From: Nisaea sediminum | GTDB taxonomy: Bacteria > Pseudomonadota > Alphaproteobacteria > Thalassobaculales > Thalassobaculaceae | Reading direction: 5' to 3' | Assembly: GCF_014904705.1 (NCBI RefSeq) | Contig: NZ_JACZCQ010000010.1 | Span: 62,001-126,000, forward strand | Length of the DNA stretch: 64,000 nt | In this document: piece by piece, positions 1 through 64,000 of the stretch | How the letters are laid out: each line of letters starts with the position of its first letter | How positions within the stretch are numbered: the stretch's first letter is position 1 | Translations under genes and position numbers: made by a program | Notes under the pieces: model-generated | Database searches by the model: none | Told to the model about the DNA's origin: nothing | The model's input: the letters and a program-made list of their open reading frames with translations, nothing else

Positions 1-1248
1 AAGACACCCACTTCACGCAGAAATTTCCTCAAGGGCAGCCTCGCCGCCGGCGGTGCGCTGGCCGCGGCCCCGGCCCTGGCCGCGGGCGATCCCCTTATCA
101 CCGAGGTGCAGCCTTGGGCGAACCAGCTCGGCGCAGGCGTCGACGTCGCTCCCTACGGCATGCCGTCGAAATACGAGGCGCATGTCCGTCGCCGCGACGT
201 GCCGTGGCTGACCGCCGATCCGGTCAGCTCCGTCAACTTCACGCCGCTGCATGAACTGGACGGCGTCATCACGCCGAACGGGCTCTGCTTCGAGAGGCAT
301 CACGGCGGCACGGCCGATATCGATCCGGCGAAATACCGCCTGATGATCAACGGTCTCGTCGAGAAGGAAATGGTCTTCACCCTGCAGGATCTGAAGCGCT
401 TTCCGCGGGAGAACCGGGCCTACTTCCTCGAATGCGCGGCCAACAGCGGCATGGAGTGGCGCGGTGCGCAGCTTAACGGCTGCCAGTTCACTCATGGCAT
501 GATCCACAACGTGATCTATACCGGCGTCTCGCTGAAGACGATCCTCGAGCAGGCCGGCGTCAAGACCAACGGCAAGTGGATCCTCCCGGAAGGCGCCGAT
601 GCCTCCGCGATGACTCGCTCGATCCCGATCGAGAAGGCGCTCGACGATTGCCTCGTCGCCTTCGCCATGAACGGCGAGGCGTTGCGGCCGGAGCAGGGCT
701 ATCCGGTCCGGCTCGTCGTTCCGGGCTGGGAAGGCAACATGTGGGTCAAGTGGCTGCGCCGGATCGAGGTCGGCGACATGCCCTGGCATCACCGCGAGGA
801 AACCTCGAAATACACCGACCTGATGGAGAACGGTAAGGCGCGGCGCTTTACCTGGGAGATGGATGCCAAGTCCGTCATCACCAATCCGAGCCCGCAGGCA
901 CCGATCACCCACGGCAAGGGCCAGACCATCATTACCGGTGTCGCCTGGTCCGGGCGCGGCACGATCAAGGAAGTCCACGTGACGACCGACGGCGGCCGCA
1001 ACTGGCGGCAGGCGCGGATCGACGGCCCCTCCTGGAACAAGTCGATGCACCGCTTCTATTACGAGTTCGACTGGGACGGCAGCCCGCTGCTGCTGCAGTC
1101 GCGCGCGGTCGACAGCACGGGCTACGTGCAGCCGACTAAGAACGAGTTGCGCGCGGTTCGCGGCGAGAATTCGATCTACCACAACAACGGCATCCAGACC
1201 TGGTACGTGAACGAGAAAGGGGAGGCGGAAAATGTCGAGATTTCTTAA
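1..1248 (+). CDS. soxC: Sulfite dehydrogenase molybdopterin subunit SoxC (5' end cut by window)
   Basis: SoxC is the molybdenum-cofactor subunit of periplasmic sulfur dehydrogenase Sox(CD)2, which oxidises the SoxY-bound sulfane sulfur during thiosulfate oxidation. The frame is open from base 1 and begins inside a Tat signal (RRNFLKG followed by an Ala-rich stretch ending ALAAG), so only the first few residues are missing. The mature part shows the sulfite-oxidase-type fold: a cofactor-domain segment with the conserved cysteine in FLECAANSG, then a C-terminal dimerisation domain with VAWSGRG and TDGGRNW. An in-frame ATG at 106 lies inside mature sequence and is not the start. The stop overlaps the soxD start by 17 bases, so the two are translationally linked. 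Upstream sox genes presumably lie to the left of the window. Confidence 0.93.
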   Translation, partial: KTPTSRRNFLKGSLAAGGALAAAPALAAGDPLITEVQPWANQLGAGVDVAPYGMPSKYEAHVRRRDVPWLTADPVSSVNFTPLHELDGVITPNGLCFERHHGGTADIDPAKYRLMINGLVEKEMVFTLQDLKRFPRENRAYFLECAANSGMEWRGAQLNGCQFTHGMIHNVIYTGVSLKTILEQAGVKTNGKWILPEGADASAMTRSIPIEKALDDCLVAFAMNGEALRPEQGYPVRLVVPGWEGNMWVKWLRRIEVGDMPWHHREETSKYTDLMENGKARRFTWEMDAKSVITNPSPQAPITHGKGQTIITGVAWSGRGTIKEVHVTTDGGRNWRQARIDGPSWNKSMHRFYYEFDWDGSPLLLQSRAVDSTGYVQPTKNELRAVRGENSIYHNNGIQTWYVNEKGEAENVEIS

Positions 1249-2290
1249 TCTGGCAGCGCTGGCCCTGGCCGTCGGTCTGGCGGCTCCGGCTTCGGCCGAG
1301 AACTATGACCTTGGACGCGCCGCGACCCCCGACGAGGTCGCGGCCTGGGACATCGATGTGCGCCCGGACGGGCTAGGCCTGCCGGAAGGCAAGGGCTCGG
1401 TGGCCGACGGCGAGGCGATCTACAGTGAACGCTGTGCGGTCTGCCACGGCGATTTCGGCGAGGCGGTCGGACGCTGGCCGGTCCTGGCCGGCGGGCAGGG
1501 CACGCTGATGAGTGCGCGCCCGGTCAAGACCATCGGCTCTTACTGGCCGTATCTTTCGACCGTCTGGGATTACGTCCACCGGGCGATGCCTTTCGGCGAT
1601 GCGCAGTCGCTCAGCAATGACGAGACCTACGCGATCACGGCCTATCTCCTGTATCTGAACGATCTGGTCGATGACGATTTCGAGCTCTCGAAGGCGAATT
1701 TCACCGAGGTTCGGCTGCCGAACGAGGAGGGTTTCTATCCGGACGACCGGACCGAGACCGCCGTCTGGAAGAACCGCACGCCTTGCATGGAGAACTGCAA
1801 GGAGGAGGTGAAGATCACCAAACGGGCGGCGGTCATCGATGTAACGCCGGACGAAGCCAACGGCGCGGCGGCCGACGCGATGGGTGAGGGTTCCGGAGCG
1901 GCGGCTCCGGCCGGCGAGCCGGCCAGTGAACCTGCGACGGAAGTCGCGGCGGTACCCGCCGTCGATCCCGCGCTGGTCGAAGCCGGCGAAAAGATCTTCA
2001 AGAAATGTCAGGCCTGTCATGCCGTTGGCGAAGGCGCGAAGCACAAGATCGGCCCGCATCTGAACGGCGTCTTCGACCGCACCGCCGGCACCGCCGACGG
2101 TTTCACCAAATATTCGAAGGATATGGTGAAGGCCGGCGAGGACGGTCTCGTCTGGAACGAGGAGACGCTCGCATCCTTCCTTGCCAAGCCGAAGGATATG
2201 ATCAAGCGGACCAAGATGTCGTTCGCTGGACTGAAAAAGGACGACGAACTGGCTGCTGTGATAGCCTACCTGAAGGCGACGTCCGAATAA
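1232..2290 (+). CDS. soxD: Sulfur dehydrogenase diheme cytochrome c subunit SoxD
   Basis: SoxD is the electron-accepting subunit of Sox(CD)2. The 352-residue protein has a Sec signal peptide (about residues 1-22, ending ASAEN) and two class I heme sites, C68-AV-C71-H72 and C259-QA-C262-H263. An Ala/Pro/Glu-rich linker (about residues 205-245) separates the two cytochrome domains. The second domain has the GPHLNGVFDR and MSFAGLKKDDE signatures of small soluble c-type cytochromes, where the Met is the likely distal ligand. Two hemes fit the SoxD type described in Paracoccus. It starts inside the end of soxC and is followed 14 bases later by another diheme cytochrome gene. Confidence 0.92.
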   Translation: MSRFLNLAALALAVGLAAPASAENYDLGRAATPDEVAAWDIDVRPDGLGLPEGKGSVADGEAIYSERCAVCHGDFGEAVGRWPVLAGGQGTLMSARPVKTIGSYWPYLSTVWDYVHRAMPFGDAQSLSNDETYAITAYLLYLNDLVDDDFELSKANFTEVRLPNEEGFYPDDRTETAVWKNRTPCMENCKEEVKITKRAAVIDVTPDEANGAAADAMGEGSGAAAPAGEPASEPATEVAAVPAVDPALVEAGEKIFKKCQACHAVGEGAKHKIGPHLNGVFDRTAGTADGFTKYSKDMVKAGEDGLVWNEETLASFLAKPKDMIKRTKMSFAGLKKDDELAAVIAYLKATSE

Positions 2291-2304
2291 TATGAGGACA
2301 TGAC

Positions 2305-3030
2305 ATGATGGCGGTGACGGTACGCATTATCCGGGCCCTGGGCCTCGCGATGCTGCTGACCGTCACCGCCTTTGCCGTACCGGTCGGCGCTGTCGAGCTC
2401 GGAGACGCAAAAGCCGGCGAGCAACTCTTCCGGGTTTGCAAATCCTGCCACCGCGTCGGTGAGGGCGCGGAGAACGCGGTCGGCCCGCATCTGAACCGGA
2501 TTTTCGGCCGCGTCGCCGGATCCGTCGAAGGTTTCCGCTATTCCGAGGGATTGGTCCGGGCCGGCGCGGACGGTCTCGTCTGGGACGCCGACAATCTCGA
2601 TATCTATCTCGAAAACCCGAAAAACCTCGTCTCCAAGACGCGGATGAATTTTGCCGGCATGCCCGATCCGGCGGACCGGTCGCACGTCCTCGCCTATCTC
2701 CGTGCTTTTTCCGACAAGCCGAGCAACATCCCGGAAGCGGCGCCGACGGCGACCGCGACGGATCACGATCTCGATCCGGCCATCCTCGCGATCGTCGGCG
2801 ATCCGGATTATGGTGAATATCTGTCGGGCGAGTGCCTGACCTGCCACCAGAAGAGCGGAGCGAACGAGGGCATTCCCTCGATCACCGGCTGGCCGAAGGC
2901 CGATTTCGTGGTGGCCATGCATGCCTACAAGAAAGAGCTCCGACCGCACCCGGTCATGCGCATGATCGCGGGGCGGCTGTCGGATGAAGAGATCGCCGGA
3001 CTAGCGGCGTATTTCGAAGGCCTCGACTGA
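2305..3030 (+). CDS. soxE: Periplasmic diheme cytochrome c, SoxE/FccA-like
   Basis: A 241-residue exported cytochrome with heme motifs C45-KS-C48-H49 and C177-LT-C180-H181. The first domain resembles the second domain of SoxD just upstream (VGPHLNRIFGRVAG, MNFAGMPD). The second resembles the cytochrome subunit of flavocytochrome c sulfide dehydrogenase (IPSITGWP, then RMIAGRLSDEEIAGLAAYF). Its place between soxD and the flavoprotein gene matches soxE in the soxCDEF order of Paracoccus. The likely role is to accept electrons from the flavoprotein encoded 28 bases downstream. An N-terminal signal peptide (ending PVGAVE) is clear. The symbol follows gene order and the FccA-like half and is less certain than the family. 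Confidence 0.82.
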   Translation: MMAVTVRIIRALGLAMLLTVTAFAVPVGAVELGDAKAGEQLFRVCKSCHRVGEGAENAVGPHLNRIFGRVAGSVEGFRYSEGLVRAGADGLVWDADNLDIYLENPKNLVSKTRMNFAGMPDPADRSHVLAYLRAFSDKPSNIPEAAPTATATDHDLDPAILAIVGDPDYGEYLSGECLTCHQKSGANEGIPSITGWPKADFVVAMHAYKKELRPHPVMRMIAGRLSDEEIAGLAAYFEGLD

Positions 3031-3057
3031 ACGGGGCCCAAATCGGGAGGAACTGCC

Positions 3058-4329
3058 ATGTCTCTGAGTAGAAGGTCGATCCTGAAAGGTGCGGCAGCGG
3101 GTGCCGTGCTGACCGCGGCGCCTATGGTGATGGGCGCCAATCACGGCAAGCCGAAGGTGGTTGTTGTCGGCGGCGGCGCCGGCGGGGCCACAGTGGCCCG
3201 GTATCTCGCCAAGGACAGCAAGGGTGCACTCGACGTCACCCTGGTCGAGCCGACCCGTACTTACTACACCTGCTTTTTCTCCAATCTCTATCTCGGCGGA
3301 TTCCGTACGCTGGACTCGATCGCCCATAGCTACGGCAAGCTCGCCAGCGAGTACGGCATCAACGTCGTGCATGACTGGGCGGTGGGCGTCGACCGGGACA
3401 AGAAGACCGTCGCGCTCGCCGGCGGCGGATCCGTGCCCTACGACCGCTTGGTCCTGTCGCCGGGCATCGATTTCGTCGAGGGTTCGGTTCCGGGTTGGGA
3501 TATCTCCGCGCAGAACAAGATGCCGCATGCCTACAAGGCCGGCTCGCAGACCGAACTGCTGAAGGCGCAGGTCGACTCCATGCGCGAGGGCGGGGTCTTT
3601 GTGATGGTCGCACCGCCGAACCCCTATCGCTGCCCCCCGGGTCCCTACGAGCGGGTTTCCATGGTGGCCCATGTGCTGAAGGCGAAGAATCCGAAGGCAA
3701 AGATCCTGATCTTCGATCCGAAGGACAAGTTCTCCAAGCAGGGGCTGTTCCAGGAAGGCTGGGAAGCAAGGTATCCGGGGATGGTGGACTGGCTCGACGC
3801 CAGTTTCACCGGTCCGTTGCAGGAGGCGCGGCCGGACAGCATGGAAGTGGTCGTCGGCGGCGAGGTGACGAAGGCCGATGTGGTCAACGTGATCCCGGCG
3901 CAGAAGGCCGGCCGCATCGCCGAGCTGGCCGGTGTGACCGACGAGAAGGGCTGGGCGCCGGTAGTGCCGGCGACCATGCAGAGCCGGATGGACGAGAACA
4001 TCCACGTGCTCGGCGATGCCACCAACCAGGGCGACATGCCGAAATCCGGCTTCGCGGCCAACAGTCAGGCGAAGGTCGCGGCCAATGCGATCCGCGGCGC
4101 GCTTACCGGCTCCAAGGTGTTCCCGGCCAAGTTCTCGAACACCTGCTGGTCGCTGATCGACACCGACAACGGGGTCAAGGTCGGCGCGGCCTACGAGGCG
4201 ACGCCGGAGAAGATCGCCAAGACCTCCGGCTTCATCAGCCAGACCGGCGAGGATGCCGCGTTGCGCAAGCAGACCTTCGAGGAAAGCCTTGGCTGGTACT
4301 CCGGCATCACGACCGACATGTTCGGTTGA
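3058..4329 (+). CDS. soxF: Sulfide dehydrogenase flavoprotein, SoxF/FccB type
   Basis: A 423-residue FAD flavoprotein of the flavocytochrome c sulfide dehydrogenase family, exported by Tat (SRRSILKGAAAG). The Rossmann nucleotide-binding motif VVVVGGGAGGATVARYL starts at residue 34. Cys72, in YYTCFFSN, sits where the covalent FAD-linking cysteine lies in Allochromatium FccB once a signal of about 30 residues is removed. Cys192 (PYRCPPGPYE) and Cys363 (SNTCWSLI) correspond to the redox-active disulfide pair, so all key cysteines are present. It is expected to oxidise sulfide or a sulfane intermediate and pass electrons to the SoxE-like cytochrome. The ribosome binding site GGGAGG precedes the ATG. 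Confidence 0.88.
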   Translation: MSLSRRSILKGAAAGAVLTAAPMVMGANHGKPKVVVVGGGAGGATVARYLAKDSKGALDVTLVEPTRTYYTCFFSNLYLGGFRTLDSIAHSYGKLASEYGINVVHDWAVGVDRDKKTVALAGGGSVPYDRLVLSPGIDFVEGSVPGWDISAQNKMPHAYKAGSQTELLKAQVDSMREGGVFVMVAPPNPYRCPPGPYERVSMVAHVLKAKNPKAKILIFDPKDKFSKQGLFQEGWEARYPGMVDWLDASFTGPLQEARPDSMEVVVGGEVTKADVVNVIPAQKAGRIAELAGVTDEKGWAPVVPATMQSRMDENIHVLGDATNQGDMPKSGFAANSQAKVAANAIRGALTGSKVFPAKFSNTCWSLIDTDNGVKVGAAYEATPEKIAKTSGFISQTGEDAALRKQTFEESLGWYSGITTDMFG

Positions 4330-4341
4330 TCCGCATCAATG

Positions 4342-4375
4342 CCGCGGCCTGCGGGCGAAGTACCTTGGGCCGCGG
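4342..4375 (+). terminator. GC-rich hairpin after soxF (weak terminator candidate)
   Basis: Perfect 8-base arms CCGCGGCC and GGCCGCGG are separated by 18 bases, 12 bases after the soxF stop. There is no U-tract (TTGCCTCTC follows), so it may stabilise the 3' end or attenuate rather than terminate. It lies in the 188-base gap before the DsrE-like gene, the longest gap inside the sox group. Confidence 0.35.
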
Positions 4376-4517
4376 TTGCCTCTCTTGCCCGGCAACGCTG
4401 CCGAGAATGTGACGAAAGAGTCCGGTCAGAAAATGCTAATCGCCTATCTTGAGAGGCTCCGCTCCGGCGCGGGAACAATGCGCAGGCGGGCCAGGCCATT
4501 TCAAAGGGAGACGCGAA

Positions 4518-4976
4518 ATGCCGTTTCTGTTCCGGGTGCTCGTCCTGATGTGTCTTTTGACAATCGGATCTGCCTTACCGGGAACCTCGCGGGCGGACGA
4601 TGGGGTTCACAAGCTTGTCCTGCAGATCAGCGACAACGATCCGCACAAGATGATGGGCGTCCTGAACGTCGCCGCCAACGTATCGCGGCACTATTCCGGG
4701 ATCGGCGAGGAGGTGGAGATCCGCATCGTCGCCTTCGAGGCCGGGTTGCACCTGTTGCGGACCGACACCGCGCCGGAGGATGTGGCCAAGCGGGTCCGGG
4801 GCTTCGGGATGAGCATGCCGAACGTCACCTTCGTTGCCTGCGGCAACACGATCGACACCATGGAGCGGCTGGAAGGCAAGAAGATCCCGATCCTCGAGGA
4901 CGCGGAAATCGTCCAGACCGGGGTTGTCGCGCTGATCGAGGCCGACGAGGCCGGGTGGACCATCGTCCGTCCGTGA
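4518..4976 (+). CDS. Exported DsrE-family protein
   Basis: A 152-residue protein with an N-terminal signal peptide (hydrophobic core LVLMCLLTIGSAL, cut near SRADDG) and a DsrE/F-like alpha/beta domain (KLVLQISDNDPHK, then EIRIVAFEAGLHLL). A single conserved-type cysteine, C108 in FVACGNT, lies where DsrE-family proteins carry a sulfur-handling cysteine. The start at 4518 is chosen because AAGGGAG lies about ten bases upstream and the residues after it form a normal signal peptide; an in-frame start at 4449 would bury it. Exported DsrE-like proteins are common companions of sox genes, so a periplasmic sulfur carrier or binding role is likely but inferred. Confidence 0.8.
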   Translation: MPFLFRVLVLMCLLTIGSALPGTSRADDGVHKLVLQISDNDPHKMMGVLNVAANVSRHYSGIGEEVEIRIVAFEAGLHLLRTDTAPEDVAKRVRGFGMSMPNVTFVACGNTIDTMERLEGKKIPILEDAEIVQTGVVALIEADEAGWTIVRP

Positions 4977-5002
4977 CCCCGGCGGTCGGCTGAGAGGGCG
5001 TT

Positions 5003-6082
5003 ATGGAGTTTCTCGAAAATCTTCTCGCGACGGACCTCGTATCGGATCCGGCCAAGGCCGCGCTCTGCGGCATCCTCGTCGGGCTCGTCTTCGGTGCCTG
5101 CGCCCAGGCAAGCCGGTTCTGCCTGAGAAGCGCCTCGATCGAGTTCTGGGGCGGCAAGCCGGGGCCGAGCTTCGCGATCTGGCTGCTGGTCTTCGGCTCC
5201 GCTCTCCTCTTCGTCCAGATCCTGCTCTCGTCCGGTATCCTCCCAGTTAACGAGGTGCGCCAGCTGTCCTCCGCCGGCACGCTCTCGGGCGCGATCATCG
5301 GCGGCGCGATGTTCGGCGTCGGGATGATCCTCGCGCGCGGCTGCGCAAGCCGGCTGCTCGTGCTCTCGGCGACCGGAAATCTCCGTGCCCTGATGACCGG
5401 ATTGCTGGTCACCGTGATCGCCCAGGCGGCGCTGACCGGGTTGCTCTCGCCCCTCCGCCTCGAGCTTTCCGCGCTCTGGTCGGTTGGACCGGACGCGCGA
5501 AATCTCAATCTGCACCTGCCCGCCTATGCGGGTCTGGTCGTCGGAGGCGTGCTTCTTGCGCTTGCCGTTTTCCTCGCCTGGCGCGCCGCCCTCGGGACCG
5601 GACGGACCCTGATCTCGATCGTCCTCGGCGGTTCGATCACCCTCGGATGGCTGCTGACGGCCTCGCTCGCCCATGTCTCCTTCGAGCCGGTCTCCGTCCT
5701 CAGCGTGACCTTCACCGGCCCGTCGGCGGATACGCTGATGGCGCTCATCACCCAGCCGGCGATCCCGCTCGAATTCGGCGTCGGCCTCGTGCCGGGCGTC
5801 GCGCTCGGGTCGTTTGCCTCCGCCGTGCTACGGAAGGAGTTCCATGTCCAGGTGTTCGACCAGTCGACCGGGATGGTGCGCTATGTCGTCGGCGCCGTGC
5901 TGATGGGCTTCGGCGGTATGCTGGCGGGTGGTTGCGCGGTCGGGGCGGGCGTGACCGGAGGGTCTGTCCTGTCCCTGACCGCCTGGCTCGCGCTGCTTGC
6001 CATGTGGCTCGGTTCGGGTGCCTGCCAATGGCTGATGGAACGGCGGACACCGGCTTTCGGTAACGGCCGGGTGGCCTCATGA
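5003..6082 (+). CDS. YeeE/YedE-family membrane transporter for sulfur compounds (SoxT-like)
   Basis: A 359-residue polytopic inner-membrane protein of the YeeE/YedE family (thiosulfate transporter TsuA and SoxT relatives). It has about nine or ten hydrophobic segments and the family's cysteine-containing signatures repeated through the chain: GACAQASRFCLRSA near residue 32, ARGCASRL near residue 111 and GGCAVGAGVTGGS near residue 310. These cysteines are thought to relay thiosulfate or sulfide through the channel. Its place inside a sox cluster supports transport of a sulfur intermediate. It has a GAGAGGG ribosome binding site, and its last codons overlap the next gene as ATGA. Confidence 0.85.
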   Translation: MEFLENLLATDLVSDPAKAALCGILVGLVFGACAQASRFCLRSASIEFWGGKPGPSFAIWLLVFGSALLFVQILLSSGILPVNEVRQLSSAGTLSGAIIGGAMFGVGMILARGCASRLLVLSATGNLRALMTGLLVTVIAQAALTGLLSPLRLELSALWSVGPDARNLNLHLPAYAGLVVGGVLLALAVFLAWRAALGTGRTLISIVLGGSITLGWLLTASLAHVSFEPVSVLSVTFTGPSADTLMALITQPAIPLEFGVGLVPGVALGSFASAVLRKEFHVQVFDQSTGMVRYVVGAVLMGFGGMLAGGCAVGAGVTGGSVLSLTAWLALLAMWLGSGACQWLMERRTPAFGNGRVAS

Positions 6083-7647
6083 CTCTTGCGATCCGGTTTT
6101 TCCTCGCGGCGGTTCTGTTCCTCAGTTCCGCTGGCGGTCTCGTCGTCGAGATCGTCGCCGGGCGCCTGATCGCGCCCTATGTCGGCATGTCGCTCTATAC
6201 CTGGACGGCGATCATCGCCGTGGTGCTGGCGGGCCTTTCGGTCGGCCACTGGATCGGCGGCCGGATGGCGGGCCCGGAGGTGGATCGGACCAGCGGCATG
6301 CGCCGCCTCGCAATCGCCCTTGCCCTCGCCGGCGCCACGAGCCTGCTCGCGCTCCTGCTGCTGAACGATCTCGCCGTCGGTCTGCTCTCCTCCGGGCTCG
6401 GGCAGGTCACCATCGTGGTGCTGCTTGCTACGGCGCTCTTCCTGCTGCCGAGCCTCTTTGTCGGTATGGTCGCGCCCGTCGTCACCAAGCTTGCCGTCGA
6501 CGAGGCGCCGGAACGGACCGGTGCAATCCTCGGACAGATGTATGCCATCGGGACGGTCGGCAGCATCGCCGGCACGCTGTCGGCGGGCTACTTCTTCATT
6601 TCCTGGGTCGGCTCCGCCGGGACGCTGATCGCAGTGACGCTGCTCTATGCGGTTCTTGCGCTCGCCTGCGCCCTGCTCGCTGGCCGGAAAGCGGCGCTGA
6701 TTGCCTGTGTCGCGATGGTCGGGCTATCCGTGCCCCTCGCCGGAACAGGTATCGCGCGCGGGGCCTTCACCTCCCGCTGCACGGTGGAGAGCGACTATTT
6801 CTGCATCGTGATCGACGATTTCGCGCCCTATAGCGGCCGTCCGAGCAAGCTCATGGTGCTCGACAACCTGGTGCACAGCATCAACGACCGGGACGATCCG
6901 AGCCTGCTCTACAGTCCCTATATCCATTTCGTCGATGAATATGCCCGCCGCCGCTTTCCTCTCGATGTGGCGGGCACGGAGCTCTCCGCCTTCTTCATCG
7001 GCGGCGGCGGATATTCCCTGCCGCGTGCCTGGGCCGCGACGGTGCCGGCCGCGCGTCTGGTGGTGGCGGAAATCGACCCGGCGGTGACAGTGGCGGCGCG
7101 TGATCATCTTTGGCTCGACCTGTCGGCGCCGGGGCTTGAGATCCATCACCGGGACGCCCGCGCCTTGCTGCAGTCCCTGCCGAAAGAACCGCAGTTCGAC
7201 GTGATTTTCGGCGACGCCTTCCATGACATTTCGGTGCCGACCCATCTGGTCAGCCGTGAATTCCACGGCGAGGTGGCGGCGCGTCTCAGACCGGACGGCT
7301 TTTATGTGGTCAACGTGGTGGACGGCGCCCGAAACCCGCGTTTCCTTGCCGCGCTGGTGCATACGCTGGCGCAGGATTTCGGTGATGTCGCGATCTGGCG
7401 GGAAGCGGGGGAGCAGACCGGGGTCAGCCCGGAGGGGCGGATAACCTACGAGGTGGTCGCTTCGGCCTCCGGCGCGCCGGTCCCGGCGATCCATTCCGCC
7501 TTCGGGATCCGCCGCACCTGGCAACGGATCCCGATCGGGGATCTGATGGATCCCGGTTCGGAACCCCCGGTGGTCCTGACCGACGATTTCGCGCCGGTCG
7601 ACCGATTGCTTTCCGGGGTCCTGTTCTCGGCCGTTTCTACTGAATGA
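6079..7647 (+). CDS. Membrane-fused spermidine-synthase-like protein
   Basis: A 522-residue two-part protein. The first 220 residues or so carry about seven transmembrane helices. The rest is a Rossmann-fold spermidine-synthase/methyltransferase-like domain with the nucleotide-binding turn FIGGGGYSLPRAW (about 304-316), the acidic VVAEIDP strand and the GDAFHD motif. Annotated relatives are called fused MFS/spermidine synthase, but aminopropyl transfer has not been shown for most. It overlaps the YeeE gene by four bases (ATGA), so it is co-translated with the sox group. Its role there is unknown. Its 3' end overlaps the convergent rhodanese gene by 11 bases. Confidence 0.8.
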   Translation: MTLAIRFFLAAVLFLSSAGGLVVEIVAGRLIAPYVGMSLYTWTAIIAVVLAGLSVGHWIGGRMAGPEVDRTSGMRRLAIALALAGATSLLALLLLNDLAVGLLSSGLGQVTIVVLLATALFLLPSLFVGMVAPVVTKLAVDEAPERTGAILGQMYAIGTVGSIAGTLSAGYFFISWVGSAGTLIAVTLLYAVLALACALLAGRKAALIACVAMVGLSVPLAGTGIARGAFTSRCTVESDYFCIVIDDFAPYSGRPSKLMVLDNLVHSINDRDDPSLLYSPYIHFVDEYARRRFPLDVAGTELSAFFIGGGGYSLPRAWAATVPAARLVVAEIDPAVTVAARDHLWLDLSAPGLEIHHRDARALLQSLPKEPQFDVIFGDAFHDISVPTHLVSREFHGEVAARLRPDGFYVVNVVDGARNPRFLAALVHTLAQDFGDVAIWREAGEQTGVSPEGRITYEVVASASGAPVPAIHSAFGIRRTWQRIPIGDLMDPGSEPPVVLTDDFAPVDRLLSGVLFSAVSTE

Positions 7648-8617
7648 GCTGCGTCAGCTTCTCGCCGCCGGTCTGATTGTCCAGAGCGGAGTCGACGGGC
7701 AGCTTCGGGTCCGCCGACCATTCGACCATCGAGCCGTCATACATCCTCGCCTGCTCGTTCCCGAGGATCTCCTGGGAGACGAACCAGCCGAGGCTGGCCC
7801 AGTGGCCGGTATTGCAGAAGCTGACCTGCGCGCCTTCGGTCGGGATCCCCGCCATCGCGTAGAGCTTCGAAATGGTGTCGCGGTCGCGGAAGGTGCCGCC
7901 GTTCTGCGTCAGCCAGTTCTCCGGCAGGTTTCGGGCGCCCGGAATGGTCCCGGCGCGCTTTGCCTTGCCGTGCTTGTTGAGGCCGAGGAACTGGTCCTGC
8001 GGACGGTTGTCGACGATCACCTCGCCGGCCGTCGCGGCAGCGGCCATATCGGTCTTGTCGACCAGCATTTCCTCGCGCAGCTCGGCGGAGAAGATCGTCG
8101 GCTCCAGTTTGACTTCACCCTGCTCGAGCGGATTCACCGGAAGCTTGGTCTTCTCGTCGATCTCGGCGGTATAGGCCTGCATGCCGCCATTGAGGATCGA
8201 GACCGCGTCGTGGCCGACGACCTTGAAGGTCCAGTAGATGCGCGTCGCAGTCCCCATATCGAGCGCCGACTTTCCGGCCGGAACGATGACGACATGGTGC
8301 TCGTTCTCGATGCCGAGATTGCCGATCGTCGTCTCGAGCGTGTCGACGGTGGAGAGCTGGGCGATGGTGCCGTTGCCGTCCTGGGTGCGCCAGCCGTCCT
8401 TCAGGTAGTCGGTCCAGATCGCGCCGGGGATGTGGCCGTCGAGGTAGGTCTGCTTGGTCGCCCCGTCGAGCTCGCCGCGGACGTCCAGAAAGACGATCCC
8501 GGGCTCACCGATATGCGCCTTCACCCAATCGATGCTCACGAGCGGCGTCACGGTTTCGGCGCGCGCCGCGCCGGCAATCATGACCAAAGCGAAAAGGGAT
8601 GCGATCAGTTTCTTCAT
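7637..8617 (-). CDS. Periplasmic tandem-rhodanese sulfurtransferase
   Basis: A 326-residue exported sulfurtransferase (signal peptide MKKLIASLFALVMIAGAARA) with two rhodanese domains. The N-terminal one (about 25-165) begins VKAHIGEPGIVFLDVRGE and lacks the catalytic cysteine. The C-terminal one (about 190-300) has the active-site loop FCNTGHWAS with the persulfide-forming Cys. The start at 8617 is chosen because it gives a clean signal peptide; an in-frame ATG 48 bases upstream would spoil it. It faces the sox cluster and is its likely functional partner, handling sulfane sulfur from thiosulfate or thiols. The substrate cannot be read from sequence. Confidence 0.87.
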   Translation of the reverse strand: MKKLIASLFALVMIAGAARAETVTPLVSIDWVKAHIGEPGIVFLDVRGELDGATKQTYLDGHIPGAIWTDYLKDGWRTQDGNGTIAQLSTVDTLETTIGNLGIENEHHVVIVPAGKSALDMGTATRIYWTFKVVGHDAVSILNGGMQAYTAEIDEKTKLPVNPLEQGEVKLEPTIFSAELREEMLVDKTDMAAAATAGEVIVDNRPQDQFLGLNKHGKAKRAGTIPGARNLPENWLTQNGGTFRDRDTISKLYAMAGIPTEGAQVSFCNTGHWASLGWFVSQEILGNEQARMYDGSMVEWSADPKLPVDSALDNQTGGEKLTQLIQ

Positions 8618-8822
8618 GGTCTTGTCCAATCGAAGCCAGGGCGCGGGATGTTTTCGGAAAAGCACCGGGCCCGATCTCGTGGAAAATAGAAAGATCGTTC
8701 CTGATTGCCTAGATGTGGGTCATCAAATAGAAAGGGTTGGTCAATGAGTCATTCTCGCCTGACCGTCCCTTTCCCGATTCCGGAAATATGTGACCGGGTT
8801 ATGCCCGCCGGAAAACGGCAAA

Positions 8823-9464
8823 TTATCCGGAATCCCTGGGCCGCCTGATGGCCCGCACGGTCTGGCTGGTGCCGCCGCCGCAGAAGAAGCGCTCTCCACC
8901 ATCGGATTCCAGACCGGAGACACCTTTGCCGTCCGGCATCTCGAGACATTCCAGAACCTCGCCCGTCGAGGGATCGATCCGGCGGAGATCGCTCTTGTCC
9001 TCCTGCCAGGTCCCATGCCAGAGCTCGCCCTCGACCCAGGTCACACCGGTGACGAAACGGTCGGAGGCGATGGTGCGGAGGATTGCGCCGGTCTCGGGAT
9101 CGATCTGATGGATCTTCGCGCCGCGATGCTCGCCGACCCAGAGCGATCCCTCCGCCCAGGCCATGCCGGAATCGCCGCCCTTCGCGGGCGCGGGGATGGT
9201 CGCGAGGATCGCTCCGGTCTCGGGGTCGATCTTGTGGATCACGGCCTCGGCGATCTGGAAGAGGTGCTTGCCGTCGAACGCGGTGCCCGCGTGGGCGGCG
9301 ACCTCAATCGACCGGAGGGTCTCTCCGCTCTCCGGGTCGACGGCATTCAGCTTGTTGCCGGTTGCGACCCAGATCCGGGCGCCGTCGAAACTGACGCCGG
9401 CGACGCCGTCCGTACCCGGGAAGGGTCCATATTCACGCGTGATTTCAGCTTTCGATCGTTTCAT
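8823..9464 (-). CDS. Beta-propeller repeat protein (glutaminyl-cyclase/YncE-like)
   Basis: A 213-residue protein made of repeated blades of about 45 residues, each centred on a turn like IDPETGAIL (for example VDPESGETL, IDPETGAIL twice and IDPSTGEVL) followed by GLAWAEGSLW-type strands. This is the look of PQQ/YncE-type or glutamine-cyclotransferase-like propellers. No signal peptide is evident from the chosen ATG at 9464. The upstream frame is open but is Pro/Arg-rich shadow of the regulator gene, whose stop is at 9475. The gap of ten bases means it is co-transcribed with the regulator. Function unknown; possibly a sensor or binding partner. Confidence 0.72.
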   Translation of the reverse strand: MKRSKAEITREYGPFPGTDGVAGVSFDGARIWVATGNKLNAVDPESGETLRSIEVAAHAGTAFDGKHLFQIAEAVIHKIDPETGAILATIPAPAKGGDSGMAWAEGSLWVGEHRGAKIHQIDPETGAILRTIASDRFVTGVTWVEGELWHGTWQEDKSDLRRIDPSTGEVLECLEMPDGKGVSGLESDGGERFFCGGGTSQTVRAIRRPRDSG

Positions 9465-9474
9465 GGGGGGGATC

Positions 9475-10695
9475 CTATCCTCTCGGCGACAAGGCCGGGA
9501 GTAACAAGCATGTCGGGAAACCGGGGATGGTACGGGCGACCCAGCGGCAGGCCCGGCCGCGCCCGAAGGACTCGACCTTGCCCTCCGAGGACAGTTCCTC
9601 GAGGGCGCGCTGGGTTGTCCGGGCGCTGACGCCGAGCGCAAGCGCGAGCGCCGAACTCGACCAGGCCTCGCCGTCGGCAAGCAGGGCGAGGAGGGTGCCG
9701 TGTCTCTCTTCGGCGGGCGGTGCCAGAACCGCAACGCCTGAATGTGTGTGCGTCTCAAGAACGAAGCCCGCCTTGGTCGCCTTGAGATTGGCCATCGCGC
9801 TCAGCTTCCTGCGGAGCCGTCCGATCTCGACGCGCAGCCGTGCACGGTGCGACTCGTCCGCGTGTTTCGCCCCGAATGCGCACGCGAGCAGTTGCTCCCG
9901 CGTCACCTCGTCCGGCCAGGCTTCTGCAAGTGCGCGCGCGAGCGCGAAGAGCACCGGCCGTCCGGCGAGACGCACTTTATGCCGGCCGCTGCGTATGGCG
10001 TCGCGGCAGGTATCGACCAGCAACATGTCCGAGGCAATCAGCGCCTCGACCTCTTCAAGCCCGGCCAGTCGATTTGTCCCCCCGGTGATGATGCGTGCGG
10101 CCGGAGCTGCGAAAGCCTGCTCGGCGTGCCCGACCTCTGCCAGCAATGCTGGGATCCCGGCGCTGTTCGCTGTGCGCCTGGCTTGGCCGAGTGCGTCTCG
10201 GACATCTGCGGCCCTGACCCGCCGCATGGCGATCCCGGCGGCGACCAGCGCAAGCCCGACCCGGGACGCGGGCGGCAGGGCCGTACGGTCTGTTTCGGCG
10301 ACGAGTGCGGCGGCATCGTCGAGCTTTCCGGTCAGAAGATGCCAGCGCGCGAGGAGGTACCCCGCATGAGCGGCGTTCATTTCGTCGCCGAGGGACGCAA
10401 GTGTGAGACGCGCCGTCTCGAGCGCGCCCGACGTGCGGACGAGATCGCGGGAGACCAGAGCGATTTCCGCTTCCGCCACGGCGCAGCGCGCCCGCGCGAC
10501 CGGCTCGCCGGTGCCAAAAGCCTTCGCCGCGCGGCGAAGCAGGTCGCGTGCGCGGGGAAAGTCCTCGAGCTGCGCCATCGCGATGCCGCGCAGGGCCAGC
10601 GCGGGCGCATCCTCGCGGAGGGCGACCCGCTTCAGTGCCCCCAGCGGATCGCCCGCGGTCAGCGCCTGCGACGCGGCAGTGATCAGCGAGTCCAT
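9475..10695 (-). CDS. Transcriptional regulator with TPR-like region and winged-helix domains
   Basis: A 406-residue soluble protein. The N-terminal half (about 1-190) is an Ala/Leu-rich helical repeat region of TPR type. Around 220-310 lies a winged-helix segment like the OmpR/SARP effector domains (VRLAGRPVLFALARALAE, then LRVEIGRLRRKLS). The C-terminal 70 residues hold a second, MarR/GntR-like HTH (ALALALGVSARTTQRALEELSSEG). The ATG at 10695 is used; upstream in-frame sequence is Arg-rich and reaches into the divergent promoter. It probably controls the downstream propeller gene and perhaps the divergent gene pair at 10803. No ligand domain is recognised. Confidence 0.75.
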   Translation of the reverse strand: MDSLITAASQALTAGDPLGALKRVALREDAPALALRGIAMAQLEDFPRARDLLRRAAKAFGTGEPVARARCAVAEAEIALVSRDLVRTSGALETARLTLASLGDEMNAAHAGYLLARWHLLTGKLDDAAALVAETDRTALPPASRVGLALVAAGIAMRRVRAADVRDALGQARRTANSAGIPALLAEVGHAEQAFAAPAARIITGGTNRLAGLEEVEALIASDMLLVDTCRDAIRSGRHKVRLAGRPVLFALARALAEAWPDEVTREQLLACAFGAKHADESHRARLRVEIGRLRRKLSAMANLKATKAGFVLETHTHSGVAVLAPPAEERHGTLLALLADGEAWSSSALALALGVSARTTQRALEELSSEGKVESFGRGRACRWVARTIPGFPTCLLLPALSPRG

Positions 10696-10802
10696 GCAAA
10701 TCCCGTCAGACTTGTCACTCCCACCCGCCGTTCGCCCCGTCCTAAACCGGATCCGGGTTCTGCAGCGGCCGGTGACGGCCACCATTCAACGGGAGCGCGA
10801 AA

Positions 10803-11090
10803 ATGACAACCTGGATCCGAGCAAAATGGCGGACGGCCCGTTCGCTTTGCGGTGCCGCTTGGCTCGGTCTGGCGGCGTCGCCGACCTTCGCGCTCATGGC
10901 TTTGCTCGAGTCGAACAGCCCACAATCCCCTCTCTGCATGGCGGGGAGCGGTGGTCTGCCGATCGGCGGCATGGTCTGGATGTATTTGCTGATGAGCCTG
11001 TTCCACCTTCCGCCCTGGCTGAAGCTCGCCAGAGGCCACACGCGGAAGGCCGGAGACACCCTTTTCCCGAACCAAGGAGACAGAACATGA
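10803..11090 (+). CDS. Small inner-membrane protein paired with DUF899
   Basis: A 95-residue protein with two hydrophobic helices (about 17-35, AAWLGLAASPTFALMALL, and about 52-70, GGMVWMYLLMSLFHLP) joined by a short loop containing Cys. A good ribosome binding site (GGGAGCG, seven bases before the ATG) and an ATGA overlap with the DUF899 gene support a real coding unit. It lies 107 bases from the divergent regulator gene. No family name is recognised. The coupling suggests it anchors or serves the downstream DUF899 protein. Confidence 0.68.
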   Translation: MTTWIRAKWRTARSLCGAAWLGLAASPTFALMALLESNSPQSPLCMAGSGGLPIGGMVWMYLLMSLFHLPPWLKLARGHTRKAGDTLFPNQGDRT

Positions 11091-11782
11091 ATGCGCATAA
11101 CGTCGTTTCCCGCGAGGATTGGCTCACGGCCCGCAAGGCGCTGCTTGCGAAGGAGCGGGCGCTGACCCATGAGCTCGACGCGCTCCGCGCCGAGCGCCGG
11201 CAGATGCCCTGGGTAAAGATCGAAAAACCCTACCGCTTCAAGGGACCGGACGGCGAGGTCTCGCTCCCGGACCTCTTCGGCGACAAGAGCCAGCTCGCGA
11301 TCTACAATTTCATGCTGAGCCCGGGCTCCGACCATATCTGCCCGGGCTGCTCCTTCATCTCCGACCATGTCGATGCCGCCCGCCGGCATTTCGAGCAGGC
11401 CGATCTCGCCTTCGCGGCGGTGTCGCGTGTGCCGCTCGAGCGGATCGAGGCGGTCAAGGCACGGATGGGCTGGAACTTCCCCTGGGTTTCGTCCGAGGGC
11501 AGCGACTTCAATTACGATTTCGGCGTCTCTTTCACAGAGGAGCAACTCGCCTCCGGCCGGGCGATCTATAATTACGGTGCGGTGATCGAGAAGGCCCGGG
11601 ATCTCTTCGGAGCCAGCATCTTCGTGAAAGACGAGGATGGTGCGGTATTCCACACCTACTCGACCTTCAGCCGGGGCGCGGAGCTGCTCATCGGCGCCTT
11701 CAACTGGCTCGACCTTGCGCCCAAGGGGCGGAACGAGACCGACGGGACCATGAGCTGGGTGCGCCTGCACGACGAGTACTGA
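11087..11782 (+). CDS. DUF899 (thioredoxin-like) family protein
   Basis: A 231-residue protein of the DUF899 family, which adopts a thioredoxin-like fold of unknown reaction. It shows the family's opening (VSREDWLTARKALLAKER), the EKPYRFKGPDGE strand, the PGSDHICPGCSF motif with a CPGC pair in the position of a thioredoxin CXXC, and the late FGASIFVKDEDGAVFHTYSTFSRG block. The start at 11087 overlaps the upstream membrane-protein stop as ATGA and follows AAGGAGA. A redox or dithiol role is plausible from the CPGC motif only. The cytoplasmic location is inferred from lack of a signal peptide. Confidence 0.85.
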   Translation: MNAHNVVSREDWLTARKALLAKERALTHELDALRAERRQMPWVKIEKPYRFKGPDGEVSLPDLFGDKSQLAIYNFMLSPGSDHICPGCSFISDHVDAARRHFEQADLAFAAVSRVPLERIEAVKARMGWNFPWVSSEGSDFNYDFGVSFTEEQLASGRAIYNYGAVIEKARDLFGASIFVKDEDGAVFHTYSTFSRGAELLIGAFNWLDLAPKGRNETDGTMSWVRLHDEY

Positions 11783-11842
11783 CGCGGTATCCGGCGCCTG
11801 CCGGCGGGGGCGAAGAATCCGGCTGTTCCCGTTTCGCTCCCG

Positions 11843-11870
11843 TTGCCCGCGGCACGCGTCTCTGTATAGT
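11843..11870 (+). promoter_or_regulatory. Sigma-70-like promoter for the Liv-type operon
   Basis: A -35-like TTGCCC (11843-11848) and -10-like TATAGT (11865-11870) are separated by 16 bases, 38 bases before the binding-protein ATG. This is the best promoter-like match I found upstream of an operon in the window. Start site not verified. Confidence 0.5.
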
Positions 11871-11908
11871 GTGCGGAATCACAAAACCTACACACAGGGG
11901 GAGCGAAC

Positions 11909-13096
11909 ATGAAACGCTTGCTACCGATGCTGTGCGCAGCCGTTCTGACGACGACCGCGGCACAGGCCCAGGATACCGTTAAAGTCGGCATGCTGCAGGG
12001 CTTCACCGGCCCGACCGAATCTCTCGTCAAGCCGATGGCGCTCGGCGGCGAGTTGGCCATCCAGGAAGTGTCCGACAGCGGCATTTTCCTCGGCGGCAAG
12101 AAGGTTGTCTCCGTGCGCGGCGACAGCACCTGCGTCGACGCCGCTGCCGCGACCGCTGCCGCGAACCGTCTGATCACGTCCGAGGGGGTCAACGGCATCG
12201 TCGGTGCGACCTGTTCCGGCGCGACCACTGCGGTTCTGAACAACGTCGCCCGTCCGAACGGCATGGTGATGATCTCCCCGTCCGCCACCTCGCCGGCGCT
12301 GACCACGATCGAGGATGACGGCCTGTTCTTCCGGACCGCGCCGTCCGACGCCCGCCAGGGCCAGATCATCGGCGAGATCCTCGTTGCCAAGGGCATCAAG
12401 ACCGCCGCGCTGACCTACACCAACAATGACTACGGCAAGGGCCTCGCGGATTCGATCCAGTCCGCCTTCGAAGGCAAGGGCGGCAAGATCACCGCCGTCG
12501 CCGCGCATGAAGACGGCAAGGCCGACTACTCCGCCGAAGTCGCGACCCTCGCGGCCGCGGGCGGCGACATCCTGATCGTCGCGGGCTATCTCGACCAAGG
12601 CGGCAAGGGCATGATCCAGGCCGCGCTCGACACCGGCGCCTTCGATCGTTTCGTGCTGCCGGACGGCATGGTCGGCGAAGCGCTGACGGACAATTTCGGC
12701 GCCTCCCTCGACGGCTCCATCGGCACCAACCCGGGCACCGACAGCCCGGGCGCGGCCCAGCTTGCCAAGCTGGCCGAAGGCAAGGGCTTCAAGGGCGACG
12801 ATCCCTATGTCCCGGAAGCCTATGACGCCTCCGCGATCCTGCTGCTCGCCATGCAGGCCGCCAACAGCACCGATCCGGCCAAGTACAAGGGCATGATCGA
12901 GAAGGTCGCCAACGCTCCGGGCGAGAAGATCTATCCGGGCGAACTCTCGAAAGCGCTCAAGATTCTTGCCGATGGCGGCGACATCGATTATGTCGGCGGC
13001 ACCGCGCTCGAACTGATCGCGCCGGGCGAGTCCGCGGGCAGCTTCCGCGAGACCACGGTCGAAGGCGGTAAGTGGAAGACCGTTGCTTACCACTGA
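11909..13096 (+). CDS. Liv-type ABC importer, periplasmic substrate-binding protein
   Basis: A 395-residue exported binding protein of the branched-chain amino acid (LivJ/LivK, type I periplasmic) family. A signal peptide ends near AQAQD; the mature chain begins with DTVKVGMLQGFTGPTESL, typical of the family, and has the NRLITSEGVNGIVGATCSGA hinge region. A strong ribosome binding site (GGGGGAGCG) precedes the ATG. It is the first gene of a five-gene importer and is followed by a hairpin that could set its level above that of the membrane parts. The substrate may be an amino acid, amide or urea-like molecule; the gene order (binding protein, two ATPases, two permeases) is not that of urtABCDE. 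Confidence 0.88.
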   Translation: MKRLLPMLCAAVLTTTAAQAQDTVKVGMLQGFTGPTESLVKPMALGGELAIQEVSDSGIFLGGKKVVSVRGDSTCVDAAAATAAANRLITSEGVNGIVGATCSGATTAVLNNVARPNGMVMISPSATSPALTTIEDDGLFFRTAPSDARQGQIIGEILVAKGIKTAALTYTNNDYGKGLADSIQSAFEGKGGKITAVAAHEDGKADYSAEVATLAAAGGDILIVAGYLDQGGKGMIQAALDTGAFDRFVLPDGMVGEALTDNFGASLDGSIGTNPGTDSPGAAQLAKLAEGKGFKGDDPYVPEAYDASAILLLAMQAANSTDPAKYKGMIEKVANAPGEKIYPGELSKALKILADGGDIDYVGGTALELIAPGESAGSFRETTVEGGKWKTVAYH

Positions 13097-13122
13097 TCGG
13101 TCGAGCTGAGACGTTTACGGGG

Positions 13123-13150
13123 AAACGGTCGGGCGCGAGCCTGACCGTTT
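13123..13150 (+). terminator. Strong hairpin with GCGA tetraloop between binding protein and ATPase genes
   Basis: A 12-bp stem (13123-13134 with 13139-13150, including one G-U pair) closed by the GNRA tetraloop GCGA. The 3' arm ends in TTT followed by TGCC, so this is a partial terminator or a 3' stabiliser. Such elements after the binding-protein gene commonly raise its expression relative to the downstream transporter genes. Confidence 0.7.
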
Positions 13151-13169
13151 TGCCTATATGGGCTAACGG

Positions 13170-13952
13170 ATGATCAAAGTAGAAAACGTCACCAAGCGCT
13201 TTGGTGGCATCCACGCCGTCAACGGCGTGTCGCTGGAAATCCAGCAAGGCTCCATTACCGGCCTGATCGGCCCGAACGGAGCGGGGAAGACAACGCTCTT
13301 CAACATCATCGCCGGCGCTTTCCCGCCGACGTCGGGGAAGATCTATCTCGACGGCGAGGATATCTCCGAGCTCGAGCCGCACCAGCTCTTCCACAAGGGG
13401 CTGCTGCGCACCTTCCAGATCGCGCATGAATTCTCCTCCCTGACGGTTCTGGAGAACCTGATGGTGGTCCCGGGCGGCCAGCCCGGAGAGGAGCTGAAAC
13501 ATTCCTGGTTCAATTTCGCCGCGGTGCGCGCGCATGAGGAAAAGGTCCGCGAGCGCGCCCGCGACGTAATCGAATTTCTGGAAATCCCGCATCTCGAGAA
13601 CGAGCTCGCCGGCAATCTCTCCGGCGGCCAGAAGAAGCTGCTGGAGCTCGGGCGCACCATGATGGTGGACGCGAAAATCGTCTTCCTCGACGAGGTCGGC
13701 GCCGGCGTGAACCGTACGCTGCTGCAGACCATCGCGAACTCGATCCTGCGCCTGAACAAGGAGCGCGGCTACACCTTCTGCCTGATCGAGCACGACATGG
13801 ATTTCATCGCCCGGCTCTGCGACCCGGTCATCGTCATGGCCGAAGGCAAGCTGCTGACCCAGGGCTCCGTCGACGAGGTGATGAACAACGAGGAGGTCAT
13901 CGAGGCCTATCTCGGGACCGGCCGGAAACACAAGCGGGTGTCGGATCAATGA
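13170..13952 (+). CDS. Liv-type ABC importer ATPase (LivG-like)
   Basis: A 260-residue ABC ATPase. It has Walker A GPNGAGKTTLF (residues 34-44), the LivG-type long helical insert between Walker A and the signature, signature LSGGQKKLLELG and Walker B IVFLDEVGAGVN, then the EHDMDFI switch region. The Walker B tail reads LDEVGAG instead of the usual LDEPAAG, but Asp and Glu are kept. It pairs with the next ATPase to drive import by the two permeases downstream. The gene ends overlapping the next start as ATGA. Confidence 0.9.
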   Translation: MIKVENVTKRFGGIHAVNGVSLEIQQGSITGLIGPNGAGKTTLFNIIAGAFPPTSGKIYLDGEDISELEPHQLFHKGLLRTFQIAHEFSSLTVLENLMVVPGGQPGEELKHSWFNFAAVRAHEEKVRERARDVIEFLEIPHLENELAGNLSGGQKKLLELGRTMMVDAKIVFLDEVGAGVNRTLLQTIANSILRLNKERGYTFCLIEHDMDFIARLCDPVIVMAEGKLLTQGSVDEVMNNEEVIEAYLGTGRKHKRVSDQ

Positions 13953-14653
13953 GCTTTCTCTCCGCGACCGGGATGACCGGCGGCTATGGCGGGGCCGATA
14001 TCCTGACCGACTGCAATCTGAGCGTGGAACGCGGCGAAGTCGCCGTCGTCGTCGGCCCGAACGGGGCCGGAAAGTCGACGGCGATGAAGGCCGTCTTCGG
14101 GATGCTGAACCTGCGCGAGGGCAGCGTCGTCTTCGACGGCGAGGACATCACGCGCATGGCGCCGCAGGAGCGGGTGCGCCACGGCATGGGATTCGTGCCG
14201 CAGAACCGAAACGTCTTCGTCTCGCTCACCGTCGAGGAAAACCTCGAGATGGGCGCCTTCATCCGCGAGGACGACATCACGGAATCGAAGGAGCAGGTCT
14301 TCTCGCTCTTCCCGATCCTCGCCGAGAAACGCAATCAGCCGGCGGGCGAGCTCTCCGGCGGCCAGCGCCAGCAGGTCGCGGTCGGCCGCGCGCTGATGAC
14401 ACAGCCGAAGCTGCTGATGCTGGACGAGCCGACCGCCGGCGTCTCGCCGATCGTCATGGACGAGCTGTTCGACAAGATCGTCGAGGTCGCCCGCACCGGC
14501 ATCGCCATCCTGATGGTCGAGCAGAATGCACGTCAGGCGCTCGAGATCGCCGATCACGGTTTCGTCCTCGTGCAGGGCTCCAACCGCTTCACCGATACCG
14601 GCGAGGCCCTTCTGGCGAACGAGGAAGTTCGCCGTTCCTTCCTCGGGGGCTGA
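13949..14653 (+). CDS. Liv-type ABC importer ATPase (LivF-like)
   Basis: A 234-residue ABC ATPase of the LivF type, shorter than its partner. It has Walker A GPNGAGKSTAM, signature LSGGQRQQVAVGRAL, Walker B LLMLDEPTAGVSP and the late LMVEQNARQALEIADHG block characteristic of LivF. Translation is coupled to the upstream LivG-like gene by a four-base overlap. The next gene begins four bases after its stop. Confidence 0.9.
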   Translation: MSFLSATGMTGGYGGADILTDCNLSVERGEVAVVVGPNGAGKSTAMKAVFGMLNLREGSVVFDGEDITRMAPQERVRHGMGFVPQNRNVFVSLTVEENLEMGAFIREDDITESKEQVFSLFPILAEKRNQPAGELSGGQRQQVAVGRALMTQPKLLMLDEPTAGVSPIVMDELFDKIVEVARTGIAILMVEQNARQALEIADHGFVLVQGSNRFTDTGEALLANEEVRRSFLGG

Positions 14654-14656
14654 GCC

Positions 14657-15667
14657 ATGGATATCGCCAACGCGTTCGCGCTTCTCAGCAACTTCGTCAT
14701 CGTGCCGGCGATCGCCTACGGCGCGCAGCTCGCGCTCGGCGCGCTCGGGGTCACGATCATCTTCGGCATCCTGCGCTTCGCCAATTTCGCGCACGGGGAG
14801 ATGATGTCGTTCGGTGCCATGGCGGCGATCCTCGCCACCTGGGGCCTGCAGGCCGCCGGGGTGAGTATCGCCCCGCTGCCGACCGCGCTTCTGGCGCTGC
14901 CCGTCGGGATTCTCGCCGCCGTGGCGATGGCGCTGCTGACCGACCGTTTCGTCTTCCGCTTCTATCGCAAGAAACGGTCGAACCCGATCGTCTTCGCCAT
15001 CGTTTCCGTCGGCGTGATGTTCGTGATGGCCGGCCTCATCCGCATCGTTATCGGGCCGGACGACCAGAGCTTCGCCGACGGCGCGCGCTTCCTCTTCACC
15101 GTGCGCGATTTCAAGGCGGCGACGGGTCTCGAGCAGGGGATCGGCGTCAAGCAGACCCAGCTCATCACCGTCGTCGTCGCCCTCGTCGTCGTCGCCGCGC
15201 TCTTCTGGTTCCTGCAGAAGACGCGCTGGGGCAAGGCGATGCGGGCCTATTCCGATGATGAGGATCTGGCGCTGCTCTCGGGCATCAATCCGGAGAAGAT
15301 CGTGATGATCGCCTGGGTCATCTCGGCCGCGCTCGCCGCCATCGCGGGCACGCTCTACGGCCTCGACAAGACCTACAAGCCGTTCATCTTCCTGCAGATC
15401 CTGCTGCCGATCTTCGCCGCCACCATCCTTGGCGGCATCGGCCAGCCGGTCGGCGCCGTTCTCGGCGGCTTCATCGTCGCCTTCTCCGAAGTGACGGTGA
15501 CCTACGCCTTCAAGCGCTTCCTCGCCTATCTCGGGCCGGACGGCTGGGTGCCGGAAGGTCTCGTGCAGCTGCTCTCCACCGATTACAAGTTCGCGGTGTC
15601 CTTCGTCATCCTGGTCGCGGTGCTGCTTGTGCGGCCGACGGGCATCATTCGAGGTAAGGTCATATGA
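14657..15667 (+). CDS. Liv-type ABC importer permease (LivH-like)
   Basis: A 336-residue inner-membrane permease with about eight hydrophobic segments. It has the family motif FGILRFANFAHGEMM near residue 37 and the late LLPIFAATILGGIGQPVGAVLGG cytoplasmic-loop block in which the EAA-like coupling helix lies. It forms the translocation pore with the LivM-like protein that follows; their genes overlap by four bases (ATGA). Confidence 0.9.
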   Translation: MDIANAFALLSNFVIVPAIAYGAQLALGALGVTIIFGILRFANFAHGEMMSFGAMAAILATWGLQAAGVSIAPLPTALLALPVGILAAVAMALLTDRFVFRFYRKKRSNPIVFAIVSVGVMFVMAGLIRIVIGPDDQSFADGARFLFTVRDFKAATGLEQGIGVKQTQLITVVVALVVVAALFWFLQKTRWGKAMRAYSDDEDLALLSGINPEKIVMIAWVISAALAAIAGTLYGLDKTYKPFIFLQILLPIFAATILGGIGQPVGAVLGGFIVAFSEVTVTYAFKRFLAYLGPDGWVPEGLVQLLSTDYKFAVSFVILVAVLLVRPTGIIRGKVI

Positions 15668-16962
15668 CGAAGAAGGTCCCCCTCTATTACGGCGCGATGG
15701 GGCTGATCCTCATCGCCGTCGGTCTGTTCCAGAGCTGGGCGGTGGCGTTCGGCATCCTCAATCTCTGCCTGATCTCCGCCATCATGGCGCTCGGCGTGAA
15801 CATGCAGTGGGGCTATGCCGGTCTCTTCAATGTCGGGATCATGGGCTTCACCGCGCTCGGAGGGCTGGCCGCCGTCCTGGTCTCCATGGCGCCGGTCGGC
15901 GAGGCCTGGTCCGTTGCGGGCGGCGATCTCGCCCTCTCGCTGCTGAGCCTTGCCGCAACGGTGGCCGCGATCGTCTTCGCCCGCCGCAAGGTTGCACGTG
16001 CACTGCGCCCGTATGTGACGGTGCTGCTGTTGATCGCGGGCTATTTCCTGATCTCGCATTTTTTCCTCCCGGCGACCGACCGGATCGAGGCGATCGATCC
16101 GGCGCTCTCCGGCTATCTCGGCGGCCTCGGCCTGCCGATCCTGCTGGCCTGGCCCGTCGGCGGACTGGTCGCGGCGGGCGCGGGCTGGCTGATCGGCAAG
16201 ATCTCCCTCGGGCTCCGTGCCGACTATCTCGCCATCGCCACCCTCGGCATCTCCGAGATCATCATCGCGGTGATCAAGTACGAGGAATGGCTCTCCCGCG
16301 GGGTCAAGAACGTCACGGGCATTCCGCGCCCGGTGCCCTACGAGGTCGATCTCGTCGAGGCGGACTGGTTCCTCTCGCTCGCCTCGACGTTCGGTGTCAG
16401 CGACGTCTCGGACGCTGCGGGAATCTTCGTGAAGATCTGCTACGCGCTGCTCTTCATCGCCGTGCTCGCAATCATCATGTGGCTTGCCGAGCGGGCGCTG
16501 CAATCCCCCTGGGGCCGCATGATGCGGGCGATCCGCGACAACCGCGATGCGGCCGCCGCGATGGGCAAGGACGTGAAGGCCCGGCATCTGCAGGTCTTCG
16601 TGCTCGGCTGTGCGGTCTGCGGCGTGGCCGGTGCCATGCTGGCGACCTTGGACGGCCAGCTCACCCCGACCAGCTACATCCCGCTGCGCTACACCTTCCT
16701 GATCTGGGTGATGGTGATCCTCGGCGGCTCCGGCAACAACTGGGGCGCGGTGCTGGGCGGCTTCGTGATCTGGTTCCTCTGGGTGCAGGCGGAACCGCTC
16801 GGCGCCTGGTTCATGACCGTGATCACCATGCCGCTGCCGGAAGAGTCCGGCCTCGCGAAGCACCTGATGGCCGGGTCGGTCTATATGCGCTACCTGCTGA
16901 TGGGCGCGATCCTGCTGCTGGTCATGCGGTTCGCGCCGAAGGGGCTGATACCGGAGCGCTGA
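15664..16962 (+). CDS. Liv-type ABC importer permease (LivM-like)
   Basis: A 432-residue permease. It has the LivM opening (GILNLCLISAIMALGVNMQWGYAGL) and the SRGVKNVTGIPRP and IRDNRDAAAAMGKDV blocks. It is about 100 residues longer than many LivM proteins because of an extra hydrophobic region (about residues 85-180) before the LRADYLAIATLG motif; E. coli LivM is similarly long. It is the last gene of the importer and is followed by an inverted repeat. Confidence 0.9.
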   Translation: MTKKVPLYYGAMGLILIAVGLFQSWAVAFGILNLCLISAIMALGVNMQWGYAGLFNVGIMGFTALGGLAAVLVSMAPVGEAWSVAGGDLALSLLSLAATVAAIVFARRKVARALRPYVTVLLLIAGYFLISHFFLPATDRIEAIDPALSGYLGGLGLPILLAWPVGGLVAAGAGWLIGKISLGLRADYLAIATLGISEIIIAVIKYEEWLSRGVKNVTGIPRPVPYEVDLVEADWFLSLASTFGVSDVSDAAGIFVKICYALLFIAVLAIIMWLAERALQSPWGRMMRAIRDNRDAAAAMGKDVKARHLQVFVLGCAVCGVAGAMLATLDGQLTPTSYIPLRYTFLIWVMVILGGSGNNWGAVLGGFVIWFLWVQAEPLGAWFMTVITMPLPEESGLAKHLMAGSVYMRYLLMGAILLLVMRFAPKGLIPER

Positions 16963-17264
16963 TGAGCACGCTCGTGCCTGCACGACAAGCCTGGATGCGG
17001 CCCGGCTCTTTCCAGCCGGGCGGTCTCGTCTGGCCGCAGGTCCGCCGCAAACATGCCCGTCATTCAACAGGGTCAGTCGAAAAATAGAAAAAGCATTTCG
17101 AAATTCGTATTAAATTGTCGGTCATACTTATGTATGATGAACGCGATCAACGCTTTCGGCGGGCGGGAACGTCGGCCGGAGGGACAGTATGATGATCTTC
17201 GGGCGAACACTGCCCGAATGTGGCCAAGAACTGGCCGCTTCCTTTCAGAACGGGAGGACATCGA
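16963..17264 (+). promoter_or_regulatory. Intergenic region with an A+T-rich operator-like palindrome
   Basis: About 300 bases without a convincing gene. The left part carries the hairpin described separately. From about 17085 the sequence turns A+T-rich and contains a perfect inverted repeat TCATAC-TTAT-GTATGA at 17122-17137, a typical dimeric HTH operator shape. It lies 128 bases before the HTH gene at 17265, which may autoregulate through it. Other open frames here have no ribosome binding site or family resemblance. Confidence 0.4.
17000..17021 (+). terminator. Inverted repeat after the Liv-type operon
   Basis: Perfect 8-base arms GCCCGGCT and AGCCGGGC enclose a 6-base loop, 37 bases after the permease stop. 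No T-tract follows (GGTCTCGTC), so termination strength is uncertain. Confidence 0.5.
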
Positions 17265-17690
17265 ATGGTCGAGAGACGAAGCAGGTCGGTTGCCCTCGAT
17301 CTACGCGTGCTGGACGATGCCCGGCGTGAAGATCCCGGCTTGCTCAACGAGTTTGATCGTTGCGACGAGGAATTCGCCCAGGCTCGGCGGGAGATCGTCA
17401 CATGGCTGGCTGAGGAGCGGGAGCAGGCCAGCGAAGGGAAGGAACGGGAGCCCGACGGCTGGAGCGAGCAAAAAAGCGATCCAGCGCGGCACCATCATGG
17501 GGCGCGACTGTTCCTGACCGCGCGTCTCGCACGGCAATCCGGACTATCGGCAGGACAGATGCGCCGTATCCTTAACGGGAAGGGGCCAATCACGTCCTAT
17601 GTCGCCCGGCGCCTGGAAACTTTCTTCCACGAATGCGGCGAGGAACTCGACCTGCCGCACATTCATCGTCGGCCCAAACGGCGGGTCTAG
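17265..17690 (+). CDS. Small protein with HTH-like C-terminus (hypothetical regulator)
   Basis: A 141-residue charged protein. Residues about 1-70 are a Glu/Arg-rich helical region. Residues about 80-125 (LFLTARLARQSGLSAGQMRRILNG, then ITSYVARRLETFF) read as a Cro/CI-like helix-turn-helix, and the tail is basic (HRRPKRRV). The ATG at 17265 is chosen because GGGAGG lies seven bases upstream; an in-frame ATG at 17220 has none. A perfect palindrome upstream could be its operator. The nearby exported protein and NRPS locus give no direct clue to its targets. Confidence 0.6.
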   Translation: MVERRSRSVALDLRVLDDARREDPGLLNEFDRCDEEFAQARREIVTWLAEEREQASEGKEREPDGWSEQKSDPARHHHGARLFLTARLARQSGLSAGQMRRILNGKGPITSYVARRLETFFHECGEELDLPHIHRRPKRRV

Positions 17691-17714
17691 GCCGCCGCGA
17701 ACAGGCTCCCATGG

Positions 17715-18257
17715 TCAGGAGCGTTGTGCGCGCAGCAGGTCGATGATCGCGTCGATCAGGCGGACCACCGCTTTCTGCGCCATGTCGCTCTCCCCGCCGG
17801 CAGAGGGCTGGGTAAGCGGCACTACGGCCATGGCCGACGCACTCCAGATCGTGACCGGCAGCGAACCGATCCGGTTCAGGGCCGCCTTCTGGGCATCGGT
17901 CAGCCGGGTGAACATCTCCGGCGGGATGCGCGTCTGGAATGACAGGTCGACATGGAGCGCACAGTGGCTCCCGGCGATGGCGAAGTTCTGACTGGTGATC
18001 AGAAGGACTGCCGCGAGACCGGATTTCTCGTCGTCAACAACCCCGAGCGAGGCCAGCTGGGCGTCGAGATGGTTCTGATAGTCTTTGACCTGCCACTCGA
18101 TATTGCAGGTCTTTTTCGACTTGGTATCAAGAACAATGATCGACTCGTGATAGGCGTTCAGCTCCTTGGCGATCGCTTCCGTGGCGCCGGCTTTTCCCGG
18201 AGCGGATATGCCCAATGCCAGCAGCAAGGCGGGCAGGAGAAGATGAAGCGTTTTCAT
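17715..18257 (-). CDS. Exported protein of unknown function
   Basis: A 180-residue protein with a clear signal peptide (KTLHLLLPALLLALGISAPG, cut near GKAGAT) and two cysteines (TCNIEW and SHCALHV) that could form a periplasmic disulfide. The middle (SQNFAIAGSHCALHVDLSF) looks like a beta-rich domain and the C-terminus is helical (AVVRLIDAIIDLLRAQ). No family recognised. It is the last leftward gene before the NRPS locus begins and may be unrelated to it; 202 bases separate it from the SPFH gene. Confidence 0.7.
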   Translation of the reverse strand: MKTLHLLLPALLLALGISAPGKAGATEAIAKELNAYHESIIVLDTKSKKTCNIEWQVKDYQNHLDAQLASLGVVDDEKSGLAAVLLITSQNFAIAGSHCALHVDLSFQTRIPPEMFTRLTDAQKAALNRIGSLPVTIWSASAMAVVPLTQPSAGGESDMAQKAVVRLIDAIIDLLRAQRS

Positions 18258-18362
18258 GATAACGGCTCCCTGCCATGAAATGTATGACGGGGCAACCGAC
18301 GGCCTTACCGGTCTGAGACAGCTCAGCGCCCCGTAGGCATAAGATTAATAGCAGATAGCAAT

Positions 18363-18408
18363 TATCCGGAGAAGACGGATAGGTTGCGGTTCTATGCCGC
18401 ACGCAACC
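18363..18408 (-). other. Two small inverted repeats downstream of the SPFH gene
   Basis: Arms TATCCG/CGGATA (18363-18368, 18376-18381) and GGTTGCG/CGCAACC (18382-18388, 18402-18408) lie between the SPFH gene end and the exported-protein start. Either could end the exporter-SPFH transcript or belong to the promoter of the next gene. Neither is followed by a T-run. Confidence 0.3.
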
Positions 18409-18459
18409 GCATTTCCCGAGCCTGGCCGTTTGCTCCGGGCCTGACGCGAGACGCGCCGG

Positions 18460-19674
18460 TCACTGTTTTGGTGGCTGACTGTCCCCGGATCCTTCACCGG
18501 TCAGCTTTTTCAGCCACTGACTGAGCTCGCCTTCGGCGTTCGGATCGGCAAGCGGCAGATCTCCGGCCGTGGACGGTGCGGTGGATCCTGTGGCGCCGTG
18601 TTGCGCCTGGGGAACTTCCGGAGGCGCCGCGGAGGTCTGATTCAGGGCGGCTCCGGACGCGGTCAGAGGTGGCGGGCCGGCGAGGGACGGCATCTTCAGC
18701 AGATCGCTGCGCGGCCCGATCTGGGCCGGATCGCTCTGGGTGCCGGTATCGGCTCCCTTCTTCAGTTGGTCTGTGCCGATCTTGTCGAGGCCGGATTCCG
18801 TGTTGAGGATGATCGGCAGGCCGTTTTCGCCGCCAATGATCACGACCTTCGCATTGTTCGACTGGGCGAGCTGCAGGGTGGCCTCGATGCCGCGCCAGCG
18901 CAGGTAGCTCGGGGTGATGCCGGGGGCGACGATCTCCTGGAAGCTCCGGATACCCTCGGCCTCGATCCGCTTGCGCTGCCGTTCCTTTTCCTCGAGACGC
19001 AGCCGGAAATCGTAGGCCTCGCTCATATGGCGCACGCGTTCCTTCTGCTCGATCGCGTTGCGCACGAAGCTCGGCAGCGTGATCTCCTCGATCAGCACGT
19101 CCTCGAGATCGACATAGGCCTCCTCGAAGGGAACGTTCGAGGAAATGTTGGCGAGTTTGCTCTGGAACCGGGTCTGGACGATGGTCTGCACCCGCTCGCG
19201 CCGGGTCGAGTAGAGGTCGGACGCCTCGTTCTCCGAGATATAAGTCAGGATCAGCGTCCTGAGCTGCGGGTGCATCAGGGTGTCTTTGTATTGCGGCCCG
19301 AGGCTCTTGTGCAGGTAACCGGCATATTGGCTGTTGATCACAAAGCGGCTGGAGACATTCACAGTTATCTCAAGGCCGTCGATGCTGAGGCCCTTGACGC
19401 TCTCGTTGATGCGCTGCAGGCGCGCATCGTACATGTAGATCTTGTCCCAGGGCAGAATGAAGTGGATGCCTTCGCGCAGCTCGCGCCCGGGTGTCGTCAC
19501 GGTGCCGCCGAAGAACCTGTACCACATCACCCCGACCGATCCCGGCGGGACGGTGTAGACGATCAGCGGCCAGAGCACGACGATCAGCAGCAGGAAGACC
19601 GCGCCGGTGGCGAAGAACTCGACCCAGTGCCTGTTCGTCCAGTTCGACAGCCCGTCGAAGAAGCGCCTAATCAT
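18460..19674 (-). CDS. SPFH/prohibitin-domain membrane protein with Pro-rich tail
   Basis: A 404-residue protein. One N-terminal transmembrane helix (about 20-43, FFATGAVFLLLIVVLWPLIVY) is followed by an SPFH (band 7) domain (about 48-235: PPGSVGVMWYRF, REGIHFILPWDKIYMYDAR, EITLPSFVRNAIEQK). Next come a charged coiled-coil (RLRLEEKERQRKRIEAEG) and a low-complexity Pro/Ser/Ala tail (about 310-404) ending in a short amphipathic QWLKKLTGEG. SPFH proteins form large membrane-ring scaffolds. Its start overlaps the end of the cyclic-peptide exporter gene by eight bases, so it is made with the exporter and probably organises it in the inner membrane (inference). Confidence 0.83.
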   Translation of the reverse strand: MIRRFFDGLSNWTNRHWVEFFATGAVFLLLIVVLWPLIVYTVPPGSVGVMWYRFFGGTVTTPGRELREGIHFILPWDKIYMYDARLQRINESVKGLSIDGLEITVNVSSRFVINSQYAGYLHKSLGPQYKDTLMHPQLRTLILTYISENEASDLYSTRRERVQTIVQTRFQSKLANISSNVPFEEAYVDLEDVLIEEITLPSFVRNAIEQKERVRHMSEAYDFRLRLEEKERQRKRIEAEGIRSFQEIVAPGITPSYLRWRGIEATLQLAQSNNAKVVIIGGENGLPIILNTESGLDKIGTDQLKKGADTGTQSDPAQIGPRSDLLKMPSLAGPPPLTASGAALNQTSAAPPEVPQAQHGATGSTAPSTAGDLPLADPNAEGELSQWLKKLTGEGSGDSQPPKQ

Positions 19675-21385
19675 GGAAGAACTCCGGATCGTAGGCCGCC
19701 ATCATGCCGTCTTCCATGTGCATCTGCCTGTCGGCCGCGTCGAAGAACCGGTTGTCGTGGGTGACGGCGATTATAGTGGTTCCGCCCGAACGGAGCATAC
19801 CCAAAATCTCCCGGTAGAACTTGCGCCGGAACATCGGATCCTGGTCGGCAGCCCATTCGTCGAGTACCAGTATCGGGCGTTTTTCCAGCGCTGCCGCCAG
19901 CAGAGCGAGACGCTTGCGCTGCCCGGTCGAGAGATCGACGGTCGAGAAGCGCTGTCCGTCGAACTTGACCTTTCCGAGGATCTCGAGCGTCGAAATCCAG
20001 TCATAGGCCTCGTCGCGCGCCTCGTCCGATATCCCGTAGAGTTCCGAGAACAGATGGAAGTCTCCGAACACCGCGGCGAAGATTTCCCGGAACTCCTGCA
20101 GCTCGGTCTCTCGCAGGACCTTCCCGTCGATCAGGATCTGGCCCTCATGCAGCGGATAGAGACCGGTCAGAACCCGTAGCAGGGTCGATTTTCCGGAACC
20201 GTTGCCGCCGGTTATGAACAGCACCTCGCCGCGGGTGATGGTCAGGTCGATCGGTCCGATGGCGAAGCTGTCGTTCGGATCCCCGTTGGGCGGGTGGTAG
20301 CGGAAGACCGCCTTACGCAGTTCCAGCGTCTTGAAGTTAGCGAAGCGCGAGCGTTCCGCCGGTCCCGCATCGGCGATCGGCCGGCCTTCCTCGTCGGTTT
20401 CCAGCTCGACGCCAGAGAGCTTCTTCAGATGCCGTTCCAGATCCATGATCGCCTCGGCGGCGGCCGACGCGTTCTCGAAGATCGGGATCGAGCCGATCAG
20501 GCCGGAGATCGGGCCGATGATGAAGAGCACTGCGGTGGTCGATTTCTGCACCACGTCGGAATAGCCCGAGGTCATCATCGGAACGACGAAGACCATGGTG
20601 CCGAGCAGCAGGTAGAAGGCGGTCTGCGAAAAGACGAAGTTCTTCGCCAGCATGATCTGCGTATTGCCGCGCATTTCCGAGGCGCGCTCGCTGATCTCCT
20701 CGATCCGCTTGATGATCGCGCGCGCCTTGGAACGGCTGAGCTTGGCTTCCTTGAAGCCGTCCAGCAGATCGTCGATCGTCGTGTAGACGTCGTTGTCCAT
20801 CTCCAGCGTGCCGCGGAGATCGGTGCGGACCGAATAGGATTTCTTCCAGTAGACCATCAGCGCCACGGTCATGAAGGCGACCAGCGCGATGAAGGAGGTG
20901 AGCGAGATCCAGGCGATGTAGAGCGTGGTGAACAGGATCAGGATCGCCATCTGCACCGCGATCGTCACCGTCGAGGCGGATTGCGACAGGGTCTGCATGT
21001 GGCGGGCGATGCCGCTGTAGATCACCGCCCGTCCGAGCTGCTCGACATCGAGCAGTTCGCAATATTGCAGCTGGTTGACGATGCGCATCCGCACCCGGTG
21101 GATCATCGCCTCCACCTGTTCGGCGGCCTGCGTCAGGATCCAACGCTGGGCGACGACATAGAGCAGCATCGCCGCGGCGAAGAAGACGGCGTAGAGCGGC
21201 CGGGATTCGGATTGTTCCGCGTGCTCGGCCGCAGAGTTGATGATCGCCAGGATCATCGCGTTGCTGAGGCCGGCAACGGTCGCGACGGTCAGTGCCCGGC
21301 GTGGCGAGAGCGTGGCCTCGCGGCGCAGGAACTTGATCAGGCCGTTGGACGCGACCAGATCGGCGGCGGCGGAACCGGTCTCCAT
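19667..21385 (-). CDS. Cyclic-peptide/siderophore-type export ABC transporter (SyrD/PvdE-like)
   Basis: A 572-residue half-transporter with an N-terminal six-helix membrane domain (about 25-310) fused to an ATPase. The ATPase has Walker A GGNGSGKSTLLRVL, the atypical signature LSTGQRKRLALL and Walker B LVLDEWAADQDPMFRRKFY, then THDNRFFDAADR. The LSTGQRKR and LDEWAADQDP wording is characteristic of the cyclic-peptide exporter family (SyrD, PvdE), which moves NRPS products or precursors to the periplasm. With an NRPS locus 6.5 kb away on the same side, it is the obvious exporter of that product. It is preceded by a small membrane-protein gene and overlaps the SPFH gene. Confidence 0.88.
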   Translation of the reverse strand: METGSAAADLVASNGLIKFLRREATLSPRRALTVATVAGLSNAMILAIINSAAEHAEQSESRPLYAVFFAAAMLLYVVAQRWILTQAAEQVEAMIHRVRMRIVNQLQYCELLDVEQLGRAVIYSGIARHMQTLSQSASTVTIAVQMAILILFTTLYIAWISLTSFIALVAFMTVALMVYWKKSYSVRTDLRGTLEMDNDVYTTIDDLLDGFKEAKLSRSKARAIIKRIEEISERASEMRGNTQIMLAKNFVFSQTAFYLLLGTMVFVVPMMTSGYSDVVQKSTTAVLFIIGPISGLIGSIPIFENASAAAEAIMDLERHLKKLSGVELETDEEGRPIADAGPAERSRFANFKTLELRKAVFRYHPPNGDPNDSFAIGPIDLTITRGEVLFITGGNGSGKSTLLRVLTGLYPLHEGQILIDGKVLRETELQEFREIFAAVFGDFHLFSELYGISDEARDEAYDWISTLEILGKVKFDGQRFSTVDLSTGQRKRLALLAAALEKRPILVLDEWAADQDPMFRRKFYREILGMLRSGGTTIIAVTHDNRFFDAADRQMHMEDGMMAAYDPEFFHD

Positions 21386-21408
21386 CGCGATACTCCTTCC
21401 CGGTGCGC

Positions 21409-21603
21409 CTAGCTATCGGCCGATGAGCCGGAGGACGCTTTCTTCGGGAAAGGTCTGAGGAGCGCAAAAATGAGCCCAACGAGCAAGGGCGTGAAGATCA
21501 CCGAGCAGAGGAAGACCCCGAAGGCCCCGATACGGCTGCGCCGGCCGGCGATGGCGAGAACCAGGCAAAGCAGCAGATAGATCGCGATGGGCAGAAGTTG
21601 CAT
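21409..21603 (-). CDS. Small two-helix membrane protein
   Basis: A 64-residue protein with two hydrophobic helices (LLPIAIYLLLCLVLAIAG and FGVFLCSVIFTPLLVGLIFALL) around a short basic loop (RRSRIG), and a polar Lys/Ser tail. It lies 23 bases before the exporter gene in the same direction and probably belongs to the same transcript. The start has only a weak ribosome binding site. Superficially like small inner-membrane proteins that fine-tune transporters; no family assigned. Confidence 0.62.
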   Translation of the reverse strand: MQLLPIAIYLLLCLVLAIAGRRSRIGAFGVFLCSVIFTPLLVGLIFALLRPFPKKASSGSSADS

Positions 21604-21642
21604 GAGGTCTGTCCGTTATCGGCGCGTCGACATTACGTCTCG

Positions 21643-21666
21643 GGCCGGACGGGTCGCCGTCCGGCC
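21643..21666 (-). terminator. Perfect 10-bp hairpin between DUF697 gene and exporter group
   Basis: Arms GGCCGGACGG and CCGTCCGGCC close on a 4-base loop (21653-21656). It follows the leftward DUF697 stop by 31 bases. No T-run on either side, so it may attenuate rather than stop transcription into the small membrane-protein and exporter genes. Confidence 0.5.
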
Positions 21667-21697
21667 AAACAGGCGCAAGTGTCTGGGGCCGCCTGAC

Positions 21698-22183
21698 TTA
21701 GGCCGCGGCTTTCGAGCCGCTCTTGCCGGAAGCCTTGGAGACGCCTTCCTCGAACTCTTCCTTGAAGTGCTCGCGCATGGCATCCGGATCGAAGTTGAGG
21801 ACGGTCCCGCCCGCTTCGAAATGCTGGATGAACACCTTGCCGATCGCATAGGTCGAGGCCGTGGTGAAAACCGGAGCCGTCAGTACGCCGAGAATGGTGC
21901 CGATGCCCGGGACCGATTTCAGCAGGCTGGAGGCGCCGCGGGCGAGGCCGGCCGGAACCAGGCTGCCAAGCAGGCCGGCAATGATCGTCTTCACGACATT
22001 GCGGGAGAAGGGCACCTGATAGAGGCTGGCGAGATCGCCGACCATCTTGATCTGAACGAGGGTGACCGCGGCCAGATCCACCCACGGCAGAGGGATGAAG
22101 CTCGCGCCGGCGGACCAGCCCATATAGGTGTTCACGATGCTCGAGGCTTCGACGCGCCGAGCGGCCATTTCTTCTTCAGTCAT
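21698..22183 (-). CDS. DUF697-family membrane protein (first of two)
   Basis: A 161-residue protein of the DUF697 family (YcjF-like hydrophobic domain). It has an amphipathic opening (EASSIVNTYMGWSAGASFIPLPWVD), two hydrophobic Gly/Ala-rich helices (TIIAGLLGSLVPAGLARGA and a second ending TYAIGKVF), the family block IGKVFIQHFEAGGT, and a charged tail (REHFKEEFEEG then KASGKSGSKAAA). The start at 22183 follows TCTGGAG; an in-frame ATG nine codons upstream is less likely. It is clearly a paralogue of the DUF697 protein at 50716-51507, which shares IGK-F-I-HFEAGGT and the DAM motif. Function unknown; see findings. Confidence 0.78.
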   Translation of the reverse strand: MTEEEMAARRVEASSIVNTYMGWSAGASFIPLPWVDLAAVTLVQIKMVGDLASLYQVPFSRNVVKTIIAGLLGSLVPAGLARGASSLLKSVPGIGTILGVLTAPVFTTASTYAIGKVFIQHFEAGGTVLNFDPDAMREHFKEEFEEGVSKASGKSGSKAAA

Positions 22184-22326
22184 GATTTTTCTCCAGACAT
22201 GATGAAGCACTGTTTCGCACTAAGTGGTCGCCAGAGCGGCCGTTCCGCAACGTTGTGCGCCCAGTCCGTCGGAGGCCTTTATCAATTATTTCAAGCATAT
22301 CCGACAGCCCTTCCGAGCACAACCGC

Positions 22327-24357
22327 TCAGAAGGTTTTAGCGATTCTGAGTTGCGGCATGATGAAGCTCTCCTCGCCCCCCGCACCGACGGAGGCGGCGA
22401 CGCGCAGTTCGCCGCGCAGTCCGTTGTCCGCCAGGTATCTGAGACCCGCGGCGATATTGAACAGGCTCTTCGCCGCGGCTCTTGAATCCGCTTCGATCGT
22501 CTGCCCGGAGGACAGCCGGCCGTCGATCTCGCGCTTGTCGTCCAGCAGGTCATGCTCGTAGCCGAACCCGAGATAGGGTTGCAGCAGGCCGTTCCGGGTC
22601 TCGACGTCGGTCCAGAGCGTCAGGTCGATCCCAGCCTTTACCTCCGCGACCTTACTGTCATCGACGGTGAGATTGAGGAATTGCGCCCCGCTTTCGGTGA
22701 AACCGTCGACCGAGGACCAGCCGGCCCCGAGGCGGCCGCTCACGGCATAGCCGATACGCCGGCCGGATACGCGGGTGGAGCGGTCCCAGCGCGCCTCGAT
22801 CTCGGTGGAGGCACCCCAGCCCTCGGTGTCGCTTCGCGCCGTCGGCATCACCGAGAAGCCGGTATCGCGTTCGATGTCGTCGAGCGTGTGGTAGGAGACG
22901 TTTGCCTGGATGCCGAGACCGAACGGGCCGCGCCGCCAGTCGGCGAAGCCGCCGAAGGTCACCGCATCGTTCTGGAACGAGCCACCGCCATTGAAGGAGG
23001 AGTCCAGCTTGGAGTAGCCGATCTGGGCGCCGAAGATGAAATCCTCGGCCATTTCCGGCGGCCGATAGGCGATCCCGGCAAGCGCCATCTGGCTGTCGTA
23101 GTCGTAGCCGGAAAAGTCGCCGTCGGCGTCACGGCTTCCGAGTCCGTTTTCTGCGATCATGAAGAAGGTGCTGTTGCCGATCTGCTGCGTCACCGGCGTG
23201 GCTGAGCCGCCGGTGGCCCCGGGAGCGTCTTGCCCACCGCGGAATTGGCCACGCAGCGCGGCGAGAACCGAACGCTGCTGGACCAGCCCGGAATCCGCGA
23301 GCGCCGCCAGCCTTCCGCCGTCCGTGTCGACCGCCTGCAGGGTGGCGCTCACCAGTTCGTAGATATAGCCATGCGCCGCCGTGGTCGGGTGCTGTCCGTC
23401 CCAGTAGAGCGTGGCGTTCTCGCTCGCCGCGTCCGGGCATTGTCCCGTCGCGACGTTCGAACTGATGCACTGGCCGGTCAGATTGGTGAAGCCGTATGCG
23501 CTTGCCCGCGCGTCGATATCGTCATAGAGCGCATCCAGATCGACCAGGATGATCTCCATCCCGGTGCTGGCGCGGGCGCTCGCGAGATATCCCGGAAGGC
23601 CGGCATTGTGCAGGGCAGAGAGCCGTCCTGACTGGGCGAGCTGATCGGCGGAGAAGGCAGAGACCAGCGTCGGCACCCGGGTCAGGTCGAACAGATTGAG
23701 CACGATCGCGCGCCTGGCGCCGAGACCCGACGCGGTGCCGAGGCCGGTCCGTATGAAGCCGAGGGTCTGGTCGACGATGCCCTGTTCGGTGAGGCCGTTC
23801 GTCGTGCCGTTGGCGTAATTGGTGTAGTCGTTGCCGCCGGTCAGGATGGCGAAGGTCGCGCCGCGTACATTGGCGACGGTGCCGGCGGAATTGTAGGCCG
23901 TCAAGTCGTCGAGCACGGTGATCAGGCCGGGCGCATTGCTCGGCAGGTCTTCCGTTCCCGCCTTGGCGCCGCCGAAAGCGAAACTGAGGCTGACCCCTTC
24001 CTGCGCCCCCGGGTTGGTGGTCGAGCCGCAGAGGCTCGAGAGCCCCTTGGAGGCGTTCTCCGTCGCGCAGTTGGGTTCGCTGAAATAATAGTCCATGTAG
24101 TAGAGCTGCGTCGGCGCCAGCCGGTCGGTCCAGTTCAGGCCGTTCGAGAAGCGCCCGCTGAAGTAAGGCGGGCTTTGCGGGACCACGTTCGTCGGTGTGA
24201 TCAGCGTGGTGGCGATGAAGCTGTTCTGGTTGTCGACCAGGCTGTCACCGAGAAAGATGTAGCGCTCATCGGCCGAGGCCGTGGACGTGAAATTCAGAAA
24301 CGCGCCACATATGGTTGTAGCGCAAGCCATGCGAATGATCGATTTCGTCATGTCCAC
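22327..24357 (-). CDS. GDSL-esterase autotransporter
   Basis: A 676-residue outer-membrane autotransporter esterase. A signal peptide (cut near TASADE) is followed by a GDSL passenger: block I FLGDSLVDNQNS with the nucleophilic Ser near residue 38, the GGNDY block III, and block V DGQHPTTAAHGY with Asp and His. From about residue 400 comes a C-terminal beta-barrel of alternating strands ending in the LRIAKTF signature with terminal Phe. EstA-like proteins of this type hydrolyse acyl esters at the cell surface. Eight bases separate it from the upstream barrel gene, so it belongs to the leftward NRPS-linked operon and may process the lipid part of the product or environmental esters (inference). 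Confidence 0.85.
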   Translation of the reverse strand: MDMTKSIIRMACATTICGAFLNFTSTASADERYIFLGDSLVDNQNSFIATTLITPTNVVPQSPPYFSGRFSNGLNWTDRLAPTQLYYMDYYFSEPNCATENASKGLSSLCGSTTNPGAQEGVSLSFAFGGAKAGTEDLPSNAPGLITVLDDLTAYNSAGTVANVRGATFAILTGGNDYTNYANGTTNGLTEQGIVDQTLGFIRTGLGTASGLGARRAIVLNLFDLTRVPTLVSAFSADQLAQSGRLSALHNAGLPGYLASARASTGMEIILVDLDALYDDIDARASAYGFTNLTGQCISSNVATGQCPDAASENATLYWDGQHPTTAAHGYIYELVSATLQAVDTDGGRLAALADSGLVQQRSVLAALRGQFRGGQDAPGATGGSATPVTQQIGNSTFFMIAENGLGSRDADGDFSGYDYDSQMALAGIAYRPPEMAEDFIFGAQIGYSKLDSSFNGGGSFQNDAVTFGGFADWRRGPFGLGIQANVSYHTLDDIERDTGFSVMPTARSDTEGWGASTEIEARWDRSTRVSGRRIGYAVSGRLGAGWSSVDGFTESGAQFLNLTVDDSKVAEVKAGIDLTLWTDVETRNGLLQPYLGFGYEHDLLDDKREIDGRLSSGQTIEADSRAAAKSLFNIAAGLRYLADNGLRGELRVAASVGAGGEESFIMPQLRIAKTF

Positions 24358-24365
24358 CTCCCGTA

Positions 24366-25643
24366 TCAGAACGTGACAACGACGGACACTGTCGCCGCAG
24401 TTTCGCTGTACTGGACGGATTCAAGGAACGCATCGTTCACCAGCTGGTTCGATGCGGTGGCATTGAACATGAGCTCGACCCTTTCGTGCACCTGCCAGGC
24501 AGCGGTCATGTCGAGTGTTAGGCTCTTTGCCGTGTAGGTCGTTCCCTCGATTTCATAGTAGCGCGCAGTCGGGCCGATCTTCACGTAGATGTCGTCGGCC
24601 GGTTTGTAGAGGACGGCGGCGCCGGCAAGGTTGGTGAAGAGGCCGCCGGACGTTTCGATGTTGGTTTCATCAAACGTCCGTTCGATGACCGCTCCGACGC
24701 TCCAGGTGTCGTCGATCCTGTAGGACGCCTGGGCGGTTCCGACGGCGGAAACAACTTCGCCGATCGTCGGGGCGTTGAAATACTGTGCGAAGCCGATGGC
24801 GCGCACCAGGCCGCTGAAATTGCCATGCTGAAACTCGGCGCTGAAGCCGAACCGGGCGCCTTCGGAGTCCCGGTCCTCCGGCAGAATGACCGAGGAGCCG
24901 GTATAGGTAATGCCGATGGGACCGCCGAATACGGAGGTCTTGCCCCAGCTGTGATGCTGGCCGATTTCGAGCGTGAGATTGCTCTCCTCGCGGTCCTGCG
25001 ACTGCACGCGGCTTACGACAGTGACGTCGATGTCCGTATCGTTCGAGATGTCCTGAAAGCGGCCGAGCAAGTTGACGAAATATTTCTTGTTGTCCCAGCC
25101 GAGCGCCGCTTCAAGCGTGTTTGTCTGCGTGGTTCCGTTCAGGTTGCCGTTAAACTGCAACGGGTCGTTCTTGCCGATGATGCTCTCTTCGCTGAGCAGG
25201 CCGGCCCGCAGATTGAGCTCTTCGGTGAAGTCGTACCGCCCGCTGAGCGTGCCGGAGAGCGCGGTGCTCTTCTGGTCCCTGATGTCGAGCGCCTGCTGGT
25301 CGACATAGCCGACGGTCGCCGCCAGCGCATGCTCTTTCCAGGTCGATCGGGCGACCGCGTTAACCGCAAAAATGCGTTTGAAATCCGTCTCTTCGGTCGG
25401 GTCGAGGCGGATATTGTCCGTCAGCTGCATGCCCGCTTGCGCCCGGGTGAAGAATTCGAACCCGCCAAAGGTGAGGCCCGACGGCTGCTCGAATCCCTGA
25501 ACCGGTGGAAGCGGAGCGATCTGCGCCGCTGCCGGCAAAGCGATGCAGGCCCCGGCGAGGATCGTCATCCCGGCCGCGATCCCTGGCCGCAGGCGCTTTG
25601 CCGCGGCGGCCGGATAGCTGGCACTCGTTGCTGTTTCGGTCAT
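24366..25643 (-). CDS. Outer-membrane beta-barrel protein (BBP2-like)
   Basis: A 425-residue outer-membrane protein. A Tat/Sec-like leader with basic residues (KRLRPG) and a hydrophobic core ends at PAAAQ; the mature chain is a series of amphipathic beta-strands (AGMQLTDNIRLDPTEETDF, SGTLSGRYDFTEELNLRAGL) ending SVVVTF with the outer-membrane C-terminal Phe. The opening GGFEFFTRAQAGMQLTDNI is typical of the outer-membrane barrel family often found with exopolysaccharide genes. Here it could provide a route for the NRPS product across the outer membrane, though no TolC-like features are seen. Confidence 0.75.
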   Translation of the reverse strand: MTETATSASYPAAAAKRLRPGIAAGMTILAGACIALPAAAQIAPLPPVQGFEQPSGLTFGGFEFFTRAQAGMQLTDNIRLDPTEETDFKRIFAVNAVARSTWKEHALAATVGYVDQQALDIRDQKSTALSGTLSGRYDFTEELNLRAGLLSEESIIGKNDPLQFNGNLNGTTQTNTLEAALGWDNKKYFVNLLGRFQDISNDTDIDVTVVSRVQSQDREESNLTLEIGQHHSWGKTSVFGGPIGITYTGSSVILPEDRDSEGARFGFSAEFQHGNFSGLVRAIGFAQYFNAPTIGEVVSAVGTAQASYRIDDTWSVGAVIERTFDETNIETSGGLFTNLAGAAVLYKPADDIYVKIGPTARYYEIEGTTYTAKSLTLDMTAAWQVHERVELMFNATASNQLVNDAFLESVQYSETAATVSVVVTF

Positions 25644-25669
25644 TCACTCATCCCCCCGATGGTCAGCCG

Positions 25670-25688
25670 GCCCATCCCCTTCATGGGC
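25670..25688 (-). other. Short hairpin in front of the barrel gene
   Basis: Arms GCCCAT and ATGGGC with a 7-base loop lie between the exported protein and the barrel gene, in the only sizeable gap (67 bases) within this part of the leftward operon. Could be a weak internal terminator or RNA-stability element. Confidence 0.3.
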
Positions 25689-25710
25689 AGCGGCGACGCC
25701 CCCTATTCGG

Positions 25711-26457
25711 TCAGTTCGATTTTACCGTCCCGGAATCCTGTTGTTTCGGTGCGAGCACGGTCGGGATCGTTCCGAAGGCGGACGCGGTCACCACGTCCCG
25801 GCAATCCAGCCCGTTATCGAACTGGCAGAACGGAACGTGCAATTTGGCTGTCAGCCCGGTGCATGTGCTGACGAAGAGCGGGCTGGACAGGTAATCTCCC
25901 TGCTCGCCGTCGTCGAGAGGGCCCGCCATGACGCTGGTCGCGGCATGAGCGTCATTCGCGCCGTCGAACTGCAATTCGGCAACGATCCGGAACAGCCCGA
26001 GATTCGTCAGGTTTCGGACGGTGACGACCGGGATGCAGTTGTCGTTCTTGCTGTGCTCGCTGCGATCCGTCGTGATCGCGCGTGAAACGACGATCTGGAG
26101 CGGGCCGCCATGGCCTGTCGTATATTCCCACTTCAGGACCGGCTCTTTGGTCTGCGGGTCGATCGTGCGCGTCAGGCTGATGATACGGCCGTGGTCGCTG
26201 ACCGCTGTTACCGCGTCCGAGGAATAGTACTGATCGATTTTCCAGGTTCCGTCCTGAAACAACAGGACACGCTGGCCGATCGTCCGAGCGCCGAGCCCGC
26301 TCGACGGAAAGGCCTCATCGCGGTCAACGAGCGATGAGGCCGGTGGCTTGTTCCCCGTGGTCGTCGCGGCGGCTTTGCCCGAAGTCTGCGCGATCGCCGG
26401 GCAGGCGGAGGCCACGAGAAAGAGAGTGAATACGGCAAGCGCTTTCAGGCACTTCAT
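25711..26457 (-). CDS. Exported protein of unknown function in the NRPS-linked operon
   Basis: A 248-residue protein with a signal peptide (LKALAVFTLFLVASACPAIAQ) and a beta-rich domain: GLGARTIGQRVLLFQDGTWKID, then EYTTGHGGPLQIVVSRAIT and CIPVVTVRNLTNLGLFRIV. Three cysteines in the mature part (NCIPV, TCTGL, FCQFD, with DCRD nearby) could form disulfides. Its start overlaps the type II thioesterase stop as ATGA, so it is translationally coupled to a biosynthetic gene, which is unusual for an exported protein. No family recognised. Confidence 0.72.
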   Translation of the reverse strand: MKCLKALAVFTLFLVASACPAIAQTSGKAAATTTGNKPPASSLVDRDEAFPSSGLGARTIGQRVLLFQDGTWKIDQYYSSDAVTAVSDHGRIISLTRTIDPQTKEPVLKWEYTTGHGGPLQIVVSRAITTDRSEHSKNDNCIPVVTVRNLTNLGLFRIVAELQFDGANDAHAATSVMAGPLDDGEQGDYLSSPLFVSTCTGLTAKLHVPFCQFDNGLDCRDVVTASAFGTIPTVLAPKQQDSGTVKSN

Positions 26458-27248
26458 GTTCGTCCGCTCCTGCCCACGTCGTTGAGGGAGACTATCACAT
26501 CGGCGATTTGGGTGAAGGCAAGGCCGGGCGTCTCGTGAATAAAAAAATGTCCGCCCTCGATCTGGATCAGCCGGTGATCCGCCTCTGATCGCCCGGCCCA
26601 GGCGGCATCCCGCCCGTCCGCCGTCGCCGGATCCACGGTGCCGGCAATGGTTGCGATCGGACATTTAAGGCGCATGTCCGGGGAGCGCGCATATCCGTCG
26701 TTGGCCCGGAAATCCGCCCGCATGACCGGCAGCAGGAGTTCCGCCAGCTCCGGCATTTCGTCGAATTCGGGAGGGAGCCCGCCGAGGCGGCGCACATAGT
26801 CGAGGAACGCATCGTCGGGCAGGTCGGCGACCGAAGGTTTTGGCTCCGTCTGCGGCGCCGCGCGGGCGAGTGTGATCACGCCCGCGACCTCGTGACCCGA
26901 CTGTTCGAGCTGAAGAGCGGTCTCGAAGGCAAGCAAGGCGCCATAGCTGTATCCGAGCAACAGGGGCCGCTCCCATCCCTCGCGGACGATGGCGGCCGAG
27001 ACCTCGCGCGCGATCGCGAAAGCATCCTCTTCGGCCGGTTCGCCGAAACGTTCCTCGCGTCCCGGCAACTGGACGGGGACGATGCGTATGTCAGACAGAG
27101 CATCGGGCCAGTCGCGAAAGAACCCGGCCCCGGCGCCGGCTGGAGGAAAGCAGATCAGGACGGGGGCTGGACCTGCCTTGGGACCGGCGCGCCGCTGCGC
27201 AGGCAGCCATGGCGTCGCGGCCGCCAAGGGGCGTGCCTGCCCGTGCAT
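26454..27248 (-). CDS. Type II (editing) thioesterase
   Basis: A 264-residue alpha/beta-hydrolase of the external NRPS/PKS thioesterase family (GrsT/LgrE type), which clears misprimed carrier domains. It shows the family opening LICFPPAGAGAGFFRDWP, VQLPGREERF, nucleophile elbow G-Y-S101-Y-G (commonly GHSMG in this family), DDAFLDYVRRLGG and the late catalytic His in GGHFFIHE. The chosen ATG at 27248 overlaps the stop of the MbtH-like gene (ATGA); upstream in-frame sequence is out of character. Coupled to MbtH and divergent from the NRPS genes, it serves that assembly line. Confidence 0.9.
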   Translation of the reverse strand: MHGQARPLAAATPWLPAQRRAGPKAGPAPVLICFPPAGAGAGFFRDWPDALSDIRIVPVQLPGREERFGEPAEEDAFAIAREVSAAIVREGWERPLLLGYSYGALLAFETALQLEQSGHEVAGVITLARAAPQTEPKPSVADLPDDAFLDYVRRLGGLPPEFDEMPELAELLLPVMRADFRANDGYARSPDMRLKCPIATIAGTVDPATADGRDAAWAGRSEADHRLIQIEGGHFFIHETPGLAFTQIADVIVSLNDVGRSGRT

Positions 27249-27463
27249 CAGTCGCGCACGCTCTTCGGGCGCATGTCGGTCCAGACCTCTTCGACATGGG
27301 CGAGGCAGGACTCGCGCGAGCCGGTAAAGACCGACCGCCAGCCCGCCGGAACGGCTTTCGCGGCCGGCCAGAGGCAATATTGTTCTTCCGCGTTGAGCAA
27401 CACCTGATGGGTGGCCGCTGCGCTTTCAGCCGGCTCGGGCGTTTTCTCGGACATGCTGCTCAT
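27248..27463 (-). CDS. MbtH-like NRPS adenylation-domain chaperone
   Basis: A 71-residue MbtH-family protein, a partner that binds and activates NRPS adenylation domains. The signature residues are present: NAEEQYCLWP, PAGWRSVFTG and CLAHVEEVWTDMRP, with the family's three conserved Trp. The N-terminal 15 residues are an extra acidic/Ala segment. GAGGAAAAA precedes the ATG, and the gene overlaps both neighbours by four bases. It implies that one or more of the six A domains needs MbtH for activity. Confidence 0.93.
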   Translation of the reverse strand: MSSMSEKTPEPAESAAATHQVLLNAEEQYCLWPAAKAVPAGWRSVFTGSRESCLAHVEEVWTDMRPKSVRD

Positions 27464-27657
27464 TTTTTCCTCGTCTGCTTCTTGTCGGCGCCACCGGCCT
27501 CCGTGCGGCCATTTGCCTCGTCCGGAGACTCCTCTTCCTTCGGCAATATTCCGAGGCGGCGTTCCCGTCTCTCATACATGTCGACCGTCATCTTATAGGT
27601 CGGGTGCGCCCACATGACGAACAGGGCCAGTTTCAGAAGGGCGACAGCGAAGGGCAT
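27460..27657 (-). CDS. Small single-helix membrane protein leading the MbtH operon
   Basis: A 65-residue protein. One hydrophobic helix (MPFAVALLKLALFVMWAH) is followed by a long highly charged, Glu/Lys-rich tail (DMYERRERRLGILPKEEE to KKQTRKK). Its stop overlaps the MbtH-like start (ATGA). The ATG at 27657 is chosen because the helix begins there; upstream in-frame residues lie in the divergent promoter region. As the first gene of the operon, coupled to MbtH, it may tether MbtH or the megasynthase to the membrane (inference). No family recognised. Confidence 0.6.
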   Translation of the reverse strand: MPFAVALLKLALFVMWAHPTYKMTVDMYERRERRLGILPKEEESPDEANGRTEAGGADKKQTRKK

Positions 27658-27932
27658 CGAAATACCGTAACCATGAATACGTATTTTTTGCGTGTCGCGG
27701 GAGCGCGGAGCCCGCCCCGAAACCAGCGTCCGAACCAGGAGGTGATTTCCATCCAACGCAACTCCACTATGAAATGCCGGGAAGGCGTTTGCAATGGATA
27801 AATTATTTGTTCACAATGGGTTCCGGGCGGTCATGTCGTCTTGGAAAGAGGCGGCTGAATAGCATAAGCCGACAGCTTTTCGAATTTGGTTTAGGATCGG
27901 GTGGGCGATCCGAAAAATGAAGTGTGAGTGGA
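27658..27932 (+). promoter_or_regulatory. Divergent promoter region of the two NRPS-linked operons
   Basis: 275 bases between the leftward MbtH operon and the first NRPS gene. The middle (about 27795-27820) is A+T-rich. A perfect 6-base inverted repeat GGATCG-GGTGGG-CGATCC at 27894-27911 lies 21 bases before the NRPS start and could be an operator or leader hairpin. I could not pick out convincing -35/-10 boxes. A 42-codon open frame at 27673-27801 was considered and rejected. Confidence 0.45.
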
Positions 27933-30900
27933 ATGATGGTTGAGTTGCATCGGACCGATACACACACTTTTCCGCTATCATTGGCGCAGCAAGAAATCTG
28001 GCGTGAGCATGCCCTTTTTCCGGCGGCGGCCGTGCACACCGTTTCCGCGCGCAGTGTCCTCTCGGGGCCGCTGGATGTGGCGCTGTTCGAAAAGGCGCTG
28101 AACTGGGTCTGGGAGCGGCATCAGGCCCTGCGGCTGACGCCCTGGGTCTTTGCCGAGGACATGGAGCCGGTCCAGATCGAGGTCGGCGCGCCGGAGCGCT
28201 TTCTCAATCTGCACGATGTTTCCGGCGCGGTGGATCCCGCGGCCGCGGCCGAAGAGCTGGCAGCCGAACTCGGCCGCAGGGCGATTCCCCTCGATGGCGG
28301 GCCGACCTTCCGTTTCGATCTGATCCGCTTTGCGCCGGAGCGGCATATCTGGGTGATGAGCTATCACCACATCAACATGGATGCCTGGGCCAACGGCATC
28401 CTGATGCGGGACGTGGCCGGGATCTACGGAGCTCTCGTGCGCGGCGGGGAGCCGGATCTGCCGGATGCGCCGTCCTTCGAGGATGCCGTTGCCAACGACG
28501 CGGTTTTCCTCGACAGCAGCCGGTACGCCAAGGCCGCCGAATATTGGGCCGATCTTTACCGCACGCTCCCTGACCGGCTGGTCGATGCGGTTCCGAGCGT
28601 GCTGGAGGGCAAGCCGCCGCAAGGCACGACGCTCTGCCGGATCGGTGTCGACGCAGCAACGATGGAGAAGCTGCGCGCGCTTGCCGCGGAAAAGGGCGCG
28701 AGCCCGGCACAGCTCTTCATCGCCGCCGCGCTGATCCTGTTCCATAAGGAGTCCGGCGCGACCGACATGGTTTTCGGGATGCCGGTCCTGAACCGCCCGA
28801 CAGCCCGCGACAAGGAAACCTTCGGTCTTTTCTCGCTGACCACGGCGCCCCGGGTGCGGCTCGATCCGGAGGACGGCATCGATGCCTTCCTCGGCGAACT
28901 GAGCAGGGCGATGCGCGGCGCGATGCGCCATCACCGCTATCCGCTCTCCGGCATCAACCGCACGCTCGGTCTGGCGGCCCGGCGGGTGTTGCAGCTCTTC
29001 GATCTCAACATCTCCTACGAGCGGGTCGAATTCGGCGAACTGCCCTTCGGCGAAGCGACGGCGGGGGTCCCGCGCGTGCTGCTGAACGGCGTTGAGCGCA
29101 CGCCGGTCGAGATATTCGTGCGTGAATACGGTGACGGGGAGAAGGTCGAGGTCGATCTGGATCTTTCGCTCGGCGCCTTCGATCCGGACGAAGCCCGTGC
29201 CCTCGCGACGCGTTACAGCCGAGTTCTATCTTGGCTTGCATCTGGCGGTTTGGGTCGTTTGTCGTCTGTTCCGTTGGTGGATGCATCGGAGCGTTTGTGG
29301 CTGTTGGAGGGTGTGAACGCGACGGGTCGGGATTACGGGCCCTTCGAGCCTGTGATCCGTGGCTTTGAGCGCGTGGCGGCGGAAGATCCGGAGCGTGCGG
29401 CGCTGAGGTTCGAGGGCGCGGAGCTCGGCTATGGCGAACTTAACGACAAGGCCAACGCGCTGGCGCGTCGGTTGCTGCGGGCGGGCGTCGGTCGGGACGT
29501 GCGCGTCGGTGTGGCGCTCGAGCGCTCGGCCGATCTGGTGGTGGCGCTCTTGGCGGTGATGAAGGCGGGCGGGGCCTATGTGCCGCTCGACCCGGAACTG
29601 CCGGCGGACCGGCTCGGCTTCATGATCGGCGACGCGGCGGCGCCGGTTGTGGTCACGCGGACGGGCCTGCTCGACACATTGCCGGTACATGACGGACGGA
29701 CGATCTGCGTCGACGATGCGGGCAGGAGCAGCAGGCGCGGTGCGGAGGCGGGCAATCCCGATGTGGAGCTCGGTCCGAACGACCTTGCCTATGTGATCTA
29801 CACCTCGGGCTCGACGGGCCTGCCCAAGGGGGTGATGAACGAGCACGGGGGGCTGGCGAACCGTATCCTCTGGATGCAGGAGCGCTTCGCTATCGGGGAA
29901 GGGGACAAGGTTCTTCAGAAGACGCCCTATACCTTCGACGTCTCGGTCTGGGAGTTCTTCTGGCCTCTGATGTGCGGCGCGTGTCTCGTGGTGGCGAAGC
30001 CGGGCGGACACAAGGACCCGGACTATCTGGCGCGTCTGATGGAGGAGGAGGGGATCTCCGTCTTGCATTTCGTGCCCTCTATGCTGCAGGCCTTCCTCGG
30101 CCATGGCGGCTCGGCCGCCAGGCTGAGCGAATGCACATCCCTGCGCTACGTGATGTGCAGCGGGGAGGCCCTGTCCCCGGGTCTGGTGGACCGGTTCGAG
30201 AGCCTGAAGCCCGGCACCGCCGAACTGCACAATTTCTACGGTCCGACGGAAGCGGCGATCGACGTGACGCACTGGCAGTGTTCGTCCCCCTCCGACGATC
30301 CGCTGCCGATCGGCCATGCGATCGCGAACACCAGTCTCTATGTGCTGGACAGCGCGCTGGAGCCTATTCCGGTGGGTGTGGCGGGCGATCTCTGGATTGG
30401 CGGGGTACAGGTCTCGCGGGGCTATCTCGGCAGGCAAGGCCTGACGGCGACCACCTTCATCGCCGACCCGTACTCGAAGACTCCCGGCGCCCGGATGTAC
30501 CGGACGGGGGATATCGCCAGACGGCGCGCGGACGGGGCGCTGATCTATCTCGGCCGCAGCGACTTCCAGGTGAAGCTCCGGGGCTTCCGGATCGAGCTGG
30601 GCGAGATCGAGTCCGCGCTGATGAGCCACGGCTCCATCAAGGAGGCGGCGGTGCTGCTCCGTGAGGACCGTCAGGGCGATCCGCGTCTGGTGGGGTATCT
30701 GGTTGCGGAAGGCAATGTGGTTCCGGCGGATCTGGGTCCGAAGCTCAGGGAGCGGTTGCCGGAGCACATGGTCCCGTCGGACTGGGTGACGCTGGAGGCC
30801 TTGCCGATCACGGCGAACGGGAAGCTGGACCGGAAGGCGTTGCCGGCGCCGGAGCTGACGGCGGCGGGTCTTGGCGGCAGACCCCGGGGTCCGGAGGAGG

Positions 30901-33900
30901 AAGTGTGCTGCGCGGTTCTGGCGGGTGTGCTGGGGCGCGAGGAGGTGGGAGCTGAGGACAATTTCTTCGCGCTCGGCGGTCACTCGCTGCTGGCGGTGCA
31001 AGTGGTCGGACGGCTGCGCAAGGCGCTCGGCATAGAGCTCCCCGCCAACGCCGTCTTCGCTCACCCCACCGCAAGAGACCTCGCTAAACATGTCAGAGAC
31101 GCAAAGCGCACTGCGACCGTAACCGCTATCCGCCGGGACCCGGAAGCTGTTCGTCCGGCGAGCTCCGCCGAGGCGCGGCTCTGGGTGCTGCAGCAGCGTG
31201 ACCTGGACGACACCGCCTACAACATGACCGGCGCCATCGACATTCACGGCGCGCTCGATGCCGCCGCGATGGCGCGCGCGCTCATGGCCGTGCAGCTTCG
31301 TCATCCCCTGTTGCACAGCCTCTTCCGCGAGACGGACGGAGAACTCGCGGTTGTGCCCCGGCGCGATCTGGTTTCGGCGCCCGATGTCCGGCGCTTGGAG
31401 AGCAGCGGGGCCGCGGCGGAGATCGAACGTACCGAGACCGAAACGCCGTTCCGGCTTGATGCCGAGCTGCCGTTCCGGGCCCGGATCCTCGATCTCGGCA
31501 GGGACCTCTGGCGTGTGTTGATCGCGTTCCATCACATCGCGGCGGATGCCGACTCCATCGCGCTCGTCGGCCGCGATCTCGAACTGGCTTATCGCGAGGC
31601 GCTGGCGGCGCCAGAGGCCGATGCCGCCGATATCTCGGCACGGTTGCCGGCTCCGGGTCTCGATCCGCTTGCCATCGAGGACGGGCTTGATTTCGGCTCC
31701 CGCGGAGATGATGCCGCGGCGCTCGAGCGCTGGGCCGGACGGTTTGCCGGAATCGCGGGCGGCCCCGCTCTTCACTGGGCGGAAGAAGCACAGCCCGCAG
31801 CTCCCGCTCTCGTCGAGAAACTCTTCGTTGAGCCGGGCCTGCGCCGCCGCATCGCGGCCCGGGCGCGGGACACCGGTCTGACGCCCTTCATGCTGCTCCA
31901 CACGGCGCTTGCGGTCGGGCTGCACCGCTTCGGCGGCGGCGAGGAGATCGTGATCGGCACGCCAGTCAGCCAGCGCGCCGACGGGGCTTTCGCGCGCACC
32001 GTCGGCATGATGCTGAATTCGATCCCGCTCCGGCTGTCCGTGGACGGCGAAACAACTCTCGGCGCTCTGGCCGAACAAGCGCGCGACACGCTGATCGCCG
32101 GGCTCGCCGACGCCTGGGTGCCGCTAGACCGGATCGCGACGGCGCATTCGGGAGACAGCCGGGACGAGCTTTTCCGGGTTCTGCTCACCACCCATCCGCC
32201 GCATCTGGACGCGCTGCGGCTCGGCGAGGCGGAGGTCACGGTCCGGGTCCTGCCGCAGGCGCGGGCGAAGATGGATCTGGTCCTGCTGGTGGCCGATGAC
32301 GGCGCTGCGATGGAAATCACCATCGAACATGCCGCCGGCCTGTTCCCGCCGGGCGGTGCGGCGCGCTTCGCCGAGGCGCTGGAACGCATCCTGGAGACGG
32401 TTGCGGACCGGCCGGAGGAACAGGTCGGGCGCGTCGCGCTCTTCGCTTCGGGCTCTCCTGAGCGGTCGGCGGAACTCTCCGGAGCCGAGATCGTCGATGA
32501 GCGCGGCGCGCCCGAAGGAACGGTGGTCTCCCGCTTCGCGGACATGGCGGCGGCGCACGGATCTCTGCCGGCACTCGAAGGCCAGGACGGCAGGTCGCTC
32601 AGCTATGCGGAACTGGACCGCCTGACGGACGAGCTTGCCGCCGGTCTCGCGGCGCGCGGCGTCGGCCGCGGGACGCCGGTCGGGGTCAGCATGGCGCGCG
32701 GAGCCGAACAGATCGCGCTCTTCCTCGCGGTGCTGAAAGCGGGCGGGGCCTACGTCCCGCTCGACCCGGAACAGCCTGGTGCGCGGCTGGCGGACATGGC
32801 GGAGGATGCGGGCGTCGCACTGGTCGTGACAGACGGCGCATCGGCCGATTGGCTGCCGGGCGGGATCGAAGCCGTCGGATTCGAGGGCCTCGCGGTTGCC
32901 GGCGGCAAGGTCGACTGTCCCGCGACCCTTGGCGCGGACGCGGCCTATATCATGTTCACCAGCGGCTCGACCGGCCGGCCGAAAGGCATCCGCGTGCCGC
33001 ACCGCGCGGTCCTGCGGCTTGCCATCGAGCCTGGCTTCGCGACATTCCCCCCCGGCAAGCGCGTCGCACAGATCGCGACCACGGCCTTCGATGCCGCGAC
33101 CTACGAGATCTGGTGCGCGCTGCTGAATGGCGCGACCACAGTCGTCGTCGGGCGCGAGGCGGCCTACGAGGCCGAGGCACTCGCCGAAGCCTTCGCAAGG
33201 GCGCAGGTCCATTCGACCTTCCTCACCGCCTCGGTCTTCAACCGCGCGGCCGTTGCCAAAGCTGACGCCTTCTCCGGTTTCGAGGAGGTGATGTTCGGCG
33301 GCGAGGCGGCGGATCCGGACGCAGTGCGCGCGGCGGTGAAACGCTGGCCCGGCGTGCGCTTCGTCAACGGCTACGGCCCGACCGAGACGACGACCTTCGC
33401 CGCGACGCATTTCTCGAATAATGAACCGGAGAGCGCCCGCATCATCCCGATCGGAAGCCCGATCCGGGGCACCGCATTCTATATTCTCGATGCCCATCTG
33501 GAACCGGTACCGCGTGGCGTCGCGGGCGAGCTCTATATCGGCGGCGTTGGCCTCGCCGACGGTTATGTCAGCCGTCCCGGGCAGACGGCGGAAGTCTTCC
33601 TCGCCGATCCCTTCTCCGGCGATCCGGGCGCCCGCATGTACCGGACGGGCGATCTCGTCCGGCGCCGTGCAGACGGGGCGGTCGAGTATCTCGGCCGCGT
33701 CGACCGGCAGATCAAGCTGCGCGGCTTCCGCATCGAGCCGGGCGAGATCGAGGCGGTCTTGCGCGAGGTCTCCGGGGCCGACCAGGCCGTCGTGGACGTG
33801 CGAGAGACGGATGGCGACCGGGCGCTCTATGGCTGGGTGACCGGTGCTGACAGAGACGATCAACGGAGCTGGCGCGATGCCCTCGCCGAACGGCTGCCGG

Positions 33901-36900
33901 GATGGATGGTGCCGCGGCGGATCGCGGTGCTCGACGCCCTGCCGCTGACGCCGAACGGCAAGCTGGACCGCGGCGCCCTTGCGGTGCCGGAAGATGAAGG
34001 TTCCGAAGAAAACGCGCCGGTCACATACGCGACCGAAACCGAACAGGCACTCGCCGGTATCTGGACCGATCTTCTCGGTGGCGGGACGTTCCGTCCCGAG
34101 GACGGGTTCTTCTCCGTCGGCGGACACTCCCTCCTCGGCGTGCGCCTTGCGGCGCAGATCCGCGCGCGCTTCGGCGCCGCGTTGCCGCTGAAGACAATCT
34201 TTGCCAAACCGCGTCTCGCCGAGATGGCGGCGGAAATCGACGCGCTCGGCGGCACGGACGAGGACCGGCCGATCGCGCGGGACTGGCCGGACGAGTTCCG
34301 GCCGGCTTCCGCCATGCAGCGCCGCCTTGCCCTGATGGACCGGATCGACGGCTCCGGCATCGCCTACACGGTGCCGGTCGTCACCCTCTTCGAGGGCGTG
34401 CCCGATTCGGAGAAACTGCAGCATGCGCTCCGCCGGCTGGCCGCGCGGCACGAGCCCCTGCGCACGGCGATCCGCATCGGCGAGCGGGTCGAAGGTGTGC
34501 TTCTGCCGGTCGACGATCTGGTGCTGAAGCATGAGCGGTTGGCCGCGGCGGATGCCAAAGAGGCACGCGAGACGGCGGAAGAGATGGCGCGCGGACTGGC
34601 GAAAGAGCCGTTCCATCTCGCCTCGGATCTGCCGCTCCGCGCGAGCCTTCTCGACTTCGCCGGCAGTCGCTCCGCCCTCGTGCTGGTGCTGCATCACAAC
34701 GCGGTCGACGGCCATTCGGTGCCGGTGCTGCTCCGCGATCTGGCGGCGTTCTACAACGGTGGACTGCCGGAACCGCTTTCCTTCCGCTACGGCGACTGGG
34801 TCGCGTGGCGCGAGGGCGATGCCCGATCGGCGCGAGACGCGGCGTCGCTCGCCCGGGCGCACGAGGTACTCGATGGGGCGCCGCCGCTGCTCGATCTGCC
34901 GACCGACTCCCAGCGCCCGGCCCAGCGTACCCATTTGGGCGGCGTTGTGCCGTTCGCCATCGACCCGGCACTTGAGACGGCAATGAAGGGGCGGGCGCAA
35001 AGCCTCTCCGCGACGCCTTTCGCAGTGATGGTCGCCGCCTATGCCGTGCTGCTGGCCCGGACCGCCGGGACCGACGATCTGGTGCTCGGCATTCCCTTCG
35101 ACGGCCGCGAGGTTGCGGAAGCGGACAATCTTGTCGGCTTCTTCGCCGATACCGCCGCGATCCGTATCCGCATGGATGACGATCCGTCGGCCTCCGAACT
35201 CATTCTCCGTGTCCGTGACGAACTGGCCCGCGCGCTTTCCGAGCCGGCGCCGCTCGACCGGCTGATCGAGGCAATGGACCTCAAGCGCGATACCAGTCGG
35301 ACGCCGCTCTTCCAGGCAATGATCGCCTATAACGAGGAGGCGCAGCCGCGCCTCAGCCTCGGCGGTATCGACGGCCGCCCGCTCAACGTGCATCCCGGCA
35401 CCGCGAAGTTCGACCTGCAGCTCCAGATCCTTCGCGAGCAGGGTGGCCTGACGGGGGCGCTCGAATACGCGAGCGATCTCTTCACGGCGGAAACGGCAAC
35501 GTCTCTCGCCGCGCGCTATTCCCGAGTTCTATCTTGGTTTGCATCTGGCGGTTTTGGCCGTCTGTCGTCGGTACCGCTGGTGGATGCGTCGGAGCGTTCT
35601 TGGTTGCTGGAGGGTGTGAACGCGACTGCGCGGGATTACGGATCCTTCGAGCCGGTGATCCGTGGCTTCGAGCGAGTGGCGGCGGAAGACCCGTCGCGTG
35701 CGGCGCTGCGGTTCGAAGGCGCGGAGCTCGGCTACGGCGAGCTGAACGCCCGCGCGAACGCGCTGGCGCGGCGTCTCTTGCGGGCGGGCGTCGGACGGGA
35801 CGTGCGCGTCGGTGTGGCGCTCGAGCGCTCTGCCGATCTGGTGGTGGCGCTCTTGGCGGTGATGAAGGCGGGCGGGGCCTATGTGCCGCTCGACCCGGAA
35901 CTGCCGGCGGACCGGCTCGGCTTCATGATCGGCGACGCGGCGGCGCCGGTTGTGGTCACGCGGACGGGCCTGCTCGAGACATTGCCGGTGCATGACGGAC
36001 GGACGATCTGCGTCGACGATGCGGGCAGGAGCAGCCGGCGCGGTGCCGATGCCGGCAATCCCGATGTGGAGCTCGGCCCGAACGACCTCGCCTACGTGAT
36101 CTACACCTCGGGCTCGACCGGATTGCCCAAGGGGGTGATGAACGAGCACGGGGGGCTCGCCAACCGTATCCTCTGGATGCAGGAGCGCTTCGGTATCGGC
36201 GCCGGGGACAAGGTCCTCCAGAAGACGCCCTATACCTTCGACGTCTCGGTCTGGGAGTTCTTCTGGCCGCTGATGTGCGGCGCCTGTCTCGTGGTGGCGA
36301 AGCCGGGCGGACACAAGGACCCGGACTATCTGGCGCGTCTGATGGAGGAGGAGGGGATCTCCGTCCTGCATTTCGTGCCCTCGATGCTGCAGGCCTTCCT
36401 CGGCCATGGCGGCTCGGCTGCCAGACTGAATCAGTGCAACTCCCTGCGCTATGTGATGTGCAGCGGTGAGGCGCTCTCTCCGAGTCTGGTGGAACGGTTC
36501 GAGAGCCTGAAGCCAGGCAACGCGGAACTGCATAATCTCTACGGCCCGACGGAAGCGGCGATCGACGTGACGCACTGGCGGTGCGGCAGCCCGGCGGAGG
36601 ATCCTCTGCCGATCGGCCATGCGATCGCGAACACGAGCCTCTATGTGCTGGACAGTGCGCTGGAGCCTGTTCCGGTGGGTGTCGCGGGCGATCTCTGGAT
36701 CGGCGGCGTTCAGGTCTCGCGCGGCTATCTCGGCAGGCAAGGCCTCACGGCCACCACCTTCATCGCGGATCCCTACTCACCCAAGCCCGGCGCACGGATG
36801 TACCGGACAGGGGACATCGCGAGGCGACGCGCGGACGGGGCGCTGGTCTATCTCGGGCGAAGCGACTTCCAGGTGAAGCTCAGGGGCTTCCGGATCGAGC

Positions 36901-39900
36901 TGGGCGAGATCGAGTCGGCGCTGATGAGCCACGGCTCGATAAAAGAAGCTGCCGTTCTTCTGCGCGAGGACCGTCAGGGCGATCCGCGTCTGGTGGGGTA
37001 TCTGGTTGCGGAAGGCAATGTGATTCCGGCGGATCTGGGTCCGAAGCTCAGGGAGCGGTTGCCGGAGCACATGGTCCCGTCGGACTGGGTCACTCTCGAG
37101 GCGCTGCCGATCACGGCGAACGGGAAGCTGGACCGCAATGCCTTGCCGGCGCCGGAGCTGACGGCGGCGGGGCTGGGCGGCCGGCCGCGGGGTCCGGAGG
37201 AGGAAGTGTGCTGCGCGGTTCTGGCGGGTGTGCTGGGACGCGAGGAGGTGGGGGCTGAGGACAATTTCTTCGCGCTCGGCGGTCACTCGCTGCTGGCGGT
37301 GCAAGTGGTCGGACGGCTGCGCAAGGCGCTCGGCATAGAGCTGCCCGCCAACGCCGTCTTCGCACACCCCACAGCACGTGACCTCGCTAAACATGTCAGA
37401 GACGCAAAGCGGGCGGACGAGAAGCCGATCGTGAAGGTGGAGCGTGAGACCGTGCTGCCGTCACTCGGCCAGGAACAGCTCTGGTTCCTCTCCAGCCTCG
37501 AAGGCTCCAATGCCTACAACGTGCCGGACGGTTTCGTCATCGACGGGCCGCTCGACCTGTCGGCCCTGTCCGGCGCGGTCTCCGATATCGTCGCCCGGCA
37601 CGAAGCGCTGCGCACCCTGCTCGTCGAGGAAGACGGACGCCTGATCGCGAAAGTGCGGCCGCCTGCGCCGGTTACGGTTCCGGTCGAGACGTTGGAAAGC
37701 ACCGACGAGGCGGCGATCCGCGCCTGGTTCGAACGGAAGGGGCTTGAGATTTTCGATCTCGGCCGCGATATCCCGGTCCGCGCCTCGGTCGCGGCGTTGC
37801 CCGATGGACGGCACCTGCTGGCGCTGGTGATGCATCACAGCGCGACCGACGGCGGCTCGGCCCCGGTGGTCTATCGCGATCTCACCATGGCCTATCACGC
37901 CCGCTGCCGCGGGCGGGCGCTCGCCCTGCCGCCGCTCTCCATCGCGTATTTCGACTGGGCGGCCTGGCAGCGGGAGCGCATGGCCGCGCCGGAGACGGCG
38001 GAGAATGTCGGGAGGGTGGCGAAACGGCTGGCCGGCGCACCTCAGACGCTCGCCCTGCCCGAAGATTACCAGCGTGCGGATCCGCAGGGCTTCGAAGGGG
38101 CCATGCTGCATCTGCCGGTGCCCGGAAAGCTCGCCCGTGCCTTGCGCGGAAAGGCGCGGGACAAGCAGGCGACGCTTTTCATGCTGCTGCTCGCCGGGCT
38201 CGGCGTCACGCTTCAGAGACTGTCGGGAGAGGGCGACATCGTGGTCGGCGCGCCGGCCTCCGGACGCGACCGCGGCGAGGTTCAGGATCTGGTCGGCTAT
38301 TTCGTCAATACGGTGCCGCTGCGCCTGCGTCTGGAAGACGCCGGATCGCTCGATGAGGCGATCGAGATCGCGCGGCGCGAGGTGCTGGAAGGCTTCACCT
38401 ATCAGGATCTGCCGATGGACCGGGTGGTGCAGGCGCTCGGCCCGGACCGCGCTGCGGGGCGGACGCCGCTCTTCCGCGTCATGTTGGTTCTGCAGCCGGC
38501 CGATCGCATGGCGCTCGCGCTCGACGGTGCGACGGTGACGCCGCTGCATGTCGATGCGGTCAGCGCGCGCTACGACCTGACCTTCGCCTTCGACGATCTC
38601 GGCGAGGGGCTCGGGCTCGTGGTGCATTACGCCGCCGACCTGTTCAGCGAGGCGAGTGCCCGCCGTTTCGCCCGCTATTACGAGAAGGTGCTCTCCGATC
38701 TCGTGTCCGAGCCGGACGCGGAGCTGTCGGCGGTCTCCCTCTTCGCGACCGGTTCGTCCGAGCGAGCGGCGGAGGTTTCCGGGAACGTGGTCGTCGACGC
38801 GCGGGGCGCCCCTGAAGGAACGGTGGTCTCCCGCTTCGCGGACATGGCGGCGGCGCACGGATCTCTGCCGGCACTCGAAGGCCAGGACGGCAGGTCGCTC
38901 AGCTATGCGGAACTGGACCGCCTGACGGACGAGGTGGCCGCCGGTCTCGCGGCGCGCGGCGTCGGCCGCGGGACGCCGGTCGGGGTCAGCATGGCGCGCG
39001 GAGCCGACCAGATCGCGCTCTTCCTCGCGGTGCTGAAAGCGGGCGGGGCCTATGTCCCGCTCGACCCGGAACAGCCTGGTGCGCGGCTGGCGGACATGGC
39101 CGAGGATGCGGGCGTCGCACTGGTCGTGACAGACGGCGCACCGGCCGATTGGCTGCCGGGCGGGATCGAAGCCGTCGGATTCGAGGGCCTCGCGGTTGCG
39201 GGCGGCAAGGTCGACTGTCCCGCGACCCTTGGCGCGGACGCGGCCTATATCATGTTCACCAGCGGCTCGACCGGCCGGCCGAAAGGCATCCGCGTGCCGC
39301 ACCGCGCGGTCCTTAGGCTCGCCGTCGAGCCCGGCTTCGCGACATTCCACCCCGGCAAGCGCGTCGCGCAGATCGCGACCACGGCCTTCGATGCCGCGAC
39401 CTACGAGATCTGGTGCGCGCTGTTGAACGGCGCGACCACGGTCGTCGTGGGACGTGAAGCGACCTACGATCCGGATGCGCTCGCAGCGGCACTTGGCACG
39501 GCGCGGCCGCATTCCATGTTCCTTACGACGGCGGTCTTCAATCGTGCGGCTGCGTCCGAAGCGGATGTGTTCGCCGGGGTCGAGGAGATCCTGGTCGGCG
39601 GCGAACGGGTCGATCCGGACGCGATGCGCACGGCGCTGGATCGCTGGCCGGGGCTCAGGATATCCAACGTCTACGGTCCGACCGAGACCACCACTTTTGC
39701 CTCTCACTTTCCCGTGGACCGGGTGCCGCAGGGTGCGGGCAACGTGCCGATCGGCGGGCCGATCCGGGGGACGGCGCTCTATGTGCTCGACGCCCATCTG
39801 GAGCCGGTGCCCCGCGGCGTTGCGGGCGAGCTCTATATCGGCGGCACAGGGCTTGCGGACGGCTATGTCGGACGGCCCGGGCAGACCGCCGAGGCCTTTG

Positions 39901-40646
39901 TGGCGGATCCCTATTCCGGCGAGCCCGGCGCCCGCATGTACAGGACGGGCGACCTCGTCCGACGCCGCGCCGACGGGGCGGTCGAGTATCTCGGCCGCGT
40001 CGACCGGCAGATCAAGCTGCGGGGGTTCCGCATCGAGCCGGGCGAGATCGAGGCGGCCCTGCGCGAGGTTTCCGGTGTCGATCAGGTTGTCGTCGATGTG
40101 CGCGAAAGCGATGGCGACCGGGCGCTCTATGGCTGGGCGGTCGCGCCGGAGGGCACGGACACGCGGCGCTGGCGCGATGCGCTCGCCGAACGATTGCCGG
40201 GCTGGATGGTCCCGCGGCGTATCGCCCTGCTCGACACGCTGCCGCTGACGCCGAACGGCAAGCTCGACAGATCCGCCCTCACTGTGCCTGAGGGCGGAAC
40301 CGAGCCGTCGGCGGCGGGGCCGGTGGCATATGCCACGGACACCGAGCGTGCGCTTGCCGCACTCTGGAGCGAACTTCTGGGTGGGGGGAGCTTCCGGCCT
40401 GATGACGGTTTCTTCAATGTGGGCGGCCATTCGCTGCTCGGCGTCCGCCTTGTCGCGGGGATCCGCGAGCGTTTCGGCGTCGCGCTGCCGCTGCGCGCGA
40501 TCTTCGAGCAGCCTGGCCTCAGGGCCATGGCGCGGGCGGTCGACGCGCTGCGCCCGGCGGACGGCGAAACCGCGGCTGCCGGAGACGACGGTCCGATCAA
40601 GCGCCGGACGCGGCGGTCCGGCAGGAAAGGCATGGAGCTGACATGA
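27933..40646 (+). CDS. Four-module nonribosomal peptide synthetase (C-A-T x4)
   Basis: A 4237-residue NRPS with no epimerase or other tailoring domain. C domains start near 27950, 31140, 34290 and 37445, with active-site motifs HHINMDA, HHIAADA, HHNAVDG and HHSATDG. The first and second end in Ala instead of Gly. A domains lie near 29300-30860, 32500-33980, 35600-37160 and 38800-40280. Carrier-domain serines are at 30984, 34128, 37287 and 40431. Pocket codes read by alignment to GrsA: A1 DVWHMSFIDK (Ser), A2 DAYFMGGTFK (Val-like), A3 DVWHMSLIDK (Ser), A4 DAYFLGVTFK (Ile/Val-like). The N-terminal C domain suggests a fatty-acyl or other acyl starter. The basic C-terminus ([10 protein letters not shown]) may be a docking tail to the next synthetase, whose gene overlaps by four bases. 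The start is uncertain: ATG 27933, ATG 27936 or GTG 27924, none with a strong ribosome binding site. Confidence 0.93.
29219..31108 (+). repeat. Long direct repeat copy 1: A1-T1 (Ser) cassette
   Basis: About 1.89 kb, very similar to 35522-37411 at a constant offset of 6303 bases. Identity begins abruptly at CCGAGTTCTATCTTGG, at the end of the C domain, and stops abruptly after GCAAAGCG behind the carrier domain. The flanking C domains are not alike. The opening also switches codon style (many Thr/Val/Leu codons ending in T or G). Confidence 0.9.
32514..33140 (+). repeat. Direct repeat copy 1: N-terminal half of A2
   Basis: About 0.63 kb nearly identical to 38814-39440 (offset 6300). It covers the A-domain core up to just past the first pocket residues, then diverges through the stretch carrying the remaining pocket residues, and becomes alike again near 33640 (39957 in the other copy). 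Confidence 0.85.
35522..37411 (+). repeat. Long direct repeat copy 2: A3-T3 (Ser) cassette
   Basis: Partner of 29219-31108. Both copies encode the same Ser-type pocket, differing only at the position equivalent to GrsA 322 (Phe in copy 1, Leu here). Confidence 0.9.
38814..39440 (+). repeat. Direct repeat copy 2: N-terminal half of A4
   Basis: Partner of 32514-33140. The pocket-forming segment after it differs between A2 and A4, giving different predicted side chains on a common framework. Confidence 0.85.
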
Positions 40647-43600
40647 GCCCCGACGGTCTCGGCGACAGGCTGGATGTTGTCCTCGAACCCGACCTGCCGC
40701 TCTCGACGATGCAGCTCGGCATCCTCGCCGAGCAATGGATGGCGCCCGGGAGCACGCGCTACAATGTCCCTGTCGCCTTTCGCGTCCGCGGCCGGGTCGA
40801 TCTCGCGGCCCTGCGCTCGGCCCTCGCTTGGTTGGCTGAGCGGCACGAGGTTCTGCGCACGGTCTATCGCGACGGTCCGGACGGCCCCGTCCAGGCCATC
40901 GCCGAGGAGGTGCCGGAGCTTCTGACGGTCGCATCGGTCGAAAGTCCGGAGGCGCTCGGAGCTGCCGCACGGCGGGAGGCGGGGCATGTCTTCAACCTGA
41001 AGGCTGAACTTCCGCTGCGTGCCGCCTTCATTTCAGCAGGGCCGGACGAAGGGGCGCTCGTCCTTGTCTTCCATCATATCGCCGTCGACGGCTGGACGCT
41101 GCGTTTGCTGCTGGACGAGCTGTCGCTTGCCTATCGTGCCTTCCTCGACGGAGACGCACCGGATCTGCCGGAGCCGGACCTGCAATATGCGGACTGGGGC
41201 GCCTGGCAGCAGGAGAAGCTTGCTCGGCCGGAGGCGGGCAACCTGCGCCGGGCCGCCATCGACCGGCTCGCTGACATCGGGGAGGATCTCGGTCTTCCGC
41301 CGCGTCCGGCCCTGCGTGATGAGGCGGATAACGGCGCCGAGATGCTGTCCTTCGAACTGGACGGCGCGACTGTCGGCCGGGCCGAGCAAACGGCGCGGCG
41401 TCTCGGTGTCAGCCTCTATGCCCTGCTTTCCGGCGCCTACGGCCTCGTGATCGGGCGGCTGTGCGACCGTGAGCGGCTCGCCCTCGGCATGCCCGTGGCG
41501 CTCCGCGACCGGAGCGAGGTGCACGGTACGGCGGGATGTTTCGTCAATACGGTGGCCTACATTGTCGATCTCGCGCCGTCGCTCACACGCGATGGCTTTC
41601 TCGCCGGGATGCGGGAGGCCGTGGTCGATGCGCTCGACGCGCGGGAGATCCCGTTCGAGCAGATCATGCGCGGTCTGGCCGAGAAGCGCGGCGACACGGC
41701 GCCGGCGGTGCGCTGTTTCTTCAATTTCGACGATGCCGGGATAGCTCCTCCGGATCTGCCCGGGCTGACGCCGGAGATTCTCGATTGCGACCGGGGCACG
41801 GCCAAGTTCGACCTGATGATGTCCATGGTGCGGAGCGGCGACGGCATCCGCGCCGGCTTCGATCATGCGCTCGGCGTCCTGCCGATGGAGGTCGCGCGCT
41901 CGGTTCCGGACCGGTTCCGGCGTGCGTTGGACTGGCTCTGCGCGACGGGGAACCCGGTGCTCTCCGAGTTCCCGCTCCTTGAGACGGGCGAAAGCCATAG
42001 GGTCGAGACGCTTGGAACGGGGCAGGTGCGGGCTGTTCAGGACGATACACTCGACGGTGCTGTCCTCGCCGCGGCGGAACGCGATCCGGACGGCATCGCG
42101 GTCACCGCGCCGGACGGCAGCCTGACGTTCGGTGAGCTGGTCGCTGCGGCCGAAACACTTGCCGGGCAGCTCGCTGCCGCAGGTACCGGGCGCGGCGACC
42201 GGGTTCTCGTTCTGCTGCCGCGCGGCCTCGCCCTTCCGGCGGCGATGCTCGGCGCGCTCAGGACCGCTGCAGCCTATGTGCCGGTCGATCCCGGCGTCCC
42301 CGAGCAGCGGCTGAAGGATGTCGTCGCGGACGCGGAGCCTTCGGTCTTGATCTGTGCGCCGGGCGCAGCTGCGATGCTCACTGAGGCACTGCCGGACACG
42401 GTTGCCCTGTTCGAAGCGGACGGAACCGTTTTCCGGCCGGTCAGCAGCGGTGGTCCGGCGAAAACGCGGATCGCGGCGCGGCCGGACGATCTCGCCTACA
42501 TGATCTATACCTCCGGCTCCACCGGCCGGCCCAAGGGCGTGATGGTGCCGCATCGCGGGGTGATGAATTACCTCGCCTGGGCGCGCGACGCTTACACCGT
42601 CGACGAGGGTGACGGCACGGCGGTGCTGACCGCGACGGCGTTTGACGCGACGGTGCTCTCGTTCTGGCTGCCGCTCGTCGCGGGCAAGCCGGTGCATCTC
42701 CTGCCCGAGGAAGGCGCGGTCGAAGAACTGGCCGAACGGCTGGCCGCCGGTGCAGATTACGGCTTCGTCAAGATGACGCCGGCCCATCTCGATCTTCTGG
42801 CGGAACTGAAGCCGGTCGCGGCGCAAAAGGCGGGTGCGCGGATGTTCGTGATCGGCGGCGAAGCGCTCGCCGTGGCCTCGACCGCGCCCTGGCGCCGCGA
42901 CGCTCCGGATATCCGGTTGATGAACGAATACGGTCCGACCGAGACCGTGGTCGGCTGCACCTGGCACGAGGCGGCCGTGTCGTGCGGTGCGGCGGAGCCC
43001 ATTGGCAAAGCGATCTGGAATACGAGGCTCTATGTCCTCGACCGCAATCTCGATCCGCTGCCGGCGGGCATGACGGGTGAGCTCTATGTCGGTGGCGCGG
43101 GCGTGTCCTGGGGCTACTGGCGACGGCCGGGCCTGACGGCGGAGCGCTTCCTCGCCGATCCCTTCGCATCGGAACCCGGCGCGCGGATGTACCGGACCGG
43201 TGACCTCGTGCGCTGGCGCGCCGACGGCACGCTCGACTATCTCGGCCGGGCGGACGAACAGGTAAAGGTCCGCGGTTTCCGGATCGAGCCGGGCGAGATC
43301 GAGGCCGGTCTCCGCTCCATCGAGGGGGTTCAGAACGCGGCGGTGATCGCGGTCGGTGAGGGCAGCGACAAGCGGCTGGTCGCGTTCGTGACCGGAGAGG
43401 CCGATCCCGAAAAGTGCCGGGCGCGCCTCGCGGCCCTACTGCCCGCGCATATGGTGCCGGACCAGATCCAGAAACACCTCGCGCTACCTTTGACCGGGAG
43501 CGGCAAGATCGACCGGCGGCAACTCGCGGCGCTCGCGGCGGAACAGTCGTCTGTGCTCGCTGGAGACGAAGGGGCGACCGGTGCCGATCCCGAGAAATGC

Positions 43601-46600
43601 GCGGCTCTCGTCGAACTCTGGCGGACGGTTCTGAAGAACGACGCAGCGGACGCGGGAACCGATTTCTTCAAGTCCGGAGGAACTTCACTCGCGGCGATCC
43701 GGCTGATCGCGCGTCTGAAGCGGAACTTCGGGGTCGAAACGAGTTTCGCCGATCTCGCCGCCGCCCCGACCCCGGCGGCGCTCGCCGCGCGCCTCTTCGG
43801 CGGGGCCGAGGAAGAGGAACCGGCGCTTCTGCCGGAGGTGCTGGAGATTGTCCGGATCGTATTGAAGCAGCCGGATCTCGGCGCGGATGCGGATTTCTTC
43901 CGCTCGGGTGGTACGTCGCTTGCCGCGATCCGTATCGTCGCACGGCTGAAACGCGCACTTGGATGCGAGGTTGCGAACGACGTCGTCCATCGCGGGCTGA
44001 CCCCGGCGGGCATTGCCAAGCTGATCGGTGAGACGGATTCGACGGCGACGGACAAGGGGCCGGCGCTGACTTTGACCAAGGGCGAAATGCCGGTCGCCTC
44101 CCCCGGTGAAGCCCAACTCTGGCTCGAACACGCGCTCGGCGCCGATGAGAGCGCCTATGTCATGCAGGCCGCGGTTCGCATTGCCCTGCAAGATCCGGAA
44201 ACGGAAATCGCATCCGCTTTCGTCAGGCTGGCCGACCGGCATCCGGTCTTGCGCACGGCCTATCCGGGCGGTGCGGAGGGTGCCTCGGTCGCGATCGCCG
44301 AAGCGCCGAGGCCGGCGATCAGATGCCTTGCGGGAGGCGATGATTTCGACGCTTCCGTCAAGGCGGCGGCGCGGGCCGATGCGGAAACCCGCTTTGCCAT
44401 CGAGGAGGGCGAGACCGCACGGCTCACCTATATCGCGGATGGCAAGGGATGCGGCGTGGTGGTGCTCTCGCTTCATCATATCGTCTCTGACGGAACGACC
44501 CTGGCGCTGCTGCTGAGAGACTTCGTGGCGCTGCTGAAAGGCGAGGTGCCGGCCGTACCGCAGGCGGATTACCGCGCCTATGCGAAATGGCGCGGCGATC
44601 AGGTGTGCGCGACGGAAGAGACCGAAACAGCGTTCTGGAAAGCGAAGCTGACCGAAACGCCGGGCCCGCTGGCCTTGCCGTCGGACCGTCCCCGGCGCCC
44701 GGGGCACCGGGCGCGCGGCGCCTCGGTGACGCTGCGGATCGATCCGGAACTTGCGCAACGTGCAGAAACACTGGCGCGGGAGCAGGGCGGCACGCTGCAG
44801 GGCTTGCTGGTCTCTGCTTATGCGCTGTTCCTGCATCGCCTGACCGGGGCGGACGATCTGGTGCTCGGCATTCCGGTGAGCGACCGGCCGGACGGGTTCG
44901 AGGAGGTCGCGGGACTCTTTCTGAACACGCTGCCGTTGCGCCTGTCCCTGAACGGCGGCGAGACCGGCGCGGACCTGCTCGGCCGTGTCCGCGAGGGTAT
45001 GACGGAACTGCTGAGTCATGCGGGCCTGCCGCTGGCGCGCATCGTCGAGGCGGTCAATCCGGAACGCCATTCCGGACGCACGCCCCTGCTGCAGACCGTG
45101 CTGGACTGGCGCGAGGCGGCGACCGGCGACGCGCTGAAAGCGGAGCTGGTGCCGCTGCCGGTGGCGACGGCGCCGTTCGACCTCGCCGCGAGCCTCGCCC
45201 GCGATGCGGAAGGCGGGATCACCGGCGGCTTCATCTATGACGGCGCCCTGCTGGACGAGGCCACCGTCGCCGCCTGGACGCGTTCTTTCACGACGCTGTT
45301 CGAGGGGCTGGTCGGTGGGCTCGGACAATCCGTCGGAACCTTGCCCACGGTCGCCGCGGAAGACCTGCCGCGCTCGATGCTGCAAGGCCCGGATGCGGGA
45401 GAGCTTCCCGAACTGGAGCTGCTGCTGGCGCAGAGCCTTGCCGAGCACGCCGATCTTCCCGCGCTCGATTTCGACGGGACAACACTCAGCTATGCCGAGC
45501 TCGAAGCGCGGGCGCGCGCCGTCACGCCGGTACCGGGCCCGGTCGCGATAGTCGCCATGGACGATCCTGTCCAGCGGGTTGTCGAAGCCTTGGCCGCTCT
45601 GCTGTCGGGCAAGGTGTTGGCTCTGATCGACCCTGCGCTGCCGGAAGCGCGCAGGGAACAGATGCGCCGGACGCTCGCCGAGGTGCCGGAGGGAACGGAC
45701 GGAGCCTATGCCCAGTTCACCAGCGGATCGACCGGCACGCCGAAGGCGGCGCTGCTGGGCCGCGCCGGGCTGGCCAACCTGATCCGGACCATCGGCCGGG
45801 ATCTCGAAATCGGTCCGGGCAGCCGGGTGTTGCAACTGGCCGCGCCGGCCTTCGATGCCTGGGTCTGGGAGGTCTTCACCACGCTCGGCGCGGGCGGGAC
45901 GCTGGTTCTGGCGGAGAGGGAGGCACTGCAGGCAGGTGCGCCGTTGGCGGCAACACTGATGGAGCGTCTGGTAAGCCATGTCACTATCACACCGTCTGCC
46001 TTGGCTGCGCTCGGCGAGAGCGACTTTCCCAAGCTTCGGACGATGGTCGCGGCGGGCGAGCCGCTGCCGGCCGATCTCGCGGATCTCTGGGCGCCGGGAC
46101 GGCGCCTGTTGAATGCCTACGGGCCCTGCGAGACGACTGTCTGCGCGACGCACGGGCTCTGCGCGGCCGGAGCCGCACCGGATATCGGTACGCCGATTGC
46201 CGGAATGATCGTTACGATGGCAGACCGCTATGGACAGCCCGCGATCCCTGGAGCGGTGGGGGAGATCGTCATCGGCGGGATCGGCGTCGGGCTCGGCTAT
46301 CTCGGCGATGACGAAGCGACGGCGGAAAAGTTCGTCGACGGACCGGACGGAACGCGGATGTACCGGACCGGGGACATGGCGCGGGTTACCGGTGACGGAC
46401 GGATCCAGTTCGTCGGGCGCGAAGACCGGCAGGTCAAAATCCGCGGCGTACGCATCGAACTCGACGAGATCGAGCATGCGCTGCGCAATGTGGCCGGCGT
46501 CGCGCAGGCGGCGGTGAAGACCGTTCCGGGCGCGGACGGGCGCCCGGCGCTTGCGGCCTGGCTGACCGGACCTGCGCCGGCCGCCGCCAGCGACGTGCGA

Positions 46601-47644
46601 AAGTTGCTCGGAGAGAAACTTCCCGAGACCATGCTGCCGGCTTTCCTCAACGTGCTCGATGCGATGCCGAGGACCGTCACGGGCAAGATCGACCGCACCG
46701 CGCTGGTATTGCCTCAAGCCGCCACGGCAGAAGAGGACGAGGCGCCGCGCTCCGGGACAGAGGCGGACATCCTCGACATTTTCCGCGAGGTGCTTTCGCT
46801 CGAGAAGCGTCCGGGACGAACCCGGAACTTCTTCACCCTTGGTGGCCACTCGCTCCTCGCGGTCCGTCTGGCGGCGAGATTGGGCGAGAAGCTCGGCTGC
46901 AAACTGCCGCTGCCGCTCGTCTTTGCCAACCCGACGGCCGCCGGCCTTGCCGCGCTGGTCATGGGGCAACCGGAGGAGCGCGGTCCGTGCCTGTTACGGA
47001 CCTTGCGCGAAGGTGCGGAGCCGGCGGCCTATCTTGTCCACCCGGTCGACGGGTCCGGAGCGGTTTATCGGAAGCTTGCCGATGCCTGGGCTGGTGAGCG
47101 CCGCATCGTCGCGGTCGAGCAGGGAACCGGCTTCGAGACCCTCGCGGACCAGGCGGACGCTTATGCGGACGTCATCTCGCACGCGGCGGACGAGACTGCG
47201 CCCATCCTGCTGGCGGGCTGGTCGCTCGGTGCTGTCATCGCGGCCGCTGTCGCAGCATGGTTGCGCGAAACGGGCCGGGATGTGAGGCTGGTGCTGCTGG
47301 ATGCCGCCGCACCGGTGGCGGGCGATGCCGCAATCGATGCGGCGGAAATCGAGGCTGCGGCGGCCGCAGCAGGAGCGGATGCGGAGATTGTGGCCCGCGC
47401 GCGGGACAATGTGCGTATCGCAGCGGAGCACCGGTTCTATCCGGCGGCGGGGATGGCCGCCCTTATCAGGGCCAGAGGCACCGAACGTCCCGGAATGGAC
47501 GAAGGGCTCGGTTGGGCGGCGATCTTCGACCGCCTGACCGTAAAAGAGGCTGCAGGGACACATCAGACATTGCTGCGCGAGGGCGACCTTGCGGAGCTGA
47601 CAAAGCTGATCGAATTGCTTTGGCACGAGCAAGGGGAGCGATAG
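40643..47644 (+). CDS. Two-module terminating NRPS (C-A-T-T-C-A-T-TE)
   Basis: A 2333-residue synthetase whose start overlaps the first NRPS gene (ATGA). The order is C5 (HHIAVDG at about 41072), A5 (about 42040-43540), two carrier domains in tandem (Ser at 43685 and 43916, both GGTSL), C6 (HHIVSDG at about 44474), A6 (about 45400-46720), T6 (Ser at 46850) and a type I thioesterase (Ser at 47222 in GWSLG; likely His in GTHQTLL). Pocket codes: A5 DALKVGEVGK, nearest to Asn codes; A6 DAWTVAAVCK, the classic Phe pocket. A6 is shorter than normal at its N-terminus by about 50 residues and reads GPCE where most A domains have GPTE, but its later core motifs are intact. The thioesterase releases the hexapeptide by cyclisation or hydrolysis. 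Confidence 0.93.
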
Positions 47645-47646
47645 GG

Positions 47647-48642
47647 ATGGCTACGCTGGACGGAACCGTACGGCAATTGTTCGAGGGCGAGGATTTCGCG
47701 GTCCTCGTCGAGGCGGACGGCACGAGCGGCAACGCCGCGTCCTGGGTCTCGGCCAATCTCGCCGGGATCGAGGAGCTGGCGAAGACGCATCCGGTCGTGG
47801 TCCTGCGCGGCATCGGCCTGTCCGACGAGAAGGGCTTTCCGCCGGTGCGCGACCTTCTGGTCGGCCGCCCGGCGAACTATGTCTATCGCTCGACGCCGCG
47901 TACCGAAGTGCTCGAAGGCGTGCTGACCGCGACGGAATATCCGGCGAGCGAAGAGATCCTGATGCATTGCGAGAACGCCTACCAGCGTGACTGGCCACTG
48001 CGTCTGGTCTTCTGCTGCATCAAACCGGCGGAGACGGGCGGACAGACGCCGGTGGCCGACGTGCGCAAGGTCACGCGGGATATCGGCGAGGAGATCCTCG
48101 ACGAGGTCGAGCGCCGGGGCATCCGTTACATCCGGAACTACCACGAGGGCTTCGACCTTGACTGGAAGACTGTGTTCCAGACCGACGACCGGGGTGAGGT
48201 CGAGCGCTTCTGCCGGGAAAACGATATCGACTTCGAATGGACTGCGGACGGTCACCTGAAGACGGCGCAGACCTGCCAGGGCACCGCGCGCCATCCGGTG
48301 ACCGGAGAGCGGCTCTGGTTCAACCAGGCGCATCTCTTCCATGCCTCAGCACTCGGCGAGGACGTGCTGGAGGATCTGGTCGATATCTTCGGCGAGGACG
48401 GGCTGCCGCGCGATGCGCGCTACGGCGACGGCGCGCCGATCCCGGGCGAGGTGCTGGAGAAGGTTCGTGCGGCCTTTCAGAAAGAGGCCCGGCAGTTCGA
48501 CTGGCAAGCGGGCGACGTCATGCTGGTCGACAATATGCTGGCCTCGCATGCCCGGCGGCCCTTCACCGGCTCGCGCCGGGTGCTGGTCAGCATGGGCCGG
48601 ATGCATTCCGAGCTGGAGCAGATCGCGGGCGCGGCGGAATAG
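47647..48642 (+). CDS. Fe(II)/2-oxoglutarate hydroxylase, SyrP/AsnO-like (TauD superfamily)
   Basis: A 331-residue TauD/clavaminate-synthase-fold enzyme. The iron triad is visible as H107-C-E109 and distal H301 (DNMLASHARRPF), with the 2-oxoglutarate-binding Arg at R310 or R311 (TGSRRVLVSMGR). The H-X-E form is found in AsnO and clavaminate synthase rather than the H-X-D of TauD. The block RHPVTGERLWFNQAHLFH is typical of SyrP-like enzymes that beta-hydroxylate an amino acid for or on an NRPS. It starts two bases after the synthetase stop and follows a module with an Asn-like pocket, so beta-hydroxylation of that Asn is the best guess. Confidence 0.88.
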   Translation: MATLDGTVRQLFEGEDFAVLVEADGTSGNAASWVSANLAGIEELAKTHPVVVLRGIGLSDEKGFPPVRDLLVGRPANYVYRSTPRTEVLEGVLTATEYPASEEILMHCENAYQRDWPLRLVFCCIKPAETGGQTPVADVRKVTRDIGEEILDEVERRGIRYIRNYHEGFDLDWKTVFQTDDRGEVERFCRENDIDFEWTADGHLKTAQTCQGTARHPVTGERLWFNQAHLFHASALGEDVLEDLVDIFGEDGLPRDARYGDGAPIPGEVLEKVRAAFQKEARQFDWQAGDVMLVDNMLASHARRPFTGSRRVLVSMGRMHSELEQIAGAAE

Positions 48643-48674
48643 GCCGCGAGACAGAAGAGGCTGGGAGGCCGTCC

Positions 48675-50642
48675 ATGCGCATTGCGCTCGTCAACATGCC
48701 GTTCTCGTCGCTGCAGATCCCCTCGATCGCGCTGCATCAGCTCGAAACCGTGGTCCGCGAGAAGTTCGCCGACGCCGAGACCAGCGTGCATTACCTGAAC
48801 CATGATTTCGGCGCCCAGGTCGGGCCGGACCTCTACGCCTGGATCTCGGAGAGTCTCGCCGGCCATACCTGCGGCTTCGGCGAATGGTTGTTCCGCCATG
48901 CCGCCTTCCCGGAGCATGGCGACAATACCGAGGCCTATTTCGCCCGCTACCTGCACCATTTCGGAAAAGAGCAGGTCGAGCGCTATCACCGCGAGCTGGC
49001 GCCGGTTCGCGCCGACCTTCCGCGCATCCTCGACGAGATGATCGAGACCCACGGGCTGGCCGATGCGGATATCGTCGGTCTCACCTCGATGTTCTTCCAG
49101 AACATGCCGAGCTTTGCTCTGGCGCGTCGGCTGAAGGAAACCGGCTCGAAGGCGCTGGTGCTGATGGGCGGGGCCAATTGCGAAGGCAATATGGGCATCG
49201 AGATCGTCAATAACGTACCTTGGCTCGACTATGTCTTCTCTGGCCATGCGCTGGTCAATTTCCCGAAGTTTCTCGAGGCCTTCCGGGCCGGCGAGACCGA
49301 GGTGATGTCGAGGATCGACGGGATCTTCAGCCGGACCAACAGCCGTTCCATCACGGCGCTCGATCCGTCGGTGAAGGCGAAGCGGCCGAGCGATGCCAAG
49401 CCGGAGCTGCAGGTGGACGGCATCAAGGTGGACGGACCGGAGCGCTCGCTCAACAGCGACGTGCCGCTCGATTACGAGGTCTATCTCGAGTCCTATAAGC
49501 GCCATTTCGGCGACTATCGCGCCGACGAAGTCGAGCTGCTGTTCGAGACCTCGCGCGGTTGCTGGTGGGGCGAGAAGGCGCATTGCACCTTTTGCGGACT
49601 CAATGGCGCGACGATGAAGTTCCGCGAGATGGGCGTCGATCTCGCCCGCAAGACGATCCAGGAGATGGTCGACAAATACGCGGATCGCGTGACGCGCTTC
49701 GCCAGCGTCGACAACATCATCCCGAAATCCTACACCGACGACCTGCTGCCGGAACTGAAGGTGCCGGGCCACGTGACCCTGTTCTACGAGGTGAAGGCGG
49801 ATCTATCCCGCGAGCAGCTGAAGACTCTTGCAAAGGCGCGCGTGGTCGAGGTGCAGCCGGGAGTCGAGTCCATCGCGACCGAAACCCTGAAGCTGATGCG
49901 CAAGGGCACCACCGCCTTCAACAATATCCGCTTCCTCGCCGATTGCGCGGCCGAGGGGGTGAAGCCGGTCTGGAACCTGCTGGTCGGCTTTCCGGGCGAG
50001 TCCGCCGAGACCTTCGAGATGTACCGCAAGAACCTGCCGCGGCTGACCCACCTGCCGCCGCCCTCCGGCGTCTTCCCGGTGCGGTTCGACCGTTTCAGCC
50101 CCTATTTCACCCAAGCGGACAGCTTTGGGCTCGACCTCGAACCGCTCGATTATCACGAGCTGAACTATCCCTTCCCGGAAGAGGTGGTCTGGAACATGGC
50201 CTACTATTTCCGCGACCGGAACATCGACGCGCCCTACCAGGTCGACCTCGCCGAGCATCTGGCGCATCTGCGCGAGGCGGTGACGAAATGGCGCGCGCGC
50301 TGGGAATCGGAGGCGGGCGCGCCGCGTCTGCGCCTGATCGAGGACGATTATGGCTGGCTGGTCGAGGATCAGCGCACCGGCCACAAGGTCGAGCACGAGC
50401 TCGACGATCCAGACGTCGAACTGCTGCGCGCACTGGAGACGCCGCAGGCGCTCACCAAGGCACGCGAGATGAATGCCGACAGTCTCGCCTATCTGCAGGA
50501 GCTGGGGCTGCTGTTCGAGGAGCGCGGTCGGGTGATGTCGCTGGTCATGGAAGGCACGCGGCACGATCTCGATGCCGGACTGCACAGCTTCGCCGGCTCC
50601 AAGGGCCGGGCGGAGAACGCGGCGCTCGGTCTTACCTTCTGA
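48675..50642 (+). CDS. B12-binding radical SAM enzyme of the RiPP-maturation C-methyltransferase family
   Basis: A 655-residue enzyme. Residues about 1-230 form a cobalamin-binding-like alpha/beta domain (MRIALVNMPFSSLQIPSIAL, DIVGLTSMFFQN, ALVLMGGANCEG). The radical SAM core starts at residue 285 with cluster cysteines C296, C304 and C307 in RGCWWGEKAHCTFCGLNG, a CX7CX2C spacing that is normal for this family but unlike the usual CX3CX2C. The VEVQPGVES and WNLLVGFPGES strands follow, then a helical C-terminal region. Relatives are annotated as RiPP maturation radical SAM C-methyltransferases. Here it sits 32 bases after the hydroxylase gene, with a GGGAGG ribosome binding site, and no precursor peptide is visible, so an NRPS-bound or finished peptide is the likely substrate (inference). 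Confidence 0.87.
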   Translation: MRIALVNMPFSSLQIPSIALHQLETVVREKFADAETSVHYLNHDFGAQVGPDLYAWISESLAGHTCGFGEWLFRHAAFPEHGDNTEAYFARYLHHFGKEQVERYHRELAPVRADLPRILDEMIETHGLADADIVGLTSMFFQNMPSFALARRLKETGSKALVLMGGANCEGNMGIEIVNNVPWLDYVFSGHALVNFPKFLEAFRAGETEVMSRIDGIFSRTNSRSITALDPSVKAKRPSDAKPELQVDGIKVDGPERSLNSDVPLDYEVYLESYKRHFGDYRADEVELLFETSRGCWWGEKAHCTFCGLNGATMKFREMGVDLARKTIQEMVDKYADRVTRFASVDNIIPKSYTDDLLPELKVPGHVTLFYEVKADLSREQLKTLAKARVVEVQPGVESIATETLKLMRKGTTAFNNIRFLADCAAEGVKPVWNLLVGFPGESAETFEMYRKNLPRLTHLPPPSGVFPVRFDRFSPYFTQADSFGLDLEPLDYHELNYPFPEEVVWNMAYYFRDRNIDAPYQVDLAEHLAHLREAVTKWRARWESEAGAPRLRLIEDDYGWLVEDQRTGHKVEHELDDPDVELLRALETPQALTKAREMNADSLAYLQELGLLFEERGRVMSLVMEGTRHDLDAGLHSFAGSKGRAENAALGLTF

Positions 50643-50664
50643 CCGGATCGGGCGGCCGGATATG

Positions 50665-50694
50665 AAAAAGCCGCGGCGGGTGCCGCGGCTTTTT
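50665..50694 (+). terminator. Bidirectional Rho-independent terminator
   Basis: A perfect 13-bp stem, AAAAAGCCGCGGC and GCCGCGGCTTTTT, closes on the loop GGGT, with an A-run on one side and a T-run on the other. It lies between the radical SAM gene and the convergent DUF697 gene and can serve both. A second weaker hairpin (TGAGCC/GGCTCA, 50698-50718, followed by GTTCTTTTTC) overlaps the DUF697 stop. Confidence 0.9.
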
Positions 50695-50715
50695 GCCTGA
50701 GCCTGGAAAGACGGC

Positions 50716-51507
50716 TCAGTTCTTTTTCTTGCTCATCTCGTCGGACAGAGATGCCTTCATCGCGTCCGTGTCGACATCCGAGAGGGTGCCGCCGGCTTCG
50801 AAGTGCTCGATGAACAACTTACCGATGGTCCGGGTCGCGAGGTTGGAGAGCCCGGCCATGCCGACGAAGCCGACGCCGAGACCCCAGCCCGGAACGGACT
50901 TGAGGAACGTGGTCACGACACCGCTGGTGACGGCCCAGGGCGCGACACCGCCGGCGATGGCGCTGAGAATGGTGCGGACCCAGCTTTCGGAGAATTTCAC
51001 GCCGTAGAGTTTGCAGAGCGCCACCACCATGGCGACCTGGGTGCCGGAGATCCCGGCAATGTCGGCAAACGGGATCGGCAGCACGCCGAAGGCCGAGGAC
51101 CAGGCGGCATATTTGGAGACGATGGCCTGGGCCTGCTGGCGCTTGGCGGCGACATTGGCGACGACGGGTTCGGAAGCGACGGCTTCGGTTTCTGCAGTCA
51201 TGGCAATACCTGCTGTGGTTGTTTGTGACGTTGATGACGAAGAGGCCGCGGCCTTTTCCGGCCGCTTGTCGGTGGTTCTGGTAGATGGCTGTGCGCTGCG
51301 CTTCGCAGCCGTGCTCCGCGTCGCGGCTCCGGAGGCGGCCGCCGCAGCGGATTTCTTCGCAGCGGCGGGTTTCTTGGCCCCGGATTTCGCGGCGCTCTTT
51401 GCTGTTCCCTGCGTGGCGGCTGCAGGCCGGGCTGTCGTGCGTCCGGCGGTTCGGGACGAGGTGCCGGGCCGTTGCGTACGGCGCAGTTCCGGGAGTTTCT
51501 TGCTCAT
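50716..51507 (-). CDS. DUF697-family membrane protein with Lys/Ala-rich N-terminal tail (second of two)
   Basis: A 263-residue protein in two parts. Residues 1 to about 100 are disordered and histone-H1-like, rich in Lys, Ala, Ser, Thr and Arg (SAAKSGAKKPAAAKKSAAAAA). Residues about 125-250 form a DUF697 hydrophobic domain with IVSKYAAWSSAFGVLPIPF, IPFADIAGISGTQVAMV and the block IGKLFIEHFEAGGT, matching the paralogue at 21698. The ATG at 51507 overlaps the parA stop (ATGA), which supports inclusion of the basic tail. An internal ATG at 51204 would yield only the membrane part and has a weak ribosome binding site. The tail could bind DNA or the ParA protein; role unproven. Confidence 0.8.
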   Translation of the reverse strand: MSKKLPELRRTQRPGTSSRTAGRTTARPAAATQGTAKSAAKSGAKKPAAAKKSAAAAASGAATRSTAAKRSAQPSTRTTDKRPEKAAASSSSTSQTTTAGIAMTAETEAVASEPVVANVAAKRQQAQAIVSKYAAWSSAFGVLPIPFADIAGISGTQVAMVVALCKLYGVKFSESWVRTILSAIAGGVAPWAVTSGVVTTFLKSVPGWGLGVGFVGMAGLSNLATRTIGKLFIEHFEAGGTLSDVDTDAMKASLSDEMSKKKN

Positions 51508-52172
51508 ACCGTCTCGCTCGCTTTTCCTGCCTTGGCGCGGCGGCGGGACAGCAGTTTGTCGGTCTCGGCCGCGAATTCCGCGATTTCCGCAGCGGCTGCG
51601 CCGCGCGGCTGGTAATAGCTCGGTGTGGTTCCCGCCAGAGCGGCTTCACCATAAGCGACTCGGGCCGGAAATTCCACATTCATGGGTTGAAGCCCGGCGT
51701 CTTCCATCTGCGCGCGCATGTGGCGCGCGATCACACTGCCCCGTGTCGTCTGGCTGAGGACGAAGCGCACCGGCGCGGTGCTGAGCCGCGCCACATGCTC
51801 CGCCGTGTCGGCGGCCACCTGATAGTCAATCGGCGAGGGACGCATCGGGATCAGCAGCAGATCCGCCCGGCGGATCGCGGCGTCCGTCGCTTCGGACTGG
51901 AAACCGGGCGTGTCGATGATGATGGTGTCGAACCCGTCCTTGAGAAAGGCATCGATCTGTTTCTCGACCGTGCCGGGGCCGGCGGTGGCTGCGGCCAGAT
52001 CGGCCAGATCCTCGCCCGCCTCGATCCAGCGCACGAGCGTTCCGGCCGGATCGGCATCGATCAGCGCGACCTTTGCGCCTTGCTTGTGCCAATAGGCGCC
52101 GAGGCACATCGCGGACGTGCTCTTGCCGCTTCCGCCTTTCATGGTGACGAAGGTGATGATCTTCGCTGGCAC
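51504..52172 (-). CDS. ParA/MinD-type positioning ATPase
   Basis: A 222-residue P-loop ATPase of the ParA family. The deviant Walker A is K12-GGSGKST (signature Lys present), followed by Walker A' VALIDADPAGTL and Walker B TIIIDTPGF, and the late family block VRFVLSQTTRGSVIARHM. The length is that of minimal ParA proteins without an N-terminal HTH, the type that positions cargo (carboxysomes, chemoreceptor clusters, plasmids). No parB or replication gene is nearby. The start is GTG at 52172 with a strong AAGGAGG five bases upstream. It is translationally coupled to the Lys/Ala-tailed DUF697 gene, a likely partner protein. Confidence 0.9.
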   Translation of the reverse strand: MPAKIITFVTMKGGSGKSTSAMCLGAYWHKQGAKVALIDADPAGTLVRWIEAGEDLADLAAATAGPGTVEKQIDAFLKDGFDTIIIDTPGFQSEATDAAIRRADLLLIPMRPSPIDYQVAADTAEHVARLSTAPVRFVLSQTTRGSVIARHMRAQMEDAGLQPMNVEFPARVAYGEAALAGTTPSYYQPRGAAAAEIAEFAAETDKLLSRRRAKAGKASETV

Positions 52173-52275
52173 CCGGCCTCCTTCGGGATGTTCGTCTATC
52201 CCCGGAGTTGATCGATGTAAAACTCAAGAATTGCAGAAGTTTAGCAGGCGATGCGCTAGGTTGTCAGAATATTTT

Positions 52276-52290
52276 GCGACAAGGTGTCGC
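52276..52290. promoter_or_regulatory. Perfect palindrome in the parA/PPTase divergent promoter
   Basis: GCGACA-AGG-TGTCGC in the 144-base region between the divergent parA and phosphopantetheinyl transferase genes, in an A+T-richer stretch (AGAATATTTT upstream). Shape of a dimeric regulator site; the regulator is unknown. Confidence 0.45.
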
Positions 52291-52316
52291 TACCGAAAGC
52301 GAATGGAGGGGAAGGT

Positions 52317-53015
52317 ATGCCCGGTATTCCAGCGCCCTCGGCATCCTGGCCTTTCCCGGAGTTGGGGCTGCAGGTGGCCATGGCCGAGGCGGTCTTCGAG
52401 CATCGCATCTCCGAGCCGGGCGATTTCGCTGCCGCCGGCATTCCGATGCCGGAGGATCTGGTCGAGGCCGTCCCGATGCGCCGTGCGGCCCATCTCGCCG
52501 GGCGGGTCTGTGCCCGGGAGGCGCTGCGTGCGGCAGGAGCGGGCGAATCTCTGGTTGGGCGGGACCGTTCGGGCGCGCCGGTCTGGCCGGCCGGATTTCG
52601 GGGTTCGATCACCCATGCGGGCAGGACGGCCGCCGCCGCCGCGATCCGCGCCGCCGCCTGCCGGGGGATCGGGCTCGATTACGAAATCGTCATGACGGGC
52701 GCGGCCGCGGAAGAGATATCCGACCTCGTGCTCCGCCCGGCCGACCGGCGAGGGATTGCCAGCCTTGCGGGAACCTCCTTCGAGGAGGGGGCGACGCTGG
52801 TCTTCTCCCTCAAGGAAAGTCTCTACAAGGCGATCTCGCCGTCGCTCGGAGGTTTCACAGGCTTCGAGGACGCGGAGCTCGCCTGGATCGGCGGTGGTCG
52901 GGCAAGGCTTCGGCTTGTGCGCCGTCTGTCGGACGCCTTGCCCGACGGTACCGAGATGGACTGTGTCTATGCGCTGTCGGGTGATCTGGTGCGAACCCTG
53001 GCAGTGTTTGCCTAG
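52317..53015 (+). CDS. 4'-phosphopantetheinyl transferase (EntD-like)
   Basis: A 232-residue Sfp/EntD-type transferase that converts apo carrier domains to the holo form using CoA. Visible motifs: GSITHAGRTAAAA (the SLSH-type region), the Mg-binding IGLDYE, and the diagnostic FSLKESLYKAISP. The ATG at 52317 follows GGAGGGGA at good spacing; a GTG at 52284 in the same frame has none and lies within the palindrome. As the only such gene seen near two NRPSs with seven carrier domains, it is the likely activating enzyme. Its last four bases overlap the convergent dehydrogenase gene. Confidence 0.88.
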   Translation: MPGIPAPSASWPFPELGLQVAMAEAVFEHRISEPGDFAAAGIPMPEDLVEAVPMRRAAHLAGRVCAREALRAAGAGESLVGRDRSGAPVWPAGFRGSITHAGRTAAAAAIRAAACRGIGLDYEIVMTGAAAEEISDLVLRPADRRGIASLAGTSFEEGATLVFSLKESLYKAISPSLGGFTGFEDAELAWIGGGRARLRLVRRLSDALPDGTEMDCVYALSGDLVRTLAVFA

Positions 53016-53896
53016 TCCGCCGTGTCGAGCCGGTTCAGTACCTTGCCGGCGATGTCCCGGTAATCATCGTCCTCGCGGACGTCGGGGCCGAGCCCGAGCG
53101 CGCCCATGCGGGCCTGCCACTCGACCGTCGCGCTCGCCATGTCCGGCGAGAAGCCGAGATCGGCGACGGTCTTCACCACTTCGCGCATCTCCGCCGCCCG
53201 GCGAATGCCATGGGCGAGGGAGCGCTCGAAATTGTAGGCGGAGCGGGCGCGCCAGTCGAAATCGGGATTGCTCGCCTGCAGGGAGGAGAGCACCTCGTCA
53301 TCGACCCCGGCGCGGACCGCGGCGAGCACGCATTCGGCGGTCAGCGCCTCCATGCCCTTCATCATGATCGAGCGGATCATCTTGATCGAGGAGGCGGAGC
53401 CAACCGGGCCCTCGACGATGCGCGGCGCCATCGGCAGGGCGTCCAGTAGCGGCTTCACTGTCTCCGCATGCGGTCCGGCGATCAGCAGCGGCGCCATGTT
53501 GCGTTTCGGGTAGACCGGGGCCATCACCGCGACATCGACATAGCGCGCGCCGGCGGCCTCGACGGTCTCGGCGGCGCTCTTCTTGGTCGAGGGCGCGCAG
53601 GAATTGAGGTCGAGCCAGAGCGCGCCCGGCTTCAGGTAAGGGGCGCAGCCTCCGGCGGCGATAGCTGCTTGGTCCGCCGTCACCGTGCAGAACACCATGT
53701 CCGCGTCTTGCACCGCCTCGGCCGCGCTCATGCGTCCGGCGACGCCGAATTCCTGGTAGCGCGAGAGCATGGCCGGGCGCTGCGCCTCGTCGTCGGTCTT
53801 GATGTCGAAGACGCGGATGTCCGGCACGTCTTTCCAGCCGCTGACGATGGCGCTGCCGGCCTCGCCGAAGCCGATGAAGGCAATTCTCTGGTCCAT
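53012..53896 (-). CDS. NAD(P)-dependent dehydrogenase with DUF1932 domain
   Basis: A 294-residue protein of the 6-phosphogluconate/3-hydroxyisobutyrate dehydrogenase superfamily. It has an N-terminal Rossmann domain (IAFIGFGEAGSAIVSGW) and a C-terminal helical DUF1932 domain with the SIKMIRSIMMKGMEAL block. It is the last gene of the aromatic-acid operon, 34 bases after the GalD-like gene. It may oxidise or reduce a hydroxy/oxo-acid intermediate of the 4-oxalomesaconate branch; the substrate is not known. The ATG at 53896 gives the Rossmann motif right at the N-terminus, as expected. Confidence 0.82.
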   Translation of the reverse strand: MDQRIAFIGFGEAGSAIVSGWKDVPDIRVFDIKTDDEAQRPAMLSRYQEFGVAGRMSAAEAVQDADMVFCTVTADQAAIAAGGCAPYLKPGALWLDLNSCAPSTKKSAAETVEAAGARYVDVAVMAPVYPKRNMAPLLIAGPHAETVKPLLDALPMAPRIVEGPVGSASSIKMIRSIMMKGMEALTAECVLAAVRAGVDDEVLSSLQASNPDFDWRARSAYNFERSLAHGIRRAAEMREVVKTVADLGFSPDMASATVEWQARMGALGLGPDVREDDDYRDIAGKVLNRLDTAD

Positions 53897-53930
53897 GGAT
53901 CTCGATCCGTCGTGAAGATGACGCATTCTG

Positions 53931-54986
53931 TCAGGCAAAAACCGTCCCGTCGAACAGCTTGCGCGCGGTGCGCAGGATGGCGGCGCTTGTAACGTTCCCG
54001 GCCGTATCCAGTTCGGCGACGATTGTGGTCTCGCCGATCGGATGTTCGATCGGCAGCGTCTTGCGCGATCCGTCCGGAATGACGGCCAGCTCCGAACCGA
54101 CCGCACCCTCGATCAGGCAGGAGGTCGCGACCGTGACGGCGCCGAGCACCCCGATGGAGGCGTGGCAGCGGTGTGGGATGAAGGTCCGGGTGGAGATCGT
54201 GCCGCCGCTTCGGGGCGCCGAGAGCATGGTCATCTTCGGCACGGACTGTTCGCTCACGTCGCCGAGATTCATCAGAGGGCCTGCTTTCAAACGGATCGCT
54301 TCCAGTTTTGCCCGGAGCGGCCCGTTCGCCTCCAGTTCGTCGCGGCTCTCCGGTCCGGAGATGCCGAGATCGGCGGCGCGAAGGATCACGCAAGGCATGC
54401 CGTTGTCGATCAGAGTCGCCTCGACACCCTCGATCACGTCCACGACGTTTCCGCTCGGCAGCAGGGCGCCGCAGGTGCTGCCGGCCGTGTCGCGGAAGGC
54501 GATCGGGACCGGGGCGGAGGTTCCCGGCACGCCGTCGATCCGCGCCTCGCCCTCGTAGCTCACCTTGCCGCCGGGCGTGCGGATCGTCGCCGTCGCGGTC
54601 TGGTCCGTGTTCTCCATGAAGATCGCAACTTCGGTCTCGCCGTCCTTCGCCCTCACGAGGCCGCGCTCGATGGCGAAAGGTCCGACGCCGGCGAGGATAT
54701 TGCCGCAATTCTGCGCGTCACTGACGATGGCCTGGTCGACGAAGACCTGGAGGAACAGATAGTCGACGTCTATGCCCGGACGTTCCGACGGCTTCACCAC
54801 GGCGACCTTGGAGGTCAGTGGATCGGCGCCGCCGAGACCATCGATCTGCCGCGGGTCGGGCGAGCCCATGACGCGGAGCAGAAAGGCGTCCCGCTCCGCA
54901 ATGTCTGCCGGCAGGTCGGCGGCGAGGAAATAGCCGCCCTTCGAGGTCCCGCCCCGCATCCACATGGCGCGGACGCCGTCAGACAT
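53931..54986 (-). CDS. galD: 4-oxalomesaconate tautomerase (GalD/PrpF family)
   Basis: A 351-residue PrpF-fold isomerase. It has the family opening [13 protein letters not shown], the [14 protein letters not shown] block, the [13 protein letters not shown] motif (catalytic Cys in CGN) and the second half beginning [14 protein letters not shown]. In the gallate pathway GalD converts the keto to the enol form of 4-oxalomesaconate for hydration by GalB. The chosen ATG at 54986 overlaps the aldolase stop by eight bases. Neighbouring genes supply the hydratase and aldolase of the same path, which supports GalD over the 2-methylaconitate isomerase PrpF. Confidence 0.85.
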
Positions 54987-55650
54987 ATTTGAGGCCCTTT
55001 TCGGCCAACTTTCCGCGCATGTCGTACATGTCGAGCCCGAGCACGCCGCTCGCCAGTTTCGCCCGCTTCTCGCCCTCGTTGGCGATCCGGGCGCGGGTCT
55101 TCTCCAGCACCTCGGCGGCCTCGGCACGGCGCACCACGCAGACCCCGTCATCGTCGGCGACGATGACGTCGCCCGGATCGGCGGCAGCACCGGCGCAGAC
55201 CACGGGCACGGTCACCCGGGCGAGGGTCTCCTTCACCGTGCCCTGGGCGCAGATCGCCTTCGACCAGACGGGGAAGCCCATCTCGGTCAGGTCCCTGACG
55301 TCGCGCACCCCCGCATCCAGGACCATGCCGACGCAGCCGCGCGCCTTGGCGGAGGACGCCAGCAGGTCGCCGAAATATCCGGCATCGGACGGCGAGGTGG
55401 TCGCCATCACCATGATGTCGCCCGCCTTCAGCTGCTCTATCGCAACATGGATCATCCAGTTGTCGCAGGGCGGGGCGAGGATGGTAACCGCGGAGCCCGC
55501 GACGGCGGCGCCGGCATAGATCGGCCGCATGTAGGAGGCGAGCAGGCCCTTGCGGCCCTGCGCCTCGTGCACCGCCGCGACGCCGCATTCGCCGAGCGCC
55601 TTGATAATCGCGGGATCGGCCCGCTCGATATTCTGGACGACGACGGACAT
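54979..55650 (-). CDS. ligK: 4-carboxy-4-hydroxy-2-oxoadipate aldolase (RraA family, LigK/GalC)
   Basis: A 223-residue class II aldolase of the RraA-like family, splitting 4-carboxy-4-hydroxy-2-oxoadipate into pyruvate and oxaloacetate. Typical blocks: [31 protein letters not shown], the metal-site region [15 protein letters not shown], and [12 protein letters not shown] with the Arg and Asp of the active site. It lies between the tautomerase and the dioxygenase genes, each overlapping or touching, as part of one operon. Confidence 0.88.
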
Positions 55651-56612
55651 CAGTGTGCTCCTCCCTCGACGGGCGGCGTTCCGTGGGTATGGAACGACTC
55701 GATGGTCTTGAGGCCCCAGGCCTGGCCCTTCCTGCGGTCGGCCTCGGTCCAGGTGACGGTCTCCCAGTCCGGCGCGAGGATCAGGCGGGCGCCCGCATTG
55801 GCGACCTCGACCCGGTTTCCGGCCGGCTCCCAGACATAGAGGAAGAAGGTGCCCTGGACGGCGTGCTTGTGCGGGCCGGTCTCGATGAAGACGCCGTTCT
55901 CAAGGAAGATGTCTGCCGCGCGCAGGATTTCCTCGCGCTGGTCGACGGCGTAGGTGACGTGGTGGAAGCGCCCCTTCACCCCCGTCATGTCCTTGGTATA
56001 GGCGATGTCGTAGGTCTTGTTGTTGACCGTGAACCAGCAGCCGGCGAGGGTGCCGTTGTCGAGCACGATCTGCTCGGTGACGCGGGAGCCGAGGGCCTGT
56101 TGCATGAAATCACGGATCGCCTCGACGTCGGTGGCGAGCAGGTTCAGATGGTCGAGCCGGCGGACGCCGACGCCGCGTCCGTGGAAGCGCTGGGCGATGT
56201 TCTTCAGCGCCGGCTTTTCCTCCGGCGGGGCGACGTACCTGTTCGTGTCGTAATAGAGTTCGAACACGTGGTTGTCCGGATCGGTGAAGCGGTAGGCGCG
56301 GCCGTGACCGAGATCGCCGTCGACCCAGCCGATGCCGCAGCTCATCTCCTCGATCACTTTCACCCGGCGTTCAAGCGCTTCCGGCGAGCTGGTGCGGTAG
56401 GCGACATGGCCGACGCCGGTGGTATCCGAGCGGGTCAGCTTCAGGCTGTGATATTCGTAATCGTCGAAGGCCCGAAGATAGGCCGAACTCTCGTCACGTC
56501 CGCTCTCGGTCAGGCCGTAGACATTTACGAAGAAATTCAGGCTCTCCTCGAACTTGTCGGTGAGCAGCTCGACATGGGCGAGGTGGGCGACGTCGAAACA
56601 GGGTTCTGCCAT
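55650..56612 (-). CDS. VOC-fold type I extradiol ring-cleavage dioxygenase
   Basis: A 320-residue two-domain vicinal-oxygen-chelate protein related to catechol 2,3-dioxygenase and BphC. The expected iron ligands are all visible in the second domain: H155 (RRLDHLNLL), H217 or H218 ([10 protein letters not shown]) and E269 (GNRVEV), together with the catalytic-type His248/His250 and Tyr259. It should open an aromatic ring beside a hydroxyl pair. In known gallate and protocatechuate 4,5-cleavage pathways this step is done by unrelated LigAB-type enzymes, so the substrate here is an open question. One-base overlap with the aldolase gene. Confidence 0.85.
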
Positions 56613-56615
56613 GGC

Positions 56616-57350
56616 TCAAAGCTCGTCGACGGTGCGCGGGAAGACGGACTGGAAGCCCTCGGCATAGCGCGCGTTACGCCCGCCGGACTGGCCTCCGGAA
56701 TTGCGCCGGAAGTGATTGCCGCGGTTCTCCGCGACGTTGGTGTAGTACTTCCAGAGATGCTCCTGGCCCTCCATGCATTCGATGGCGGCCTGCTTCTTCT
56801 CCCAGACGTCGGTGATGTCGAGGAAGGTGTCCGGCTTCCAGCCCATCTGCTCGGTCTGGTGCGGCTCGAACAGGTAGAGCTGCGGCGCGCCGAGCACCTT
56901 CTCTCCCGGATTGTGCCCCCAGGCCTGCGCGATCATCCGCGCTTCCAGGGCGATCGAGGTCGTGTACATGTGGTCGGTGTTATAGGGATCGTAATGCGAG
57001 TGGGACATCATGAAGCGCGGCTGCACCTCGCGGATGATGTCGACCAGCTTGTACTTGTCGTCGCGCTCAAGGATCAGCGGGTAGTCGCCGAGATCCATGA
57101 AGCGGATGTCGGAAACGCCGAGCGCGGCGGCGGCGTTCTCCGCCTCGGTGCGGCGCGCGGCCTTCACCTTCTCCAGCGTCATGCCGCTTTCCTTCCAGAG
57201 CTTGGCGGACTCGCCGCGTTCGCCATAAGACAGGCACACGACGGTGACGTCGTAGCCGAGGCTCTGGTGTTTCGCGATGGCTCCTCCCGCGCGCCAGACG
57301 AAGTCGGCGGCATGCGCGCTGATCACGAGCGCGGTTTTTTTCTCGGACAT
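56616..57350 (-). CDS. galB: 4-oxalomesaconate hydratase, PIG-L/LmbE type (GalB-like)
   Basis: A 244-residue PIG-L/LmbE-fold zinc protein. The usual metal motif HPDDE appears as SAHAADFVWRAGG, and the second site is clear in SHSHYDPYNTDHMY. Pseudomonas GalB, a 4-oxalomesaconate hydratase, is of this fold with the same HYDPYNxDH block. It is the first gene of the leftward aromatic operon, with the promoter shared with the divergent LysR-type regulator. The upstream partner genes for ring cleavage, tautomerisation and aldol cleavage support the GalB assignment. Confidence 0.82.
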   Translation of the reverse strand: MSEKKTALVISAHAADFVWRAGGAIAKHQSLGYDVTVVCLSYGERGESAKLWKESGMTLEKVKAARRTEAENAAAALGVSDIRFMDLGDYPLILERDDKYKLVDIIREVQPRFMMSHSHYDPYNTDHMYTTSIALEARMIAQAWGHNPGEKVLGAPQLYLFEPHQTEQMGWKPDTFLDITDVWEKKQAAIECMEGQEHLWKYYTNVAENRGNHFRRNSGGQSGGRNARYAEGFQSVFPRTVDEL

Positions 57351-57378
57351 TTCGGCCTCTGAGTTTGATTTCGTCCGG

Positions 57379-57447
57379 AATTATGCGCCGCGATGCGGAA
57401 AGGGGCCAATTTCAAAGGGCGATGCGCGATATAAGAATTATGCATAA
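57379..57447. promoter_or_regulatory. Candidate LysR-type operator region
   Basis: AATTATGC occurs twice in the 129-base divergent region (57379-57386 and 57436-57443), the second within the perfect palindrome TTATGCATAA (57438-57447). Two spaced half-similar sites fit LysR-type binding, and perhaps the unusual two-HTH regulator encoded alongside. Confidence 0.5.
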
Positions 57448-57479
57448 GGTGTGTTTCGGGATGGTGGAGCAGCGCGGCC

Positions 57480-58703
57480 GTGGAGCCTGATCGTCTCAAT
57501 CTTCGGCATTTGCGGGCGTTCTGCGAGGCGGCCGCTCTCGGGAGCATCAGCCGCGCGGCGGAACAGGTGCATCTCTCGCAGCCGGCCGTGACACAAGCGA
57601 TCGCAAAACTCGAGACCCTGCTGGACGCGCCGCTGTTCGAGCGGACGGCGGACGGCCTCAATCTCACCGGGTCGGGCAAGCTCTTCCTACTGCGGGCCAA
57701 GCGCGCGCTCGGCCATATCGCGGACGGAGCGCGGACCGGTGGCCGCAAGGGCTCCCGGCCGGCGGAGAATTTCGAACGTCGGGTGACCGCGGCGCAGCTG
57801 CGCGCCCTGCTCGCGGTCTCCAAGACGGGGAACTTCTCGATCGCGGCCCGTTCTCTCGGCATGTCCCAGTCGGCGCTTTACCGGACCGCGCGCAGTCTGG
57901 AGAAGGATGCCGGCGTGCCGCTCTTCGAGGTGGTGTCGCAGGGCGTGGTGCTGACGCGGGCAGCGGAACGGCTGGCACGCCATTCCGGCCTCGCCTTCGG
58001 CGAGCTGGCGCAGGGGATGGAAGATGTCGCGGCCTGTAACGGGCGCGACACCGCACGGATCACACTCGGCACGCTGCCGCTCGCCCGCACCTACATTCTG
58101 CCCCGCGCGATCACCGCTTTTCTGGGCGAGCGCCCGGACGCCTATATCAGCGTCGTCGACGGACCCTATAACGCGCTTCTGCAGGCGCTGCGCCACGGCG
58201 AGATCGACATGCTGATCGGTGCGCTCCGGGAGCCCGGCATCGTCGCGGATATCGAGCAGCGCACCCTCTTCGAAGACCGGCTCGAACTCGTCGCCCGTCC
58301 GGATCATCCGCTTGCCGGGCGGGACGATCTCACCCTCGAGGACCTCTCCGGCTATACCTGGATCGTGCCGCGTCCGGGAACCCCGACCCGGGCCAAGTTC
58401 GACGAGATGTTCGCCGGCAGCGATGCGCCGCCGACCCATATCGTAGAGGCCAGTTCGCTGATCCTGATCCGCGGCGTCCTGACCGAGAGCGACGCGGTCG
58501 CGCTGATCTCGGCCCATCAGGTCCGGCACGAGGTGTCGCTCGACATTCTCGCGCGGCTGAATTTCCGCGTGCCCTCGGCCCCGCGCCGGATCGGCCTGTC
58601 GCTGCGCCGCGGCTGGCGCCCGACGCTCTCCCAGAAGCGCATGATCGAGCTTCTGGTCGAGGCCGGCACCGAGGTCGCGGCGCATTATCCGGGACCGTAT
58701 TGA
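57480..58703 (+). CDS. LysR-family regulator with two N-terminal HTH domains
   Basis: A 407-residue regulator, about 100 longer than normal LysR proteins because the DNA-binding domain is duplicated. HTH 1 is at about residues 8-66 (LRHLRAFCEAAALGSISRAA, LSQPAVTQAIAKLE, FERTADGLNLTGSG). HTH 2 is at about 97-157 (AAQLRALLAVSKTGNFSIAA, MSQSALYRTARSLE, FEVVSQGVVLTRAA). The usual effector-binding domain follows (about 170-390). The start is GTG at 57480. It is divergent from the aromatic operon and very probably controls it in response to a pathway intermediate. Confidence 0.87.
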   Translation: MEPDRLNLRHLRAFCEAAALGSISRAAEQVHLSQPAVTQAIAKLETLLDAPLFERTADGLNLTGSGKLFLLRAKRALGHIADGARTGGRKGSRPAENFERRVTAAQLRALLAVSKTGNFSIAARSLGMSQSALYRTARSLEKDAGVPLFEVVSQGVVLTRAAERLARHSGLAFGELAQGMEDVAACNGRDTARITLGTLPLARTYILPRAITAFLGERPDAYISVVDGPYNALLQALRHGEIDMLIGALREPGIVADIEQRTLFEDRLELVARPDHPLAGRDDLTLEDLSGYTWIVPRPGTPTRAKFDEMFAGSDAPPTHIVEASSLILIRGVLTESDAVALISAHQVRHEVSLDILARLNFRVPSAPRRIGLSLRRGWRPTLSQKRMIELLVEAGTEVAAHYPGPY

Positions 58704-58709
58704 GGGCGG

Positions 58710-59594
58710 TCAGCCCGCCAGATGCTTCTGGAAGAAGGCCGTCGTCCGCTCCCAGGCGAGCTTCGCCGCCGCCTCGTCATAGCGCGGCGTCGAGTTGTTG
58801 TGGAAGCCGTGCTTGGTGCCCGGATAGACATGCATCTCGTACTCGACGCCGTGCGCCTTCAGCGCCGCCTCGTAGCCGTCCTTGCCGGCATTCACCCTGG
58901 GATCGTCCTCGGCATACTGGATCATCATCGCCGCCTTGATCTTCGCCACGCCGGCATCCTCCGGCGCCCGTCCGTAGAACGGCACGCCGGCGGCGAGATC
59001 CGCGCCCATCTCGACCGCGAGCCAGTTCACCACGCCGCCGCCGAAACAGAAGCCGGTGGCGCCGAGCTTGCCGTTCGAGAGCTCGTGTCCCTTGAGAAAC
59101 TTCGCGCCATTCAGCAGGTCGACCATCAGCTTGTCGCGGTCGAGATTGGCCTGCATGACCTTGCCGTCATCGTCGTTGCCCGGATAGCCGCCGAGCGGCC
59201 AGAGCCCGTCCGGCGCGAAGGCGAGGAACCCGGCGACGGCGGCGCGCCGCGCGACATCCTCGATATAGGGATTGAGGCCGCGGTTCTCGTGAATTACCAG
59301 GACCGCCGGAAACGGCCCCGTATCGGCCGGTTGCACCAGATAGCCGCGCATCTCGTCCCCGTTGCCGCCCGGCGAGTCGTAGAGCTCATAGGTCGCCTTG
59401 ATGCGCGGGTCGGTGAAGGAGATGGTCTGCGCCGCGGCATATTTCGGCAAGAGCGCCTGTGCCATCGCCAGCCCGGAGCCGCCCACCACGGCCATCGCCG
59501 CCGCCCGCCTCAGAAATTCGCGCCGCTCCATCGCTGAGTGGCAATATTCGTCGTAAAGCGCGTAGATCTTCGGATCGATTTTCCGCTCGTCCAT
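58710..59594 (-). CDS. Tat-exported dienelactone-hydrolase-family protein
   Basis: A 294-residue alpha/beta-hydrolase of the dienelactone hydrolase family. An internal Tat motif, ERREFLRRAAAMAVVGG (about residues 23-40), indicates export after folding. The catalytic Cys-Asp-His set is visible as GFCFGG, EDDPRVNAG and TKHGFHNN, with the accessory Glu in HENRGL. Members cleave lactones or esters with carboxylate groups. It ends seven bases from the convergent LysR-gene stop and may relate to the aromatic operon, but this is not proven. Confidence 0.85.
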   Translation of the reverse strand: MDERKIDPKIYALYDEYCHSAMERREFLRRAAAMAVVGGSGLAMAQALLPKYAAAQTISFTDPRIKATYELYDSPGGNGDEMRGYLVQPADTGPFPAVLVIHENRGLNPYIEDVARRAAVAGFLAFAPDGLWPLGGYPGNDDDGKVMQANLDRDKLMVDLLNGAKFLKGHELSNGKLGATGFCFGGGVVNWLAVEMGADLAAGVPFYGRAPEDAGVAKIKAAMMIQYAEDDPRVNAGKDGYEAALKAHGVEYEMHVYPGTKHGFHNNSTPRYDEAAAKLAWERTTAFFQKHLAG

Positions 59595-59773
59595 GTCCCT
59601 GCCTCCCTGCGGCCGGTTGCGTGCCCAAGAAGGAATTAGCGTAGAGTCCGTTCGGGAAAAGGGAGAGGTTGGCTGGTTGATGATTGGGCGTGCTTCGTCC
59701 CGGCTCGACCATCGTTTGAAAATTGCCTAATCATTAAGAAGTTAAAATTGAACTCTTTTTTCTTGAGGGAGCT

Positions 59774-60433
59774 ATGGAAGAGCAATCTGCGATTCAAATC
59801 GTTCAAGATCACATCTCTATGTTCGAAGTACTTACACTGCTTGCAATAATTTTTGGTCCGATAATGGCCATAGTCGTGACGCGAATTGTAGATGCGATCC
59901 GCGAAAAACGAGAGCGTCGTATGGAAGTATTTAGGACGCTCATGAGAACTCGGCGAACTCCAATGTATCCTGAACACGTAGGCGCATTAAATTTAGTTGA
60001 GATCGAATTTTTTGATCAAAAAGACGTGGTGCAAAAGTTGCGTGATTTATTCGCCCATTTAGGAGGGCAGCAGGCACGATCAGAATCTGAGCGAACAGAT
60101 ATTCCGGGCCTTACCAGTGATCAGATAAGACAGAGAGACAACAGTTATGGCAGGAGGCTGTCTGAAGAACGAGAACGATTGCGCTCGAAACTGCTTCATT
60201 CGATCGCGAAATCCCTCGGATTCAATATCGAGCAGCTTGAGATTTTTGAAGGAGGATACTCTCCCCAAGGTTGGGCTAATATTGAGGACGAGCAATCACT
60301 TATTCGACGTTGGATTATTGAGCTAGCGGCAAGGCGGACGGGTGTGCCTGTCGACGTGATGAACTTTGTCCAAGCACCACCAAGCGGGCAACCTCCTGCC
60401 GGAGATCAAGTCACCATATCCAAAGAAGACTAG
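59774..60433 (+). CDS. DUF6680-like protein on an A+T-rich island
   Basis: A 219-residue protein with one N-terminal membrane helix (about 17-38, MFEVLTLLAIIFGPIMAIVV), a basic stretch (REKRERRMEVFRTLMRTRRT), and the block PEHVGALNLVEIEFF seen in proteins named DUF6680. The second half is charged and helical. A good ribosome binding site (GAGGGAG) precedes the ATG. Codon use and base composition are far more A+T-rich than all neighbours, indicating recent transfer. Function unknown; proteins of this type are often scattered in accessory regions. Confidence 0.7.
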   Translation: MEEQSAIQIVQDHISMFEVLTLLAIIFGPIMAIVVTRIVDAIREKRERRMEVFRTLMRTRRTPMYPEHVGALNLVEIEFFDQKDVVQKLRDLFAHLGGQQARSESERTDIPGLTSDQIRQRDNSYGRRLSEERERLRSKLLHSIAKSLGFNIEQLEIFEGGYSPQGWANIEDEQSLIRRWIIELAARRTGVPVDVMNFVQAPPSGQPPAGDQVTISKED

Positions 60434-60498
60434 CTAACCAGAATAGTGAATCCAGCTCACTGGATCTCAATTGATTCGGTATCTTTACGGAGTACCTC

Positions 60499-60936
60499 AT
60501 GGCCCACACTATCCACATCCTGAACGGCCCGAACCTGAACAAGCTCGGCAAGCGGGAGCCGACGATCTACGGGCGGACGACGCTGGAGGAGATCGAGGGC
60601 TGGTGCCGGGATGCGGCGCGGGGGCCGATCGAATTTAAACAGAGCAACCACGAGGGCACGCTGATCGACATGATCCACGAGGCCGAGGATGCGGCGGACG
60701 GGCTGATCATCAACCCGGCGGGCCTCAGCTTCCAGTCGGTGCCGCTGTTCGACGCGCTGAAGATCTTCGAGGGGCCGAAGATCGAGCTGCATATCTCCAA
60801 CATCCACGCCCGCGACGCGCTGCACCGGCACTCGATCATGTCCTCGGCCGTCACCGCCGTGATCTGCGGCCTCGGCCCGCGCGGCTACGTGACGGCGCTG
60901 GGGGCGATGTACGACCTGCTCGAGGCGAAGGGCTAG
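60499..60936 (+). CDS. aroQ: Type II 3-dehydroquinate dehydratase, variant
   Basis: A 145-residue type II dehydroquinase, converting 3-dehydroquinate to 3-dehydroshikimate. It has the ILNGPNLNKLGKREP opening with R19 and Y24, N72 in NPAG, the ELHISNIHAR block with Glu and His, and RHS with the substrate Arg. The normally conserved His of the THTS motif (His81 in the M. tuberculosis enzyme) is replaced: the sequence reads NPAGLSFQS, with Phe78 in its place. Close to aromatic-acid genes, it may be a catabolic paralogue. It is convergent with the DapA-like gene, four bases apart. Confidence 0.83.
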   Translation: MAHTIHILNGPNLNKLGKREPTIYGRTTLEEIEGWCRDAARGPIEFKQSNHEGTLIDMIHEAEDAADGLIINPAGLSFQSVPLFDALKIFEGPKIELHISNIHARDALHRHSIMSSAVTAVICGLGPRGYVTALGAMYDLLEAKG

Positions 60937-60940
60937 AGGC

Positions 60941-61831
60941 TCAGAGCGGCCCGAGATCGCGGGACCAGGCCTCGAGCACCTGCAAGCCGAAAGGGTGCGG
61001 CGCTTCCGCCGGGCCGCGGTCGTGCACCTCCTTCAACCCGATGCGTTTCGCCGCCAGCCGCTTGCCGTAGCAGAGCAGGTGATCGATCCCGGTCATCAGG
61101 AAATGCAGCAGGGGAAGAACCTCACGGAAGAGCGCTTCCGCCTCCGTCTGCTTGCCCGCCTGCCAGAGCTCGAAGATCCGGCTTTCGACGTCCGAGCATT
61201 CGACGCCCGGAATGCAGCCGGAGCAGCCGGCCCGGAGATCGTCGATCAGGGTCATGCCGTTGCGGCCGTTCAGCAGCTCGAAGCGTCCGGCCGCGTCCTC
61301 CGCCAACCTGCCGATATAGAGCGCCGGGCCCTCCGCCTTCAGGATCGAGACGTTCGGGTGGCGGCGGTTGAGTTCGATGAGCCCGGCATTGGAGAGCCCG
61401 ATGCCGATATATTCCGGCGCGTTCTGGATCCCGATGGGGACCTGGGAGGCGTCGGCGACGGCGCCGAAGAAGTCGATCAAGGCGGCCTCGGAGGCGGTCT
61501 TCACCGGCGGCGGCTGCAGGACGGCCCAGGCGGCGCCGAGATCGGCAGCGTGGCGCACGCCCTCGATCTGTCCCTCGACCGTGTTGTCGCTGATCGTCAC
61601 GCTGACCGGGCGGCGCCCCGCGGTCATGGCCAGCGTCCATTCCACATGTCGCCGTCGCTCGGCGACGGTCAGCTTGTTGCATTCGCTGGCGAGCCCGCCG
61701 ACCGCGAGCCCGTGGACTCCGGCGCGGAGACAGGCTTCGATCTGGGCCTCGTGGGCACCCTTGTCGAGTTTTCCGTCCGCGCCGAACAGCGCATAGAGCA
61801 TCGGGTAGATGCCTGTTGCGGTCCCTGCCAT
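60941..61831 (-). CDS. DapA-family (dihydrodipicolinate synthase-like) aldolase/lyase
   Basis: A 296-residue TIM-barrel protein of the DHDPS/NAL family. The Schiff-base lysine is K165 in VSILKAEGPA, and the phosphate/carboxylate-loop GGLASECNKL is at about 45-54 (usually GTTGE). The Tyr of the usual YNVP motif is lacking: the segment reads IGIQNAPEY. A true dihydrodipicolinate synthase is therefore unlikely; a pyruvate aldolase or related lyase in aromatic or sugar-acid catabolism fits the setting better. The ATG at 61831 follows GGGAGGGGG. Upstream in-frame sequence belongs to the intergenic region and the opposite strand of the next gene. Confidence 0.82.
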   Translation of the reverse strand: MAGTATGIYPMLYALFGADGKLDKGAHEAQIEACLRAGVHGLAVGGLASECNKLTVAERRRHVEWTLAMTAGRRPVSVTISDNTVEGQIEGVRHAADLGAAWAVLQPPPVKTASEAALIDFFGAVADASQVPIGIQNAPEYIGIGLSNAGLIELNRRHPNVSILKAEGPALYIGRLAEDAAGRFELLNGRNGMTLIDDLRAGCSGCIPGVECSDVESRIFELWQAGKQTEAEALFREVLPLLHFLMTGIDHLLCYGKRLAAKRIGLKEVHDRGPAEAPHPFGLQVLEAWSRDLGPL

Positions 61832-62146
61832 CGCCCCCTCCCGGGTCTGCTTTTTCGGGAATTCTGGGAGGGGGCGGGGCCGGTGGCAAGGCCGGAAGCT
61901 GCGAGCCGCACCACAGAGCCTTGCCGCCACGGGGCACCCGCTCCAATTCGTTCCGAAACACTGGTTCCGTTCTGCGATCAGGAAATTCCCGGTCGGCGGC
62001 ATCGGTGACGGTTGACTTGCGGGGGGCTTTGACGAAGGGTCCCCTTTTCCAGGTTTGAAGGGCAGTCGGAATTGGGACCGACGGCGCGAGCGGCGCCGCG
62101 GCGCGCAGCAACAGCGCAACCCGGCTGTCAAAGAGGAGGGACCGGA
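61832..62146. promoter_or_regulatory. Divergent intergenic region, DapA-like gene and binding-protein gene
   Basis: 315 bases that must hold both promoters. It contains a TTGACTT (possible -35) near 62012 but no clear -10, and a GC-rich self-complementary stretch around 62082-62108 (GGCGCGAGCGGCGCCGCGGCGC) shortly before the binding-protein start. No gene or known riboswitch recognised. Confidence 0.4.
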
Positions 62147-63361
62147 ATGACCATCAGGACAATTTTCACCGGACTCGCGCTCGGCGCGGCGCTGCTGACC
62201 GCCGCCATCGCCGCGCCGTCTCATGCCGCCGACAGCGTCAAGATCGGCGACATGAACAGCTATACGCGGCTGCCGGCCTTCACCGTGCCCTACAAGATGG
62301 GCCTCGATCTCGCGGTCGAGCATATCAACGCCAAGGGCGGCGTCCTCGGCGGGCGCATGATCGAGGTGGTTTCGCGCGACGATCTCGGCAAGCCGGACGA
62401 GGCGGTGAAGATCGCCGAGGAGATGTTCAGCCGCGACGGCGTCGTGCTGGTCTCCGGCAACCTCTTCAGCCATGTCGGCCTCGCACTCGCCTCCTACGCC
62501 AAGCAGAAGAAGAAGCTCTATCTTGCGTCCGAGCCGCTGGCCGATGCGCTGGTCTGGGAGAAAGGCAACCGCTACACCTTCCGGCTCCGCCCCTCGACCT
62601 ACATGCAGGCGGCGATGCTGGCCGAGGAAGCGGCGAAGACCGGCGCCAAGCGCTGGGCCACCATCGCGCCGAACTATGCCTACGGCAAGGAGGCGGTCGC
62701 GGCCTTCAAGCAGGTGCTGACCAAGCTGGTGCCCGATGTCGAGTTCGTCGCCGAGCAGTGGCCGGCCCTGTTCAAGATCGACGGTGCCGCCGAGGCCCAG
62801 GCGCTCGCCGCGGCCAATCCTGAGGCGATCTACAATGTCACTTTCGGTTCCGATCTCGCGAAATTCGCGCGCGAGGGCTCGCTGCGCAATCTGTTCGACG
62901 GCAAGACCATGCTCGGCCTGCTCGGCGGCGAACCGGAATATCTTGATCCGCTGAAAGACGAGGCGCCGGAGGGCTGGATCGTCACCGGCTATCCCTGGTA
63001 CGCGATCGAGACGCCGGAGCACACAGCCTTCAAGGAAGCCTACGAGAAGCGCTACGGGGACTATCCGCGCAACGGCTCGCTGGTCGGTTACAACACCATG
63101 CTCTCCATCGCCGCGGCGATCGAGAAGGCGGGCAGCACCGAGACCGAGGCGCTGGTCGAGGCCTTCAAGGGGTTGAAACTCGCGACGCCGGTCGGCGAGA
63201 TCACCTACCGGGCGATCGATCACCAGTCGACCATGGGCGCCTTCGTCGGCAAGACGGCGGTCAAGGACGGCAAGGGCATCATGGTGGACTGGACCTATCG
63301 CGACGGCGCCGACTATCTGCCGTCCGACGACGAGGTGCGCGCGCTCCGTCCCGCGGAGTAG
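62147..63361 (+). CDS. Liv-type ABC importer binding protein, second system
   Basis: A 404-residue exported binding protein of the LivJ/LivK-like family. The signal peptide ends at APSHAAD; then come the typical SVKIGDMNSYTRLPAFTVPYKMG opening and DLAVEHINAKGGVLGGRMIE. The start at 62147 is chosen for its AGAGGAGGG ribosome binding site. It is only distantly like the binding protein at 11909 and begins a second importer, with the permease next. Proteins with this kind of opening often serve aromatic acids or other carboxylates, which would fit the catabolic neighbours (inference). Confidence 0.85.
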   Translation: MTIRTIFTGLALGAALLTAAIAAPSHAADSVKIGDMNSYTRLPAFTVPYKMGLDLAVEHINAKGGVLGGRMIEVVSRDDLGKPDEAVKIAEEMFSRDGVVLVSGNLFSHVGLALASYAKQKKKLYLASEPLADALVWEKGNRYTFRLRPSTYMQAAMLAEEAAKTGAKRWATIAPNYAYGKEAVAAFKQVLTKLVPDVEFVAEQWPALFKIDGAAEAQALAAANPEAIYNVTFGSDLAKFAREGSLRNLFDGKTMLGLLGGEPEYLDPLKDEAPEGWIVTGYPWYAIETPEHTAFKEAYEKRYGDYPRNGSLVGYNTMLSIAAAIEKAGSTETEALVEAFKGLKLATPVGEITYRAIDHQSTMGAFVGKTAVKDGKGIMVDWTYRDGADYLPSDDEVRALRPAE

Positions 63362-63391
63362 CCGCCGGGAACAAGGGCCGGGGAAGGTCTT

Positions 63392-64000
63392 ATGGGACTT
63401 CTGGTTGCCCAGCTTCTGGCGGGGCTGGCGAACGCGGCGGCGTTGTTCCTCGTCGCCTCCGGGCTCTCGCTGATCTTCGGCGTGACCCGGATCGTCAATT
63501 TCGCCCACGGCTCGCTCTACATGCTGGGCGCCTATTGCGGCTACACGGCACTGCAATATCTGACCGGACCGCTCGGCTTCTGGGCGGCAGCGCTTGGCGC
63601 TGCCGTTGCCGTCGGTCTCTTCGGCCTGCTGGTCGAGTGTCTGATCCTGCGCCGGCTCTACAAGGCGCCGGAGCTGTTCCAGCTGGTCGCGACTTTTGGG
63701 GTGGTGCTCGTCGTGCAGGATCTGACCCTGATGCTCTGGGGGCCGGAAGACCTGCTCGGGCCGCGCGCGCCGGGGCTCGACCGCGCGGTGATGCTGTTCG
63801 GCCAGCCGGTCCCGGAATACGATCTCGCCCTGATCACGGTGGCGCCGCTGGTGCTGCTCGGTCTCTGGCTGCTGATGACGAAGACACGGGCCGGGATCCT
63901 GATCCGGGCGGCGACCCAGGACCGCGAGATGGTCGGCGCGCTCGGCATCAACCAGTCGCTCCTGTTCAGCGGCGTGTTCTTTCTCGGCGCGGCGCTCGCC
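63392..64000 (+). CDS. Liv-type ABC importer permease (LivH-like), cut by window end
   Basis: The first 203 codons of a LivH-type permease, open to the last base. The opening LAGLANAAALFLVASGLSLIFGVTRIVNFAHGS is diagnostic, followed by several hydrophobic helices and the TRAGILIRAATQDREMVGALGIN loop. ATG at 63392 follows GGGAAGG by five bases and the binding-protein stop by 30. More transporter genes should follow outside the window. Confidence 0.87.
   Translation, partial: MGLLVAQLLAGLANAAALFLVASGLSLIFGVTRIVNFAHGSLYMLGAYCGYTALQYLTGPLGFWAAALGAAVAVGLFGLLVECLILRRLYKAPELFQLVATFGVVLVVQDLTLMLWGPEDLLGPRAPGLDRAVMLFGQPVPEYDLALITVAPLVLLGLWLLMTKTRAGILIRAATQDREMVGALGINQSLLFSGVFFLGAALA

Follow-up and report, generated by a model that had tools for sequence, protein, structure and literature searches.

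The DNA analysed here, referred to as the window, is a stretch of 64,000 nucleotides from Nisaea sediminum (contig NZ_JACZCQ010000010.1, positions 62,001 to 126,000). At one side of a non-ribosomal peptide synthetase (NRPS) locus, it carries a parA gene that overlaps a gene for a DUF697 protein, DUF697a. The features at this end of the locus are as follows.

51504..52172, minus strand: parA, encoding a ParF-like ParA ATPase of 222 aa with the signature Lys in its Walker A motif
50716..51507, minus strand: DUF697a, the putative ParA partner, 263 aa, PF05128
51504..51507, minus strand: ATGA overlap between the DUF697a start and the parA stop, read from the sequence
51466..51507, minus strand: conserved basic N-terminal peptide, codons 1-14 of DUF697a (MSKKLPELRRTQRP), a candidate ParA-binding or ParA-activating element
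51163..51465, minus strand: Lys/Ala-rich linker, residues 15-115, predicted to be disordered; composition not conserved outside the Nisaea group
50725..51144, minus strand: DUF697 domain, residues 122-261, helical in the model and borderline hydrophobic
50665..50694, unstranded: probable two-way terminator by its form, a perfect 13-bp inverted repeat with A/T runs on both sides
52284..53015, plus strand: phosphopantetheinyl transferase (EntD-like), divergent from parA

The inverted repeat lies between DUF697a and the convergent gene for a radical SAM protein. The open reading frames, strand, coordinates and 4-base overlap of the pair are all as the original prediction gave them.

A conserved parA-DUF697a pair

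ParA was predicted to be a minimal ParA-type ATPase with the signature Lys, and this was borne out. The protein exceeds the Pfam cut-offs for VirC1 (57.0 bits), AAA_31 (54.0) and MipZ (49.4). Its Walker A motif is KGGSGKST, with K12 as the signature Lys, and the deviant Walker A motif of the ParA/MinD family, K12-G-G-S-G-K-S/T, is invariant in all 29 aligned relatives. By profile, the nearest solved structures are plasmid ParF 4dzz (E 5.9e-31) and 5u1g (E 6.3e-31).

Approximately 85,000 species genomes were scanned with an alignment of six ParA proteins as the query, yielding 67 loci. The scan was seeded by two exact peptide words, TMKGGSGK and I[IV]IDTPGF, so relatives having neither word were missed. 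Close relatives of ParA (39-98% identical) account for 29 loci (L051-L079), while the other 38 (L080-L117, mostly Devosia) encode distant ParA/MipZ-like proteins and served as controls. A DUF697 gene is immediately downstream of parA in 28 of the 29 close relatives, confirming that the two genes are coupled as a conserved unit; the exception is Nisaea nitritireducens (L057), where HlyD and RND genes come first and DUF697 follows at a distance of 4.3 kb. The DUF697 ATG is at the -4 overlap in 19/29 relatives, and a GTG is possible at this position in 3 more. Within the fetched flanks, DUF697 is present at 29/29 pair loci and at 0/38 control loci; these locus counts are not independent because the controls are mostly from one genus and the relatives are related to one another.

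Two of the pair-bearing contigs (L053 and L056) are filed under Phycisphaerales and Euryarchaeota MAGs and are probably misbinned alphaproteobacterial DNA. In an NRPS-free subclade, genes for similar-looking integral membrane proteins precede parA (L063, 3641-4525; L066, 8979-9890; L073, 5538-6437; L142, 8179-9189), the L142 copy being without a Pfam match. It should also be noted that, in pair-bearing genomes of Hyphomicrobiales type, DUF697 is C-terminal in open frames of ~500 residues (L223, L226, L267, L269, L272).

Both DUF697 proteins of the window belong to PF05128 (gathering cut-off 27.7), DUF697a with 46.5 bits and a second protein, DUF697b, with 56.8. DUF697 is the only domain that Pfam names in the ParA partner, with no ParB or other DNA-binding part. 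In the AlphaFold model of DUF697a, which is of modest confidence (mean pLDDT 61.5), residues 1-112 are without secondary structure and mostly have pLDDT < 50, followed by five helices. Foldseek with this model detected no match among PDB chains at E <= 0.001, and a DUF697 profile search of the PDB detected no relative at E <= 0.1. The protein had been described as a membrane protein, which is plausible and borderline, the best 19-residue hydropathy being 1.62.

The N-termini of the partners are strikingly alike: MSKKLPELRRTQRP, MNKKKLPKAVLR, MTRKPLPKAI, MSKKLPKAIRP and similar peptides of a KK-x-LP type. The pattern M-x0-4-[KR]-x0-2-[LF]P, written after viewing the linked set, fits 30/30 partners (the 28 adjacent ones, that of L057 and that of the window) when the start codon closest to the parA stop is chosen. 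The peptide is absent from unlinked DUF697 paralogues of the same loci, none of which (0/10) fits the pattern at its probable start; 2/10 fit when the start may be any Met or Val among the first 70 residues, as do 2/18 further unlinked DUF697 genes under a similarly loose rule. Over the first 20 residues of the partner, net charge is between +2 and +5 in each of the 29 rows measured. All 30 partners have a basic N-terminal motif like that of ParA/MinD partners, and it is predicted to bind ParA. Between the window and L053, 14/14 residues of this N-terminus are identical while 8/14 codons differ synonymously, compared to 13/67 identical residues in the linker and 75/132 in the domain. Since the residues are kept while the codons drift, the peptide is under selection at the protein level.

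The linker shows a different pattern. Its length and charge vary widely among DUF697a homologues, and its net charge is +7 or more in only 4/29 rows (window, L051, L052 and L054), with values of -5 to +3 in the other 25. The Lys/Ala-rich tail of the original prediction is therefore predicted to be disordered in the window, as claimed, while its basic character is not a feature of the family; a histone-like tail as the conserved working part is rejected on these counts. The conserved part of the tail is its first ~14 residues.

In the window itself, the tail is strongly basic (net charge +10), which could point to a relict or functioning DNA partition system, with the tail as its DNA-binding part and ParA segregating a replicon or island. 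The closest PDB match being plasmid ParF fits such a system, as does the occurrence of ParA homologues in 4,691 plasmid records, although all are < 60% identical. However, no DUF697a-like match covering 80% of the query was detected in 72,556 plasmid records, and in G001 the locus is on a single contig of 4.7 Mb. ParA scores 151.6 bits with NF041546 (ParA family partition ATPase), below the curated cut-off of 180. As originally predicted, neither ParB nor a replication protein is named by Pfam in the scanned set of window genes, which leaves out several small ORFs. Furthermore, there is no iteron-like array in 50600-52400, in a search that would miss a single or distant site, and the basic linker is not conserved. 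We consider DNA partition highly improbable.

Synthetase and exporter genes around the pair

The window genes on the DUF697a side of the pair include the following.

48657..50642, plus strand: B12-type radical SAM protein (TIGR03975, 497.4 bits; cut-off 281.85)
47515..48642, plus strand: TauD/TfdA-type dioxygenase, start uncertain
40643..47644, plus strand: NRPS 2 with a terminal thioesterase, by domain match
27924..40646, plus strand: NRPS 1, with 4 adenylation and 5 condensation stretches
26454..27377, minus strand: stand-alone thioesterase, by domain match
21698..22183, minus strand: DUF697b, 161 aa, with no N-terminal tail or peptide
19667..21385, minus strand: cyclic-peptide-type ABC exporter (TIGR01194, 313.9 bits; cut-off 286.2)
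18460..19674, minus strand: SPFH/Band 7 protein with one N-terminal hydrophobic helix

TIGR03975 describes a RiPP maturation C-methyltransferase, and its match in the window shares an NRPS locus with a TauD-type dioxygenase gene. Homologues of the radical SAM and TauD-type proteins (56% and 50% identical) are also found beside DUF697 at L187. Between the NRPS genes and DUF697b, at 22327-25643, are genes for a GDSL-lipase autotransporter and a putative beta-barrel porin, a stretch conserved in G001, G002, G004 and G025. The far end of the window (106-8665) holds sulfur-oxidation-like genes: a molybdopterin oxidoreductase, cytochromes c, a flavocytochrome c sulfide dehydrogenase, and sulfur transport and rhodanese domains.

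We examined the surroundings of the pair at 33 parA loci (the 29 from the scan, the window, G001, G506 and G556, whose contig ends just past parA). NRPS-type domains are near the pair at 18/33 loci (window, G001, G506, L051, L052, L054, L055, L061, L062, L064, L069-L071 and L075-L079), so the pair does not occur mostly away from NRPS genes. Contig ends cut many of these loci, and at 6 of the 18 (L055, L070 and L075-L078) the contig ends after no more than a carrier and/or thioesterase fragment. Genes for LanM (lanthipeptide synthetase) are near the pair at 2/33 loci (L068 and L072), and a polyketide synthase (PKS) at 1/33, in the N. nitritireducens genome, where it starts ~11 kb from parA. That giant PKS (L152, 1390-19998) has an AprA-type methyltransferase loading region and RhiE-type linkers, and is probably trans-AT, since Pfam names no acyltransferase domain in it. 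NRPS, KS or LanM domains are present in the fetched flanks of 16/29 pair loci and 0/38 control ParA loci (Fisher, 6e-8, ignoring relatedness).

At 13/33 loci there is no synthetase or exporter-linked synthetase at the pair, or the locus is cut short; 12/33 have no synthetase in the fetched DNA (L053, L056, L058, L059, L060, L063, L065, L066, L067, L073, L074 and G556). A fragment of the same radical SAM gene as that of the window is present at L053. An NRPS condensation domain is absent from 7 of the 13 parA-bearing genomes checked, which are MAGs of varying completeness. The NRPS as the specific cargo, as the original prediction suggested, is thus not supported, since LanM and PKS genes accompany the module too; given these contexts and the genomes lacking condensation domains, we reject the NRPS as the sole cargo.

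DUF697b, on the far side of the NRPS genes and missing from the original prediction, forms a cassette with the ABC exporter and SPFH genes. Of 14 cassette ABC proteins scanned, 12 exceed the TIGR01194 cut-off, with L191 (277.5) and L202 (255.1) below it. The cassette was checked in 30 of the 33 parA genomes (all except L053, L056 and L074). A DUF697 gene besides the parA-adjacent copy is present in 27/30 (not G676, G426 or G718), and in 23/30, including the window, it is surrounded by ABC and SPFH genes (G000-G004, G025, G416-G420, G423-G425, G427, G428, G461, G506, G556, G572, G584, G585 and G598). The seven without a full cassette are G676, G426, G718, G421 (contig end), G422 (SPFH only), G525 (ABC only) and G608. 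In G506, DUF697b, ABC, SPFH, NRPS, DUF697a and ParA genes fall within ~37 kb of an 8.2-Mb contig, in much the same order as in the window. The pair therefore co-occurs with the exporter cassette, which is a steadier companion than the NRPS genes.

The synthetase-free loci are also what would be expected if the pair positions some other membrane object, such as an envelope or surface structure, its occurrence in natural-product loci then being due to shared genomic islands or to a common membrane partner. Consistent with this, a chemoreceptor gene adjoins the pair at L073, and in G416, G584, G598 and G420 the cassette is on a different contig from the pair. However, such genomes usually still carry the DUF697b-ABC-SPFH cassette, which in G584, G598 and G420 lies beside LanM, away from the pair, and two distinct ParA lineages occur with DUF697 (see below). 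We regard another cargo as unlikely.

DUF697 and ParA across the class

We searched a sample of 385 genomes of the class, scoring the best 7 candidates per genome, so that the resulting counts are lower bounds. The DUF697 profile is matched in at least 18/385 genomes, compared to the second DUF697 copy in 27/30 parA genomes, and the ParA profile in at least 3/385. One of these is G168, whose ParA scores 207 bits with the family profile and in which DUF697 was not found. We fetched 18 of 19 DUF697 neighbourhoods, setting aside those of the window and G003:C79. SPFH is present in 14 of the 18, an ABC exporter homologue in 13, and NRPS/PKS domains in 10. As cassettes in this sample are usually without this parA, ParA is optional for the cassette.

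In two genomes, G280 and G350, a diverged ParA (27-28% identical) is encoded directly upstream of DUF697, again with an ATGA overlap. The partners begin MTRRPSLRDTL and MSRRPSLRDNL, and so share a different basic N-terminus (RRPSLRD). In G280, the pair comes after an exporter gene (TIGR01194, 334.2) and lies at the end of an NRPS/PKS locus; around the pair of G350, no exporter or synthetase gene is present within ~9 kb. In the ParA tree, these two proteins (lineage II, 100/100) are apart from lineage I, which forms one group weakly (33/59; 41% of bootstrap trees), with long branches flagged. Judged from these sequences, ParA was likely recruited to DUF697 independently.

On contig 4 of G293 (L185, L279-L283), DUF697 is positioned as in the Tistrella mobilis plasmid pTM3, on which we take the didemnin cluster to be located. 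Here, thioesterase, SPFH, cyclic-peptide ABC and DUF697 genes are directly upstream of an NRPS-PKS that has ~11 adenylation domains and 2 ketosynthase domains, and the fetched stretch around the cassette contains no parA match. Didemnin assembly is described as involving 11 NRPS and 2 PKS modules (PMC10811503); since the domain counts fit, the G293 NRPS-PKS looks like the didemnin cluster. A similar arrangement is annotated on Skermanella mucosa pSM-2 (NRPS, NRPS, MbtH, prohibitin, cyclic peptide export ABC transporter, hydrolase, hypothetical, DUF697), with no parA among the 18 features viewed. The DUF697-ABC-SPFH set is thus a genome-mining handle that marks NRPS, PKS and LanM loci across Alphaproteobacteria, among them the apparent didemnin locus in a producer that is amenable to genetics.

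Proposed function and comparison with known systems

ParA-type ATPases place plasmids, chromosomes, carboxysomes, flagella and chemoreceptors. We think it reasonably likely, from gene content and sequence, that the parA-DUF697a module positions the membrane machinery through which a non-ribosomal peptide is exported and to which its synthesis is perhaps tethered. ParA and DUF697a are constant and the cassette usually so, while the synthetase varies; the likeliest cargo would therefore be an exporter patch rather than the NRPS itself. As its family suggests, ParA-ATP would bind the nucleoid. The basic N-terminal peptide of DUF697a, by its sequence and by likeness to known partners, would contact the ParA dimer and trigger ATP hydrolysis, and the flexible linker would lead to the DUF697 domain, which would join the cargo. 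This cargo would be a membrane patch in which the related DUF697b, the cyclic-peptide-type ABC exporter and an SPFH scaffold come together. The exporter may also hold the synthetase at the patch, in the way that CesCD tethers CesAB in Bacillus. Gradients of ParA would in turn keep the patches spaced along the length of the cell and distribute them to both daughter cells. We infer these physical contacts, nucleoid binding and positioning from sequence and analogy.

FlhG- or MinD-type ATPases control number. Correspondingly, ParA may be an ATP switch acting through DUF697a on the assembly, number or activity of the exporter patch, rather than a positioner. This rests on the same genes and sequences as positioning, and nothing here counts against it, as the evidence fits a switch and positioning alike; we judge it quite unlikely.

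Returning to positioning, the recurrence of the pair with genes for making and exporting natural products suggests active placement of export sites within the cell in some bacteria. We tentatively propose a broader reading, in which a dedicated ParA-type system, probably evolved more than once, has natural-product export machinery, with tethered assembly machinery, as its cargo. DUF697 would be the cargo adaptor, acting with SPFH scaffolds and cyclic-peptide exporters, and ParA would determine the cellular site at which antibiotics and other peptides or polyketides are made and released. We found no description of ParA-type positioning of natural-product synthesis or export in the open-access PMC literature. 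If the proposal is true, natural-product export would be a new cargo class for ParA-type ATPases, the uncharacterised family DUF697 would gain a testable role, and why an exporter or synthetase needs spacing would become a question.

We know of no ParA-type positioner for pyoverdine 'siderosomes' or the Bacillus subtilis Pks megacomplex. In both, NRPS/PKS enzymes are described as gathered at the membrane or at one focus (PMC7527721). The nearest parallel for the tethering is cereulide, for which the ABC transporter CesCD is reported to tether the NRPS CesAB at membrane foci (PMC7527721). There too an ABC transporter gathers an NRPS at the membrane; however, the transporter is of another ABC type, and the excerpted text of that article mentions no ParA, DUF697 or SPFH. 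In Thalassobaculum sp. OXR-137, ABC and prohibitin genes lie beside an NRPS/PKS cluster, and the authors suggested scaffolding (PMC12016528). That case differs in concerning one genome, and in the excerpted text (PMC12016528) DUF697 is unmentioned and ParA is not linked to the cluster.

Among ParA systems, ParF-ParG resembles the pair in that ParF is the closest solved relative of ParA, which is likewise small and lacks an extra N-terminal domain. The N-terminal tail of ParG stimulates ParF, and ParG binds the centromere through a ribbon-helix-helix domain. The pair differs in having DUF697 in place of this centromere-binding part. A TlpT-type chemoreceptor is the partner in PpfA/TlpT, whereas only DUF697 is found here. 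The original prediction held that known cargo-positioning systems use a partner with a basic disordered segment, in agreement with reports that ParA-type ATPases recognise their cargo through a disordered N-terminus of the partner that carries positive charge (PMC12204374, PMC10241942); in McdB, the first 20 residues are described as necessary and sufficient for binding (PMC12204374). In McdA/McdB, as in the pair, the gene downstream of that for a ParA-type ATPase encodes a partner with a flexible region and a basic peptide at its N-terminus. The two differ in that the partner here is a DUF697 protein, DUF697 being its only Pfam match, with a borderline membrane domain, and in that its companions are natural-product synthesis and export genes; Pfam names no carboxysome gene among the window genes scanned. 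By analogy, the pair would work like McdAB or ParF-ParG.
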